Shown here piece after piece: positions 1-64,000 of a stretch of DNA of 64,000 nt. The stretch comes from Hericium rajendrae (lineage: Eukaryota > Basidiomycota > Agaricomycetes > Russulales > Hericiaceae), in contig CM065881.1 of NCBI GenBank assembly GCA_033439255.1, positions 372,001-436,000 on the forward strand. Reading direction: 5' to 3'. Below the pieces are notes generated by a model, which worked only from the letters and a program-made list of their open reading frames with translations, was not told the origin of the DNA and ran no database searches. Position 1 is the first letter of the stretch, and each line of letters starts with the position of its first letter. The translations under genes and the position numbers were made by a program.

Positions 1-283
1 ACGCCTCTCCGAGCGAGTGTCCAGCATTGACACCACACAAGGCCGCCATCAGGAGTCAGTGGAACAGCGACTCAAGGAGCATGAGGACCGTCTTCAAAAC
101 ATTGATAGGGGCCTCACCACACTATCCAGCAACCTGCACACCGACATCTCCGACATGTCCTCCAGGATGGCCTCCCGGTTCGAAGAGCTGCATGGCATGG
201 TCAACCACCTTATGCATATCATAGGATTAATCCAACCCATAAGTTGTAAGGGGTTATGGATCGATCCAACCCACAAGTTCTAA
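1..283 (+). CDS. Partial coiled-coil protein fragment cut by KDZ1
   Basis: An open frame enters from the left edge and runs to about position 225, where the KDZ1 terminal repeat begins; the last ~19 codons to the stop at 283 are translated transposon end. The peptide is hydrophilic with a heptad-like pattern (for example QRLKEHEDRLQNIDRGL, then MASRFEELHGMVNHL), so a coiled coil is likely. No upstream start is visible. It could be the 3' part of a host gene or of a retrotransposon gag. The sequence right of KDZ1 (33050-33300) is also open and could be the other half, but I cannot show continuity. No function is assigned. Confidence 0.4.
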   Translation, partial: RLSERVSSIDTTQGRHQESVEQRLKEHEDRLQNIDRGLTTLSSNLHTDISDMSSRMASRFEELHGMVNHLMHIIGLIQPISCKGLWIDPTHKF

Positions 284-790
284 GGCAGTTACCCACCCTA
301 CACAAATGTCATCCGATACATATACAGATGTATCCATTGTTCCAATCCCATTTAATCCAATCCAATCGGATCCACCATTCCGCATACACTATCAATCAGA
401 TGAGAATAGGACAGTCAAAATATAATAGATTAATCCAATCCAATCTGATACAATCTGACACTGTAATTATATACGAGATGCAATCTACTCGTCAATCAAT
501 CCAATCCGATCCTAAGTCATGATCTGATCCTACAAGCTCCCATATTATCTGTTAATCCGACTTGTGCGATTCAAACCAATCCGAACTCATACAAACGTAT
601 CCAATGGCGTCCGATCTCTACAATCCCATCCAATCCGATACCAGGCCCTCATTCAATCCAACCATCATCCCATCCGACTTCATCCCATCCGACTTCATCC
701 CATCCGACGTCATCGAATCCGACTTTATCGAATCCGACTTCATCGAATCCCATCCGATACTAACCAATATCATCCATCTATCATGACCAT
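225..790. repeat. KDZ1 left terminal inverted repeat
   Basis: This is the reverse complement of 32450-33032 with small indels. The outer part contains CCCATAAGTTGTAAGG and GGCAGTTACCCACCCT. The inner part is built from AATCC steps and, at about 655-760, a 15-bp tandem unit based on CATCCCATCCGACTT. Short repeats inside terminal repeats are typical transposase-binding arrays. The minus-strand transposase frame stays open into this array. Confidence 0.88.
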
Positions 791-3700
791 GATCAGTGAC
801 AGCTAACGGGCGATATTGTTCAAGCACAGGACATACATCAGGGAATTTAGCCTTTTTAAGTGCCCTTGCATGGAAAGTAGCTGCATCCTGGGCCAATCGC
901 TCGTACATCGACCTGTGCTTGTGGGCGTATGCTCCAGCACCACGTGTCATTGCCTCGGAGGCCAAGACCATCCAGGCCTTGCTCATTGTTGTGTGCGAAC
1001 GTCGTGTGTTTATGAATTCTTGATCAGTTATGTCAATTTCTTCTTGCCAGCGTTGGCAGTCTGCTCGATCGCGGAACCATTTGACACGTTCACCTAGTGC
1101 ATATCGCGTCAGTGTCAAGACAGGGAAGGATGAAAAAACATGAACTCGGCGTACTCTCCATGCTCCATTCGGCTTGTTCTTCCTCGGTCAGCGCTGATGG
1201 ACCAATTACTGTCCAGAACCAAGGATCCGGCTTCGCTGTATCACCTGGTTACAAAGTCAGGACAATGCAGCTTATGATCTAACATGTCACTTACCAATCT
1301 GCCGAGGTCGAGTGGTGTCTTTCATCCAAAGGTCCTCGTTGTGTAATGGCTGCAACACCACATCATCCTCGGCCAGACCCAAACTCACTAGCGCAGCACG
1401 AGCACGACGATATTTGTCAGCTGCGCTGACTTGATCACGTTTGAGGTCACGAAGGAATGCCTGAGCTCGCGTCGTTGGACCCTGGTTGAAGATGTTGGAT
1501 TTCTTGAATTTGAGGTTGTAATTGAACATCTTGATCGCATGCCGGACGTCGCGGAGGGCATCATGTGCTTGACCAACACGTAAGTTGTACTCCACCGACT
1601 CTGCATCGCCAAGACCTTGAGCCTTCCGAGTAGGTTCATTGAAAGACGACGGCAGCAATAACTTGATGTCTTCGGGCTCTTCATCATCGTTAACATTGAG
1701 AAACATACGAAGGCTGGAAAACATTGTGACTTGACGCTGCCGCCAACGGTCAAGCTCATTACGAAATTTGAGTCGGCCTACATCTAAACGCTCCTGTTCC
1801 GCAGGCGTGCGGACTTTGATGGATGCCAATACCTGCAGACGTGCTCTGCCAGATATCAGAACAAAAGAGTAGTGATATAAATCCTGCACTCACTGTTCTG
1901 CTTCAAGACGTAACCCATCATTGACCATCGCAACTACTCCCGCAGTCCCTTGGTCGCTGAGAGTGCGAACAGTCTCATCCTGGAGTAGTTCTTGAAGTTT
2001 CGAGAATTGCGTTGGTGGGCCTAAGTTGTCCATCAGGCCACTCGACAAAGATGAGCAAAAATGCAAGGAAGACATACCTTTCCTCGCCTTCGATGCATAA
2101 ACACTAGTCACTTTCCCATTGACAACTACTGGCTTGCAGTCCATGGCGGACCATTGGGAAACCAACGCCTGTCCATGTCATGCGCAGAGCGCCTCGAACG
2201 TAGTATTATTCCGATGAAACATTGCCGCTGCATTTGTGTGACGCTGATACAGGGACCGAGCTAAACTAATATGAGATATGGCATTCGTTCTTGGAAATAT
2301 CAGAACGTACTCATCGAGATAACCTTCTGCCAGTTCCAGTACCCATGGAAATCATCTAAGATGTCATGTCGATGACCTGCATTCATCTCCTTGGTGCTTC
2401 CCGCCGTCTGATTGCCTTCGGCCCATGCCGTTTCAATCGTCTCCCCAAACGTTCTGCCAACGTGGGAGGTTGTATTGAAAGAGAATTGTAATTGGCAGTC
2501 CTCAGTGTGGCCCATGATATGCAACTTCGGCACAAGTCCTTCGATCCGTGCGGCAATATCTTTCATCTCTGGAAAATGGGCATCTACACGCTTGAGGAGC
2601 TTGACTTTATACTGACAAAAGATGTCGTAGCTGAATTTGATGTAAGGAATTCTGCTAGACTCAATCAAGGCGGACATCAATGCATAGTCGGTGTTACAGA
2701 ATCTGGGGTGAGCGAACGTCAACAATGACAATACCGGGTCAACCAGGAGTAAGTCATACCTTTCACCTTTCTGCAAGTCAACCATGCCCTGAGGCCAAAA
2801 GAATCCATGCCGCGCACACTGAACACCGTCCACCCCACTCACAACTGTATGCTTGAACTTGAGAAGGTTTTGCAGACGGACGACATTCAGACGGGCACAT
2901 GTGGATCTCTGTTCGTATGTCAGCATTGATTGGAGGTATTATAATTAATGATAAGATGACCTCGTTGTCTGTTGCGATTCCCATTTTCTTGAGATATTCA
3001 TTATATGCTCGTGTCTCGACGAAATAAGCATTGCCTTGGAGTAGCTCCACATCGTCAGGGTCGTCGATTTTAACCTTCCGTTGAAGTCTGAAGTTGCCAT
3101 CGGCGGACAGAAATAAGGTATATCTATGCCTGGAATGGACAATTCAGCTCGTTTCACTCACATATGCATGTAGAACATTACGTACATGTCTTCAGGTGAG
3201 ATGTTTTCCAGTTCCTCCAGGGTCACATTGACACCGGGTTCGATGCATGCAGGACATCTTACTGCATAACATCCCTGTCGTCGCAATGTCAAAACCTTGT
3301 CGATGCCATGGGCTTGCCCTGAACGACGAATCATCGCCAGGGCGCGCCAAACACGCCCAACTCGCTGAAACTCTCGACGGCGATCCTAGTTATGCGGGTC
3401 AAAATTATAGAACTAAGTTGCTTGATTGAAATTACTCACAGGGGTGTTATTGGGAAACACATTGTCTGTGTGCCGTTGCAATGCGGCATAATGGTCGTAT
3501 GCAGATTTCTTGGAAGCTAGGGTGTGAAGATGGAAGTCATCGAGGACATGGAAGGTAAAAGCGGTCTGGGGTAGATCCATGGTTGCCGGAAAGAGGCCCT
3601 GACCCAATAGTTGAAGCGCTTCTGAGGTGGCATCATGGCAGCGGCAGAAGTCAACTTTGATATGATGAATGCCACCGACATCGACGACGACTAAATCGTG

Positions 3701-4300
3701 CCCTTGCGAAGTTGAGGCGCGATTCGGACAGCGACGGCCACGGTGCCCTAGGCCGACGATTAATCCTAGGTCCTTCAGCGAAGAGCGTTCGAAAAAAAGG
3801 CCATTCCATTTCTGGATTCGGTGGAAGGGAGAGTATTCATGACTAGATGTCATGCATGCTTGACAAGAGGGACGGCGCTGCCAGCAATCAACGCAGCGAT
3901 AAGTGGCTGGCGGTGCCTCCGGACTGCAGGTGCAGCGGTGTTCGACTGCGAGGTCAAATTCGCGACCAAGGATAGTATCTTGAATGGCGACCATGTTGTC
4001 GATAAAAGATTTCATGAAGGTGCTCGCGCCCTAAGGTAAATAAGTGAGCTGCGTCTTGAGGTAATTCACAATCAGACGTACCTGTGGTCATTTCGTTTCT
4101 TTGCACGCCTTTTCGGGCTCCGTCGTCACCAACGTTCTCCCCGCCGTCGTCGATGGAGGTTTCCGCTTCCTCGGAGAAATGACCTTATGAAAAGTTCTTT
4201 TGGCACCGTGATTACGACTGTAGTTCAAGCCAATCTCGATTTCGTTGTCTTCTTCCGAGTCGCTATCTACGCGGCCCGTGACGCGTGATCGTTTCAGCAT
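618..4300 (-). pseudogene. KDZ transposase with CxC2-like Cys cluster (KDZ1), broken
   Basis: A multi-exon gene starts at ATG 4300 (MLKRSRVTGRV). Exon 1 ends at 4082, exon 2 spans 4030-3440, exon 3 spans 3385-3186, and further exons run to about 800. Exon 2 carries a CxC2-like cluster (HRCTC, YRCVDC, CQAC) and ends in the usual linker (TAFTFHVLDDF). The transposase core follows: YAVRCPACIEPG, FLSADGNFRL, CARHGFFWPQGMVDLQKGE, SYDIFCQYK, VPKLHIMGHTEDCQ, TAWAEGNQTAGSTKEMN and RHDILDDFHGYWNW, then a coiled C-terminal part ending HRSMYERLAQDAATFHARA. The protein would bind and cut the element's ends in the nucleus. Two in-frame TGA codons (4088-4090 and 2178-2180) break it; both sit in an ATGAC context, as a C-to-T change of CGA would give. 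The frame then runs on into the terminal repeat to 618. The family is clear; activity is unlikely. Confidence 0.9.
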
Positions 4301-4685
4301 GACAAGGGAAATTGGAGTCTCAAACAGTAAGCTGGGAGGCAAGATAGTAGGGGCGTACAAGATGGAGAAGTGGCAAACAGAAACTGTCGGGGCAGTGGGG
4401 GAACATGTATATATCGCAAATAATAACATTACGAAAAGCGACTGTGGCCTACTCCGACTATTGTGGCTCGGCACGGCAAGACACGACACAACGTCCGATC
4501 CCCCGCGCATTGTTCGCCATGTGGCAAATCGTTGTGGACTCGCAGCCCCACATTGCATACCACAACACCGCGGCATGGCGGCGAAAAATAATTGCAGCAG
4601 GAAACAACGATTAAATAACAATAAAGAAAATAGTAAACTATAACACTTACTAGTCTCCTCTAAAAGCAACAGCGCAGGCTAATGA
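4301..4685. other. Gene-free stretch upstream of KDZ1 transposase
   Basis: This stretch lies between the transposase start and the 3' end of the SNF2-like fragment, both on the minus strand. It should hold the transposase promoter: a TATA-like TATATA sits at about 4408-4415, some 110 bp upstream of the ATG. Short frames here lack recognisable domains. I see nothing else. Confidence 0.4.
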
Positions 4686-5250
4686 ATATTGAAGGGTCAA
4701 AGAGAGTACACGAACAGTTCTTTGCTCTGGTCGAAGTCCATCGTATCGCTTTGCAGCCTTCACGTCGAGAGCATGTTCAGAACCTGTCGCCTTGTCCATG
4801 GATACCGGTGCCGACTCTTCCTTCATAAAGTCATCAGCGACGATAGGCTCGAGACCGCCATCGCCAAGGGTGGAGGCGAGAGCTTCGAGTTCGTCAATGC
4901 GCTACTGGATGCGAGCCTCTACAAAGCGATTGCGCTCAGCGAGGGCTTGATGTGGATCAAGGCCAGCCGGCGTAATGGAGGGTATGAATAAGCGCTGCAA
5001 ATGACTAGCAAAAACGGAGGGGTTCGAGCCTGCAACACGCTTGATGTAGGTGAAGGGATCCGCGTAGGAGTTCACAGGAAAGCCAGCTGAGTCAACATCC
5101 TCCTCTGATAGAGATGGTTTCGGCACTTCGTCGTTCTGGCTCATGTCTTCAGTCTTCAATGCGGCGCCCTCGACGGAGCAGGGGTGGGCGAAGAAGTGGA
5201 TGCGAGGGGGATAGGTGGTGCATCGCTTGGTCCTTTTTGCACCTGACATT
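4686..5250 (-). pseudogene. Captured SNF2/STH1-type remodeller N-terminal fragment
   Basis: The minus-strand frame reads SYADPFTYIKRVAGSNPSVF, then LQRLFIPSITPAGLDPHQAL, AERNRFVEARIQ, a stop, and RIDELEALASTLGDGGLEP. This resembles the N-terminal region of fungal SNF2/STH1 ATPase subunits (QLQ/HSA area), where an ERNRyieARI-type segment is followed by RI.ELE.LP; I recall this from family knowledge and could not align it. The ATPase domain is absent. The fragment lies directly downstream of the RFC1 fragment in the same orientation, with the junction near 5250 and no intact gene around either piece. I read it as part of a captured chimeric unit inside KDZ1. The SNF2 assignment is weaker than the RFC1 one. 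Confidence 0.5.
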
Positions 5251-6230
5251 ACGATAGCGCGGAAGACATTCATGCCATTTTTGCCTGGTCTCTTGAAGCC
5301 AGACTTGAGACTACTGGACCTAGAATGACGAAGCTCAGTTTACAATGGTCTGCTTGCAAAAATAAATCAACAAACCAGTCATGCAACCACGTCTGTAGCT
5401 TTTCGACCTGCCCCTGTTTCCCACATATCTCCTTCAAGGTCTGCGGTTCGTATTTGTCTGTCCAGAGCTGAGCCGAACGATCAACGGCCTTCCTACTAGC
5501 ATGATAAAAAAATTGACTCCACGCAATATACTGAGCTCAACGACGTACCTTCCAGGTTTGCCAGAGCCTGCTTTCGCAGCTTCGGTCTTCTCGTGTTTCT
5601 CCATTTCCTTAGCGCCGTCTCGGATTGCCTGCATCTCCTTCTCCATCTTCTTCTTGGTCTTTGCATCCAGGCCTTCTCCACTTCTGGGACCTTTCCGCAT
5701 AGCGATCAGCTCCAAGAACTCGTCCTTAGACAATGTGGCAAGGTTCTGCTTCTTGATCGCAGCGAGCTTCGCAGGGCCTGTGCCCTCTGCGAGCACAACG
5801 AATGATGTCTTGGATGACGGCTGGCCCGAGACACGACTGAAACCCCATCAGCCGTCTCGAACGACTAATAAAAAACACATAATCACATACCCACCAAATC
5901 GCTTCGCGAGATCGACAGCCTCCTCGCGAGAGAAACTCGAAAGCTTGCCTGGAAAACCGAATGCAAGCCCTGCTAGACAGTCTGGATCAGCTGGATCAGC
6001 ATTTTCCGGGACTGTTTTGGAACCAGGTGCGCTGGGCCCCGCCGCCTTCGCTGCCCTTGCCGCAGCCCAACTACAGCATATGGGCATTGATAAGTAGACT
6101 GAATCATCGGAAGCACGGCTTGCACCTACTTGAATTCCTTGGCCTCCTCGTGCACCTCCTCAGCATCATCCTTTGCAACGAACTTGGCCTTAGGTTCCGA
6201 GAGCAGCCAAAGCGATGTGAGTAATAGACT
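5251..6230 (-). pseudogene. Captured RFC1 fragment (BRCT domain to start of AAA+)
   Basis: Minus-strand exons keep plausible introns. One exon ends in EEVHEEAKEFK near 6127; the next (about 5892-6076) reads AARAAKAAGPSAPGSK and then GKLSSFSREEAVDLAKRFGG; the exon at 5549-5836 reads SRVSGQPSSKTSFVVLAE, GPAKLAAIKKQNLATLSKDE and FLELIAMRKG; then come LWTDKYEPQTLKEICGKQGQ (5383-5497) and KSGFKRPGKNGMNVFRAIVM (5251-5324). This is the order seen in replication factor C subunit 1: BRCT domain, linker, first strand of the AAA+ domain. The Walker A motif that should follow is missing because the sequence switches to the SNF2-like fragment. RFC1 is the large subunit of the clamp loader for PCNA. The piece cannot work as RFC1; it is a transduplicated fragment with its introns, so capture was at the DNA level. 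Upstream is a repeated leader cassette shared with the gene at 22570. Confidence 0.78.
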
Positions 6231-6257
6231 TATGACCAAACGGTCGTAGCACGCGTT

Positions 6258-6690
6258 CCGTACGATATGCGCCCGGGAGTAAGGGATTGTGCCAATCAAT
6301 GGGCCCTCACGGCGGACAAACGTTGTCTGACCACGAAGGTTGTCCACAGAAGTGACAGAGAATCGAGTCCGCGGCACGGGAGAGGGAATACGACAGTACA
6401 AGCAAAAGACCGAAGTAAGGTAAAATAAAAAAAAGTGTCTATCCCCTTGATGGCGCACAGCAAGTCATGCTCACGAAGACCCGAAAGGGTTGGAGCGACA
6501 GGTGAGCTGTGCACCAGGGAATCAACACAGGAAGAAGGAAAAAAAAGACGGCCGAGATGCGCCCGGGAGTGAGGGATTGTGCCAATCGATGGGCCCTCAC
6601 GGCGGACAAACGTTGTCTGACCACGAGGGTTGTCCACCGAAGTGACAAAGAGTCGAGTCCGGGGGATGGAGGAGGTGGAGAGTGAGGCCT
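6258..6690 (-). repeat. Repeated leader/promoter cassette, one full and one partial copy
   Basis: On the minus strand a block from 6690 to about 6390 holds GACTCGACTCTTTGTCACTT, TTGGCACAATCCCTCACTCC, GGGCGCATCTCGGCCGTC and a T-rich end. A partial copy follows at 6368-6258. The full block recurs on the plus strand at about 22240-22540, just upstream of the gene starting at 22570. Its position ahead of two transcription units pointing away from each other suggests a duplicated promoter and 5' leader. The gypsy element now separates the two copies. Confidence 0.7.
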
Positions 6691-7592
6691 ACAGCAGAGA
6701 TTGAGCGAGAATGCCTAAGGAGATGGACTTACCTGTGAACGCTGATGCGCCCTTTAGCGCGCCTTGCAACGGCATTGCCCACTCCCCGCCTCCTCGCCCG
6801 TCCCGCTTCACTTCACCTCAGCCGCACCAAGTCCGCCCACCGCGACGTCGCTCCCCGCACAGGACAAGCGCCCCCACGGGTTCGGGACCGACCGGGTCGG
6901 ACTAAAGCCGGTGTCCCGTGGTCCGATGCACCGAACGGGCCGGAGATCAACCGGCCGGACGAGTCAGCGGCACAGGAACAGAAGTGCGCCCAGCGAACCA
7001 GCCGGCTCAATCAACGCGCCCTCGAACGCCCACACGCCCCCGGATCACGGGCGGCGCCCGCGACAGTGCGCTACTGACGTCATCCCAGCCATTCCAGCTC
7101 GACGCGCCCGCCGTTCCCGACGCACGCCCGGGCGACGTTGTAAGGCGGCACCTTTGATTCGTCCGTACCACGCGCACGCCCTCTGCCCTGCACGGGCCGA
7201 GCCGCAACGACTCCACTCACCAAGGGACCCGGAGCAGGCAGGATCAGGAAGGAATTGGAGATTGGGTCGGTCAGCGGGAGGTTGTCGTAGGGAGTCGCGC
7301 CGGGCCGCCAGAGGCGGCCTTGCCCATTTGTACCGTAGCTACTGACTTAGAGAATCAGAAGGGAATCGGCCTTTTTCCCCTCAGGGCTCAGATCTCACAA
7401 AGCCCGCCGTTTGACGTTCTCACCCCAGCCTCTAAGCCCGTCTCAGACGTAGCTCTTCTCACTTCCTCGTGTCGCTCATCGTATTCGTCGTACTCGTCGC
7501 CGCGCCGTTATCTACAAGCCGTATCACCTAAGACCCGTGAGTCTTGCCGTATCGTCATCGTCCCTAGCAGAGCCGCGTCGGAAGTCGCCCGC

Positions 7593-7744
7593 TGGAGTGG
7601 CCCAAGGGCAGGAGCTAAGCCCAGGGATGATGATAGCAGGATGCCGACTACATACAGGAGGCAGACTCTATCTAAGGCAATGCTGACTAAGCCTCGGCAT
7701 CCTCCGAACCTCTGGATGCAGGGAGCCTCCGGCTCCCTAGTCCA
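7593..7744 (-). repeat. Copy 1 LTR (3' LTR in element orientation)
   Basis: 152-bp repeat matching 10484-10635. In minus orientation it runs TGGACTAGGGAGCC to GGCCACTCCA and is preceded by the purine tract GAGGGGGGCACC. Confidence 0.88.
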
Positions 7745-7790
7745 GGTGCCCCCCTCGAAAAAAGCGACGTCCGCGTCGCTGGTGAACAAC

Positions 7791-10187
7791 CTAAGAAGCT
7801 GAACCATGGACCCAACCCAAACCTCGAAGGACTCGACCCAGCTCCTGGAGACGAGGGTCACCCTGCCAGTCCAAGGGTGGGACCTCAAGCTTGACCGGAT
7901 GCGAAATCGATGGTGAGGATGACACAACGACTGATGGTCGATCCGCGCGAAGACCAGCGGGATGTCGACGTGTGACAATGGGCTTCGAATTTAGAGTTAA
8001 TGGCCGAGGTGGGCGTGAAAGATGAGCGGGCCGCGTCTGAGAACGCCGTGCACGTCGCTTGAGGGAATCGAACGGCCTGTGTGATGAGGAACGAAGTATT
8101 GAAAAGTCACGCGGGGTGTATGACGAAACTAGGACAGAGTCGCGTATGGGGAGGGAAGAGGCATCATCAGCCCACGAAAATGTTGCCGTACCAATATGTG
8201 ACATTAAAGGGATATGAGATGGGGTTGTGAGCGAGTCATGTGGCATATTGACATTGCCAGTGGCATTTGAAATGAATGTACATTGTTGAAGGTCGGTAGG
8301 ATTCGGGGTGGATGGGACAGTGACCGGCGAAGAATTCATGTTGCAATGAGCTGTGGTCGGGAATTGAGAATGACAAGTTGACGTGCGGCGGCGCACAACA
8401 GCGACTGCTGCCGTTTGGGAGGCAGAGTCGACACGGGTAGGCAGTGGGCCATAGTCCGTCTGAACGACGGCGACGGCGTGCGGAATTCGGCTCACCTCGA
8501 GTCGATGTTGCTCGCGTCCTTCGTTAATTCCACTCTGCTTCCCCTCTCGATAACCGTCCTCATGACCCTCCTTTGTCCCCGACTTCCATCCTGCTTCCAT
8601 ACCGTCCAGGAAACCGACCTGTTTCCCTTTCTTCAACCCAGCAGCCTCGCCCCTCGCGATCGCTTTCGCGAGGATGTCGGTGAGGAGACCGGGTTCGATC
8701 TCCTGCACGATCCTGGCATGGGCGGGCGCAGAGGAGTGCGGCGTGTCGGTCTGTGTGCTGGCTTGGACACGCGGTCGCGTGGTATAAGTCTTGTTGGGCG
8801 GGGTAGATGGACGTCCGCAGGCGTCGGATTGCACGCCGGTGTGGACGCGCGGGCTCGGAGTGTCGTGAATGCGAGTGGGAGGAGCTGGGGCATCCGCCTG
8901 GATGCCAGCGTCGATGCGCGGGATCGCGGGGTTGACGCGCGAGGTCGTGGTGCATGCGTAGATAGGCGGGGAGAGCGCCAAGACGTGGTCGTCGGTCTGG
9001 ACGTGAGCATTGGCGTGCGGGGTTGCGGGGAGCGTGTCGAGGGGAATGGGCGGTGGTGAGTGGGTACGCGAAGGAAACGGGAGCGGCGGGGCGCCGAATT
9101 GCACGCCGGAGTCGACGTGCGAAGGAGCGGTGAATGTGTCGGGGGGTGGGATGGGGCTGTCGGCCTGGACAGCGGCGTCGGCGCGGGGGTTCACGGAGAT
9201 CGTGTCGATAGGAGGGGGATACGGAGGTGCAGCGACGTCTGCCTGGACGGTAGCGTCGATGCGAGAGTGCGTACTCACCTCGGTACGCGCTGCCTCGAGC
9301 CCTTCGCGGTACCCGTCCCATCTCCCCAGCTCGTACGCGTCCCTCCGCGCCTGCTCCTGCTGGAGCATGTCGGCCCTCGCGTCCCTCCTCGCTTCCCTCC
9401 TTGCTGCCCTCTGGCCTTCCTCTAATCCCTCCTTCCAGCCTCGCTCTCGGCCTTCCGCCAGAGCCTTCACTCTGATCTCCCGCCGCGCTTCTATTCGCGT
9501 CGCATTCTGCGCGTCCTCGATGATATTCTCGAGGAGCTCCTCGTCGATCTCCTCGATCGATGTGGCGAGGCGTGTGCGTGGTGCGAGCGTTTCGGGTTCG
9601 TGACTATCCTCATTCGCGCGATCGAAGAAGTGCGCGGGGCACGCGAAGAAGACGGTCGGGGGGCCTGCGCGATCGACAGCAGTCGCGAGATCCGCGGCTG
9701 CGTGGATGGATAACGCGGGGAATGGGGCGCGTAGTGCGCGGAGCGTGTCGGCGTGGTTGCTGATATGCGGTTGCTGTGGGGAGTTGGCGGATACGCCGCT
9801 CGACGTGCTGGATGGCGTGGTCAACGCGGGTGGTGAGTCCTCGGGCTCGGGACGCGGGTCAGACGCGTGGCGCTCGTGCGTTTGTGGCGTTGCTATGGCA
9901 ACGGGCTCCCTTGCATGTGCATCGACGATGGCTGGCTCGCGAACGAGCGTGGTGTCGATGGTGGGATACGCGGGGGTTGCTGCACGAGGCGCGCGAGTCG
10001 CGTCTGCCTCGCGGCTAACGCGCGGTTGCGGTGCTGCTTTCGCGAGGGTTTCCTCAGCGTCGCATGCGGTTGTCGTATCGACTGGAGCGGCGTGTGCGTC
10101 GAGTGGAACGGCGGGGCTCGGGGAAACAGCTGAGGCTGCTGCTGCTGTTGCTGCAGCTCGGCGCGCGGCTGAGCGCTTCTTGCCCAT
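7791..10187 (-). CDS. EG-repeat protein of non-autonomous LTR element, ~798 aa
   Basis: The ATG at 10187 is chosen because the related protein at 40550-42703 starts at the matching MGKKR[ST]AARRAAA. The upstream open frame has no in-frame ATG that I can see. The protein is rich in Ala, Pro, Ser and Thr. Ordered blocks shared with the second copy are: basic start; PP[TN][VI]FF; SIEEIDEELLENIIEDA; runs of G-x3-(E)G steps (EGRERGWKEGLEEGQ and GRWDGYREGLEAAR, later EGHEDGYREGKQSGINEG); FSWADDASSLPI; then LDWQGDPRLQELGRVLRGLG near the C-terminus. Its position between LTRs suggests a Gag-like structural role, but there is no zinc knuckle and no known Gag domain that I recognise. Function unknown; long, intact and conserved between two diverged elements. 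Confidence 0.75.
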   Translation of the reverse strand: MGKKRSAARRAAATAAAASAVSPSPAVPLDAHAAPVDTTTACDAEETLAKAAPQPRVSREADATRAPRAATPAYPTIDTTLVREPAIVDAHAREPVAIATPQTHERHASDPRPEPEDSPPALTTPSSTSSGVSANSPQQPHISNHADTLRALRAPFPALSIHAAADLATAVDRAGPPTVFFACPAHFFDRANEDSHEPETLAPRTRLATSIEEIDEELLENIIEDAQNATRIEARREIRVKALAEGRERGWKEGLEEGQRAARREARRDARADMLQQEQARRDAYELGRWDGYREGLEAARTEVSTHSRIDATVQADVAAPPYPPPIDTISVNPRADAAVQADSPIPPPDTFTAPSHVDSGVQFGAPPLPFPSRTHSPPPIPLDTLPATPHANAHVQTDDHVLALSPPIYACTTTSRVNPAIPRIDAGIQADAPAPPTRIHDTPSPRVHTGVQSDACGRPSTPPNKTYTTRPRVQASTQTDTPHSSAPAHARIVQEIEPGLLTDILAKAIARGEAAGLKKGKQVGFLDGMEAGWKSGTKEGHEDGYREGKQSGINEGREQHRLEVSRIPHAVAVVQTDYGPLPTRVDSASQTAAVAVVRRRTSTCHSQFPTTAHCNMNSSPVTVPSTPNPTDLQQCTFISNATGNVNMPHDSLTTPSHIPLMSHIGTATFSWADDASSLPIRDSVLVSSYTPRDFSILRSSSHRPFDSLKRRARRSQTRPAHLSRPPRPLTLNSKPIVTRRHPAGLRADRPSVVVSSSPSISHPVKLEVPPLDWQGDPRLQELGRVLRGLGWVHGSAS

Positions 10188-10483
10188 ATCGGGTAATCGC
10201 GCGAATGGTGTTGAACGCGGGTGCGAGTGTTGAACTGCGAGCACGGGGGACACTTGATGATGGCCTAGGACACGAGAGACACGGGACGAACACGAGAGAC
10301 ACGGGGTAGAACGGGAGTGTGTGAGAACACGAGAAACGAGCACAACACGGGGCGCGAGAACGGGACACGAGGCGCGCGAGAGAGACAATGAAAATGATGC
10401 GAAAAGGCCAGAAAAAAGCCAGAAAAGCAGAAGTGACTCAACCCAAAGCTGAAGTGGGTCGAATCATACTCTCATCACCAAGA

Positions 10484-10635
10484 TGGAGTGGCCCAAGGGC
10501 AGGAGCTAAGCCCAGGGATGATGATAGCAGGATGCCGACTACATACAGGAGGCAGACTCTATCTAAGGCAATGCTGACTAAGCCTCGGCATCCTCCGAAC
10601 CTCTGGATGCAGGGAGCCTCCGGCTCCCTAGTCCA
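10484..10635 (-). repeat. Copy 1 LTR (5' LTR in element orientation)
   Basis: 152-bp repeat matching 7593-7744. In minus orientation it is followed by TCT and then TGGTGATGAGAG, a primer-binding-like start. Confidence 0.88.
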
Positions 10636-10812
10636 CCGCGCGCAGCAAGCTCGCCTCCCGCGGCCTTGCTCCCCTACCCGTAGTACGATCACCCGTCAGC
10701 TACACGTCTCGGCGCTCCCCTCTTGAGATACTTGGTCCCCTCGCACCCCCCGGTACTCTGTTGGTTTTGGTTTTGGCTGCCGCCTCCATTCCCAGGGTCC
10801 ACACATCATTTT

Positions 10813-10835
10813 TGGAGCCCACCGCGAGGGTTCCA
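10813..10835 (+). promoter_or_regulatory. Gypsy primer-binding site (candidate)
   Basis: TGGAGCCCACCGCGAGGG begins 4 nt after the 5' LTR, and TGG is the complement of the CCA end of a tRNA. The tRNA species is not determined. Confidence 0.6.
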
Positions 10836-11140
10836 TACTCAAAATAGAGCCGCGTCGTACTAGGAGTAGCGCACGGTCGAATCCAGATCGTACCCTCGAA
10901 CAAGAAGTCCGTGTTGCGACTCAGGACCCTCAGCAAGTTTCCCCCGACCTACCGTCACCTTTCCCACCAGTTCCAACTCCCACTAGTCCCCTTACTCCCA
11001 TCGACGAAGAGTTCGAAATTCCCGAGCTCGGGCGTTCCTTCATCGTTCCTACTCCACCCGTATCGCCGACCCCGGCGCCGCGACCCCTTGCCGGTCCCTC
11101 TGCTACCGCGGGTCCTAGGACAACGCCGCACCAGGCGACT

Positions 11141-13742
11141 TTGCCTGCTACCCCCGTCCCCTTCTGCTACTCAACAACACAGCCCGCTAGCCCCTGCACG
11201 TTTCCCCTTCCCCAGGCCACAAAGTATCCAACCAGTCATGCCGCCCCCTCCATGCCTATGCGCGGCGAGAGCGGTGCTCCCAAGTTCGACACCAACTCCC
11301 CCGCGAGCTGGGCCGTTACTTCCTCGATCTCGAATTTTGTTTTCAGCGTTCCTCTGTGGTAGATGACGCGGAGAAAAAGAGTCATGCGGTCCGTCTCCTT
11401 TCAGACGTTGACGCACAAGAGCTATGGCGGTCCGAGGCCAAGTACGCCGCCGGCACTTGGGACGAATTCAAGAAAGCTATCCACGAACTCTACCCGGGCT
11501 CGGCTAAGGAGAATACCTTTTCGCGTCAAGATTTGGAGTCACTCGTGCACCGAACTGCCGAGTCCACCCTCAGTTCCGTCGGCGAACTTGGTGCGTTCTC
11601 GCGCGAGTTCACGGTCATCACGCGTTACCTGAAAGGCAAGAACCGCATCTCCGATATCGAGGAACAACGCTGGTTTTTGGCGGCGCTCCCCGAACGTCTT
11701 CGCCTGCGGGTAGAGGACCGCCTTGCTCTTACCAAGCCTGATCACCATCCCGACGATCCGCACCCGATCAACGACGTCTATAGGGCCGCAGAGTGGTGCA
11801 TGTATGGCACTGCCATCACCCCCGACCCGTACCTGCGTGGACCGTCGTCAACTCAAGCCACCGCGTCGTCATCAACCGCCGATGCAGGCTCAGGAACGAC
11901 TATCCAGATTAAGAGTGAGCAGTTAGCGTCACTAGCCGATATCCTCTTGAGGAGCGCGCAGCAGCCGTCGCGTCAACCGATGGTCTCCGGAGGTAATCAA
12001 GGCGCGCCAATGCGCGGGCGAATGGGGTCGGATCAGTGCAACTTCTGTGGGAACGTGGGGCATTTCGTGCGCGAATGCATGACAGCCCGGGAATACATGG
12101 CCGCGGGCAAGTGCAAGAAGGACGTCCAAGGCAAGATGGTCTTACCCTCTGGGGCTTGGCTCCCGCAAGGACCCCCAGACGCGACTATGGCCGAACGGAT
12201 CGACGAATACCACCGTATGAACCCCAATCAGCGAGCCACGGGTCAGCTTATGATGGGTGTAGCCGGTACCCACCAGGCAAGTTCGCCGCGGGCGGGGCTC
12301 CTCCCTACGGCTATCGCGTCGCGCCGGCATACGCTCAGACCGCCGCGTCCCCCTATACCCAGGTCCAGGCAGGGTTGTACCAGCTCACCACAGACGCGCG
12401 GATCGAGAGCCTGGAGGGCGAGCTACGGCGGTTATACCAGTTGAAGGACGCCTCGGTCGTGCCCCCACCCAATGCCGCGGCCAGCCGTGATAGAGCTAAC
12501 CGGGCGTTGGAACGAGCTCGCAGGATGGAAGAGCCTGCCCGCCAACCAGCCCCTCCACGATTGCCCCGTGCGCCGCCGCGCCCGACCATCGAGGACGAAC
12601 CAGAGCCGCCGCGGGCGTCCCTGCCCCCTCCGCAAGCTTCACCGGCCCCAGGCCCGGAACGAGACGTCCCCCCCCACCTTCTATCTCAACCTGCGGTACG
12701 CGACGACCTCCGCGACCCTGATGGTCCTGTCCACCCCTTTGCCAGAGCCCGCGACGGTGCAAGGCCCGCGCAAGTCCCAGTGATCGAAGTAGTCGAAGAG
12801 ACGGGCCCAACCCGCCGTGCGCAAGACTCAGTCGGGCAAGACGTGCTGGACCGCGTGTTCGCGCGCGCCATGTCCCTCCCTATCGAGGTCACCCAGGGCG
12901 AGCTTTGGTCCCTGGCGCCTGCACTACGCGCGAAATACAAGGAGGCAGTCTCACGGCGTCACACGCGTCCGATGGCGGGACAGAACCTGTTGGAAGTCCT
13001 TAACGAGACTGACCTGCTCTCCGAGCTGCCGGGCGAAGATGCAGTCGAGGAGCTGGCCTTGCCAGCGCGTCAAGTAGAGCTCGCTGCAGGTATCCAGTTC
13101 GCGAGCGAGCCCGCCGAAGGCGACCGTGTGCAGCACCCGGCCTCGCCCCCTCATCCACGGGTATCTATCCTTTCGCACCAGTGCGCCGAGCCGCCGGACG
13201 GTGCTGTCGTCCTCCCGGATCCCTACGAGCAGTACCTCAAGCAACTCCGCCCGGACGAAAAGCCTAAGCCCCTGATCGTCTCGCGCGAGTCTGCGGCGCT
13301 GCGCTCTATTGCAGCACTCATAGATCATCAAGAACCGGTCGAGTGCATCTTGGACCCAGGTTCTCAGGTCATCTCCATGTCAGAGAGCGTTTGCTACACC
13401 TTAGGCCTGTCGTATGACCCCACGATTATCCTCACTATGCAATCCGCCAACGGCGAACTTGATGACTCGCTGGGCCTGTGCCGAAACGTGCCTGCAGTCT
13501 TCGGCAACATTGTTCTCTACCTCCAAATACACGTCCTCCGGTCGCCCGCCTACGATATCCTACTCGGACGCCCCTTCGATGTGCTTACCGAGTCCGTCGT
13601 GCGCAGCTACCGCAATGAAACACAGACCATCACCATCTTCGACCCAAACACCGGCGAAGCAGCCACGATCCCCACCCACCCGCGCACTGACATTCAGTAT
13701 ACGCTCGCGGCAAAGGAGGATTTTCGCGCTTCGATGATTTGA
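11141..13742 (+). pseudogene. Gypsy gag and aspartic protease region, frame-broken
   Basis: The reading frame changes near 11300 (in a C run) and again near 12280. Before the first break is MRGESGAPKFDTN; after it the Gag core runs LGRYFLDLEFCFQ..., SDIEEQRWFLAALPERLRLR, and a CCHC zinc knuckle CNFCGNVGHFVREC at about 12039-12080 that would bind genomic RNA. After the second break a Pro-rich linker leads to a retropepsin-like domain: ECILDPGSQVISMS, where the usual DTG/DSG is DPGS as in related agaricomycete elements, then MQSANGELDDSLGLCRNVP and YDILLGRPFDV. The stop is at 13740-13742. The breaks could be mutations or sequence errors in homopolymers; the start of gag is uncertain. Confidence 0.8.
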
Positions 13743-13772
13743 TCGACGATCAAGGAGAGGTCGCCTTCATCG

Positions 13773-16700
13773 TTGATTTCGACTCGGAGACGCCGCAAAT
13801 CACGGCTTATGCCGCTATACCCCCAGAATGTTCCGAAAACCCAGACAAACGCCAAGATCATCTTCAATCTCTTTATCTCTATGCCTGTGATGCCTCGCTT
13901 CTCGACTCTAGTCCGGGGGTCCTTCGCTTTCGGACGCCCCGATAAATCTAATTTGTTGTCTGCCTTTCTCTCCGCTACAGCCTGCAAGTCCGCTTCCGCT
14001 TCCAAGCAAGGTCGCCCGAGTCCGCCGCCTCCTGGCGCGACGGATACCGGTCCTCCTGTCGCCTCTTACACCGCAAAGAAATACAAGCCAGTTGCCCAAA
14101 AAGTCCGCCCAGTATTTACGGACCTCCCCGAGCGTTTTCGGGTTCTCCGTAACATCAAAGGCGACCCTCTCCAAGACCTGCCGGAGTTATCTCCCAATCC
14201 GCCCCCGTTCGCTCCCACCGCCCGCTATACCGAAGAAAGAAAAGCGGTTATCGATCGCGCCCATCCTGAAGGTTTCCTCTGGCCCTCCGAGCGCGACCTA
14301 CTCCACCATTTCATGTGTCTCCACGATACCGCCTTCGCCTGGGACGATTCAGAGCGGGGACATTTCCGCGAAGACTTCTTCCCCTCAGTGGTTATGCCGG
14401 TGATACCGCACACCCCCTGGGTCTTGAAGAACCGTCCAATCCCGCCAGGCATCCACGACAAGGTCTGCGAGATTATCCGTACCAAAATCGCCGCCGGCGT
14501 ATATGAGCCTTCGTCGTCGTCATATCGCTCACGCTGGTTCTGCGTCACCAAAAAGGATGGTACAAGCCTGCGCATTGTGCACAGTCTCGAACCACTCAAC
14601 AAGGTCACCATCGCTCACTCGGGCGTCCCGCCTTTTACCGACCAGCTCGCCGAGCAGTTCGCCGGGCGTGCTTGCGGCGGCATCCTCGATCTCTACGTTG
14701 GTTACGACGAGCGACTCTTGGCGGAGGAGTCCCACGACATGACCACGTTCCAAACCCCGTTCGGGCCCAAACGGCTCGTTACGCTGCCCATGGGGTGGAC
14801 GAACTCCGTGCCTATCTTCCACGACGACGTTACCGAAATCCTCCGGCCAGAAATCCCAGCTGTCACCATGCCCTATATCGATGATGTCCCCATTAAAGGC
14901 CCAGCTACCCGTTACGAGCTGCCCGGCGGAAATTTTGAAACTATACCCTGGAACCCAGGTATTCGTCGCTTTGTCTGGGAACACTTCCAGGGCGCGAACC
15001 GTGTCGTCCAACGCATGAAATATTGCGGTGGTACCTTCTCAGGGAAAAAGACTGTCCTTTGCACGCCGGAAATCATCGTCGTCGGCCATAGATGCACGCC
15101 GGCGGGCCGTTTGCCAGAACTCAGCAACCTCGCCAAGGTCAGCAACTGGCAACCTTGTACCGACCTCTCGGACGTTCGCGCTTTCCTCGGGACCATTGGC
15201 GTGGCCCGCATCTTCATCAAGAACTTTGCAAAACGTGCTCACCATCTGGTTCGGCTTACGCGCAAGGACACCCCATTCGAGTTTGGCCCAGACCAGTTGG
15301 CTGCGCAGGAAGACCTTAAGCAAGCGCTACTCGCATCACCCGCCCTGCGCGCGATAGATTACGAGTCTCCCGCCTCAGTGATCCTGGGCGTCGACACCTC
15401 CTATATTGCCATTGGTTACCTACTCTGTCAACAGGATGTGGACGACCCCAAAGTTCGCCGGTATGCCCGCTTCGGCTCTATCGCCCTGAACGACCGTGAG
15501 GCGCGCTTCTCTCAACCGAAGCTGGAATTATATGGCCTATACCGGAGCCTTCGCGCACTCAAACTCTGGCTCATTGGCGTTCGCAACCTGATTATCGAAG
15601 TCGACGCCCGTTATATATCCGGCATGCTGAATAATCCCGATCTCGCCCCTAGTGCGTCCATGAACCGGTGGATCGTCGGCATCCTCATGTTTCAATTTAC
15701 CCTGGTCCACGTCCCTGGCGAGAAGCATGGGCCGGATGGCCTCTCCCGGCGCCGCCCCCAGGACGATGATGCGCCCGAACCCGACGACGACTTCGACGAC
15801 TGGGTCGACCGTGCTTATGGCTTTGTACACATAATAAATGTACCCCGGATCGGCCACGACCGCCCTCAGCTGGCCCAACAGCTCATCTCGACCAATGTCG
15901 CCGCCGGCGATTTTGTCGCGCCTCCTCCGCAAGACCACTTGGCGTCCTACGCAGACGTTCCAAGGTCCGAAAAATCCCTCCTCACGGATGCCCGACTGCG
16001 CGCCGTCACCGACTTCCTGCTCCACCCGATCCGCCCTGACGGATTGACGGACCGGGAGTACGCTCGCTTCCTGCGTTATTGCCGCGACTTCTTCATGAAA
16101 GGTGGCCGCCTCTGGAAGCGCGACAAGACAAATGCGCACAAACTAGTGCTCCCGCCGACCGGCCGCTGGGCTGCTCTCGTTGAGACTCACGAGTCCGCGG
16201 GACACCGTGGCGTCGCCGCAACCGCCCTCCTGCTCGCGGTCCGTTTCTGGTGGCCTTTTATGGGCTCGGATGTCGCTTGGTTCGTCCGTTCGTGCCATAT
16301 TTGCCAAGCGTTCCAGATCCGCAAAGTTCTTATCCCGCCAACGGTTGCGGTGCCCGCGCCTTTATTTGCGAAAATGTACATGGATACCATGCACCTGCCG
16401 AAATCCAACAATATGCAATACCTGGTCCAAGGGCGCTGCTCTGTGTCCCACTTTCCCGAATGGCGCATGCTGCGCAAAGAATGCAGCGAGCACATTGCTG
16501 ATTGGATTTACCAAGACATCTTGTGCCGCTGGGGTATGCTCACCGAAATCGTGTCCGACAACGGCGGCCCGTTCGTTAAAGCCTTGACGCAGCTGGAAAA
16601 GAAGTACCACGTCCGGCATATCCGCATCTCGGGCTATAACTCGAGAGCCAACGGCATCGCTGAGCGTGCACACTTTGACGTACGCCAAGCCCTGATCAAG

Positions 16701-17420
16701 GCCGCCGACGGCGTGGAGAAGAATTGGAGCTACTCAGCCCACTCCGTGTTCTGGTCGGAACGTATCACCATCCGCCGGCGCATGGGCTGTTCCCCATACT
16801 TCGCGGTAACCGGTACGCACCCCCTGATGCCGCTCGATATCGCTGAAGCCACCTACCTGCTACCGCCGCCCGAGGCGATCTTGTCCTCTACCGACCTGAT
16901 CGCCTCCCGCGCTCTTGCCCTGCAGAAGCGTCAAAAGGACCTTCAGCGACTTCACAGCCGCGTCTACGAGGCCCGCCTCCAGGCAGCACGAAAATTCGAA
17001 CTGGAACATGCACGCACGATCCGCGACTTTGACTTTCGCCGCGGCGAACTGGTACTTGTCCGCAATTCCGCGTACAGCACCAGCCATTCCCGGAAGACCA
17101 AACCGCGCTACCTAGGCCCGTACCTCGTCCTCGGCCGCAACAAGGGGCGTGCTTACCTCTTGTGTGAGCTCGACGGTACGTTATTCGACCGGCCCACCGC
17201 AGCCTACCGCGTTGTCCCGTATTTCGCCCGTACCATCCTCGATCACCCGCCATTGGAGGATTTCCTCGATGTCGGCATCGAGCAGTTTGAACGTTTACTC
17301 GCCTCCACCGTCACAGACCCGGATGACGAAACCGCCGGCAGCGACCTCGGCGAATTCGACAGGTCCCGACCAAGTTCGCCCGCGGCGTCCTCTGACCACT
17401 CGACTAGCGAGGAGGACTGA
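13773..17420 (+). CDS. Gypsy pol: reverse transcriptase, RNase H, integrase
   Basis: An open frame of up to 1215 codons; the true start is probably downstream of about 13945, since conserved sequence begins near AKKYKPVAQKVRPVFTDLPE. Reverse transcriptase motifs include WFCVTKKDG, FGPKRLVTLPMGW and the YIDDV catalytic loop. An RNase H-like domain follows (ILGVDTSYIAIGYLL), then the tether HVPGEKHGPDGLSRR. The integrase has an HHCC finger (HESAGHRG ... CHICQ), a DDE core (YMDTMH, VSDNGGPF, NGIAERAH) and a chromo-like tail region (VLVRNSAYSTS, KPRYLGPYLVLGR). Together these copy the RNA into DNA and insert it. No internal stop is seen, so this part looks competent. Confidence 0.92.
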   Translation: MISTRRRRKSRLMPLYPQNVPKTQTNAKIIFNLFISMPVMPRFSTLVRGSFAFGRPDKSNLLSAFLSATACKSASASKQGRPSPPPPGATDTGPPVASYTAKKYKPVAQKVRPVFTDLPERFRVLRNIKGDPLQDLPELSPNPPPFAPTARYTEERKAVIDRAHPEGFLWPSERDLLHHFMCLHDTAFAWDDSERGHFREDFFPSVVMPVIPHTPWVLKNRPIPPGIHDKVCEIIRTKIAAGVYEPSSSSYRSRWFCVTKKDGTSLRIVHSLEPLNKVTIAHSGVPPFTDQLAEQFAGRACGGILDLYVGYDERLLAEESHDMTTFQTPFGPKRLVTLPMGWTNSVPIFHDDVTEILRPEIPAVTMPYIDDVPIKGPATRYELPGGNFETIPWNPGIRRFVWEHFQGANRVVQRMKYCGGTFSGKKTVLCTPEIIVVGHRCTPAGRLPELSNLAKVSNWQPCTDLSDVRAFLGTIGVARIFIKNFAKRAHHLVRLTRKDTPFEFGPDQLAAQEDLKQALLASPALRAIDYESPASVILGVDTSYIAIGYLLCQQDVDDPKVRRYARFGSIALNDREARFSQPKLELYGLYRSLRALKLWLIGVRNLIIEVDARYISGMLNNPDLAPSASMNRWIVGILMFQFTLVHVPGEKHGPDGLSRRRPQDDDAPEPDDDFDDWVDRAYGFVHIINVPRIGHDRPQLAQQLISTNVAAGDFVAPPPQDHLASYADVPRSEKSLLTDARLRAVTDFLLHPIRPDGLTDREYARFLRYCRDFFMKGGRLWKRDKTNAHKLVLPPTGRWAALVETHESAGHRGVAATALLLAVRFWWPFMGSDVAWFVRSCHICQAFQIRKVLIPPTVAVPAPLFAKMYMDTMHLPKSNNMQYLVQGRCSVSHFPEWRMLRKECSEHIADWIYQDILCRWGMLTEIVSDNGGPFVKALTQLEKKYHVRHIRISGYNSRANGIAERAHFDVRQALIKAADGVEKNWSYSAHSVFWSERITIRRRMGCSPYFAVTGTHPLMPLDIAEATYLLPPPEAILSSTDLIASRALALQKRQKDLQRLHSRVYEARLQAARKFELEHARTIRDFDFRRGELVLVRNSAYSTSHSRKTKPRYLGPYLVLGRNKGRAYLLCELDGTLFDRPTAAYRVVPYFARTILDHPPLEDFLDVGIEQFERLLASTVTDPDDETAGSDLGEFDRSRPSSPAASSDHSTSEED

Positions 17421-17431
17421 GGGCAGTCCAT

Positions 17432-17448
17432 TTTTCAGTTAGGGGGAG
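17432..17448 (+). repeat. Internal copy of the polypurine tract
   Basis: TTTTCAGTTAGGGGGAG lies 11 nt after the pol stop and recurs exactly at 20898-20914, directly before the 3' LTR. The two copies flank the antisense gene module. Confidence 0.85.
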
Positions 17449-17876
17449 TAGAGGCCGTCAGTCAAGCGTGTCGACGACCTTGGACGCCCCACCAATACCC
17501 ACACGCACGAAATAAATCTATTGTTACTTGCATTTCGACAAACTCGCCTTGGGCGATCTTCATACCATCCACCACTCAGATTTTACCTTCACCAATCGTA
17601 TAGGCCCTGACAAGATCGCCTGGGGCGACTTTGTTTCTTTCTGGTTTTCCCCTTTAGATTCACACAGGTTCAGACTTCAAGATGGGCTCCCATTCGGCAG
17701 GAGCAACGATACAGTAGGACTCGGCGTCCCGATTACGAGCGACCTATAGTAAAAAGCCGGGCCTAAGGCCCGGGCAACACAAAACGTATGCGACAACTTC
17801 CACGACGACAAAACAAGATAGCAAATTTAAAAGGGGAGGGTCTTTCCCTCCCCGCGCAAAGCGACAGCCCCGCTCG
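17449..17876. other. Non-coding stretch with perfect hairpin
   Basis: No convincing gene between the internal polypurine tract and the end of the antisense gene. At 17757-17773 CCGGGCCT and AGGCCCGG form a perfect 8-bp stem with a 1-nt loop, about 105 bp past the stop of the antisense gene; it may mark its 3' end. Confidence 0.5.
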
Positions 17877-19833
17877 TCAGGAGTCAGCCGGCACGACTTC
17901 CTCTGACGCAGCCACCTCAGCGACAGGAGCCGCTGCCGGCTCCAACGGCTCACCGGGACCCTCGACCGAAGGAACGGGGGACTCCCTCGCAAGCGGGCGC
18001 GAAGACGGACCCGCGGTGGGACTCGCCGCGGCCTCCTCCTCTGCGTCGCTAGCGGCGTCCGCAGGCTCGTCCTTGGTGACCTTGCCCTCTTCATCCGCCT
18101 CCGCCGCGATATACTCGCCGCGCGTGCCCGTATAGAGGGCCGTGACGAGCCTCTCGACGGCGAGGATCTGGCCGTGGTTCGACATGCGTTGGAGGTACAA
18201 ACCGACGAGCTGCCGCTCGGTCTCCGCGAGCAGGGTGCGGCGGAGCGACGAATCGCGCGGAATGCACGCGTAGGGGTCGACGTAGTCCCAGGCCCCTGGA
18301 CGGAAGCCGTCGGAGACCGGGAACGGAAGGCGAGATGCGAGCGCCTCGAACGGGGCTGTAGGACGGTCACCCGGTCAGCAAACGCGTAGCAACAGCGGGG
18401 TAGCGACTTACGGAGCGCGCCCGCGGAGTCTGGTATCCCCGGCAAGACCACGGGGGAGTCGACCACCTGGTCGCGACCAGAAGAAGCCGCGGCGGCGCGC
18501 GCGGCAACGGGATCCACGACGGGCGCACCCATCCGCGTCAGATGCGCGTTGAGGTCGACACAGGCGAGGCAGGAAGCGCGCTTCTCGCTGCACTCGCAGC
18601 ATCGCTCGTGCTTCGCGCGCCCGACGTTCTTCGCAGGGAGGACCCGGCGGAGGCACTCCTTGCCCTCGTTGATGCACGCGGTGCACCACTGCTCGGGCAG
18701 GCACTACGCAAACAGAAAATTAGCGTCGAGCACGGGTGGAGGAGATGGGTACTTACCGGACCCCACTTCTCATCGGGCTCCTTGGCCTTGGCCTTCCCTT
18801 TCCCCTCGTTCGCAGCGACGGCGCCAGCCGGTCCCGTACGCGCCCTCTTCGCCGGCGGGGGCACTTCGACAATCTCGTCCCCCGCCTCCTCCTCCTCGAC
18901 AGGTGCTACGGCCTTGCGCTTGGCCGCGCGAGTCGCGGCGGACACTGGAGCGTCCAGAACCGGGTCTACGTCCCGCTCGGCGGACGCGTCTACGACACCG
19001 GTGGCGGTTAACAGGGCGGCGACTTCGAGGCGGTCTTGCTCACCGGTCTGCGAGCGGGGCGGCGACGGAACCCTGGTGCGCGTGGAAGACGAGGCCTGCG
19101 GGGTCTCGTTGGTTGGCGCGGCCGCCCTTTTGCCCTTAGGGGGCCCTGTCTTGCGCGTTGAAACGGGCGCGACCTGCGCGGGCCCCTTGCCCTTGGGTGT
19201 CGCGGCCGCGAGCGGGGTGTCGTCGTCGCTCTCCTCGAGCTCGTCGGTCTCCCGGTCCTCTGTCTCGGTCGGGTCTTCGGGGGCTCGAAGACGTCGAGCA
19301 CCTTGGCACCCCACTTGCGGTCGGACTTCAGCTCGAGGCGGCTGAAGACTACACGGGCGTCGGCGATCCCGCGACGGAAGAAATCGTTGTCGAGGTGGGT
19401 CGGTCGACCTCAAGAGAGGGCCCTGTCAGGAGTGGTGGTCAGCGGGGACGGAAGCAAAACGTGCGCCGGCGGACTCACCAAGCAACTGGCAACCTGGGTG
19501 ATCCACTCTGCCCAGACATTGCCGGGGTCGCCTTCGCGCGGGTGGCCTGACCCGAAGAGGCGTTCGAGAGCCTGAATACCCTTGGGGCGGTTGTCGACGT
19601 ACGCGCGAGCCATGGGAGATGAGGTGCTGAGGAGCGAGTCGCCTCGCAACTCAGCGTTCATAAGGACTCCGCGACAAGACGGAAGCGCCTGGCGAATTGC
19701 CTCCGGAGAAGCCCCCGCGTACAGGTAGCTTCGCAGCTTCGCGCAGAAGCCCGCGACGCGGGCACCCGGCCAAAACAGTTGTCGCTTCGGACTCAATCAG
19801 GATCTCAGGCCCCGATTGGCGCCCATTTGTCAT
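17877..19833 (-). CDS. Antisense accessory gene B of gypsy element, Cys-cluster protein
   Basis: A multi-exon gene on the strand opposite to gag-pol. Recognisable exons are about 19796-19483 (YVDNRPKGIQALERLFGSGH, VWAEWITQVASCL), about 19429-18757 (acidic then basic low-complexity, ending KAKEPDEKWGP), 18704-18412 and 18362-17877 (FPVSDGFRPGAWDYVDPYA ... VVPADS). Introns have GTAAGT/GTGAGT donors and CAG/TAG acceptors. Exon 3 encodes a Cys cluster: WCTAC-IN-EGKEC, then ERCCEC-SEK-RASCLACV, suggesting zinc binding. The start is unsure: ATG 19833 is not in frame with the exon 1 peptide without a further intron. Nuclear DNA- or RNA-binding is plausible from the Cys cluster and KRAR-type basic stretches, but not shown. 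Confidence 0.65.
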
Positions 19834-19966
19834 TTCAGCCGCGTCTCGCGAACAGGAAGCCTATTCGGCGACGGGCAAGTCCCACAGACAGCATAGTGCG
19901 CCTTGGCACCAGAATAGTTCAATTGAGCGGCGAGGCATGCTCGCCACCAGCGTACATCGTACTATA

Positions 19967-20719
19967 CTAATCCGCGGCCCCTCCCGCGACCCTGTCGCGG
20001 GCGCCCTCCTCGTCTGCTCGGTAGGGCGGAAGCCGCAGCAGCTCGGCCAAGTCGAGTGCCTCCGCCACTAGGCGGTGCATCGTCTCTAGCTCATGCGGAT
20101 CCTCGCTCACCTCTCCCCCGGCGTCTTCCCACGGCAACTCCGGCGCGGAGACCGCTTGATGCAGCCTGGCGAACAACGGCTCCAGAGCCCGCTTGCAGGC
20201 CTCCGCGTCTATGACGTCATACTGGTACTTGCGGCAGGTGATATCGATTTCCTCCAGGGCCACCGCGCGGCGCGTCTCCCACAGCTCGGACTCGGCCACG
20301 GACAGGCGGTCCGCGGCATCTACCTGATGGTGCTCCAGGGAATCGAGCCACTCGCGCTTCAGCGACGGCATGAGGTACCAACCCCAGTCGAGCCAACGGC
20401 GGACTTTCCCGGACGCGCGGGCGGCCTCGGACAGGAAGTGGTCCGACATCTGCGTGATGTCATCCTGCAGACCCACGTCGATGGCGCCAGCGTAGCGCTG
20501 GTAGTCCTTCTGGAGTCCCGAGAATTAGCAGGTACGCAACAACACCGCAAGCGAGCTTGGACGTACTACGGCGACCATGAGGTCTCGACCCCAGATCTCG
20601 CGTTCCCGGATGACCGCGTCGCGCTTGAACAGCGTGGACGCATCGAGCGGGGTCCACGAGCGCTCCGCAAGGAGCCAGGTCACTTTCTGGTGGAAGACTT
20701 GATCAAGGAAGGTGTTCAT
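19967..20719 (-). CDS. Antisense accessory gene A of gypsy element
   Basis: Two exons on the minus strand. Exon 1 starts at ATG 20719 (MNTFLDQVFHQKVTWLLAER) and ends after IWGRDLMVAV near 20565; the intron has a GTACGT donor, a CTAAT branch site and CAG acceptor; exon 2 continues KDYQRYAGAIDVGLQDDI and ends at the stop at 19967-19969. A TATA box lies 63-72 bp upstream of the ATG. The protein (about 230 aa) is helical, acidic at the C-terminus, with Trp-rich segments (VRRWLDWGWYLMPSLKREW). I recognise no family. It sits in a head-to-tail pair with gene B, both opposite to gag-pol. Confidence 0.62.
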
Positions 20720-20781
20720 CGGGACAAGACTGCCGGACGCGAAGATGGCTCGGAGTTGAGTGCCCTCCCGGGGCGTAGATG

Positions 20782-20791
20782 CCTTTTATAG
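20782..20791 (-). promoter_or_regulatory. TATA box of antisense genes
   Basis: On the minus strand CTATAAAAGG lies 63-72 bp upstream of the ATG at 20719, a usual distance for a fungal TATA promoter. It would drive leftward transcription from inside the element. Confidence 0.6.
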
Positions 20792-20897
20792 GCTCGCTGC
20801 AGCACACCCGCCCAGGGCGCCGTCGCACAATCGGCTTCACGCATGCCCGCGCCCGAATCCCTCGTGGGGCTCCAGATTAGACTACGGAGAGTCTAAA

Positions 20898-20914
20898 TTT
20901 TCAGTTAGGGGGAG
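20898..20914 (+). promoter_or_regulatory. Gypsy polypurine tract
   Basis: TCAGTTAGGGGGAG followed by AA lies directly before the 3' LTR start at 20917, where plus-strand DNA synthesis would be primed. An exact copy is at 17432. Confidence 0.8.
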
Positions 20915-20916
20915 AA

Positions 20917-21936
20917 TGATGCGCCCTTTAGCGCGCCTTGCAACGGCATTGCCCACTCCCCGCCTCCTCGCCTGTCCCGCTTCACTTCACCTCAGCCGCA
21001 CCAAGTCCGCCCACCGCGACGTCGCTCCCCGCACAGGACAAGCGCCCCCACGGGTTCGGGACCGACCGGGTCGGACTAAAGCCGGTGTCCCGTGGTCCGA
21101 TGCACCGAACGGGCCGGAGATCAACCGGCCGGACGAGTCAGCGGCACAGGAACAGAAGTGCGCCCAGCGAACCAGCCGGCTCAATCAACGCGCCCTCGAA
21201 CGCCCACACGCCCCCGGATCACGGGCGGCGCCCGCGACAGTGCGCTACTGACGTCATCCCAGCCATTCCAGCTCGACGCGCCCGCCGTTCCCGACGCACG
21301 CCCCGGGCGACGTTGTAAGGCGGCACCTTTGATTCGTCCGTACCACGCGCACGCCCTCTGCCCTGCACGGGCCGAGCCGCAACGACTCCACTCGCCAAGG
21401 GACCCGGAGCAGGCAGGATCAGGAAGGAATTGGAGATTGGGTCGGTCAGCGGGAGGTTGTCGTAGGGAGTCGCGCCGGGCCGCCAGAGGCGGCCTTGCCC
21501 ATTTGTACCGTAGCTACTGACTTAGAGAATCAGAAGGGAATCGGCCTTTTTCCCCTCAGGGCTCAGATCTCACAAAGCCCGCCGTTTGACGTTCTCACCC
21601 CAGCCTCTAAGCCCGTCTCAGACGTAGCTCTTCTCACTTCCTCGTGTCGCTCATCGTATTCGTCGTACTCGTCGCCGCGCCGTTATCTACAAGCCGTATC
21701 ACCTAAGACCCGTGAGTCTTGCCGTATCGTCATCGTCCCTAGCAGAGCCGCGTCGGAAGTCGCCCGCGCGCAGCAAGCTCGCCTCCCGCGGCCTTGCTCC
21801 CCTACCCGTAGTACGATCACCCGTCAGCTACACGTCTCGGCGCTCCCCTCTTGAGATACTTGGTCCCCTCGCACCCCCCGGTACTCTGTTGGTTTTGGTT
21901 TTGGCTGCCGCCTCCATTCCCAGGGTCCACACATCA
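20917..21936 (+). repeat. Gypsy 3' LTR, intact
   Basis: 1020 bp, TG...CA, matching the two parts of the 5' LTR. It shows the empty site (GTCGCCCGCGCGCAGC) into which copy 1 of the non-autonomous LTR element inserted in the other LTR. Target copy ACGC follows. Confidence 0.93.
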
Positions 21937-22027
21937 ACGCAAATCGGTCTTGGAGATGAGACGTTGAGGCGAGACTGGGCAGGGATGGATGGAGGAGATC
22001 GCCTACCCTAACCCCAACAAGTCAGTC

Positions 22028-22105
22028 TTGCTAGTTGCTTATGTCATGGTGGCTTGCTAGTTGCTTATGTCACGGTGGCTTGCTAGTTGCTGATGTCAGG
22101 CGTTC
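22028..22105 (+). repeat. Three tandem copies of a 26-bp unit
   Basis: TTGCTAGTTGCTTATGTCA recurs three times in a row with small changes (GTCATGG, GTCACGG, GTCAGGC ends). Upstream of the repeated leader block; role unknown. Confidence 0.75.
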
Positions 22106-22239
22106 GCTCTTCCACTTCGACATGCCACGTCGTCTTCACCTCCGTTACACACTGGAGTCAGCAAAACCGTTTACAAAGTAAGTTCATCCGTCTCTCGTGC
22201 CCTTGGCAGCTTAACTTTGATTTCAGATTGTCTTCATCT

Positions 22240-22540
22240 CACTCTACACCTCCTCCATCCCCCGGATTCGACTCTTTGTCATTTCTGTGGACCACCCTCG
22301 CGGTTAGACAACGTTTGTCCGCCGTGAGGGCCCATAGATTGGCACAATCCCTCACTCCCGGGCGCATCTCGGCCGTCTTTTTTTTTCTCCTTCCTGTGTT
22401 GATTCCCTGGCGTGCAGCTCACCTGTCGCTCCAACCCTTTCGGGTCTTCGTGAGCACGACTTGCTGTGCGCCATCAAGGGGATAGACACTTTTTACGTTA
22501 CTTTGGTCGTTTGCTTTTGCTGTCGTGTTCCTTGTCTCAT
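22240..22540 (+). promoter_or_regulatory. Plus-strand copy of the leader/promoter cassette
   Basis: Reverse complement of 6390-6690. It ends about 30 bp before the ATG at 22570, so it is probably promoter and 5' leader of the unknown gene there. Confidence 0.65.
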
Positions 22541-22569
22541 GGCCGCCCTCGGGATTTTGTGCACTCAAC

Positions 22570-24645
22570 ATGGCTCATCCATCATCTTCTCGGCGTCCTA
22601 AGGTACGTTGCACGCTTCATTTATTTTAAATGGTGTTTGATCAATGTCTGATGACGAAAATCATGCGTTGGTAGGCCTTCTCCTTTCCCTACTCCGCCTG
22701 GACACCACTGCAGTCCTCGGGGGAACTTATCGCGGCAGCAAATACACGGATGATCCCCATGCCTTTGGATGGTTCTGCAACGCCTCAACTCCAGTTAGAC
22801 GGGTTATGGGGCATGCATGAATGGACTCGGTTTCCGCAGATTTTTGATCCCTCCGCTCCGTTTCTAGCATACATCCCTGTATTGTTCTTGAGCTCGAGTG
22901 AGCGCCATGCCGTCCTCGGACGTGCTGTGTCGAAGGAAATATGGACACCACACCCTAGTGATCGCCAGAAGCATGTTGCCGAGCCGTCCGTCCTTGGTGC
23001 CCTTCGTGAGGAGTGGGAATGGGCGACCGCGATGACAAGACGGGTTTTCCCAGCCATCCAGGCCACAAAGGGCATGGAACATATCGCGCTGCCCCATACT
23101 GCATGTGCGCGCGCTCTGGATTGCTACAAACTACTCAAGCATGGCATTCGTGCCTGGCGCGAGTTCGTCATCGTTTTCCGCCATCTGTAGCGTTGTCTTC
23201 TGGAACTGGTAGCCTTCGATGAGTGGTGGTCAGACTGTCAGATCCCCAAATCCATAAGGAAAGATAGTCTCACCGTTCGGGAGCGCCGAGGTAGATGTCG
23301 GGGTGTGTATGCACCGGATCTTGTCGTCTATTCAGGTTTAGCGAAGCTGGGGGTTGCCGTGTATATCATTCTCAAGGCCGACGAATGGACTCTGGACTCG
23401 GACAAAATCAGTCGAATGACACAGCGGGATGTTCGATGCAAGCTTGCTCCATGGCCTGAAGCGACGCTTAAGCACAATGGACCCCACTGGTGGTACCCTC
23501 CGCTTGTCAACGATGCGAGAAACTTCGAGCCTGCCGCGCGGGGGTGTGCTCCTCGGGATGATCACTTTAATCCTACGGATGAGTACAAGGCAATTCTCAA
23601 GAAGCGAGAGGAGATATCGAAAGGTATGTTTCTGATTTAGCTCATGTGGTGCGCTTAGGCTCATCTTCGTGCAGCACAGTCTCGACAGCCAAAGCCGGAC
23701 ATCCCGCATAACGAGTGGCGACGGTGGTACAATACCTCCGATCCACCATCGTGGAGGCGTCGGCCCGTCGAAATCTATCGAAATGCGATGTATATGGTGA
23801 ACCCCCACACGATGAAGGACACCGGCACCTCACGTCCCTTCCAAGTCCCTCCCTTCCATCTGTTTTGGGGCGCTACTCCTGAGAATCAAACCATTTTCTT
23901 CCGACACACTCTACTCTTACGACATGCCTTAGACAAACGGTTCGCTCGCAATGCACTTGGTCTCAATACGCGCGACTGGAAGTGTATCCTCGGAGACTCA
24001 TATTGGCGTTGCCAGTGGCCTATCGTAGGCGACACATTCGATGCTGCTGTCGACCCTGCGTATGACTCGGATCATTTTTGGGTGTATGGGGGCTCCATCG
24101 TCTTTGGCCCTGACAACGACGCCATCGTTGCTAATCCGGACAAAGCAATTTCACCCCTGGACTGTGGCTGTCCCGTTGACGATGACGCTGCGAACGACCC
24201 GGATATTCGCTACGCAGTGTTGTATCACTTGGCCTGCCAGACGATTCAGTCAGATTTTGACGCAATGCACGCGAAATGCATCAATCCCTCATCCACATCT
24301 GTCTCGAACAACGATCTGCGAAGGGCTATCAAAACTTTTCTCGGGTCGACAAGCGATGGGTGCCAGGCTCTGTACGAGCTAGAGTGGACGAGGCGCATTG
24401 AATGGGCGGCGGCGTTGAAAGACATCTTGCAGCATTGGCCGGGCTTTGATCAGCAAAAATGGCAAAGAGTCTCCCGTATGCGAGATGTCCGCTTGGACGT
24501 GTTGGATGAACAGTCATTCCAGAGCGTGGAGCGCCAATTACTGACGTTCTATGTACAGACTTTTATCGATCACCTAGGATATCTTCCAGCACCCCTACTC
24601 CCTGCTCCTCCCTTCCAGGAGATTCGTTGCCAGCGTCATCGGTAA
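22570..24645 (+). pseudogene. Unknown multi-exon gene C of KDZ1 with one nonsense codon
   Basis: Starts at ATG 22570 (MAHPSSSRRPK), followed by an intron of about 75 bp (GTACGT...TAG) and exon 2 (AFSFPYSAWTPLQSSGELI). The frame is broken by TAG at 23188-23190, after WREFVIVFRHL, and continues in the same frame with RCLLELVAFDEWWSD; CAG to TAG is the simplest explanation. A second intron lies at about 23623-23672, and exon 3 runs to the stop at 24645 (VYGGSIVFGPDNDAIVANPD; SPLDCGCPVDDD). Encodes about 630 residues. I do not recognise a domain; Trp-rich, soluble. It may be a cargo gene of KDZ1 expressed from the leader cassette just upstream. Confidence 0.6.
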
Positions 24646-24952
24646 CTCGCACCAGTTTGTATCTTGTATCACAGTAGCGTTTGGTATCTTGATTTTCTAT
24701 GATTGAGGTCGTAATCCGTCTGCCCTCCCAGTGCCCCATAAGCGACATGTCTCTTGAGCCACCATTGTGAGGCGAGTCCACATGCGTTACGTCAAAGCGA
24801 CGAGTACAGTGGTCCAAGCTAAGTCACTTCATTGTCTTAATTGTTGGAAATAGGCCGCTTACTGCCGGAACGCAGGAGTTATCTCGCGGCTCGTTGGTTT
24901 TATATCCCTGGTAGAGCAAGCGCAATCTTATTGCCTGTGCTCTGACTTCGAT
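24646..24952. other. Intergenic stretch between genes C and D
   Basis: About 300 bp. No coding frame with a recognisable product; presumed terminator of gene C and promoter of gene D (TATATCCC at about 24900, roughly 50 bp before the ATG). Confidence 0.4.
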
Positions 24953-26216
24953 ATGCCGAAAGCTTCTCGCCCCTTCATCTCTGCGCCCACCCCTTACACG
25001 CCCAGGCGACATCGAGCAGGCCCCGAACCCGCACGTCGCCTCGACCCGACCACTCCCAAAGCAAACTCAGACTCGAGCTTAGTTGGCACGAAGACCGAGA
25101 AGCGGAAGGAAAACCAGAGGCACATTCGCAACGGCTTGGAGGCCCTAGCTCCGAAACCTCCAACAGTTGTCAAACATGTGCATACGGGCTACAGGGGTAC
25201 TGGTCCTCATCTCGCTGTGGGAGATACAGATATTTTGGATGCTGGGCGCTGGTATCGGCTCATAAGTCATGCGTATCGAAAGCTTTTGACGTTCCTAACT
25301 TCTTCGATAGTGTATTCCTGTCAGCCGCAAAGGTCCACGATGCTGCTTTGAGTGGCTCACCCCATGCCTATCGCCAGATCTCATTTTTCGCACCGAACTG
25401 CTTGCATCTTGGTGGCTCATCAAGGATGAATTGAAGCCGAAGATGCGGGATCACCAAGCCTCGTCAGCTACTTCTGATGGTCGCCACAGTGCTACGGGAT
25501 ACCCATCCCTCACGAAGAACGATGATAGTGACTCCGATATGGAGTTCTGTGATACGCCGTCAGTCGTACACGCGAAGTTGGATGACAGGCACCGTCGGGA
25601 GACTACTGATCAGGAAGCCTCGATTGAGATTTCCGACAGTGAAGACGAGGGTTTGCCACTGAGCGGCGTATGTGCTGCCACATCAAGCATAGTGGTACCT
25701 CGCAACGCAGGGAAGATGTCCACCCGATTGGTACGCGCATCCAAGTCTCCTGAACTGGACGACAATGTTGTTGTCACTATAATGGCATGGTATTCCGTAA
25801 GCTGATTCCTCGAATGATCTGCTTCCTTGACTGATAAATTTCAGGATGTTGATTCTCCATCAATGGAAGCCTTGTGTGCCCGACGGGGAAAACGTCTTGT
25901 TCTCAATGATCACAAGCTGGCTTTGGGAGCAATAGGACTGGATGGACCTGTCGAGCGGTACGCGGAGTCTACACGGAAATGGCTGGCCTTGCGGTGGGAT
26001 ACCCCAGTAGCCGTGGTCGATGGAGGATTGGTACTCTTGCGCGCTCGGGGTGTAAGGCACATGATCGATTGGGAGGACCATACTCAGCATTTTCTGGATG
26101 AAGGAGCATCCCGGGCTATGCGTGCCTCAGCCCATATGGCAGGGCCTTCCTCAGATTTCCGATCGTCCTCCCCTTCCTTGCTATCTTCTCCAACGGATAG
26201 GATTAGGCGTCACTAG
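24953..26216 (+). CDS. Unknown multi-exon gene D of KDZ1
   Basis: Starts at ATG 24953 (MPKASRPFISAPTPYTPRRH), a basic Pro-rich start. The first long exon reads PPTVVKHVHTGYRGTGPHLA and GDTDILDAGRWYRL. A frame change near 25270-25330 probably marks a short intron, after which VFLSAAKVHDAALSGSPHAY and SFFAPNCLHLGG follow. Then comes an acidic Ser/Asp-rich part (SDSDMEFCDTPSV, EISDSEDEG). An intron at about 25797-25844 (GTAAGC...CAG) leads to the last exon (SMEALCARRGKRLVLNDHKL ... LLSSPTDRIRRH). No family recognised. The acidic tract and basic ends fit a nuclear protein. The TGA-ATTGA near 25425 and exact exon limits remain unresolved, so it may be damaged. Confidence 0.5.
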
Positions 26217-26783
26217 TTATTATTTTTTTTTCCATATATTAATTTCAATTCATTTGTATCTTACTGTACGCTTTACGATTGTCACATTATGCTTCACTGG
26301 CGCCCCGCAGTTCGAGTTCTGGGAAACAAAACGATTGACTAATTTGTTCGAGAGCAGATCCCCGCCGGTCATCCAATCCCTGTCCATGCGGCAAAATGAC
26401 GATGAATACAATCGGTTAGCGGATAATCGGATTGGTGGACCAAAGCGCTCTGCCTCGTTGGCCATGTGGACTCGGGATCGGTGGACTGGCTCCGGATGGA
26501 TTGTCTTCGACAATAGTACGCAACCATTGTTCATCGTGCTGCGGATTTATCCTTTTGTAGTGTGCAGATCATGGAGCAGGCCGCATCGTAAGCGTCATGG
26601 ATTGACGTGAATACAAGAACAATCGTACGTTGCCACCTTGAAACAATAGAGTCGTACTTATCTATATAAGCAGTGCATCGCTGTAGTGTGTGCACTTTCC
26701 CCGCCCCTTGACTATCGTCCATTTCTGAAAGTACCGTTATTGCCCCCCTGTCCACTCTCCATTGCTTAACGCGCATCGGTCCC
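26217..26783. other. Intergenic stretch upstream of the KDZ1 partner gene
   Basis: About 570 bp with a T/A-rich start. Short frames on both strands show no domain. It presumably contains the promoter of the gene starting at 26784 (TATATAAG at about 26664). Confidence 0.4.
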
Positions 26784-28852
26784 ATGGCTTCAGTCAACAT
26801 GGACAATGGCAGTGTCGTGAAGGCAGGCTCCCTTACTGATGAACAAAAGCAATGGCTCCGAACGAAGTATCTCCCCGACTTTCTTGCGTTACAAGATAAC
26901 ACACTCGTGAAGGGAGATCAGTCTAATTGGGTAAGGCAGACAGTCCTGGATGACTTCCACAACCACTTCATGAAAACCACGAGTCGTACGGAAGTTTTTG
27001 AGGTATGTCTTAGATTACTGATGTTCGCCTTCACATTTCTCATATGTCTTCTATGTACAGAAAATCAAGCGATGGTTCTACAATCGAGGGTCCAAAGCTG
27101 GGAAGATCAGGCCACTGGTGGTGAAGCCACCGAAGAAGCCAAGGCAGACGAACGGGGAGTTCTTGTTTCGTCTTGCGGAGGCCGTTCAAATACGCGATGG
27201 AATGCAAGATCATCTGAAAAATGTGAAATCTACATAGCTACCAGCCAATGCTATGCCTGGTTTCATAGTGCTATGGCTGCTATGTAGTTGGGCCACACAG
27301 CTATACAGGACTATGATAGCTATGATAGCTATCATAGTCATGGGTGATGGATATATAGCATTACATAGTAATAGGACACTACTATGTCTGCTATGTAACT
27401 TATGTGTCCTTAGTCTCCCTCTATGTATCCTATAGATACTATGTTCTATACAGAGCTTCTAAAGGTTACTATGGACTCTCAGGCTGCTATAATATCTGTA
27501 GTTGGTGTAGAGTCTATGATTTCGAGCATTTCGAGCATATTGTGCTCGAGATCAGGTCAAATTTATTTATATTTAATTACTAATACATGCAAGCATACTA
27601 CAGTATACAGGACGTGCCATAGGCGGGGCTGGCACACGTGCTCGTGGGCGTGCACGCACACACAGGCACGGCTGGCGTGCACGATGCTGCGTGCAAGACG
27701 CGATGGCCACGTCCGAAGCCCCGGGTCCGTGCACGGGAGTACCCGTGCTGGCGGGGCCCGTGCGCAAGAGCGCTGACCGCGCGTGGGAAATGCGGAGGCC
27801 CGGGCCCGTGCGTGAGGTGTTGGGCTGTCGCAGCTCACGCGGGGCCGTAGGGTATGTGCGCGAGGTGCGGAGGCCCATGCGCGGGGCGCCGTGCTGCATG
27901 GGTGCATGCGCGAGGTGCGGGGAGTGTGCCTAAAGGGCGGCGGGCGGCGGGCAGATGCGTGAGGCGCGAGGGGCACGGCAGGCGTGCGGGAGGTGCGGGC
28001 GGTGTGCGTGAGATTGTGCCGGTGCAAGGCGCGTGCACGATGCATTGAGCGGCGTGCACGATGCGTTGAGGGGCGTGCGCGAGATGTGGCGGATGTGCAT
28101 GAGACGTGGCGGATGTGCACGAGATGTGGCGGGTGTGCGCGGGACGTGGCAGGCATGCGCGAGGCCCAGGACCCGTGCACAAGTGGTTGAGGTGCCGGGC
28201 CCGTGCGCGAGATGCAGGAGGCAGGGACGCGGCGCAGAGGCCGTGGCAACGCAGCAGCCCTGCGCGCCGGAGGCGCGACGTTGGCTGGCGACGTTGGTGT
28301 GCTGCCGCGGGCCCGTGCACGGCGCAGTAAGCCTGCGCGCGAGGCACACTAGCCGTACGCGGGAGGGCGGCGCGGAGTGCGACATGCAGGGCCCGCATGC
28401 GAGCCGGCTGCCGCGGGCCTGTGCACGATGCGTGGGGACGTGCGCGCAGGTGCATCGGCTTGCGTGGGTTACCATGTGCGCTCGCAGCCGTATTCGCACT
28501 GGCGTGGCTGTCCGCGCGTCCGTGCTGGCGTCCGTGCACTGTGTGGCCATCGCTAAGGCGATAGGCCTGCGCCAGGGCGGGGCCACGTCCGACTTGCGCT
28601 GACGTGGCCGTCTGCGCGGGTGTTGGGAGCCATGCGCGAGCCGGTGGAAGTCCCCGCGTGTTGTCGCAGCTGTGTGCGCGGGACGGGGGTGATGTGTGTC
28701 GGCGGCGCGGGCGTGGGTTGTCGACGAGGCGCGGAGTGGGGGGACAGGGGCGCAGAGTGGGAAACAGGCACGGAAAGTGCGCGAGAGACGAGGCGGGGTG
28801 TCGAAGGGCATGGAGGGTGGCGTAGAGCATCGAAGAACAAGTAAAAAATGAG

Positions 28853-28881
28853 TCTCGCTCGATAACCGAGCGAGACTCGAG
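28853..28881. other. Perfect 12-bp stem-loop in element 1
   Basis: GAGTCTCGCTCG - ATAAC - CGAGCGAGACTC. The same hairpin lies in element 2 (47350-47378), and a different sequence with the same fold occupies the matching place in element 3 (59082-59119). Confidence 0.85.
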
Positions 28882-29064
28882 ATTAGTAGATACTATGAAA
28901 ATAAAAGTTTTCTGTACGTACCTTGGGCCCCTCTGACTCCCGTAATACTCTCCAGCTTCGAAAACAGAGCAGACGAGGACGTTGAAACGGAAAGGAGGTA
29001 AGGAGACACGAGGAGATACGAAGGGGAGGATGACGAGTGAAAGCAACAAGTCGAGCGACGCGCC

Positions 29065-29085
29065 TTCGGTGCTTCAGCCACCGAA
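29065..29085. other. Conserved TTCGGTG hairpin in element 1
   Basis: TTCGGTG - 7-nt loop - CACCGAA. Element 3 has TTCGGTG ... TACCGAA at 59298-59318 in the matching place, with the flanking GACGCGCC also conserved. Confidence 0.7.
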
Positions 29086-29320
29086 CGAGCGAAGCTACGT
29101 TCGTCGAGCCACTACAAATCAAGAAAAATCGCATTAATTTAGGAAAAAACAGTATGGCTATAAATTGTATATATGATTCGAAATAATGAGCATCATAAGT
29201 ATCTACTATGCATGAAGCTCACAGGGAGCCAAGGCCATTTAGTGAAGTCTGGCCCCAGTCTCTGACGCGATGCTCGGCAAGCGCCCGGCAGCCACGAATC
29301 CCGGCTCTGCCCGGGATTTG

Positions 29321-29329
29321 TATATAAGG
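29321..29329 (+). promoter_or_regulatory. TATA box of element 1 rightward transcript
   Basis: TATATAAGG followed within 20 bp by GCGACGCG. The identical TATATAAGG with GCGACGCG follows at 59566 in element 3, so this is probably the promoter of a rightward transcript. Confidence 0.65.
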
Positions 29330-29512
29330 CTCGCGCGACGCGCGTTGCCTCTTGCTCCTTAACCCCCACTGTCTCTTGCCACGTCGACGCCTTCGTCGAC
29401 GTCCTTTGCTTGCTCGTCGTCATTTCTTGTTCGCTCGTCGTCGTTTCTTAGTCGCTCATCGTCGGCTCTTACTTGTTCGTCTTTATTTCTTGCTCATTTG
29501 TTATTCTTAAAG

Positions 29513-29757
29513 GTAATCTTTCATTGTTGATATCTTATTACTTATACTTATACTTATACTAATGTCTTCAAGTTGTTCTTTAGATTTCGCTTTTTGTTAC
29601 TTTGGTAAGTTTTTATCTTTATCCTCTAAGACTAATGTTTTCTTATCTATTCTTACCTATCTATTCTTACTTATCTATTGTTTTCTTATCTTATCTTGTA
29701 TTCTTTTACTTATCTTCTCTTGTTTTATATTCTCTTACTTATATTTTTGCTTTTTAG
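29513..29757 (+). other. Two splice-like introns around a 21-nt microexon (element 1)
   Basis: Intron 29513-29583 (GTAATC, branch TACTAATG, TTTAG), microexon 29584-29604 (ATTTCGCTTTTTGTTACTTTG), intron 29605-29757 (GTAAGT...TTTTTAG). Element 3 has a matching microexon containing ATTTTCGCTTTTATTATCTT. Unlike element 3, the first exon here has no ATG that I can find, so coding is doubtful. Confidence 0.5.
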
Positions 29758-32449
29758 TTAGTAGTAGTGTTTATGATATCAATATAATCTTGATGTATTG
29801 AAATCTTTTATACTTGTGTGATCATATATTATCAATTCTGATTTAACTGTAAAAAAGATTTATAGTTTTAATAGATTTTATTGCTTTAATATGTATAGTA
29901 GGTCTACATATTAAATATAAGATATGTGAGACATATATTGAATATAGAATATGTGAGACACATATGAAATGTAGGATATATGAGACACATATTGAATGTA
30001 GGATATATAAGATCCATAAGCCTTATAGCTTTCATAGCTAGTCATACTATCATAGCTGCATAGTCAGCTCTCATAGCTATGATAGCACTCCATAGCACTC
30101 CATAGCATCCCCTTTGAGCCTCATAGCACTACATAGTATCACCCTTTAGCTATGTGGGCTATACAATAAAGGGCGATACTATGAAACTAGGAGATCTATG
30201 TAGACTAGATAGAGCTATGTACCACCGGCAAATTTTTCAGATGATCTTCGTGAGAAGACTGGCGAGCAAGACAACCTCAAGTTGTGGAGGCAAGCAGCAA
30301 GGGATAGTTGGCTGGAGCTCACGCCAGATGAGCAAGCGGAGTGGCATGCGAAGGCCGGGCAACAGAACGAGGAGCGCAACAAGCCTCCGCCTGTGAAACA
30401 CATTTACGAGTGAGTACGATCTTCATTGAATGCCGTGGGGATGTTACTAATCGCTCACTTCGTCAAATAGTAACCAACCTGGTGTTCTCCCTGCTGTTGT
30501 AGGCGCACTTGCACCATTGTGCGGGTACGATTGGAACCAATACGGCGACGTGGTATTTTTCGTTCAAGGTGCATTCAGAAATGCCGAGGGGCGAATCAAA
30601 ACATTCCAGTGCGTACTGTTTTATCACGCTGCTGCTTTCGAATGCCAGCTCATGCGCTATGGCTGTATGCAGCACCTCGGTGCAAGATGGTCCTATGGGC
30701 TTCGGGGCAGATAGTATCGATAATTATAAAAACGGATTCCGACGGCAGTTCAAGGAATGGGCGGAGGAAGTCCTTCCAGGTATGTATTACGCCTTTTCTG
30801 TCATCCTTTCGACACTGATCGTGCTGCCAGTTCGGGAAAGCGAAGAGCCCGAAGACGATACGCACGGTAGCATTCAATTTGATTCAAGCGGGCGCCCGAT
30901 ACTACCTCCCTTGGAAATGGAAACCATCACGCCCCTCGATCTAGGCAAAGTCCTTCAGGAAGTCTTTGAAGGGTTATGGGGTATGCAATACGTTCTTCGC
31001 ATCCACTTCAATTACTTAAAATGTGCTGCTTCTTAGCTCGTTGTGCACCGAAGGGGGCAGGGCACAAGAAGGTCCCATGGGCACTCATTAACGAGCACAG
31101 AGCCGCCTTCATCAGGAATGCAAAAGAGTTCAGCAATTTCAAGACTCTGGAACCAACGAAGATGAATCCGCGCGACGTTTTCGGGCTCGCTGACATCATT
31201 CAAAATGCGAGTGCAGACGAGCCATATCCATTCGCATTCATTGTAGAGAATGAGGCGCGTCAGCTTCTGGGCCTAGGTACTGGTGTTCGGGAGGACAGTC
31301 CTGGGACTGATCGCCTGCCCTCACGGCCACTCTCTCCAACACCACCCCCACCTCCTCCCCCACGTCCCGTACCGGTACCTGCGCGGAAGCCTCAACCTGT
31401 GAAGACGATTGTGACATCGCAGCCCGCAGCGCCCGATGATGCTCTGCGAACTCCAGTTCGTGGCGGAATATCTACGAGGCAAGATACAACTCCAGTGCAG
31501 CAACCACTACGGGCACCAGGTCCTTCGCAAGCATCTCGAGTGTGTACACCTGTGCCTATCGCCAGTATATCCACGATGCCTGCTGTGCGTCGTTCGGGAT
31601 CCGCAAGCGAAGACATCGGACCTTCTGAGGCTGAGGAGTCTGCGCTAGAGGTCGAGTCGGCATTGGAGGTAGACGAGTTAGTATCGTCACGAAACCAGAC
31701 TGAGGAGCTGAGGCCCACGTCGCCCCCGAATTCCGCTGCTGCTGCCGCCGCTGACGACGATGACGAGGGTGACGACGACGAGGATGATGATGATGACACC
31801 AAGCAGGACGCTGCCACCGCCGCCGCCGTCGACACCGGCCGACACGCGGACAGGATGACGCCAAGGAATCGGCACGTTAACCAGGCTAGCAAGTCTTCCG
31901 GCCATCAAGACAAAGATGACCAGCCATCGGACAAACGACGTCAGCGCGCCGTATCGGAGAAACACACGGAAGCAGTGGCAGAGAGGCGGACTTCGACTCG
32001 CGGAGCTGCAAAGCGCAAGGCGGATGAAGAGCAGCAACCTGCAAGGCCGAAGCGAGTCACGAAGCACAAGGCTCAGGAAGAGGAGCTCGCTCTTGTGCAG
32101 CCTTCAAAGCCAAAGCGAGGCACAAAGCGCAAGGCTAACGAAGATGAGTCGGTCACCGAAGAGCCCGCAAAGCGAAAAAGAGGGCAAGAAACGTATGTAC
32201 TCCTTTTATCACTTACTGTAAACCGATTCTGACATTGTTCTAGTGCAACAAGCAATGGAAGGAAGCCTGTGACATGCAAGAGTGCCAAGAACAATGATAC
32301 ACAGGCCGGCACCTCTGCCCCTCATCAGTCAACACGGTCAGTATCAGACTTACAACTACATGATCTTATCTAACGGCATATGTTCAGCACGAAATAAGGC
32401 TTACAAGGGTTCTGCGAGGTCATATAGTATTCCTTGCCAACATGTATGT

Positions 32450-33032
32450 ACTGTCTGGTCAGATGATTTTGGTTAGTGTCAGATGGGATTCGATGACGTG
32501 GGATTCGATGAAGTCGGATTCGATGAAGTCGGATTCGTTGAAGTCGGATTCGTTGAAGTCGGATAGGATGAAGTCGGATAGGATGAAGTCGGATGGGATG
32601 ATGGTTGGATTGAATGAGGGCCTGGTATCGGATTGGATGGGATTGTAGAGATCGGATGCCGTTGGATATGTTTGTATGGGTTCGGATTGATTTGAATCGC
32701 ACAAGTCGGATTAACGGATAATATGTGAGCTTGTAGGATCAGATTATGACTTAGGATTGGATTGGATTGATCCATGAGAGTAGATTGTATATAATCATGG
32801 TGCTCAGATTGGATTGGATTGGATTAATCTATTATATTTTGACTGCCCTATTCTCATCTGATTAATAGTCTGTGCAGAATATTGGATCCGATTGGATTGG
32901 ATTATATGAGATTGTAACAATGGATACATCTCTAAACATATCGGATTATATTTATATAGGGTGGGTAACTGCCTTAGAACTTGTGGGTTGGATCAATCCA
33001 TAACCCCTTACAACTTATGGGTCGGATCGATC
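32450..33032. repeat. KDZ1 right terminal inverted repeat
   Basis: Mirror of 225-790. It carries the GATGAAGTCGGATTC 15-bp repeats at about 32500-32610, then GGATT steps, AGGGTGGGTAACTGCC and finally GGGTCGGATCGATC at the end. It lies just after the stop of the partner gene. Confidence 0.88.
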
Positions 33033-33049
33033 TTACCAACTGACGTCCC

Positions 33050-34496
33050 TGGGTCAACGTGGCCCCGCAACAAGTTCCGGTTCCCGCGGGACTATTTGGT
33101 GGGCGGTTTAGCACGGCTGCGGCGGTTCAGTGGGGTGGAGCTACTGATGCAGACCGCGGCAATGCTGGGGCCTCATCCAGCCAGCCTAGCACAGGTTCAA
33201 AACCTGCCGAGTAGGTATATCCATGCCCGCGGCATCCGGCGGCATTTTCACTATTATTTCATGAGTCCTGCATGCTCTTCGCCCTTGTACTTAAATAGAT
33301 AATGAATGATCAATCTCTCCTATCTAAGATAAAATGTGTGACCTGAGATGAATGATTCTTGGGCTTAAGACAGTTATATAACCCGTTTCAAGTCTCGCAT
33401 GGCAATATCTGTGTATACAACATCCTGAACTGCGACCAGATATGAGTATCTATGATATGATGCACCAGAGTCTACATCAAATGGAGTATTGACCCCGCCT
33501 TTCTCCATGTTCCACACACTGCTTTGAATCTCCGCGGCATGCTACTGACAACCTAAGGACATCGCCCGACAGCACACCACTGATTTATCATGCCGCGGCA
33601 TATCTATTGACGTAGCCTATGCTCCTGCACCCCGCTTCGGGACTTCCAGAGCCATCACCCTCCTCTCTAGATCCTACAGCCCACTGTAAATGTTGTTCGC
33701 GTCGGCCCACGGCCGCGTGAGGCATGTTGAAGCCCCTAGCGTTCGGTATACAATGCCGCGGCATATCTGTTGAAGGATGCCGCATGCCGGCGAGAGTCCA
33801 ATGGGCTCTCTCAAGCTTTCCTGCCACCGGATGGACGTGCTGCAGGGATCGCAACCTCCACTGTCAGCTTCGGATTGCGGCCAGAATGTGGGGGTTGTCT
33901 ACATTGTGAATCAGCAAGACGCCTGGGTGCTGACAGCAGCATAACTTACTCAAGGGCCTTAGCCGTCGGCCGCTTTTGTCAAGACTGGGTTCAGGGGAAC
34001 AGTGAAGCCATCCAAGTCACCCCAAGGGATCAAGGATCAAAGAGCAGAGGATGTCATAGAGAGTAGAGACAGGCTGAGAATGTCTAGGGTACAATGGGAC
34101 TGGAGAGTCAAGTGGACAAACTGAGGAAGCCAGTCAGAAAGGTAGCCCTATATATACTGGAAGGATAGCCCAAAGGGGAACAAGGGATATCCTGAAAGGG
34201 GAACAAGGGGAAGGGGAACAAGGGATGTCCCAAAAGGGAACAAGGGATATCCTAAAGGGGAACAAGGGATATCCTAACAGGGAACAAGGGGACATAACAA
34301 GGGAGTGTCCATATAGGGAACAAAGGGAATGAAGAAGACCAATGGGCGATTCATGACAGCTTTCTCCTAGACCCTTCAACAATGTTCTCATCCTGCACTT
34401 CAGGCTTTCTTTGCCGCCTTGCAGGTGGCTTGATTGGGGGATGCATCGAGCTCGGCCCAGCCTTTGGGGGACTATCAGGAGATCGAAGACGTTTCC
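33050..34496. other. Left flank of the KDZ2 cluster, no firm gene
   Basis: An open stretch at 33050-33300 (STWPRNKFRFPRDYLVGGLA) may be a remnant of a gene cut by KDZ1. The rest holds repeated palindromes TGCCGCGGCA (about 33536, 33593, 33752) and a purine-rich minisatellite at 34166-34330 with units like AAGGGGAACAAGGGATATCC. No intact gene seen. Confidence 0.5.
34166..34330 (+). repeat. Purine-rich minisatellite, ~22-28 bp units
   Basis: GGGGAACAAGGGATATCCT-type units repeat about seven times with length variation (GGATGTCCC, GGACATAAC variants). Confidence 0.75.
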
Positions 34497-35516
34497 CTAG
34501 CAGATGGGGGCCTCCACGATCATTGGCGGCATTGCTGGCCCTCGGGACATTGGCGTTCTGTCCAGAGGATGGAGCCTGCTGCCCGGATAGTTTAGCATCA
34601 TTGCCGCATAAATAAAGAGATAATTAATGTTGCCTACAGTTTTGGTAGTGCCTTCCGGATCATCTAACGCCTTGCAGGCTTTCGTAATTGCAGGGATTAT
34701 CAGACTCGCAATGTAAGCGAAAGCAAGAGGTGATCCGTTCAAATAGCCAGGTCCTGAGCTCTCCTCGTCCGCGTCCTCTGCGAATTGGCCTTCATGCATA
34801 TCATGTATAGCACTACCCATGGCCAAAGCAAAGGTTTCCATGCTTGTCCTAGATCGGACACTCCTCGACCCGTTCTGCGTTGGTGCAGAAAGCCAGGGCT
34901 TCGTACCAATCCATGTGGTGAGGTCCTCTAGCCCCTCCTGCCTATGAACTTCAGCAGGAAGCCACATTTCCTGGCTCTCCCAGTCTTTCCAGTGCGTTCT
35001 CCAGCTTGCTGGAAGTGGAATTAGTGGCGCAGCACCCGTTCCCTAAGTCCAGTTAATGTTTGAAACTTTGAGATGTCATAATAGCATCACTCACTCCTTG
35101 CATCTGCGCAATCAGCTCCAGAAGCTTGCAATACTCCTTTTCATTGGATAACGAGGCCAGGTATTGCATGCGGAGTCGGGTGTGGCGTCGTGTGTCTGCA
35201 GGACATTCCAAAGTGGCTGGACGATTACCGCGGCGTTGCGGAGCACCACCTGCAGCAGCGAGAGACCCTCCGGCAGGGCCGCCTGAGCTCCCAGTCCACC
35301 CAGGAGGTCTCTCCAGCTCCTGTAGGCTCTGGTCTGCCACTTCGTCCACCATGATCAACACCTTATCCTCCTCATCAGTCGATGGAATTCCAGACTCCTT
35401 CTGCTGTCCTTTGGTTTCCTTTGCCTTCTTCCCCTTCCCAAGCTTCACCAGATTAGCCTTCGTTATGGTCAGTCATTCCTGATAGGCTTTATTCTTCACC
35501 TCCTTCGCTTTCGTCT

Positions 35517-35830
35517 TTGCCTCCCTCGCCTTTGCCTCCCTCGCCTTTGCCTCCCTCGCCTTTGCCTCCCTCGCCTCCGCCTCCCTCGCCTCCGCCTCCC
35601 TCGCCTCCGCCTCCCTCGCCTCCGCCTCCCTTGCCTCCACCTCCCTTGCCTTCGCCTCCCTCGCCTCCGCCTCCCTCGCCTCCGCCTCCCTCGCCTCCGC
35701 CTCCCTCGCCTCCGCCTCCCTCGCCTCCGCCTCCCTCGCCTCCGCCTCCCTTGCCTCCGCCTCCCTTGCCTTCGCCTCCCTCGCCTTCGCCTCCCTCGCC
35801 TTCGCCTCCCTCGCCTTCTTTGCCTGAGCC
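35517..35830 (-). repeat. 15-bp tandem repeat coding (AREAE)n helix
   Basis: About 21 units of a 15-bp repeat (GCCTCCCTCGCCTCC on the plus strand) in frame with gene F, giving alternating REAE/REAK pentapeptides. Array expands without shifting frame. Confidence 0.9.
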
Positions 35831-36264
35831 TCCGCCTTCACCGCGGCCTTCGCCTGAGCCTTCGCCTGAGCCTTCTCCCAGATGGTCTTTGCCGCCGCGG
35901 CTTTGGCCTTCATGGCGTTCGCCTTGGCTGCAATTGCCTTGGCCTCCATCGCCTTGGCCGCCTTAGTGGTTTTCGCTTTTGCCTGCGTGGCATTCTCCTG
36001 AGCCACCTGCGCCTCATGCTGTTTGGCCAGGGTCTGCGTTGCCGCCTTTGGATGCTGTGCGTCACTCTCCAAGTCTATATCAGACGGGTTTGCCTCCTCT
36101 ACTTCTGCTTCGGAGTCCTCCTCTGCTGCCGCAGTAATGCCGCTGTAGTCTGCATCAGATAGAACATCCCCTGCCTTGGACGCATCAGTGTCCGAAAGGT
36201 GGACGATGTCTTCACCACCTAGTGACGACGAGGTAAGGTCCTCATCGGTGTCGTAATCCCTTGG

Positions 36265-36660
36265 GGGCCTGTCCTTGCCTTTCCGCATGATTGCAGGTGG
36301 CGGGGTGTCTTGTACATCTGGTGACGATGGGGTCTGGTCATCCTGGCTGTCGTAATCAACGTGCGCCCGTTCCTTGCCTTTTTCCAAGGTCGCCGTCGGT
36401 GTACGGCTTTGCGCGGAGGTATTGGAGAACCCAGCGGCATTCCGGGACGCTGTTGGGGGCCTGTCCTTGCCTTTCTGCCTGATTACAGGTGGCGGGATGT
36501 CTTGTACATCTGGTGACGATGGGGTCTGGTCATCCTGGCTGTCGTAATCAACGTGCGCCCGTTCCTTGCCTTTTCCCAAGGTCGCCGTCGGTGTACGGCT
36601 TTGCGCGGAGGTATTGGAGAGCTCCGCGGCATTCCCGGACCCTGTGGAGGGGGACATGGC
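36265..36660 (-). repeat. 195-bp tandem duplication inside gene F
   Basis: Two adjacent copies of 195 bp (65 codons) share SNTSAQSRTPTATL and ERAHVDYDSQDDQTPSSPD, with a few differences. Unequal exchange within the coding exon is the likely origin. Confidence 0.85.
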
Positions 36661-38184
36661 ATGGCGGGCCTTCAACGCGGCTTTCCTGCCTTTAGCAGGA
36701 GGTCCCTGCATTGGAGTAGGAGCTTTGGCAAAGCATTGAACAGTGTCATCACCGTCGACCTCCGGAAAATAATCCCACTTGAAGGGAATCAAGCCTTCGT
36801 CTATGCGGTCGTGCCAGTGCCTGTATACATCTTCAATGCAATATTGGTTCCACTTTGACGGGTGAATCCAGAATTGGTATCCTGGCGGGAAGCAATCCAG
36901 GGAGAAGTAGTCGCTGTCCTCGGTAAAAACCAATCCCCATGGCACCGCGCCCTTCACTTCACCTATTGCAATATCTGATCTACATGTCAGCTTCTGCTCC
37001 ACGAGATGATACTCTGGCTTACGGAAGTGTGCAGTCATCCACTGAGTGATCAAGGCCTTCCGCTCTTGCCTCTCCAGCTTATCGAATACCTCTAGCGATG
37101 GCAAGATCGGCCAGCCTTCATCGTCATAATCCAGTTCCGGGAGGTCTAGGCTTTCGCTTGGAGCATCTGGAGCTTCGCAAAGCAGGGGATCTGAAGCATG
37201 GCATCAGCGCTTGCCAGCCAGATATATTGAAGTACTCACCTGATGCCTTTGTTGACCACTCCGTCCATTGTGTAAATATGCCGGTGTCTGCCCAGTTCGG
37301 ATTTGCCTCGCTGAACCCCTTTGTCCCAGACAGGTCTTCTGTATAGTCTTGCCTACTCGGGGTTAACTCAAGTCAAATGTTAAAGCAGCAAATGACTTAC
37401 ATGGCATGGGCCAGACGGCCATCAGGGCATTTAAAAGATGTGAAAATGATCATTTGCATGCCGCACTGCTGATACATTTCTTTGGCAAAGCCGCGCATGT
37501 GGGCGACTGCATATTTGGATGCATTTCTATTCAGGATTAGCCCCCGCGGTTGTTAGAAGAGAGGTTTGACACGTACTTGCGTTGCACATCAGGCGGGGGG
37601 CCCATCTGATTCCACTCATTCGCCATCTCCTCATACTTCGCCTTATCCGCGTCACTGAACTTCGCACACCATGCCGTTAGGGTGTTCTGTTGCAATCCAA
37701 CCCACTTCGGGGACCCGACTTTGACCCCGTTCACCTGCTCGAAGTATGCATGGAACGAATCCTTCTGCTCATGTGCGGCCACGTTCCTCCAGTCTGCCTT
37801 CTTCACGTACTTCTTGACCTGGGTACTTGCGGTCTTACGGCCATTATTTCGGAACCAGATCACGACGCGCTGTGCTGAAAGTCAGAAAGGGAGATTTCAA
37901 GTAAAACAGATATGGACCTCCTTGACCCGACGCCTCCACTTCTTCCAGGGAGCAAACTCGCGGGCAAATTTGACCTCCAGGTGGTCCACACATTCGTTTG
38001 CAATGGCCGTCTTTCGGGCAGAGTCCGCCAAACGATACTCGGCCACTCGTGTGAAGAGATATGCAACGTGGCGGGGCTGGAGGGTGAGCTGGACTTCCAA
38101 TGCTGCTGAGGTGCTTGCGGTTGCCTCATCCACGGCTTTGGACGTGCGCTTGTTGGCTTTGGTTATCTTTTTCGCCCTAGCCAT

Positions 38185-39039
38185 TAGGAAGGGGAAATGT
38201 AGGGGATGGCCAGAAAGGACATGCGACCTTGAATGAATTTTTGCAATATAATTCGTCCGTCTTCCATCACGCACCGGCCAGGATCGAATTGGGAACCCAT
38301 CCGATCACGCCATGGCAGGTATCGAAATACCGGTAAGGCAACCAACAGGGCCAGCCGAAATAATCCTTGCCGAACGGAGAGCAACGGGCATGTTGCTCCA
38401 TTCGAAAGAAGACAGGTTTCCCGTTGTCACTCGCTACAACAATCACATGCCCATCGCTTCATTTGCCAACTAGTACTGAGATTGAGCATAATGCTAGCTT
38501 GATACACATATTCCATGTGTATATCATGTATTTCTGGGAAGAGAAGTCAGTAGGATCTTTGAATGTGTCTGTGGATCGATAGACGCAAATAAGAAGTCCG
38601 GCGCGCCAAACATCTGGGCACGGCCCCCACCGGATAATCTATCCACAATCAATCGGTTACTCGTCATAATACATAATACAGCTATCAAGTCCGGTCCGAA
38701 GTCCACAATCGTGATGCGAGAAAGCATTAATGAGCCATATACACAATTGTGTAGTATCAAAGACTGTGGAGAATGTTGGGTTATTGTGAAGTCTATAGTG
38801 TACAATTCCCGAAACATAGATTCATGCTGATTGAGTCAACCGCTGGACAATAGAAAGGTACAAAAACAGCGGTAGCTTCATAGGACAATAGAATGACATT
38901 GGCAATTCCAAATTGATGGGACAATAGAACAATGTAATATGTGGACAATGGAAGCTCGAGTATGATCATGGCTGCCTCATTGTCCCTGCAAGTATTTCAG
39001 TCTGCGGTATTCCAGAGACAACTATACCACAGAGTCATC
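38185..39039. promoter_or_regulatory. Divergent promoter region between gene F and TET/JBP gene
   Basis: The 855 bp between the partner gene (minus) and the TET gene (plus) contain no recognisable gene. GGACAATAGAA occurs at 38845, 38883 and 38919, and GGACAATGGAA at 38943, in the last 200 bp before the TET start, and could be a regulator site. Confidence 0.45.
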
Positions 39040-40338
39040 ATGTCTTCCGCACCTACATCCCGTGCGGCATCTTCAGCTGCTTGTCCTTATGCCTCAGCCA
39101 TGGCAGAGTATCTCTCCCACCGATTTCGCAATGTGCTCAGACAACGTCAATGCGCGGCATTGAACCGGGCTGTGCCTGGTGATATTGACCGTCCTGCTAT
39201 GACAATACCGATTACTGTTTTATCTGAGCTCGACTTCGCCGCAGATATGCTTGTCACCGCCTTTTTGGATCGTGGTATGTAATTATGTGTATGCGGCATT
39301 CTCCCCCATTGCTTAATTCCCATTAGTTGTGATCAACTGGGACATGGAGCGCTATGCAGAACGTAAACGAGAGCAGGACTCTCCAGTATTTCTGCAACGA
39401 TATCCGCGGGTATCAGGACATCCCGAGTATACCAAGCCCTGCATAGGCATTGATCGGCATGGACGGATTTTCTTCTGGTACTTGCCTGGTCTTATATCCA
39501 AGGAGCGCGAGGTATTGTCTTTTGCAGGTACATACAATCAAAACCACTAATTTCGTTCACAGATCAAGATGGCGAGGGCAACAGAACATTTGAACGCACA
39601 TGTTCGAAGGTCCAATCCATCTCGAAAAAAGTCTGGAAGCACCAAGGATGGCACATGGAGGGAATCGCCCCAGCTCTTTCATCCTGCAGAGGCATGTAGC
39701 CGATTCACCCCAGGGACGGTGTCTGTGTCTCCTGCATGGTTTCAGCAGGCGCACACTGTGTGTATCATATTTCCCAATTCATATCTATGTCTCCAGCTCA
39801 TGCACTGGTTCATATAGGGGCCCAACGATGACTTGTTTACTTCGCCACTGATAAACCCGGCAAAACGCAACATTGATGGCGCGAACTGGGTGGCTGACAT
39901 TGCAGAGTCCGCTGTGCTATTCAGCGCTATTCTAAGCGTTGTTCATCCAGAGCTCTACGATGCCGCGGCGTCCGTCATGAAGGAGCTCAAGGGCATTGAA
40001 CGACTTGCTCCAGCCCTTCAGCAATGGCCATCTGTGTTCAACGGAGTTGCGGTCATATCTAACCGGCAAACACCGGCTCATCGCGATGGGCAGAGTCGTG
40101 CCTCATGGTATGACATTCTCTGCACCATCGGTCCCTATCAGAGCGCAACGTTTGCGCTTCCAGGAACTGGCCTAGAACTGAATTACAAACCCCGCACTGT
40201 CATAGCAGTGTCTGGCAAAGCCCTGGAACATTCAGTCTCAGACTTTGTTGGGGAGCGCATTTGTTACGCATGGTTCATGAGAGATGCCGTGCATGATCGC
40301 ATTGGGCAGGAGGCAGCCGGATGGATGCGGGTCAGCAG

Positions 40339-43300
40339 TGGAGTGGGCCGAGGGGACGCTACGCTAGTCCCAAGGTGATAGCAGGATGGAGACCACTACA
40401 TGATGATGCTAGCTACTCTATGGCTATGCTGACTAAGCAGCCGGCAAACCCCGGCTGATCCTGCCCTCTAACCCTGTAGGGACCCCCAGGCTCCCTACTG
40501 CATGTGCCCCCTCCGAACATGGCGACGTCCTCGTCGCCCCTGAAAGACCTCAATCCACAGAAGAACGAACCCATCCAAGGCCATGTAAGACACGACCGAG
40601 TTCAGAGAGGCGTGGATCATGCTCCCAATCGAGATCTGAAACACCAAGTGCAGCTGAACACCAGGATGGTGTGGATGATGGCAAGCAACGAGATCGCCAT
40701 GACTGAGATGCCTGTCGACCACGTCGATGAGAACGTCGAGCTCGCCGCTGTAGGGAACCGAACGGCTGAGTGACAGAGTCAGATCGTAAACTGGAAAGAT
40801 CACGAGGTGGTGGTGAATGAGGTGTCAAGATAGGTGAGATCGGAATGGAGTCGGCATCGTCAGCCCATGAGAATGGTGCGGGGGCTGAAGTATCCGTAGT
40901 GACAGTGATTATACAATGATTGACAGGTGTGCTGGAGTTATCTGGTGGTGCTGACATGGTTTGAGTTGCGAAGTCAATACGCATTGGTGCAGGTGAGTGT
41001 CGAACGTCAGGGACATGCTCAGTTTGCGAGGAGACGTGAGTATGAGGGGATGAATACGGCGGCGCAGCCGTTTGGATAGCGGCGCTGACGAGCGAGACTT
41101 CGCGTACCTCCGCGAGAACCAGTGCGCAGCCCGTTTTCAACCCAACCGACTTGCCTTCCTGAAATCCTTTCTCTCTGCCCTCCAACATCCCCATTTTCTT
41201 CCCTATCCCCCATCCTTCACGAAAGCCCTCCTCTCGACGCTCCGCTGCGCGCACGAGCCCTTCCTTCAGAGCATCCTCATGACCTTCCCTGTAACCCTCC
41301 TCTCTACCCTCAATCCTTCCGGCCCTTCGTCCTTTGCATTTGCCTTGGTCCAGGATCTCGTGGAACAGGTTAGGATCCAGTTCGAATAGCGATGTGGCCC
41401 ACTGTGGCCGGATATCGTTCAAGGTGGATGCGGGGTTCGCGTTCGTGCTATGCGCCTCGCACGGTTCGTCCGTGGGGGGTGCGAGGGGCAGCCCCGGTTC
41501 GAATCCGGGGGCGAGCGATTGGTCGGGTGGCGTGCAGCGTGGAACGGCGGGTGTGGAGTCGGCGCGGGATGTCGACGATGTCGCGGGGTGTGGGGATATG
41601 TCGCTTGCGGGGACTCCGTCGGGGGCACTACCGTTGGTGCTCACCTCGCGTTTTGCGGCCTCGTAAGCCTCCCGATATGCTCCTGCGCTGCCGTGCAACG
41701 CGCCTGCATCCCATCCCTCCTGCCAGCCTCGTTCCGTCGCGTCCTCGCGTATCCATGCGAGGAGCCCTTCGTCGATCTCCTCGATCGTCGTTGCTCGGCA
41801 CTTGATTGGCTCGCGTGCGTCCGTCTTGGGCTCCGGGTTCGCGGACGTGTCGGCAATCTCGTATGTGGCGTCGATGCGGGAGTCAAGGTGGGCGAGAACG
41901 GGGACATGGGACGTGAAGAAAATATTGGGTGGGCCGTGGACGGGGATACACGCCGCGAGGGCCGCGAGCGTGGTCGTGAGGCCGGTTGAGGTGACGAGCG
42001 GGGCACCCAAATCGTGCCCGGGGCCGTCGGGCTGCTCGGCGACGGCGGAAACGTCGAGCGGGGAGCCGTGAGCCGCGCTCAGCGCCGACGGTGCGTCATG
42101 GAACGGGGACGGAGAGGCGGCGGAGAATATGTGGTGCGTGTGGATGGGGCTATGGGGCGCGTGGGGCATGTACTCACCCTGCACACCGCCCAAGCCCTCT
42201 CTGCGGGCGCTCATCTCGTTCTCCCTCTCGTTAGCGGCGTTGCACGAGCGCGGAATGCTGGTGGGCGGATCCGAAATGTCGCGCGTTATCTCGACGTGCG
42301 TGTGCGAGGCGAGGGAGCTGGTGCGTGGTGCGTGGTGCGCGTCTACGCCGGGCGATTCGCGCGGGTCGGCTGTGGTGGCTCTGAGTCGTTCATCTGGCCC
42401 GATTCCGGTTGTGCGCGATTGATCGGTGTGGCGGTGCATTACTGAGGCATCGTGGATGGTCGCGGTAGTTGTGCAGGACGCAGGGATGGAGGTGCGAGGT
42501 GCGAGACACGAGCTCGCCTCGTGTGCATCGCGCAGTGGCTGGGTAGACGCCGTTGTCGGCTCACGCGCGAAATCGAGTGCGGCAACGGCAATCGCGGGAT
42601 TGTCGGGTGCTGCGGGAACGATAGATGAAGGCGCGGGGCATGCTTTAGTTGATTCGGCTGCTCCTGCTGCTGCGCGACGTGCGGCGGTTCGCTTCTTGCC
42701 CATATCGGGTAATGGCGATGCGTGCGTGTCGAGAACGCGTGTCGATAGGTGTCGATGGGCGAATGGTTGCGCGGGAGCAGTGGATAGATATGCAGAACAC
42801 TGAAAACGCACGAAAAGCGGGCACTGGAACACTTCGGAGACACGGGAAAGACGCTGAGAGAACGCAGACAATATGGGACCCGAAGACGATATGAGACCCG
42901 AATGTAATGGTCAAGGCTCGTGAACGAGGCGAGACGCAAGGGATTCGCGAACAAGGGGACCCGGTTACGGGAGTTGATTCGACGAGGAAAACGTACAGGC
43001 CGCGAGTCGACAGGATGAGGGGCGACGGTGCTGCGGGCGGGATACAAACATCCGCAAACAGAACTAGTGGCCGTCCGGATCCGTACAGTAAGTGAAACGC
43101 GCATGAGTCCATGGAAATGGCCGTTGTATAGTAAGTGTCTTTTCGAGACAGTGACCATGACCATCACACCGAAGACGATACTGAGACGCGGAAACACTGG
43201 TCGAAGAATGCGGAATGCAGACGCAGACGCTGAAACGAGGACGAAAACCTCTCTTGTCACCAAGATGGAGTGGGCCGAGGGGACGCTACGCTAGTCCCAA

Positions 43301-43429
43301 GGTGATAGCAGGATGGAGACCACTACATGATGATGCTAGCTACTCTATGGCTATGCTGACTAAGCAGCCGGCAAACCCCGGCTGATCCTGCCCTCTAACC
43401 CTGTAGGGACCCCCAGGCTCCCTACTGCA
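40339..43429 (-). mobile_element. Non-autonomous LTR retroelement coding one EG-repeat protein (copy 2)
   Basis: LTRs of 164 bp at 40339-40502 and 43266-43429 (TGGAGTGGGCC...CCTACTGCA on the plus strand) flanked by GCAG at 40335-40338 and 43430-43433. On the minus strand the 5' LTR is followed by TCT and TGGTGACAAGAG (primer-binding-like), and the 3' LTR is preceded by GGAGGGGGCACA (polypurine tract). Same plan as 7593-10635 but clearly diverged. Removing it restores the TET frame. Confidence 0.87.
40550..42703 (-). CDS. EG-repeat protein of non-autonomous LTR element (copy 2), ~717 aa
   Basis: ATG 42703 (MGKKRTAARRAAAGAAEST) matches the start of the protein at 7791-10187. Shared blocks in the same order: HGPPNIFF, TTIEEIDEGLLAWIREDA, Gly/Glu steps (IEGREEGYREGHEDALKEGL, REEGFREGWGIGKKMGMLEG), PFSWADDADSIPI, RDLSSLRSDS, PFGSLQRRARRS, and LDWEHDPRLSELGRVLHGLG near the end. 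The linkers are very different from copy 1, so the blocks are probably under selection. No known retroviral domain is seen. The frame is intact despite sitting in a dead host gene. Confidence 0.75.
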   Translation of the reverse strand: MGKKRTAARRAAAGAAESTKACPAPSSIVPAAPDNPAIAVAALDFAREPTTASTQPLRDAHEASSCLAPRTSIPASCTTTATIHDASVMHRHTDQSRTTGIGPDERLRATTADPRESPGVDAHHAPRTSSLASHTHVEITRDISDPPTSIPRSCNAANERENEMSARREGLGGVQGEYMPHAPHSPIHTHHIFSAASPSPFHDAPSALSAAHGSPLDVSAVAEQPDGPGHDLGAPLVTSTGLTTTLAALAACIPVHGPPNIFFTSHVPVLAHLDSRIDATYEIADTSANPEPKTDAREPIKCRATTIEEIDEGLLAWIREDATERGWQEGWDAGALHGSAGAYREAYEAAKREVSTNGSAPDGVPASDISPHPATSSTSRADSTPAVPRCTPPDQSLAPGFEPGLPLAPPTDEPCEAHSTNANPASTLNDIRPQWATSLFELDPNLFHEILDQGKCKGRRAGRIEGREEGYREGHEDALKEGLVRAAERREEGFREGWGIGKKMGMLEGREKGFQEGKSVGLKTGCALVLAEVREVSLVSAAIQTAAPPYSSPHTHVSSQTEHVPDVRHSPAPMRIDFATQTMSAPPDNSSTPVNHCIITVTTDTSAPAPFSWADDADSIPISPILTPHSPPPRDLSSLRSDSVTQPFGSLQRRARRSHRRGRQASQSWRSRCLPSSTPSWCSAALGVSDLDWEHDPRLSELGRVLHGLGWVRSSVD

Positions 43430-43691
43430 GCAGGTATGAGACCATGCACGCTGAGGCGGCTGTTGGCGATTCCGAAGATGATCTGGAGCAATCGGTGCTG
43501 GATCTCCGGAGATTGGCGTTATCTTGAGATCATATGGACATCTAGAATATACCACGGCTTCTCGGAAGCATGTCATTTGCCACCATTTGTTCCTTAGTAA
43601 TGAGTGTAAAACTGAGGGTCCTAATCGTTCAAACATTGTGGCGTTATTATATGCGCCTTAACACCAAGGCCCATGCACCATCAGTCCCAGC

Positions 43692-46600
43692 ATGGCCCGC
43701 ACCAAGCCGGGCAGGAATAAAGTACGATATACTGCACCCCTTCATGGCAATGTCCATGTCACCCTGGTTGTGCAGAAGACGTCCCGCGGGTGGAACCAAG
43801 TCGGAATTGAAAAGGCTGGATCACGTAGACTGCTGAGCGAAACCCCTTCTAACCTCACTCCTACGCCTGACAGGGAGGGAAGTGGACCATCCAGGGATGC
43901 TGTCTTCAATGCTCTCCCAGGGCCACGTACTGCCGACTATGAAGTCATGAACAACGACTTTGTAGAGGAGGAGGACGGGATTCGTGACCCATTAGCAGAT
44001 GTACATCACAAGGTGGGTAGGATAACCTCGGCATGCCGCAGGACACGGTGCTGATGCCGCGAGCAAGGGACAGCATGATTACTTGCGCGAATGGCTACCC
44101 AAACGTTCAGACTACATCCATGCCATGTTGGATACCGAGTGCCCGCCAGTTGATACCCAGTGCATTACCTGCAAGAGTCAAGAAGGTGTCTGGCGATGTA
44201 TGGACTGTCTAGGGCAGATGTTCGAATGCACTCCCTGTTTCTCTAAATGTCATACGGCCTTGCCATTCCACCGCGTCGAACGCTGGACTGGCGAATTCTT
44301 TTCTCCATCATGGCTTTGCTTCGCCGGTGTCAAGATTCATGTAGGCCATTCAGGACATCCTTGCCCTTATGCCAGTCGAGAGGACGTTGAATCAAGTGTG
44401 GATCCGGAGGAGGACGCTGAGGAGGATCCACCAATTGACGATGAGGATCCTACTGCACCATGGCCTGCTGATGATGAGGACCTGCTGTCCTTTCAGACTG
44501 ACGTCTTGCCGAAGAAGGCCCGTGATGCCGACGGGAATCCAATTCTATGTATTGTGGACTCGAGTGGTGTGCACCGCATGCCGGTTGTCTGGTGTCAATG
44601 TCCTAATGCAGATCCCCTCCCCCTGCAACTCTTCCGTATGCAGATGTTCCCATCTACATTCCACTCACCTGAGACGGCATTTACCTTCCGCGTTCTGGAT
44701 GACTTTCGGCTGGACAACCTGGAATGCAAGACGACGGCTTACCATTTCTATCATAAGTTGCGAAGGCTCACGAATAGTGCATTTCCATCCAGTGTACCAG
44801 TATGTGTCTGTCTCGACGTGGGCCATCACCATGCTGACTGTAATCCAGGATAGATACCGGGAGTTGTTGCGGGTTGAGCGGCAATGGCGGGATATGAAAC
44901 TCAGGAAGTGGTTTGGTATGGGTCACGACCCAGAGGATTCAGAAACACCAGGATGCCGCGCGATGTTCTGCCCTACCTGCGCACAGCCAGAATTCAATCT
45001 ACCAGATGACTGGAAGACAGCTGACCCCAGACGGTAACTCGCTCCTCACATGGTGCATGACCTATGGCTTACCGTCCTGCATGTAGTTGGATTTTTCTCA
45101 GGACGTTTGTGATGGACGGCAACTTTGAGTCCACAGGAAGCAAGATGCGCAGACTGGCCAACGACGTCCAGCTTAGCGAAGGGGCCGGATTCATGGTTGG
45201 ACAAGCAGAGTACAAGAAGCACTTGAAGGCGGCTAATGACCAACGCGAGGTGCGCATCATTTGACCATATCACCAGAACACCGTTGAGGTATCCCGCGGC
45301 ATATAGCGATCCACCTGCAACGAGCACTGGGCGGTCAATCGTGTCAATGCTGATCGCCATCACGTTGAACATACCGGAATTGGAGCAACGGCTTGCTGCC
45401 ATGGGTGCTTCTACCCGCACTCTACAGTTGATTTTCAGAAGGGCGAGTGGTTGGTCTATGATTTCAGCCATGTGGAATGAACATGCTGACCAGTGTAACA
45501 GACAAATGAACATGGACTACTCCGCGTGTCAGGCCATTAACTTTAGAAGCAAAGGTATAGAAATCGTCATGAAAATATACGACATCATATGCCAGTAGCG
45601 CAAGAAATTCCGAGAACGCGTGGCTAACAGTGAATTCCTATCTCTTTCTGATAGCATCGTCGAGATGAAGGCTGCGATTGGACTGTTTCATGTGCATGGG
45701 CACAAGGATGAATGCATCCCAGCATTTTCACCGAATTATATCATCGGTGCACGGCAATTCGATGGTGAAGTTGTCGAGACGCTCTGGGCTCCACTGAATG
45801 AGATTTCTAGAAGCACCAGTGGCATGTCGACATCCCACCATCGGGAAGTTCTAGACGACCATATGAATGATTCAAACTGGAAGAAGCTCATTGGAATGGG
45901 TACTGATCTGAATCGCCATATCCCGTTTATGCCGCTGACCCACTATACAGTGAACTACCTATCGCGGCAGTATCGGGCTGGAAACATCTGAAAAATTTGC
46001 CGGTGGTACATAGCTCTATCTAGTCTACATAGATCTCCTAGTTTCATAGTATCGCCCTTTATTGTATAGCCCACATAGCTAAAGGGTGATACTATGTAGT
46101 GCTATGAGGCTCAAAGGGGATGCTATGGAGTGCTATGGAGTGCTATCATAGCTATGAGAGCTGACTATGCAGCTATGATAGTATGACTAGCTATGAAAGC
46201 TATAAGGCTTATAGATCTTATATATCCTACATTCAATATGTGTCTCATATATCCTACATTTCATATGTGTCTCACATATTCTATATTCAATATATGTCTC
46301 ACATATCTTATATTTAATATGTAGACCTACTATACATATTAAAGCAATAAAATCTATTAAAACTATAAATCTTTTTTACAGTTAAATCAGAATTGATAAT
46401 ATATGATCACACAAGTATAAAAGATTTCAATACATCAAGATTATATTGATATCATAAACACTACTACTAACTAAAAAGCAAAAATATAAGTAAGAGAATA
46501 TAAAACAAGAGAAGATAAGTAAAAGAATACAAGATAAGATAAGAAAACAATAGATAAGTAAGAATAGATAGGTAAGAATAGATAAGAAAACATTAGTCTT

Positions 46601-49600
46601 AGAGGATAAAGATAAAAACTTACCAAAGTAACAAAAAGCGAAATCTAAAGAACAACTTGAAGACATTAGTATAAGTATAAGTATAAGTAATAAGATATCA
46701 ACAATGAAAGATTACCTTTAAGAATAACAAATGAGCAAGAAATAAAGACGAACAAGTAAGAGCCGACGATGAGCGACTAAGAAACGACGACGAGCGAACA
46801 AGAAATGACGACGAGCAAGCAAAGGACGTCGACGAAGGCGTCGACGTGGCAAGAGACAGTGGGGGTTAAGGAGCAAGAGGCAACGCGCGTCGCGCGAGCC
46901 TTATATACAAATCCCGGGCAGAGCCGGGATTCGTGGCTGCCGGGCGCTTGCCGAGCATCGCGTCAGAGACTGGGGCCAGACTTCACTAAATGGCCTTGGC
47001 TCCCTGTGAGCTTCATGCATAGTAGATACTTATGATGCTCATTATTTCGAATCATATATACAATTTATAGCCATACTGTTTTTTCCTAAATTAATGCGAT
47101 TTTTCTTGATTTGTAGTGGCTCGACGAACGTAGCTTCGCTCGTTCGGTGGCTGAAGCACCGAAGGCGCGTCGCTCGACTTGTTGCTTTCACTCGTCATCC
47201 TCCCCTTCGTATCTCCTCGTGTCTCCTTACCTCCTTTCCGTTTCAACGTCCTCGTCTGCTCTGTTTTCGAAGCTGGAGAGTATTACGGGAGTCAGAGGGG
47301 CCCAAGGTACGTACAGAAAACTTTTATTTTCATAGTATCTACTAATCTCGAGTCTCGCTCGGTTATCGAGCGAGACTCATTTTTTACTTGTTCTTCGATG
47401 CTCTACGCCACCCTCCATGCCCTTCGACACCCCGCCTCGTCTCTCGCGCACTTTCCGTGCCTGTTTCCCACTCTGCGCCCCTGTCCCCCCACTCCGCGCC
47501 TCGTCGACAACCCACGCCCGCGCCGCCGACACACATCACCCCCGTCCCGCGCACACAGCTGCGACAACACGCGGGGACTTCCACCGGCTCGCGCATGGCT
47601 CCCAACACCCGCGCAGACGGCCACGTCAGCGCAAGTCGGACGTGGCCCCGCCCTGGCGCAGGCCTATCGCCTTAGCGATGGCCACACAGTGCACGGACGC
47701 CAGCACGGACGCGCGGACAGCCACGCCAGTGCGAATACGGCTGCGAGCGCACATGGTAACCCACGCAAGCCGATGCACCTGCGCGCACGTCCCCACGCAT
47801 CGTGCACAGGCCCGCGGCAGCCGGCTCGCATGCGGGCCCTGCATGTCGCACTCCGCGCCGCCCTCCCGCGTACGGCTAGTGTGCCTCGCGCGCAGGCTTA
47901 CCGCGCCGTGCACGGGCCCGCGGCAGCACACCAACGTCGCCAGCCAACGTCGCGCCTCCGGCGCGCAGGGCTGCTGCGTTGCCACGGCCTCTGCGCCGCG
48001 TCCCTGCCTCCTGCATCTCGCGCACGGGCCCAGCACCTCAACCACTTGTGCACGGGTCCTGGGCCTCGCGCATGCCCGCCACGTCCCGCGCACACCCGCC
48101 ACATCTCGTGCACATCCGCCACGTCTCGTGCACATCCGCCACGTCTCGCACACGCCCCTCAACGCATCGTGCACACCGCTCAATGCATCGTGCACGCGCC
48201 TTGCACCGGCACAATCTCACGCACACCGCCCGCACCTCCCGCACGCCTGCCGTGCCCCTCGCGCCTCACGCATCTGCCCGCCGCCCGCCGCCCTTTAGGC
48301 ACACTCCCCGCACCTCGCGCATGCACCCATGCAGCACGGCGCCCCGCGCATGGGCCTCCGCACCTCGCGCACATACCCTACGGCCCCGCATGAGCCTGCG
48401 ACAGCCCAACACCTCACGCACGGGCCCGGGCCTCCGCATTTCCCACGCGCGGTCAGCGCTCTTGCGCACGGGCCCCGCCAGCACGGGTACTCCCGTGCAC
48501 GGACCCGGGGCTTCAGATGTGGCCATCGCGTCTTGCACGCAGCATCGCGCACGCCAGCCGTGCCTGTGTGTGCGTGCACGCCCGCGAGCACGTGTGCCAG
48601 CCCCGCCTATGGCACGTCCTGTATACTGTAGTATGCTTGCATGTATTAGTAATTAAATATAAATAAATTTGACCTGATCTCGAGCACAATATGCTCGAAA
48701 TGCTCGAAATCATAGACTCTACACCAACTACAGATATTATAGCAGCCTGAGAGTCCATAGTAACCTTTAGAAGCTCTGTATAGAACATAGTATCTATAGG
48801 ATACATAGAGGGAGACTAAGGACACATAAGTTACATAGCAGACATAGTAGTGTCCTATTACTATGTAATGCTATATATCCATCACCCATGACTATGATAG
48901 CTATCATAGCTATCATAGTCCTGTATAGCTGTGTGGCCCAACTACATAGCAGCCATAGCACTATGAAACCAGGCATAGCATTGGCTGGTAGCTATGTAGA
49001 TTTCACATTTTTCAGATGAAGGTAGAATTAGAAAAGGCAATCACGGCATTCAAGAGTATCAATTCCACGGTCTCACGGGATAAACGGGATGACTGGGCGA
49101 ACGAGGAGGAAGAGGCACAAAGCAAACGGGAAGATGATCCCATGGTGATGGTCAAAATCTATGACACTACGGTAAAGAAAGGTACTGTGGTATCCTGTCC
49201 ATAACCTGGAGCCAGTACTAATATATTATATGTTGTGGAAGGGCCGACAAGAGCTGATATCCTCGTCAGGCTAAACAAACTAGAATTGGACCGTGGACAG
49301 GGCCTTGGCGCTGCGGCATGGATAACACTGGGCCTCCGGATTCAAGAGACACAGTTCGTTGTTTCACCTGACGTATTTGATTTGATCTCAACCTAAATCT
49401 CAAACCGCAGGCTGTCTATTGTATCGCTTGTCTGCAAAGTGGGGTCGAGCCCTACCTCGGCACAAAAGAATGATCTCGAGGACAAACGAAGACGTCTGCA
49501 ATCCCGTGTGACGACCTTTGAGTGTGCTGCATGCCAGTTTTTACCCTACGACATCGATACGGCTAATCACGGCATCCCTCTCTCCGCTGGAGATGGAGAT

Positions 49601-50501
49601 CAGTTTGATCACGTTGGAGAAGAAGACGAGGACAATGATACCCACGCTACTGCAGTACCCCGTAGATCTGGCGGTTACATCCCCATTGAACGCGTGGCTA
49701 TCAGCCTACCATCTCGTCTTGATAAGGAGGTTCTCCGTGTGCCTCAGATGAAGACATTGGTGGAAGCTGAACTGGAATTGCGGGAAGGCCAGGCCAATGA
49801 TGCATTGCAAAGCTTACGACTAGCCTTGGGATACAAGGCCTATGTTTTCAGGACTGATGTGCGGCAGGCCAATAGTCAATGCAAGAAGACACGGGCATGG
49901 GAGGGTGTGACCTCTATCGAAAGCACCGTTCAACACCAGGCACGTGTGTATTCAAGATGTAGAGAGGCTATGGAAGATCTGGGTGCTAAGGAGGACATGC
50001 TCGAGAGGTTCCAATCTCTCCTTCCAGAGCATCTGAAGGTCCGCACTGCTGTCCTGGATCCATCGGTCAGGGGTCTACGCAATTCAACTCTGCCTTGGTT
50101 CTGGACGATGGATGTCTCTGGTGATTCACTTGAAGGCGAATGGCTTGCAGACTGTAAGTCGGACATTCAGTCTTTATCAGAGACGTATGCCGCAACATGA
50201 TTAATTCACACTATTCTCAGTCCACCGAGTTCAGTGGCTTCGTGCACAGGCAAGGATGCATCGTTGGCATGAGGAGATGGTTGTTCTTCCATTTGAAATG
50301 GATTGGACTGTGAGAGGATTTCAGAAGCGTGCAGATGATTGGGGGAGCAGGGTGGAGAAGGCCGGCGAAGAGGGGTTGCGTGGCCATGCGGCATATGGTG
50401 CACGGCAGAAGGCGATGTGGAAGGAGTTTTCTGGAAGCGCAGACACAATGTTCAAGTCTGTGTTAGGGGATGATGAACGTTCTAAATATGGTCTAGACTA
50501 A
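43692..50501 (+). pseudogene. CxC2-KDZ transposase (KDZ2), split by a CATCTGA element
   Basis: Starts at ATG 43692 (MARTKPGRNKVRYTAPLHGN). The CxC2 cluster lies in exon 2 (QCITCKS, WRCMDCLGQ, ECTPCFSKC), then ETAFTFRVLDDFRL. Next exons: CRAMFCPTCAQPEFNLPDDW; VMDGNFESTGSKMRRLAND; CNEHWAVNRVNADRHH; ACCHGCFYPHSTVDFQKGEW; MNMDYSACQA; YDIICQ, followed by TAG at 45596-45598 where family members have Trp; FHVHGHKDECIPAF; FDGEVVETLWAPLNEIS; LDDHMNDSNWKKL. The element at 45985-49018 interrupts after YRAG; the frame resumes KVELEKAITAFKS. C-terminal exons include STLPWFWTMDVSGDSLEGEW and end ERSKYGLD at 50501. Nonsense codon plus insertion mean it is not functional. In family members this protein catalyses excision and insertion of the KDZ element. 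Confidence 0.9.
45985..49018 (-). mobile_element. CATCTGA element 2 (3034 bp, target duplication AA)
   Basis: Inverted near-identical copy of 27211-30243 with the same CATCTGAAAAAT ends. AA is duplicated at 45983-45984 and 49019-49020, and removing the element joins the KDZ2 frame (YRAG then KVELEK). Its hairpin is at 47350-47378. The few differences from element 1 lie mostly in the GC-rich core (about 47390-48600). Confidence 0.9.
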
Positions 50502-50603
50502 TGTACATGTACTTGGCTGGACATACTATGCTTCACACAAATGTGGATGGATTCTCACTGTGATCACATAACGTGGCATATCAGAGATCATTCGAACTGG
50601 CCT

Positions 50604-51510
50604 TTAGTCATGCAGAGACCTATTCAAGGTTTGCCAGGCCCCGCCTTCATCCTGCATCCAATCCTCCATATGTTGCAAGTCGTCGAGGATGACGGAACGC
50701 TCCTTGCACCATGCATCGATGTAATTGGACAGATTCTCCCCCACAGATACAGCCTGATCCAATGCATAGTAGATGCGGTCTGCACGTCGCACCTACCGCG
50801 GCATCAGCAAGATAGCCAATGGCATAGGAGGTATGTACATACCGATTCCACATGGGCACGTACAGATAGGGCAAGAGTTCCTAAAATATCAGGGGGCGAT
50901 GGTGTACGCTGAGCTGCCGTCTGCCCTTGGCCTCCATTACCCCTACAGTCTGTCAGCAGTGTTCTGTGACGCATACCAGACAGGTTCCGCTGACCTTCTG
51001 CTCTGCGCAGGTCTGTGTGATTGACCTGCCGTCCTAGTTGTGGTCCGGAGCTCCTCTCTTATATCGTCTGGCCACCACTGGGAGCGGGGAAGCCACCACC
51101 GTGGCATGTATCGCATAATCGGGTCACCCCGCGGGAATGCGGGAGCAGGTGGCAGCACTGGATGATGACCTTCGGATAGAGCACGACCAAGGATATCCAG
51201 GTGGGTCCCAGTATCCCGTAGCAACGTAGGAATGATAATCGGCGTCTTGGCGAACTCCGCGAATCCAATGATGACAGCCGCGGCATTCTGAACACATGCT
51301 CAAATGCTGTTGCATTATGTGGTCTATGCAACGTACCAGTTCATTTTGTACTGCATTGAATGCGTACCAGTACTCATATGTGCCAGGGGGAGTGGAAATC
51401 GTCTGCATTGCATCGTGAATTCGCCATGCGATTTCGTTCAGTATGGCCTGTCCAAGCGATCCAAAAGGTGGTCTGGAAGTAAAGGCAGTCGTAGCATTAG
51501 GGGTGGTCAT
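50604..51510 (-). CDS. Unknown gene G downstream of KDZ2
   Basis: Starts at ATG 51510 (MTTPNATTAFTSRPPFGSLG). Exon 1 ends YEYWYAFNAVQNEL; after a GTACGT...CAG intron comes NAAAVIIGFAEFAKTPIIIP, PTLLRDTGTHLDILGRALSE and RYMPRWWLPRSQWWPDDIRE. Then LPYLYVPMWNRYVHTSYAIG, and a last exon RIYYALDQAVSVGENLSNYI ... WQTLNRSLHD ending at 50604. No family recognised; helical, soluble. The palindrome TGCCGCGG sits at an exon start, as it does elsewhere in this cluster. It converges on the KDZ2 transposase gene and may be another KDZ2 cargo gene. Confidence 0.55.
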
Positions 51511-51750
51511 TGTTAGCTCACAATACTTGGCACAGTATTGAGTGAAGGTGAGTAGTTGAGCGGCGAACGACTGGTATCGATTGCCGCCCAAGGGGGATTG
51601 CAAGCACGTGCAGCGCACAGACTACGTCATATTCCCGCGGCATGGAACAACGGCTTCAGGCAAAACATCAAAGGATAGCATAACATGCGAAATACGATGC
51701 GACAGGTTCTACTGAGTCGACCCATGAAGGAGACAAAATCTTCCAGTCTT

Positions 51751-53365
51751 ATGCAGCTATTCCTGGTTCTCCCTCTTCATCCTCGTGACGTCCTGCAGAG
51801 CATCATTGGCCAATGTCCGCTTCAGCTGCCATCGGTCCAATTGGTCCTTTATGGAACCAGCTACATATTTATGAAGATGTTCTGCCTGGGCGATGTCGTC
51901 GAAGACCTTCGCACGCGCAGCAAGAATGTCTGCGGGTGGTGTGGGCGGTCCTTCGGCATATGTGCCACTCTAAAAATGACTCAGGTTGAGTTTTTAAATG
52001 GACGGAAGACTGGTGCCTACCTGCGTGAGAAGTGCGGGAACATATCCCAATATCCCTCTTTCATTGGCTGTGTGAGCATCAACTGCCCGGCGAAATTTCT
52101 TCGACATGCGAGTACGGATACGGAATGGATCAGGTTGCCCATCAGCCTGATGGAGTTTGAGCAACCCAATATCCCGGGATAAATCCACCTTGGTCGTAGT
52201 GAGCAAACAGAATAAGTCAAGGATATATTCGATATACCCATTGTGCTGCTGTCATCTGGGGATCCACATCGGTGGAGGCAATCTGCAAGAGTGCCTGCTC
52301 CACGCTTGCGGAGATGGCTGAGATATTTGGGCGGGTACAAGCCCATGTATTGTCAAGAGACATGTTGGAGTCGATAACAGATCCGGTATCACGATTGCAA
52401 TCACACTGGCGCCTGTGTCCCACAACGTCACATGACTTTCATTTACGTGTTTGGAGTCACGGGGCATTGTTCTGGCAGACGGGCGTCAGAAGCATGGTGG
52501 CATGCCACGGCATATTGCCCACCTATGCCGCGGCATGATTCCGGACTAGCCTGCGGCATATGGTAGAATTACGGTCAGGCATACACTGGCGGCATAGTAC
52601 CCTAGTACATACTGAGGTGCATTAAGATACAAGTCCATATGAGCCTACAACGGAAAGAATGATGGCCAGAGGTACGCAGAGAATCATGGGACATGGCTGC
52701 TTGGGGATGTTACGGGCGTGGGGTACGGTCTTCTGGATAAGGTTGTAGCATCGCTCGTATTCCTGTACATTCCAGAGATCAACCGCGGCATATGCTGTAA
52801 GTATGCCGCGGCATACCTGGGAAGCATAGTACATTAGCACGCATGCACTCGGTCTGCGATACAAGTCCATATGAGCATACAATGGAACGAATGACGACCA
52901 GAGGTACGCAGAGAATCATGGGACATGGCTGCTTGGGGATGTTACAGGCGTGGGGTACGGTCTTCTGGATAAGGTTGTAGCATCGCTCGTATTCCTGTAC
53001 ATTCCAGAGATCAACCGCGGCATATGCTGTAAGTATGCCGCGGCATACCTGGGAAGCATAGTACATTAGCACGCATGCACTCGGTCTGCGATACAAGTCC
53101 ATATGAGCATACAATGGAACGAATGACGACCAGAGGTACGCAGAGAATCACGGGACGTGGCTGCTTGGGGATGTTACGGGCATGGGGTACGGTCTTCTGG
53201 ATAAGGTTGTAGCATCGCTCGTATTGCGGTACAACACGAGGAGCCGGTCACCACCAGCATCACCTCCCTGTTGATGTAGAGCATCCATACGAGCAGTGGT
53301 GAGTTCATGGCTGACCAATCAATGTAGGTATGGCAGTGTGGCGTGAAATAGCGGTAAATAGACAT
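51751..53365 (-). pseudogene. Unknown gene H with a triplicated exon region
   Basis: Candidate start ATG 53365 (MSIYRYFTPHCHTYIDWSAM), then YERCYNLIQKTVPHARNIPK, which recurs three times because of a 232-bp tandem repeat. Further exons: SVEQALLQIASTDVDPQMTA; VDLSRDIGLLKLHQADGQPD and RRAVDAHTANERGILGYVPA, ending in Q before a GTAGGC...TAG intron; and TYAEGPPTPPADILAARAKV to RMKRENQE, ending near 51751. No domain recognised. The tandem repeat probably broke a once normal gene, and exon joins in the repeat are unclear. Confidence 0.45.
52622..53230. repeat. Tandem 232-bp repeat, ~2.6 copies
   Basis: TACAAGTCCATATGAGC starts units near 52627, 52859 and 53092; each unit also contains GCTGCTTGGGGATGTTAC and, in the first two full units, the pair CCGCGGCATATGC ... 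TATGCCGCGGCATAC. Units are almost identical, so the duplication is recent. Confidence 0.88.
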
Positions 53366-53409
53366 TGTATGTAGTATGCTAAGAAATGAGCATGTGCAAT
53401 CTATAATGT

Positions 53410-55165
53410 GTGTTGGCCAACCATACCAGCATAGTACGGTATACTATTTCAGATGTTGGCCAACCATAGGAGCATGCCGCGGTAACGTGAGTCAGACATT
53501 GGCCAACCATGCTGGCATGGTACAGGAGAACGAACATGTGGGTTGGCCAACCAATGTCGCACGGTATAGTACAGTCCGTCAGATGTTGGCCAACCATAGG
53601 GGCATGCCGCGGTAACGTGAGTCAGACATTGGCCAACCATGCCGGCATGGTACAGGAGAACGAACATGTGGGTTGGCCAACCAATGTCGCACGGTATAGT
53701 ACGGTCCGTCAGATGTTGGCCAACCATAGGGGCATGCCGCGGTAAAGTGAGTCAGACATTGGCCAACCATGCTGGCATGGTACAGGAGAACGAACATGTG
53801 GGTTGGCCAACCAATGTCGCACGGTATAGTATGGTCCGTCAGATGTTGGCCAACCATAGGGGCATGCCGCGGTAAAGTGAGTCAGACATTGGCCAACCAT
53901 GTGGCCACGGTACAGGAGAACGAACATGTGGGTTGGCCAACCAATGTCGCACGGTATAGCACGGTCCGTCAGATGTTGGCCAACCATAGGGGCATGCCGC
54001 GGTAACGTGAGTCAGACATTGGCCAACCATGCGGCCACGGTACAGGAGAACGAACATGTGGGTTGGCCAACCAATGTCGCACGGTATAGCACGGTCCGTC
54101 AGATGTTGGCCAACCATAGGGGCATGCCGCGGTAAAGTGAGTCAGACATTGGCCAACCATGCGGCCACGGTACAGAAGAGATAATACGTGCGTTGGCCAA
54201 CCAATGTCACACGGTATAATAGTATCTTCGGCTGTTGGCCAACCATGCGGGCATGGTCCTGAAGAGAGAATATGCGAGTTGGCCAACCATAGCAGCATGA
54301 CAACACAGACAGGATGTCCGCGTTGGCCAACCATACCAGCATGGTACGGTACACTATTTCATATGTTGGCCAACCGTAGGGGCATGGTGCGGTAAACCAT
54401 GTCTGACATTGGCCAATCATGCGGGCATGACACAGAAGAACCAATATTTGTGTTGGCCAACCAACGTCACATGGTATGGTATAGTACTTCGGATGTTGGC
54501 CAACCATAGCGGGATGATGATGCAGGCAGGATGTATGTGTTTGGCCAACCATGGCGGCATGCCGCGGTAAAATACGTTGGAGGCTGGCCAACCAAGGCGC
54601 AATGGTGGGGTATATAATATCAGACGCTGGCCAGCCAAGCCAGAATGGTTGAGTCAAATACAGTAGGACATTGGCCAACCATGGCGGCATGGTTGAGTTA
54701 TTTCAGCGCGACGTTGGCCAACCAAGCCGAAATGCCACCGTATGAATATACGGGACGTTGGCCAACCGCAGAGGCATGCCGCAGTTAAAGATATGTGAGG
54801 TTGGCCAATCAAGCCAGAATGGTAGCGTATAATTATATGGGATGTTGGTCAACCATAGCGGCATGTTGGTGCAGAAAGGATATGCACATTGGCCAATCAT
54901 AAGGTCATGCAGCCTTGCGGCATATTGGATATTGGCCAAGCATACTGATATGCCGCAATATGCCGCGGTAGGCTGAGGCATATTTTGTGCTTGGCCAGGC
55001 ATATTCGATTGCAGAAATGGTATACTTGGCCAGACAATACTGCATGGTAACTAACTGTCAGGTATAGGGGCATAGGCGAACATTCCCGGGCAACGCGGTA
55101 TGATAATTAAGATTGTCATTCTGGCCATACTACTATGACTACACCAGGACGTTGGCCAACGTGAG
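53410..55165. repeat. Satellite array of ~43-bp TTGGCCAA monomers, 130-bp higher-order units
   Basis: TTGGCCAACCAT...GGCATG recurs about every 43 bp, roughly 40 times. From 53449 to about 54170 three monomers form a 130-bp unit repeated five to six times almost exactly (unit starts at 53449, 53579, 53709, 53839, 53969). Toward 55165 the monomers become more diverse. One monomer of each higher-order unit carries GCATGCCGCGGTAA. The array starts beside the tandem repeat of gene H and ends at a truncated DUF6589 gene. The short frames on both strands are repeats of the array and not genes. Confidence 0.92.
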
Positions 55166-55174
55166 CTCACCAAT

Positions 55175-56435
55175 CTAGAATGCGACGGTGTCAGTTTGGC
55201 TCAACATGGTCTTACGGAAAATCAGTACTGAATCATGTGCACGACCTGTGTCTTCGATTGCGACTGCATATGCCACTTCACGTGATATCATGGCGTCTTC
55301 CATGAATCGCATAGAACATGCCAGGACATGATCTCCGGTGAATGGCTTGCCTGTCTGGTTCTGTTCACCTTGATGCTGAGTTGCCTGCTTAGAACGTGCA
55401 TGCGACGAGGTTCTCGATTGTGTTGGTGCCTCATTGCTGATGGGTGAGAGCGTATCAGAGTTGTCGCGAGCGGGTGGGGTCCAAGGCGATCCATCGGGCG
55501 CTCGATATTCAACATCGGCCTCTCGTTCAGCAGCGTTCATTGCTCGAGCGTATGCCCATGACGTCGTATAAGTTCAATGTAGGTGAAGTGCCCCCACTTC
55601 AAGTGCTTCAAAAGATGGTAACTGATCTTGCTCTTTCAGAGCTGCGAAGTACTCGAACACATCATCCATTTGAAGAACAAAATTCTTCATACAACTGTTC
55701 GTCAATGCCATACAAAATTATCCTCGATGATGACTGACCTCCAGCAATCGAGAAGATGCGCATTGCGTGCAAGGTATGCCAGGCGCGCTGCAGGATAATA
55801 ATTTGCCTTTGACAAACCCGTTGGCGCCTATTGGCCAATTGCAGCAGCCATGTGAGCAAGAGTCGATGGATCCTTGGCCGAGCCAGTGCCACAATGAATC
55901 TGGAATAGCCGACTGAGGTCAGTCCATTCTATATGCCAGAGCTCGAGCAGCGGCTCGAGAAACGCTAAGCGTTGAAGAGCGTCGGGATGGAATTGAAGGT
56001 ACTTTTTAATTTGAATAATCTTCTCATACGTTACCCGTCGCCACCTGCTAGGATCAACCTGCACACATAATCTCCATCCTTCTGGCCCAACTGTCGAAGG
56101 AGCTCGACTAGAGCGTCTTTAAGCTCGGTGGTGAGCATTTCATCCTTCTTGCTCGCCACCAAGGGGAAGATTTCTATCTTTATACATTCCGAAGGTAAGC
56201 ATTTTGCTGTTCGGGTCTTGTACAACTCGTTGACGTGTTGGCGATGTCCGTGGAGTTCGGGAATGTACCGAACAAGAGTTTGCAGCCATTGCAATACCTT
56301 GACATTTTTGATATGTGGCTGGTCTATCAACGCGAGGAACCAATCGACATCGACGAATTGGCGCTCGTTCTTCGCAAGATGTTCAAGCTTGTCGTCAAGG
56401 TCCCAGGCCTTGGGATCAAAATCCACCATCTTCAT
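55175..56435 (-). pseudogene. DUF6589-family fragment, truncated at both sides
   Basis: The minus-strand frame begins near 56435 (VDFDPKAWDLDDKLEHLAKN) and reads VLQWLQTLVRYIPELHGHRQ, CIKIEIFPLVASKKDEML, VCRLILAGGDG, then after an intron TYEKIIQIKKYLQFHPDALQ, LLELWHIEWTDLSRLFQIHC and a stop at the end of AAIGQ. Beyond it the frame goes on with stops (LHRTYTTSWAYARAMN, FTGDHVLACSMRFMEDAMIS) and ends at VLIFRK next to the satellite. GGDGL, the EWTDLSR box and the LHRTYT box are those I associate with DUF6589, an agaricomycete family of unknown, possibly transposon-related, function. N- and C-terminal parts are missing. Confidence 0.72.
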
Positions 56436-56934
56436 TGCTGTCGCCGCCTTTCCCTCTAGTGGTTCAAATGGGACGGTTTAGATTTCCAATATTTGCGCTT
56501 GTCGCATGCTTAATCGGAATATATTCCTGAGATTTTCAGGACAGCAGTCTGACAGTCTAGCAGTGTTACGCAACTTATTGCACAGGGTGAATAGCATGTA
56601 CTCAAAGGGATTTTTTCCTTGTTCTGGCTCTTTATATACTAGAGGAAACCGAGGCTGTATGTGAGCGACTGATCAACTAAAAAGTCGATTCGTAAAGATA
56701 AAATAAAAAAGGAACATATTACTAAACACCAAACCAGACGACTCAGTGAATAACTGCATGAATTGGCACCCTCCCCCCCTCCCCTGCCAAACGACTTAGC
56801 ATGTTTGTAAAGGATGAATAGGTGAAACGCGAATCTGTAATTGAACTAAGACAACTCAGCGAATCTTTTTCAGCGAGTAAGCAGATGTAAGTCCTTACGA
56901 ATAAGCACTTCCCCAAACCAGGGTATCTCTCTCA
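56436..56934. other. Gene-free stretch
   Basis: About 500 bp of AT-rich DNA with a C-rich patch near 56770. Probably the shared 3' and 5' flanks of neighbouring genes. No coding or repeat signal that I can support. Confidence 0.4.
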
Positions 56935-59081
56935 TCAAGCTTGCCTGCCTCGGATCCTTGCCCATCCCTCGAGATTGACGTAGTACCTTGATTCACGGTT
57001 CATGATCTGTGCTGCCTTGATCCCTTCCATCCTTTTGATGTAGAAGAAGAACGCAGCAGTCCGTGGCAATGAGGTCGAGGAATTATGATGAGGAGGGAAG
57101 TAGGTGTGGATGTGATCGTAGGGATTGAATTGACCAAGTATGTCCATCTTTCCGTACCCCTTCCAGGCAATGAGACGTGACACGAGAGATGATGGTATGA
57201 CACTCCAGATGCGAGGGATGAAGATGGACAGATGGCTTCCCTCCCATCCCAACCCATGCGAGTCGATGATTCCAGGAACTCGTCTGACCTTGAATTGCAT
57301 CCAGCTGGATCCTGCACCGACCAACTCCTCCACTATCCCTGATGCGCAGTATCCCTCTTCTCTGCTCATTATTACCAATTTCTCTCCCACCGCTATGTCA
57401 CGTGTTGGTCGGACAACACAGACCCATGGATTGTTCACATTTTCTTCGATTAGGTCCGCAGAGACAAAAATGAATGGAAGGTCGTGAGGAGCGCTGATGG
57501 AGTAGAATGAACCCAGAGGGCACTCCTTACGTATGAGGCTTGCGTTCGACTTACCTGGCTGGGTGGGAATTATGATATGATCTGTCAGAATATAGTCTGG
57601 AATGAGAAAGCGGACGAGCTGATCAGGATGTAGGAGACAAGGGAACGATGGAGAAGATGGTTGATATATGGGAGGAGGTGTTTCGAGTCGCATTCGGTCT
57701 TCTATTGCATCATATTGCAGGGAGAAGCGTGGACTGAGAAGGGAGACATTTTCCACGGTTGTACGGGTTTGTCGCTCCATCTGAGAAAACAGAAATTTAT
57801 ATAGCAGCAAGTCCCATTATGTATGCTATGAGGGAGCTATAGGTGCTATGAGGTTGGATAGCATAGCTATGGAGTGCTATGGGTGCTATCATAGCCTTTA
57901 TAGCCAGGGGTGTCACATACATAGTGTGCCATAGCCTCCATAGCCAGAGGTGTCACATACATAGAGCTATCATACTTGCTTAGGGAAACTATAGATACTA
58001 TGATGGCTATAACCACTATCATAATCAGATAGGCAGTCAAGACATTAAGTCAAAAAAATCTTATATTCATGTGGAGACTACTACAGGCAAGGCAACTACA
58101 AGATATAACACTGATTGACTAGTAGAAAAAGGACCCAAACGGGCCCGTACCCCCACACGGTAACAACACGGCAGTGCATGCGTCACCGCACCAGCACGGA
58201 TGCCACGTCGGGATATGCGCAGCGCAGATAGCTGTCGCAGGCAGTCGGGCATGGGCACGCGGTCCGGGGCATGCGCATAGTGTCGGCGCACAGATCATGC
58301 ACGGGGCGGGACGGGGTGTCGCAGACCGTGCGTGGCCTTGCTCACGCGCGGGACGAGATGGTCATGCGGGGGCCGTGTGCGGGGCGGGATGTCGGCGCAC
58401 GGGCCATGCCGAGGCGGGCGGCGTGCGCGGGTCGTGCGTGGCCGCGCGCGAGCTGGCGCGGCCGTGCCTGGCTGTATGCGCGTGCATGGGGTGAGGCGGC
58501 CGTGTGCGGGACATGGTGTCGGCGCACAGGTCGTGCACGGAGCGGGGCGGGATGTCGCGGATCGTGCTGGCCGCGTCGCGAGTCGGCACGGTCTTGCTTG
58601 GCCTTGCTCGCGCAGCTCAGACCGCGCGGGCTTGCCACCGTGCGTGGCCGTGTGTGCACAGCTAAGTGTCGTGGCCGCGAGGGCATTGTCGACGGCGAAG
58701 TGGACCCGCACGAACCTGTTGAGGACGTGCAGGCGGTTGTTGAGGGGATGCGAGGGCGCGGGAGGCCGAGCGAACGACGTGTCGCGCCCGTTGCCACGGC
58801 AACGAGGCACGACGACGCCGACGCGGATGCGGGCGCCATCGTCGGCGGATGGGGTAAGTGCAGGCTCGGGGGCGTGAGCGAGGGCGTGGGGGGCCGAAGC
58901 GCGAGTTGTCGAGCTTGCGGGCACGCGATCGGTTTCGTGCGCGGCCGTTGGTGACGCGCAGGGAGTCGAGGCTGCCGGCGTGTTCGAGAAGCAGGCGGGG
59001 CGCTGGCGACGTGGCGGAAAGAAGGTGACGGGGAAGGTCGATGGGGTTCGGGGAGTGAGGCGTCGCGGAGGTAAAAGAACG

Positions 59082-59119
59082 AGAGAGTATTGCTCGTTCA
59101 AGAGCGAGCGATACTCTCT
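59082..59119. other. 15-bp stem-loop in element 3
   Basis: AGAGAGTATTGCTCG (59082-59096), 8-nt loop, CGAGCGATACTCTCT (59105-59119); 15 pairs with one G-U. Sequence differs from the element 1 hairpin but the place and fold are kept. Confidence 0.82.
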
Positions 59120-59565
59120 TTATTAGTACGAACAATACGAATAAGAAGTTTAGCTATACTTACCTTTACCCTTCTACACCCTATCGAGATCCTCCTGCGT
59201 TCGATCCGACGAGTTAGTGGGAAGTGGAACGGCGGAGGAACGACGAGAGAGGGAGAGGAGTGTGGTGGTAAGAGACGACGTCGAACTTTGACGCGCCTTC
59301 GGTGCTTCAGCTACCGAACGCGCACGAGTTCGAATGTTTCGAGCGTAGTAAATCAAATAAAACACGTTAAATTCTGAAAAAAAGGGAACAGCTATGATTC
59401 ATCTATTACATTGAACTATATGAGGTGAATATCTAACTAAGCTAATATAAGCTACTGGACAACGAACAGAACTTAGGGAAATCTGGCACTTAGCCTCTGA
59501 CGCAAGTGCTCGGCACTGCCCGGCCCGGTCTCGGCAGCTACATTTGGCGCTCTGCTCGCCACGTC

Positions 59566-59574
59566 TATATAAGG
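59566..59574 (+). promoter_or_regulatory. TATA box of element 3 rightward transcript
   Basis: TATATAAGG, followed by GTGTGCGACGCG, as in element 1. The candidate spliced gene starts 88 bp downstream. Confidence 0.65.
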
Positions 59575-59661
59575 CGTGTGCGACGCGCTGTCTCTCTCTC
59601 TTCCTTACCACTACCATCCCTCGTCTTTCCGCGCTCTCTCTTCTTCTGCTTCAAGTCTCTG

Positions 59662-60005
59662 ATGTTCGGTAAGCTATTATGTTGTTGCTATATTGTTTCG
59701 TTGTTCACTAACCCTACTGTTCTTTGTAGAGTTTTACATTTTCGCTTTTATTATCTTAAGTAAGTCTTATATCTTTCTATATTTGTATCTTATATACTAA
59801 TTTGTTGACTTTGCCTTTTAGATTATTTTTGCTTTTTCTTATCTATAAAGTAAGTCTTATCTTATCTTTTGTCTATTCTTTATCTTTGTTGTATCTTATC
59901 TTATATTTGTATCTCATCTTATCTTATCTTGAAGTGTTGGTCTTTGGAGTTTATCATAGATGTGTAGTAATGCTTGTAGCTTTGAACCAAATGTGTTGTA
60001 ATTAA
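59662..60005 (+). CDS. Candidate four-exon gene for a 36-aa hydrophobic peptide
   Basis: Exon 1 ATG at 59662 to 59668; intron 59669-59729 (GTAAGC...TTTGTAG); exon 2 59730-59759 (30 nt); intron 59760-59821 (GTAAGT, TACTAAT, CCTTTTAG); exon 3 59822-59849 (28 nt); intron 59850-59959 (GTAAGT...ATCATAG); exon 4 59960-60005 with TAA. The joined frame gives a peptide beginning MFEFYIFAFIIL and ending ALNQMCCN, almost all hydrophobic, as a membrane helix would be. Splice sites are strong but the exons are tiny, and T-rich DNA gives Phe/Leu codons by chance. Element 1 keeps one microexon (FAF codons aligned) but lacks the ATG. Speculative. Confidence 0.35.
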
Positions 60006-60489
60006 ATATTGTTTGAAATATAATGCTATTTAAAATTTCGATGTTTTGAATGTTTTAAAAGTAACAAGATTGAAATTTATAATATATTTTAATATTTTAA
60101 TAAACTTTTAACACTCTTAAGCAGCATACAAGGCAGAGCTGATATAGATTAGATAGCAGCCTTACTAGCTAGACATAGTATGATAATAGAGATATATCAC
60201 ATAGCTGACATAGCTATGATAGCTGTTATATGCTATAGCAGCTATGATAGCTATGATAGCTTATACTCTATACTATGATAGCTATGATAGCTATGATAGC
60301 TCTATATAGATTACCTCACTACTATGGAGTAGCTATGTAGAAAAGAGGACTCCTATGGCCCTATCAGAGCTATATAAGCTACATAGTGCCATATACCACT
60401 GGTCCTTTTCTCAGATGTCAACATGCACCAAGAGCTGATCTTCAGGCTGAGGGGATCTGCTGTGAGAGCGACGACGAAGAAAGAACATT

Positions 60490-61292
60490 GTAGTTACGAG
60501 GAAAGATTGGTGTCCCTGATTCGTCAAGGAAGTGCTTTGGCTTTTTCTTGACTCAAAAGGTTTATCAAACGTAAAGGTATGCTTAACCGAGATCTTCTTC
60601 TGTCACCGCAGCATATGCTTCGATCACCATCACTTTGTCTGGTCTGGACTTATTCAATTGGTGGCTGAGGCATATGCAATGCTGCACACACGTTCTGATA
60701 TCTCTTGTGAATGACTCTCATCTCACCTCTCACTCCTGCTACTTGGGCTATGAACGTCGCCAATCCTCTGCTCAACTTTTGAGTACAAATATTTTAACTT
60801 AAATATACACTGAGATATCTTATGCTCTTGTCTCCTGCTAAAATGGCCAATGGGTCTATTTTTGGGACTCAATGGGTGAAATAATCCATGGCAAAGTTCA
60901 GTCGACTGCCATCCAGAGCAATGTAAATCTATTTTATCTGATGAGTTTCTCCTCCATGTCACTTAGTATTTCAACCTCTTTTCAGGGTACCCAAATTGTC
61001 CGGTTGAGGCTTACTGGGATGCATAACTTTGTCAAATTTCTGTGAGTCATGATTTTGTAGGATATTAATTATTATATTTGACTGTTATTTTAGTGCTGAC
61101 TTGATGAACGTCGACCTGAACCCACCTTCTGCCATTCAGGAGTCAGCCATCTTTATGAGATGCTAGATTAAGCAGGCAGTCTATACTCACAATTGCCAGA
61201 AGTAATGAGAATAGCTAGCCAAGAGTGACAGTCACACAGCCTTTATCTGTGTTCTGCTTGCTTATATGTGCACATGAAATAGTCAAAATATT
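60490..61292. other. Gene-free AT-rich stretch
   Basis: Short frames only, with no recognisable domain. It should contain the promoter of gene I just left of it. Splice-like motifs occur (TTTTCAG near 60985, TTTTAG near 61092), but I cannot build a gene. Confidence 0.4.
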
Positions 61293-62010
61293 TGTACATA
61301 CTTCTAAAACTCCATTTGAGCTAAACCTATGATAGATTTGATAGAAACTCACTGGTTATTCATTTATTGATGAAACTTTTTTTGTGAGGCCTCTGTTAGA
61401 GTCACAGAAACAAATTCCAAACAGAACAATTTCTGCGCATCCTCAAATCTTGCAAATCTTTGAGCTACTCTATGTGATGCTCTGGAGTGATATATATTAT
61501 TTGTAGATTTGTTTGATGGATTGCTGCTACATTATTAGCCTAACACTGCTGATCATGTGCATGGTCCAGTGCAACATAAATGGATCTGATGAGACTGGAG
61601 GTGTTTTTGTCTATCACTCAATCTGATTTTCATGCATTTCACATGTGAGAGACTATGTCAAAGTAATTGCCATTCATTATTTAAAACAATTGCATAGTGT
61701 ATAGATTTATACAAGTGTCACAATGGACTGTGCACATGACCAGCAGTGTTAGGCTAATATTGTAGCAGCAATCTGTCAAATAAATCTACAAATGATATAT
61801 GTTACTCTAAAACATCACATAGAGCAGCTCAAAGAACTGCAAGATTAGAGGATGCACAAAAATCATTATGTTTGAGATTTGTTTCTGTGACTGGCTTAGA
61901 GGGCTCACAAAATTGTTTTATCAATAGTTAAATGACCAGTGAGTTTGTATCCAATCTGTCATAGATCTAGCTCAAATGGAATGCAGCATTAATGGTACAA
62001 AAGGAGGAAT
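61293..62010. repeat. Foldback repeat, two ~290-bp inverted arms
   Basis: Arms at about 61293-61582 and 61717-62010 match in reverse complement (CATTTGAGCTA outer, AAACTCACTGGT, GTCACAGAAACAAAT, TTAGCCTAACACTGCTG and CATGTGCA inner) with perhaps 15-20 percent mismatch, around a ~135-bp centre. This is the form of a foldback or MITE-like element. No gene inside. Confidence 0.82.
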
Positions 62011-62819
62011 TAAATCTGACCATTCGAAGGAATTTCGCTAGAATGGGAACTGGTGCCAAAGGTCGCGTCTACGTCACGTCCACAGTCATGTGACCCGAGT
62101 TTCAACATGCTGTGAAAAAGTGGCGACAAAACCCTCTTCTCTCTTCGAGAGCCGGGAACATTCGCTCTTGCCTCCGAATAAATGTGCTCTATAATGAGGC
62201 AATGCCCCACAGGGACGATCTCGTTTTGTTCAATATCGGAATCGTGGACCTGGCTTTGCCCAGGCTCGTGGCTCCATGCCGACTTGCGTCACTTGCCCTT
62301 GCGCGCTCATTCAAGTGACAGACTGACAGGGAACTCTGGGTCTACCATCGAGTCGCTTTGAGGCATCCTAGATGGCTCTACGTTAAATGTAATCCCAACA
62401 GGTAAAGTGTATGTATCAAATCGTTTCCATGCAAGTCATCTTGGTACTTTCGACAATCACACAGAACGATCCCACCAAGCAAGTTCGCGTCGTACATTCC
62501 ATGAAGCTTGATTGACGAATATCTGATCTCAAAATTTTCAGATTTTCTATCTGGACCACACAATTTCTCGCATTGTGTTACCACAATGGCAGTCTTCGCT
62601 CGTCAAACCTCTCTTTGATACGTTGATGACAAGATCAGTGCGCTTTGATTTTCCGCCAATGCCTCATAGCACCTTTGTTCAAGCTCAAAGCGACACACGC
62701 CGAGATTAGAAACAACTCCCCCAAACCGCCGGGAAACTTGCGGTTTTATATGAGACCAATGGGCGAAACTGATATCAAGTCGCCTGTCTCTTCATCGCCT
62801 TCATTCAGCCCGCCTCACA
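62011..62819. other. Upstream region of the MYND-SET gene
   Basis: About 800 bp without a supported gene. The last 200 bp are likely promoter and leader of the gene at 62820. Confidence 0.4.
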
Positions 62820-64000
62820 ATGCCTGAAAAATGCTGCCAGCATTGCTCCGTGCTCCCTGCGCGAGGCAATCCATTGCGTGCGTGCGCACGCTGCAAACGA
62901 GCCTTCTACTGTGTGCGTACCCTATACATGTTCCTTAACTGCGCTCCTAACATCTTCACAGGACCCTGCGTGCCAGAAGCAGCACTGGAAGACCCACAAA
63001 AACTTTTGCCACCCGCTGCTCTCCGCGCCCAGTGGCAAATCACCCGACCTCATTCAATGTAGTCCCATCGAGCCCCTCTCCTTCACTGCGCGATGCCGAT
63101 GCACCTCTTACTCCGGCCCAAGGCCCGTGCCCGGTCTGGCTACATCCCACCCTCATAACTACCATCCCCCCGAAGTACGATGATCCTGCGCGGTGCGTGC
63201 CTGGCGGCTACACGGCGTGTGCGATTCCCGCAGCCATGAAATTTCCCATCCTCACACAGCCCGGCTTCCCACACCCCATCCCCAAGCCCCACACACCGGC
63301 GGTCCGCATGGCAACCGTCGAAGGGAAGCGCGTTGGGCTGTTCGCGACGCGAGATATCGACGAAGGCGAGGTCATCTTTGCGGAGCACGCGCTGCTGATC
63401 GTGTCGAGCGCGGAGTGGTGCATGACGTTTGCAGGCAACAAGAGGAGAGCCAAGTTTCAAGCGCATGCGATCAGGGATAAGGAGGCGGTGATGAAGGCAC
63501 TGGTGAAGACCCGGAGGTGCGTATGGCGTTGCTCCTTAGTAGACGGGTCTTGACAGCTGGAAACAGAGAGCGGCCTACCACGCGCTGCCGAATGTGCACC
63601 CGCGCAAGGAGTGTGGCCCGCTGTGGGGCATGGCGCGGACGAATGGATCTAGTATTATGCCATTACTGCTGGCGATGGTCATTCCCGGCATGGTTGAGCA
63701 CGAAGCACTGAAGTTCCTCGGGGTATGCGAGACGCTGTCGCATCTCAACCATAGGTATATATGTCTATGCCCATGCAAACACTGCCGCTGACCAGCCCGC
63801 AGCTGCCGCCCAAACGCAGCGATGTACTTCGACCTTCCGTCCTTCGCTTTCACGCTCCATGCCGTGCGGTCTATCCCGGCCGGCACGGAGATCACACGCA
63901 GCTATACCGGTCTCCTTGTGCCCACAGCCGCACGCCAGGATGTACTTGCGGACTTCCGCTTCCAATGCACCTGCGCTGCGTGTGTAGACTCTGAAACCAG
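62820..64000 (+). CDS. MYND-SET protein lysine methyltransferase, 5' part (SMYD-like)
   Basis: Starts at ATG 62820 (MPEKCCQHCSVLPARGNPLR). A MYND zinc finger spans the first intron (62913-62961): CCQHC...CARCKRAFYC, then DPACQKQHWKTHKNFC. A frame change near 63030-63062 separates it from the SET part; a 31-nt GT..TAG segment there would join the frames exactly, but is very short for an intron, so an indel is possible. The SET domain follows: RVGLFATRDIDEGEVIFAEH, a middle exon (VHPRKECGPLWGMARTNG), and after an intron NHSCRPNAAM and GTEITRSYTG, which bind S-adenosylmethionine and the substrate lysine. A post-SET CTCAAC follows before the window ends. It would methylate lysines of histones or other proteins. 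Incomplete at the right edge; typical host gene. Confidence 0.85.

Follow-up and report, generated by a model that had tools for sequence, protein, structure and literature searches.

Probable serial transduplication of host RFC1 and SNF2/STH1 sequence by a Kyakuja-like KDZ transposon in Hericium rajendrae

Results

The window element

The window analysed here is a stretch of 64,000 nucleotides (G000:C4:372001-436000) from a genome of 46.8 Mb in 19 contigs. It contains a complete KDZ element with nested insertions at positions 206..33051, referred to below as the C4 copy. The element has CA..TG termini and is flanked by a 7-bp target duplication, GGTCAAC, at 199-205 and 33052-33058. The left end is 5'-CACCTTATGC and the right end, inverted, is CAGGGACGTC. 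Inverted repeats of several hundred bp begin at about 222 and 33035, and pair positions 222..774 (plus strand) with 32462..33035 (minus strand). The outermost stretches of the two ends differ.

A transposase gene of several exons occupies 780..4300 on the minus strand (outer limits approximate; start codon at about 4300, by eye). Pfam searches matched the KDZ domain (PF18758, E 3.9e-43) in ORF 2303-2938 and the CxC2 cluster (PF18803, E 1.8e-37) in ORF 3416-4030. Having both a KDZ transposase domain and a CxC cysteine cluster, the element belongs to the KDZ superfamily. On the plus strand, gene C covers 22644..26607 (limits approximate, by eye). None of the four ORFs tested within it gave a Pfam match; similar DNA is present in relatives of the element on contigs C2 and C17.

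Two insertions are nested in the element. An LTR retrotransposon, 6743..21936, with LTRs of about 1020 bp, lies between two copies of a leader cassette described below. Its LTRs differ by 7 mismatches over 1024 aligned positions, and the 5' LTR is itself split by a 3-kb insertion (~7593-10635) that has 152-bp direct repeats at its ends. The second insertion spans ~27212-30242. Within it sits ORF 27835-29073 (minus strand), which, like ORF 47155-48393 (plus strand), has exactly 412 codons; these are perhaps two copies of one small element. A short ORF at 30213-30410 (plus strand) looks HMG-box-like by eye, has no Pfam match, and may belong to a second gene of the element on that strand.

The leader cassette, 6205..6735 on the minus strand, stands ahead of RFC1 sequence and includes two tandem 123-bp repeats (6553-6675 and 6263-6385). 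An inverted copy, 22238..22546 on the plus strand, faces gene C; the stretches 6430-6686 and 22238-22494 are 95% complementary. The two leader copies likewise face apart in the relatives on C2 and C17, where RFC1 is absent. Since the leader is also present in these RFC1-free relatives, it belongs to the element. Acquisition of the leader along with RFC1 was rejected on the same grounds. An earlier note on this DNA, made from sequence alone, had described a duplicated leader that is inverted in front of gene C. The duplication stands, but the leader is the element's own cassette and not part of the capture.

Host gene sequence in the element

On the minus strand, the order is leader, RFC1 (6200-5245), SNF2/STH1 (5248-4790), RFC1 again (4789-4681) and the transposase gene. 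The first RFC1 piece, 5245..6200, comprises five exons and four introns. It includes the BRCT domain and extends to just before the Walker A motif. In a PDB sequence search the exons matched RFC1 chains with E 2.7e-32. Spliced alignment with the native RFC1 gene on contig C6 gave 208 identical residues among 245 aligned codons, in which there were no stops, no frameshifts and one three-codon insertion. The introns (6129-6071, 5890-5837, 5548-5496 and 5375-5320, minus strand) are 53-59 bp long with GT..AG ends. Hence, the earlier identification of RFC1 exons from the BRCT domain to the first AAA+ strand, with intact introns, was borne out. The piece ends ...VFRAIVMSG, where native RFC1 continues into Walker A, also as the earlier note had said.

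The SNF2/STH1 piece, 4790..5248 on the minus strand, is 459 bp long and 94% identical to C1:3790461-3790921, which lies inside one long ORF (genome DNA search). The parent gene, at 3.79 Mb on contig C1, encodes QLQ, HSA, SNF2, SnAC and bromodomain regions, and is the only gene of the genome with a SnAC match. The copied part corresponds to the linker between QLQ and HSA and contains no Pfam domain. The piece carries a CAG to TAG stop at 4904-4902 and a 1-bp deletion, both common to all three copies of it (C4, C14 and C3). Within the SNF2 piece of C14 (~C14:1139287) lies an additional partial tandem copy, about 200 bp long. The suggestion that a SNF2/STH1 segment follows RFC1 is thus upheld by the match to C1, but the segment is part of one exon rather than several exons. 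A PDB sequence search alone gave only a weak match to BRG1 (E 0.003), ranked just under an unrelated peptide-binding protein (E 0.0021), and on that result the SNF2 assignment might be ascribed to chance similarity or annotation error. The DNA identity to the C1 gene over the full 459 bp refutes this reading, which we consider vanishingly improbable.

The second RFC1 piece, 4681..4789 on the minus strand, derives from the RFC1 exon that contains QVLNMLSTW and is 93% identical to C6:2720842-2720950. It had been overlooked in the earlier description of the cargo as RFC1 followed by SNF2 alone. Its divergence from the native gene is no more than conserved coding sequence would predict, and does not itself date the capture.

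A chimera-like protein was sought among 5.8 billion proteins, in a search able to detect sequences of 0.55-1.75 times the query length that share short exact words with it. Among the 41 protein matches, none was an RFC1-SNF2 fusion of the chimera's size, and query coverage was at most 69%.

Copies across the genome

DNA and protein searches of the genome located RFC1 at six loci: the native full gene on C6 and elements on C3, C4, C7, C10 and C14. Both parental genes, for which the earlier note had proposed a search, are intact, RFC1 at C6:2.72 Mb and SNF2/STH1 at C1:3.79 Mb. The RFC1 C-terminal domain (PF08519) was found at C6, C7 and C10 only (all six candidates scored). Thus, C7 and C10 hold a longer form of captured RFC1; it runs from before the BRCT domain through the stop codon and slightly beyond. 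The 5' junction between leader and RFC1 is at the identical place in all five elements, which lie on five contigs. Replacement of the RFC1 middle by SNF2 sequence is common to C4, C14 and C3, and absent from C7 and C10. At the RFC1-SNF2 junction, C3 has 21 extra bases. Their absence from C4 and C14 is what a deletion joining two AGG triplets would produce.

Exact 7-bp target duplications flank four of the five RFC1-bearing elements (C4, with GGTCAAC, and C10, C3 and C14, among which the others are TGTTGCC, CGAAGCG and CGTACAT); no matching 7-bp duplication was found for the C7 element. All five have CA..TG termini with CAGGGACGTC and CACCTTATGC ends. Over the outer ~28 bases one end is unlike the other (CAGGGACGTC or CACCTTATGC), and in the window element the two are swapped relative to C3, C7, C10 and C14. 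Because four of the five elements have matching target duplications, the cargo has moved with the element.

These observations bear on the possibility that an ordinary host RFC1 or SNF2 gene was disrupted in place by transposons. Apart from the nearness of transposase and host exons, nothing was found in favour of such an event. The parents are intact elsewhere, and the same arrangement recurs in several elements with target duplications. In-place disruption, which the earlier note had named as a test of its proposal, is refuted by the intact parents and the further copies with their shared junction; we regard it as extremely unlikely. The central proposal of that note, capture of host gene pieces by a KDZ element through transduplication, is supported by the intact parents and the five elements.

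Near-complete matches to the transposase query occurred at ten loci (C14 in two pieces), with further partial matches on C2, C5 and C9. RFC1 is present in five of the ten; the five without it lie on C2 (two), C17 (two) and C6 (one, at 1.24 Mb). Absence of RFC1 was established by aligning the site for the two C2 elements, and from the distances between leader and transposase matches for the others. In both C2 elements, C2a and C2b, leader and transposase are present with no RFC1 between them.

KDZ sequences are abundant in this genome, with at least 172 matched stretches (150 of 223 candidates scored; one element can yield two stretches). TET/JBP matches number 46, of which 38 exceed the cut-off, and several lie within a few kb of a KDZ match. 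None of the 46 (52 of 52 candidates scored for PF12851) falls in the window element, C4:372206-405051. Outside the element, a TET/JBP match at 39893-40282 and a KDZ match at 45494-45877, both on the plus strand and about 5 kb apart, probably mark a second, TET-bearing KDZ element. The RFC1-bearing element of C14 (C14:1133005-1198608) measures 65.6 kb between its matching 7-bp duplications. Inside it, at C14:1165-1168 kb, a TET/JBP and a KDZ match suggest another nested KDZ element.

Divergence and order of events

The RFC1 most similar to the native C6 gene is that of Hericium alpestre (90% identity across the whole draft query). The native gene differs from the window copy by dS 0.28 and dN 0.069. 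A 16-row protein tree united the cargo RFC1s of all five elements in one clade (89/86), placed beside the native RFC1 of this genome and that of H. alpestre (86/79), with Dentipellis outside. This placement gives moderate support to a capture close to, or earlier than, the divergence from H. alpestre. A tree of 13 rows, without the short copies, left the position of C7 and C10 relative to the two native genes as an open fork.

The arrangement of the copies indicates that the SNF2 step came second, after RFC1 capture, because the SNF2 piece sits within RFC1 and because C7 and C10 hold RFC1 without SNF2. The distances agree with this order. Thus, the RFC1 copy is at dS 0.28 from the native gene, and the SNF2 piece of the window differs from its parent at 26 of 459 positions (in whole codons, 11 replacement and 14 silent differences). 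The C3 copy differs from native SNF2 at 35 of 459 positions, and from the window copy at 23 of 458.

Divergence between copies was uneven along the element. Between C7/C10 and C4/C14/C3, RFC1 was 13-17% different in clean windows, the leader 7-12% different and the transposase 7-8% different (dS 0.14-0.21). The first four RFC1 introns were 21-23% different between C4/C14 and C7/C10, and each group was 22-23% different from native (C3 not counted). Between C4 and C3, the RFC1 piece was mostly 5-8% different, rising to 14% at its 5' end, and the leader 11-16% different, more than between the C4 and C10 leaders. The cargo of C3 groups with C4/C14; its transposase is by dS nearer C7/C10, and was unplaced in the transposase tree. 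Hence, exchange between copies, or with native genes, is also needed, and the history is not a clean tree.

Such patterns raise the question of whether the two RFC1 versions stem from two separate captures, or from a single capture with later conversion involving native RFC1 of different lineages. The first four introns would fit, since they separate the two groups as far as they separate either from native, and further than leader or transposase do. Divergence of C7 and C10 from native is also uneven: introns 5-15 are 12-13% different (C6:2719490-2722597) and introns 1-4 are 22-23% different, possibly through conversion. Conversely, the 5' junction is shared by all five copies, and 22 sites set the five together apart from native; some of these could have changed on the native branch. 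A sliding comparison of C7 and C10 with native RFC1 revealed no single breakpoint. We hold such a double or converted origin to be possible but unlikely; the matter concerns only the initial capture.

Selection and coding state

Replacement and silent changes were compared with a neutral yardstick, a shuffle matched for base and CpG context; the fractions below are shuffles with replacement counts as low. Branch counts used codons aligned in all six copies, sorted into named pattern classes, with two three-state sites set aside and ancestral states taken from the native C6 gene alone. Between C4 and C3, which diverged after the SNF2 step, there were 49 replacement and 19 silent changes (49.0 replacement expected). 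C4 and C14 differed by 12 changes, 6 replacement and 6 silent (7.4 replacement expected; 581/2000). Private changes looked neutral in C4/C14 (17 replacement to 4 silent), C3 (26:8) and C7 (13:3); those of C10 were 6:7 (8.6 replacement expected; 550/5000). After the SNF2 step, then, the sequence changed as a neutral one would.

Deeper branches gave other values. On the C7/C10 stem there were 8 replacement and 19 silent changes (17.8 replacement expected; 0/5000). The 22 sites at which all five copies agree against native comprise 5 replacement and 17 silent changes (15.4 replacement expected; 0/5000), a class that includes the native branch. Comparison of C7 with C10 beyond residue 247 gave 43 replacement changes against 56.1 expected (1/2000, and 8/2000 in the other direction). 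The longer copies therefore seem to record some earlier constraint, which could reflect a period of function in the element or conversion by native RFC1.

Captured RFC1 might once have been a working gene of the transposon, with the leader as promoter, an ATG at the junction and coding capacity from BRCT to the C-terminus, that decayed later. It would perhaps have aided repair after excision, and the SNF2 form would be a dead derivative; so stated, this reading is compatible with serial transduplication. Besides the constraint on C7 and C10, it can draw on the in-frame ATG of C3, four codons ahead of the first RFC1 codon, and on C4 and C14, which have no RFC1 stop or frameshift in 245 aligned codons. 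Nevertheless, all five copies are now damaged or truncated. C7 and C10 share a stop at residue 83 and have frameshifts, C3 has a stop and a frameshift, and C4 and C14 lack Walker A. No in-frame ATG was found upstream of RFC1 in C4, C14, C7 or C10, with an unspliced leader considered. Constraint is not clear on the C4/C14/C3 stem (9 replacement and 8 silent; 11.5 replacement expected; 709/5000) or between C7 and C10 at residues 6-247 (26 replacement against 28.4 expected; 451/2000). Furthermore, conversion by native RFC1 leaves an identical mark, and the C7/C10 stem is post-capture only if the junction was inherited without later exchange. On balance, we think a formerly working gene improbable.

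Discussion

The locus is very probably the product of serial transduplication by a KDZ (Kyakuja-like) DNA transposon, acting stepwise and at the DNA level. Host gene sequence lies between the element ends, intact parents exist elsewhere and the cargo has been mobilised, as transduplication entails. Because the introns were kept and the parents are intact, DNA was copied; a retrocopy was rejected, since the introns are present. In the first step, host RFC1 would have been copied with its introns, from before the BRCT domain through the stop codon, to a site between the transposase gene and one of the two divergent leaders, directly behind the latter. In the second step, in one lineage, about 700 bp of the RFC1 copy (from Walker A to within the QVLNMLSTW exon) would have been replaced by 459 bp from one SNF2/STH1 exon, and the remaining RFC1 lost. 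In the third, elements bearing the cargo transposed, as the target duplications show.

Both captures may have occurred when a break inside the element was mended in patchwork fashion, the repair switching template to unlinked genes. By eye, the capture junctions are blunt or nearly so, with little or no microhomology, and the RFC1-SNF2 joint of C3 contains about 11 bases of filler. With so little junction microhomology, the repair mechanism is an inference.

Most likely, the chimera as it now stands is a passenger. Any transcript of it started from the leader would not be expected to yield a working clamp-loader or remodeller protein. In a more specific and quite doubtful scenario, RFC1 received the transposon's own leader and a junction start codon and was for some time maintained as a working gene by selection, possibly aiding repair-dependent spread of the element; decay and the SNF2/STH1 patch followed. 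Should the longer copies truly have been constrained, they would exemplify a replication protein gene carried by a transposon.

What is mostly visible of host gene capture by DNA transposons is its end product. In the present case, one genome holds RFC1-free relatives, elements with longer RFC1 and elements with the SNF2 replacement, so that the order of steps can be read. Transduplication is thereby extended to the KDZ group, which is abundant in this genome and which the literature describes as a carrier of TET/JBP genes.

Kyakuja elements of Agaricomycetes are the closest comparison. According to the available text of PMC12730594, two Laccaria families have 7-bp target duplications, CA..TG ends and no TIRs; TET-positive Kyakuja are reported from Russulales, and members carry an acquired TET/JBP gene. 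The window element resembles the Kyakuja described there in its KDZ transposase, 7-bp duplications and CA..TG ends. Unlike those Laccaria families, it has long subterminal inverted repeats. Unlike the TET-bearing members described in the same source, it lacks any TET/JBP match and holds parts of two host genes, the parents of which persist in the genome. We call the element Kyakuja-like only, because inverted repeats begin at about 222 and 33035.

Pack elements usually lack a transposase gene. In contrast, the present element family still has its transposase gene, and a longer version of the capture persists alongside the rearranged one. For Pack-TIR elements, gap filling or template switching has been proposed, and most have microhomology, commonly short, at a breakpoint, in the portions of PMC8277862 available. 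Like those Pack-TIR and Pack-MULE elements, the present family holds gene pieces between transposon ends, and gap filling with template switching would fit it; unlike the Pack-TIR elements of that text, it has hardly any visible junction microhomology.

Among fungi, hAT elements with captured histone H3 are described in the accessible parts of PMC6710886 (Pseudocercospora) and PMC3538342 (Pyrenophora). There too, a DNA transposon copies and multiplies a housekeeping gene while the original stays. On those accounts, the hAT elements belong to another superfamily, have captured a single identified host gene instead of two successively, and reach hundreds or tens of copies rather than five. Captured genes in a mushroom transposon are also known from Helitrons of Pleurotus ostreatus, which, unlike the window element, are rolling-circle elements as presented in the text at hand of PMC4289320. 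Among the matches listed in the open-access literature, none concerned KDZ capture of a host gene other than TET/JBP. Thus, the kind of event is known from these systems; what is new is the group of transposons involved, the succession of two captures and the survival of the longer form.
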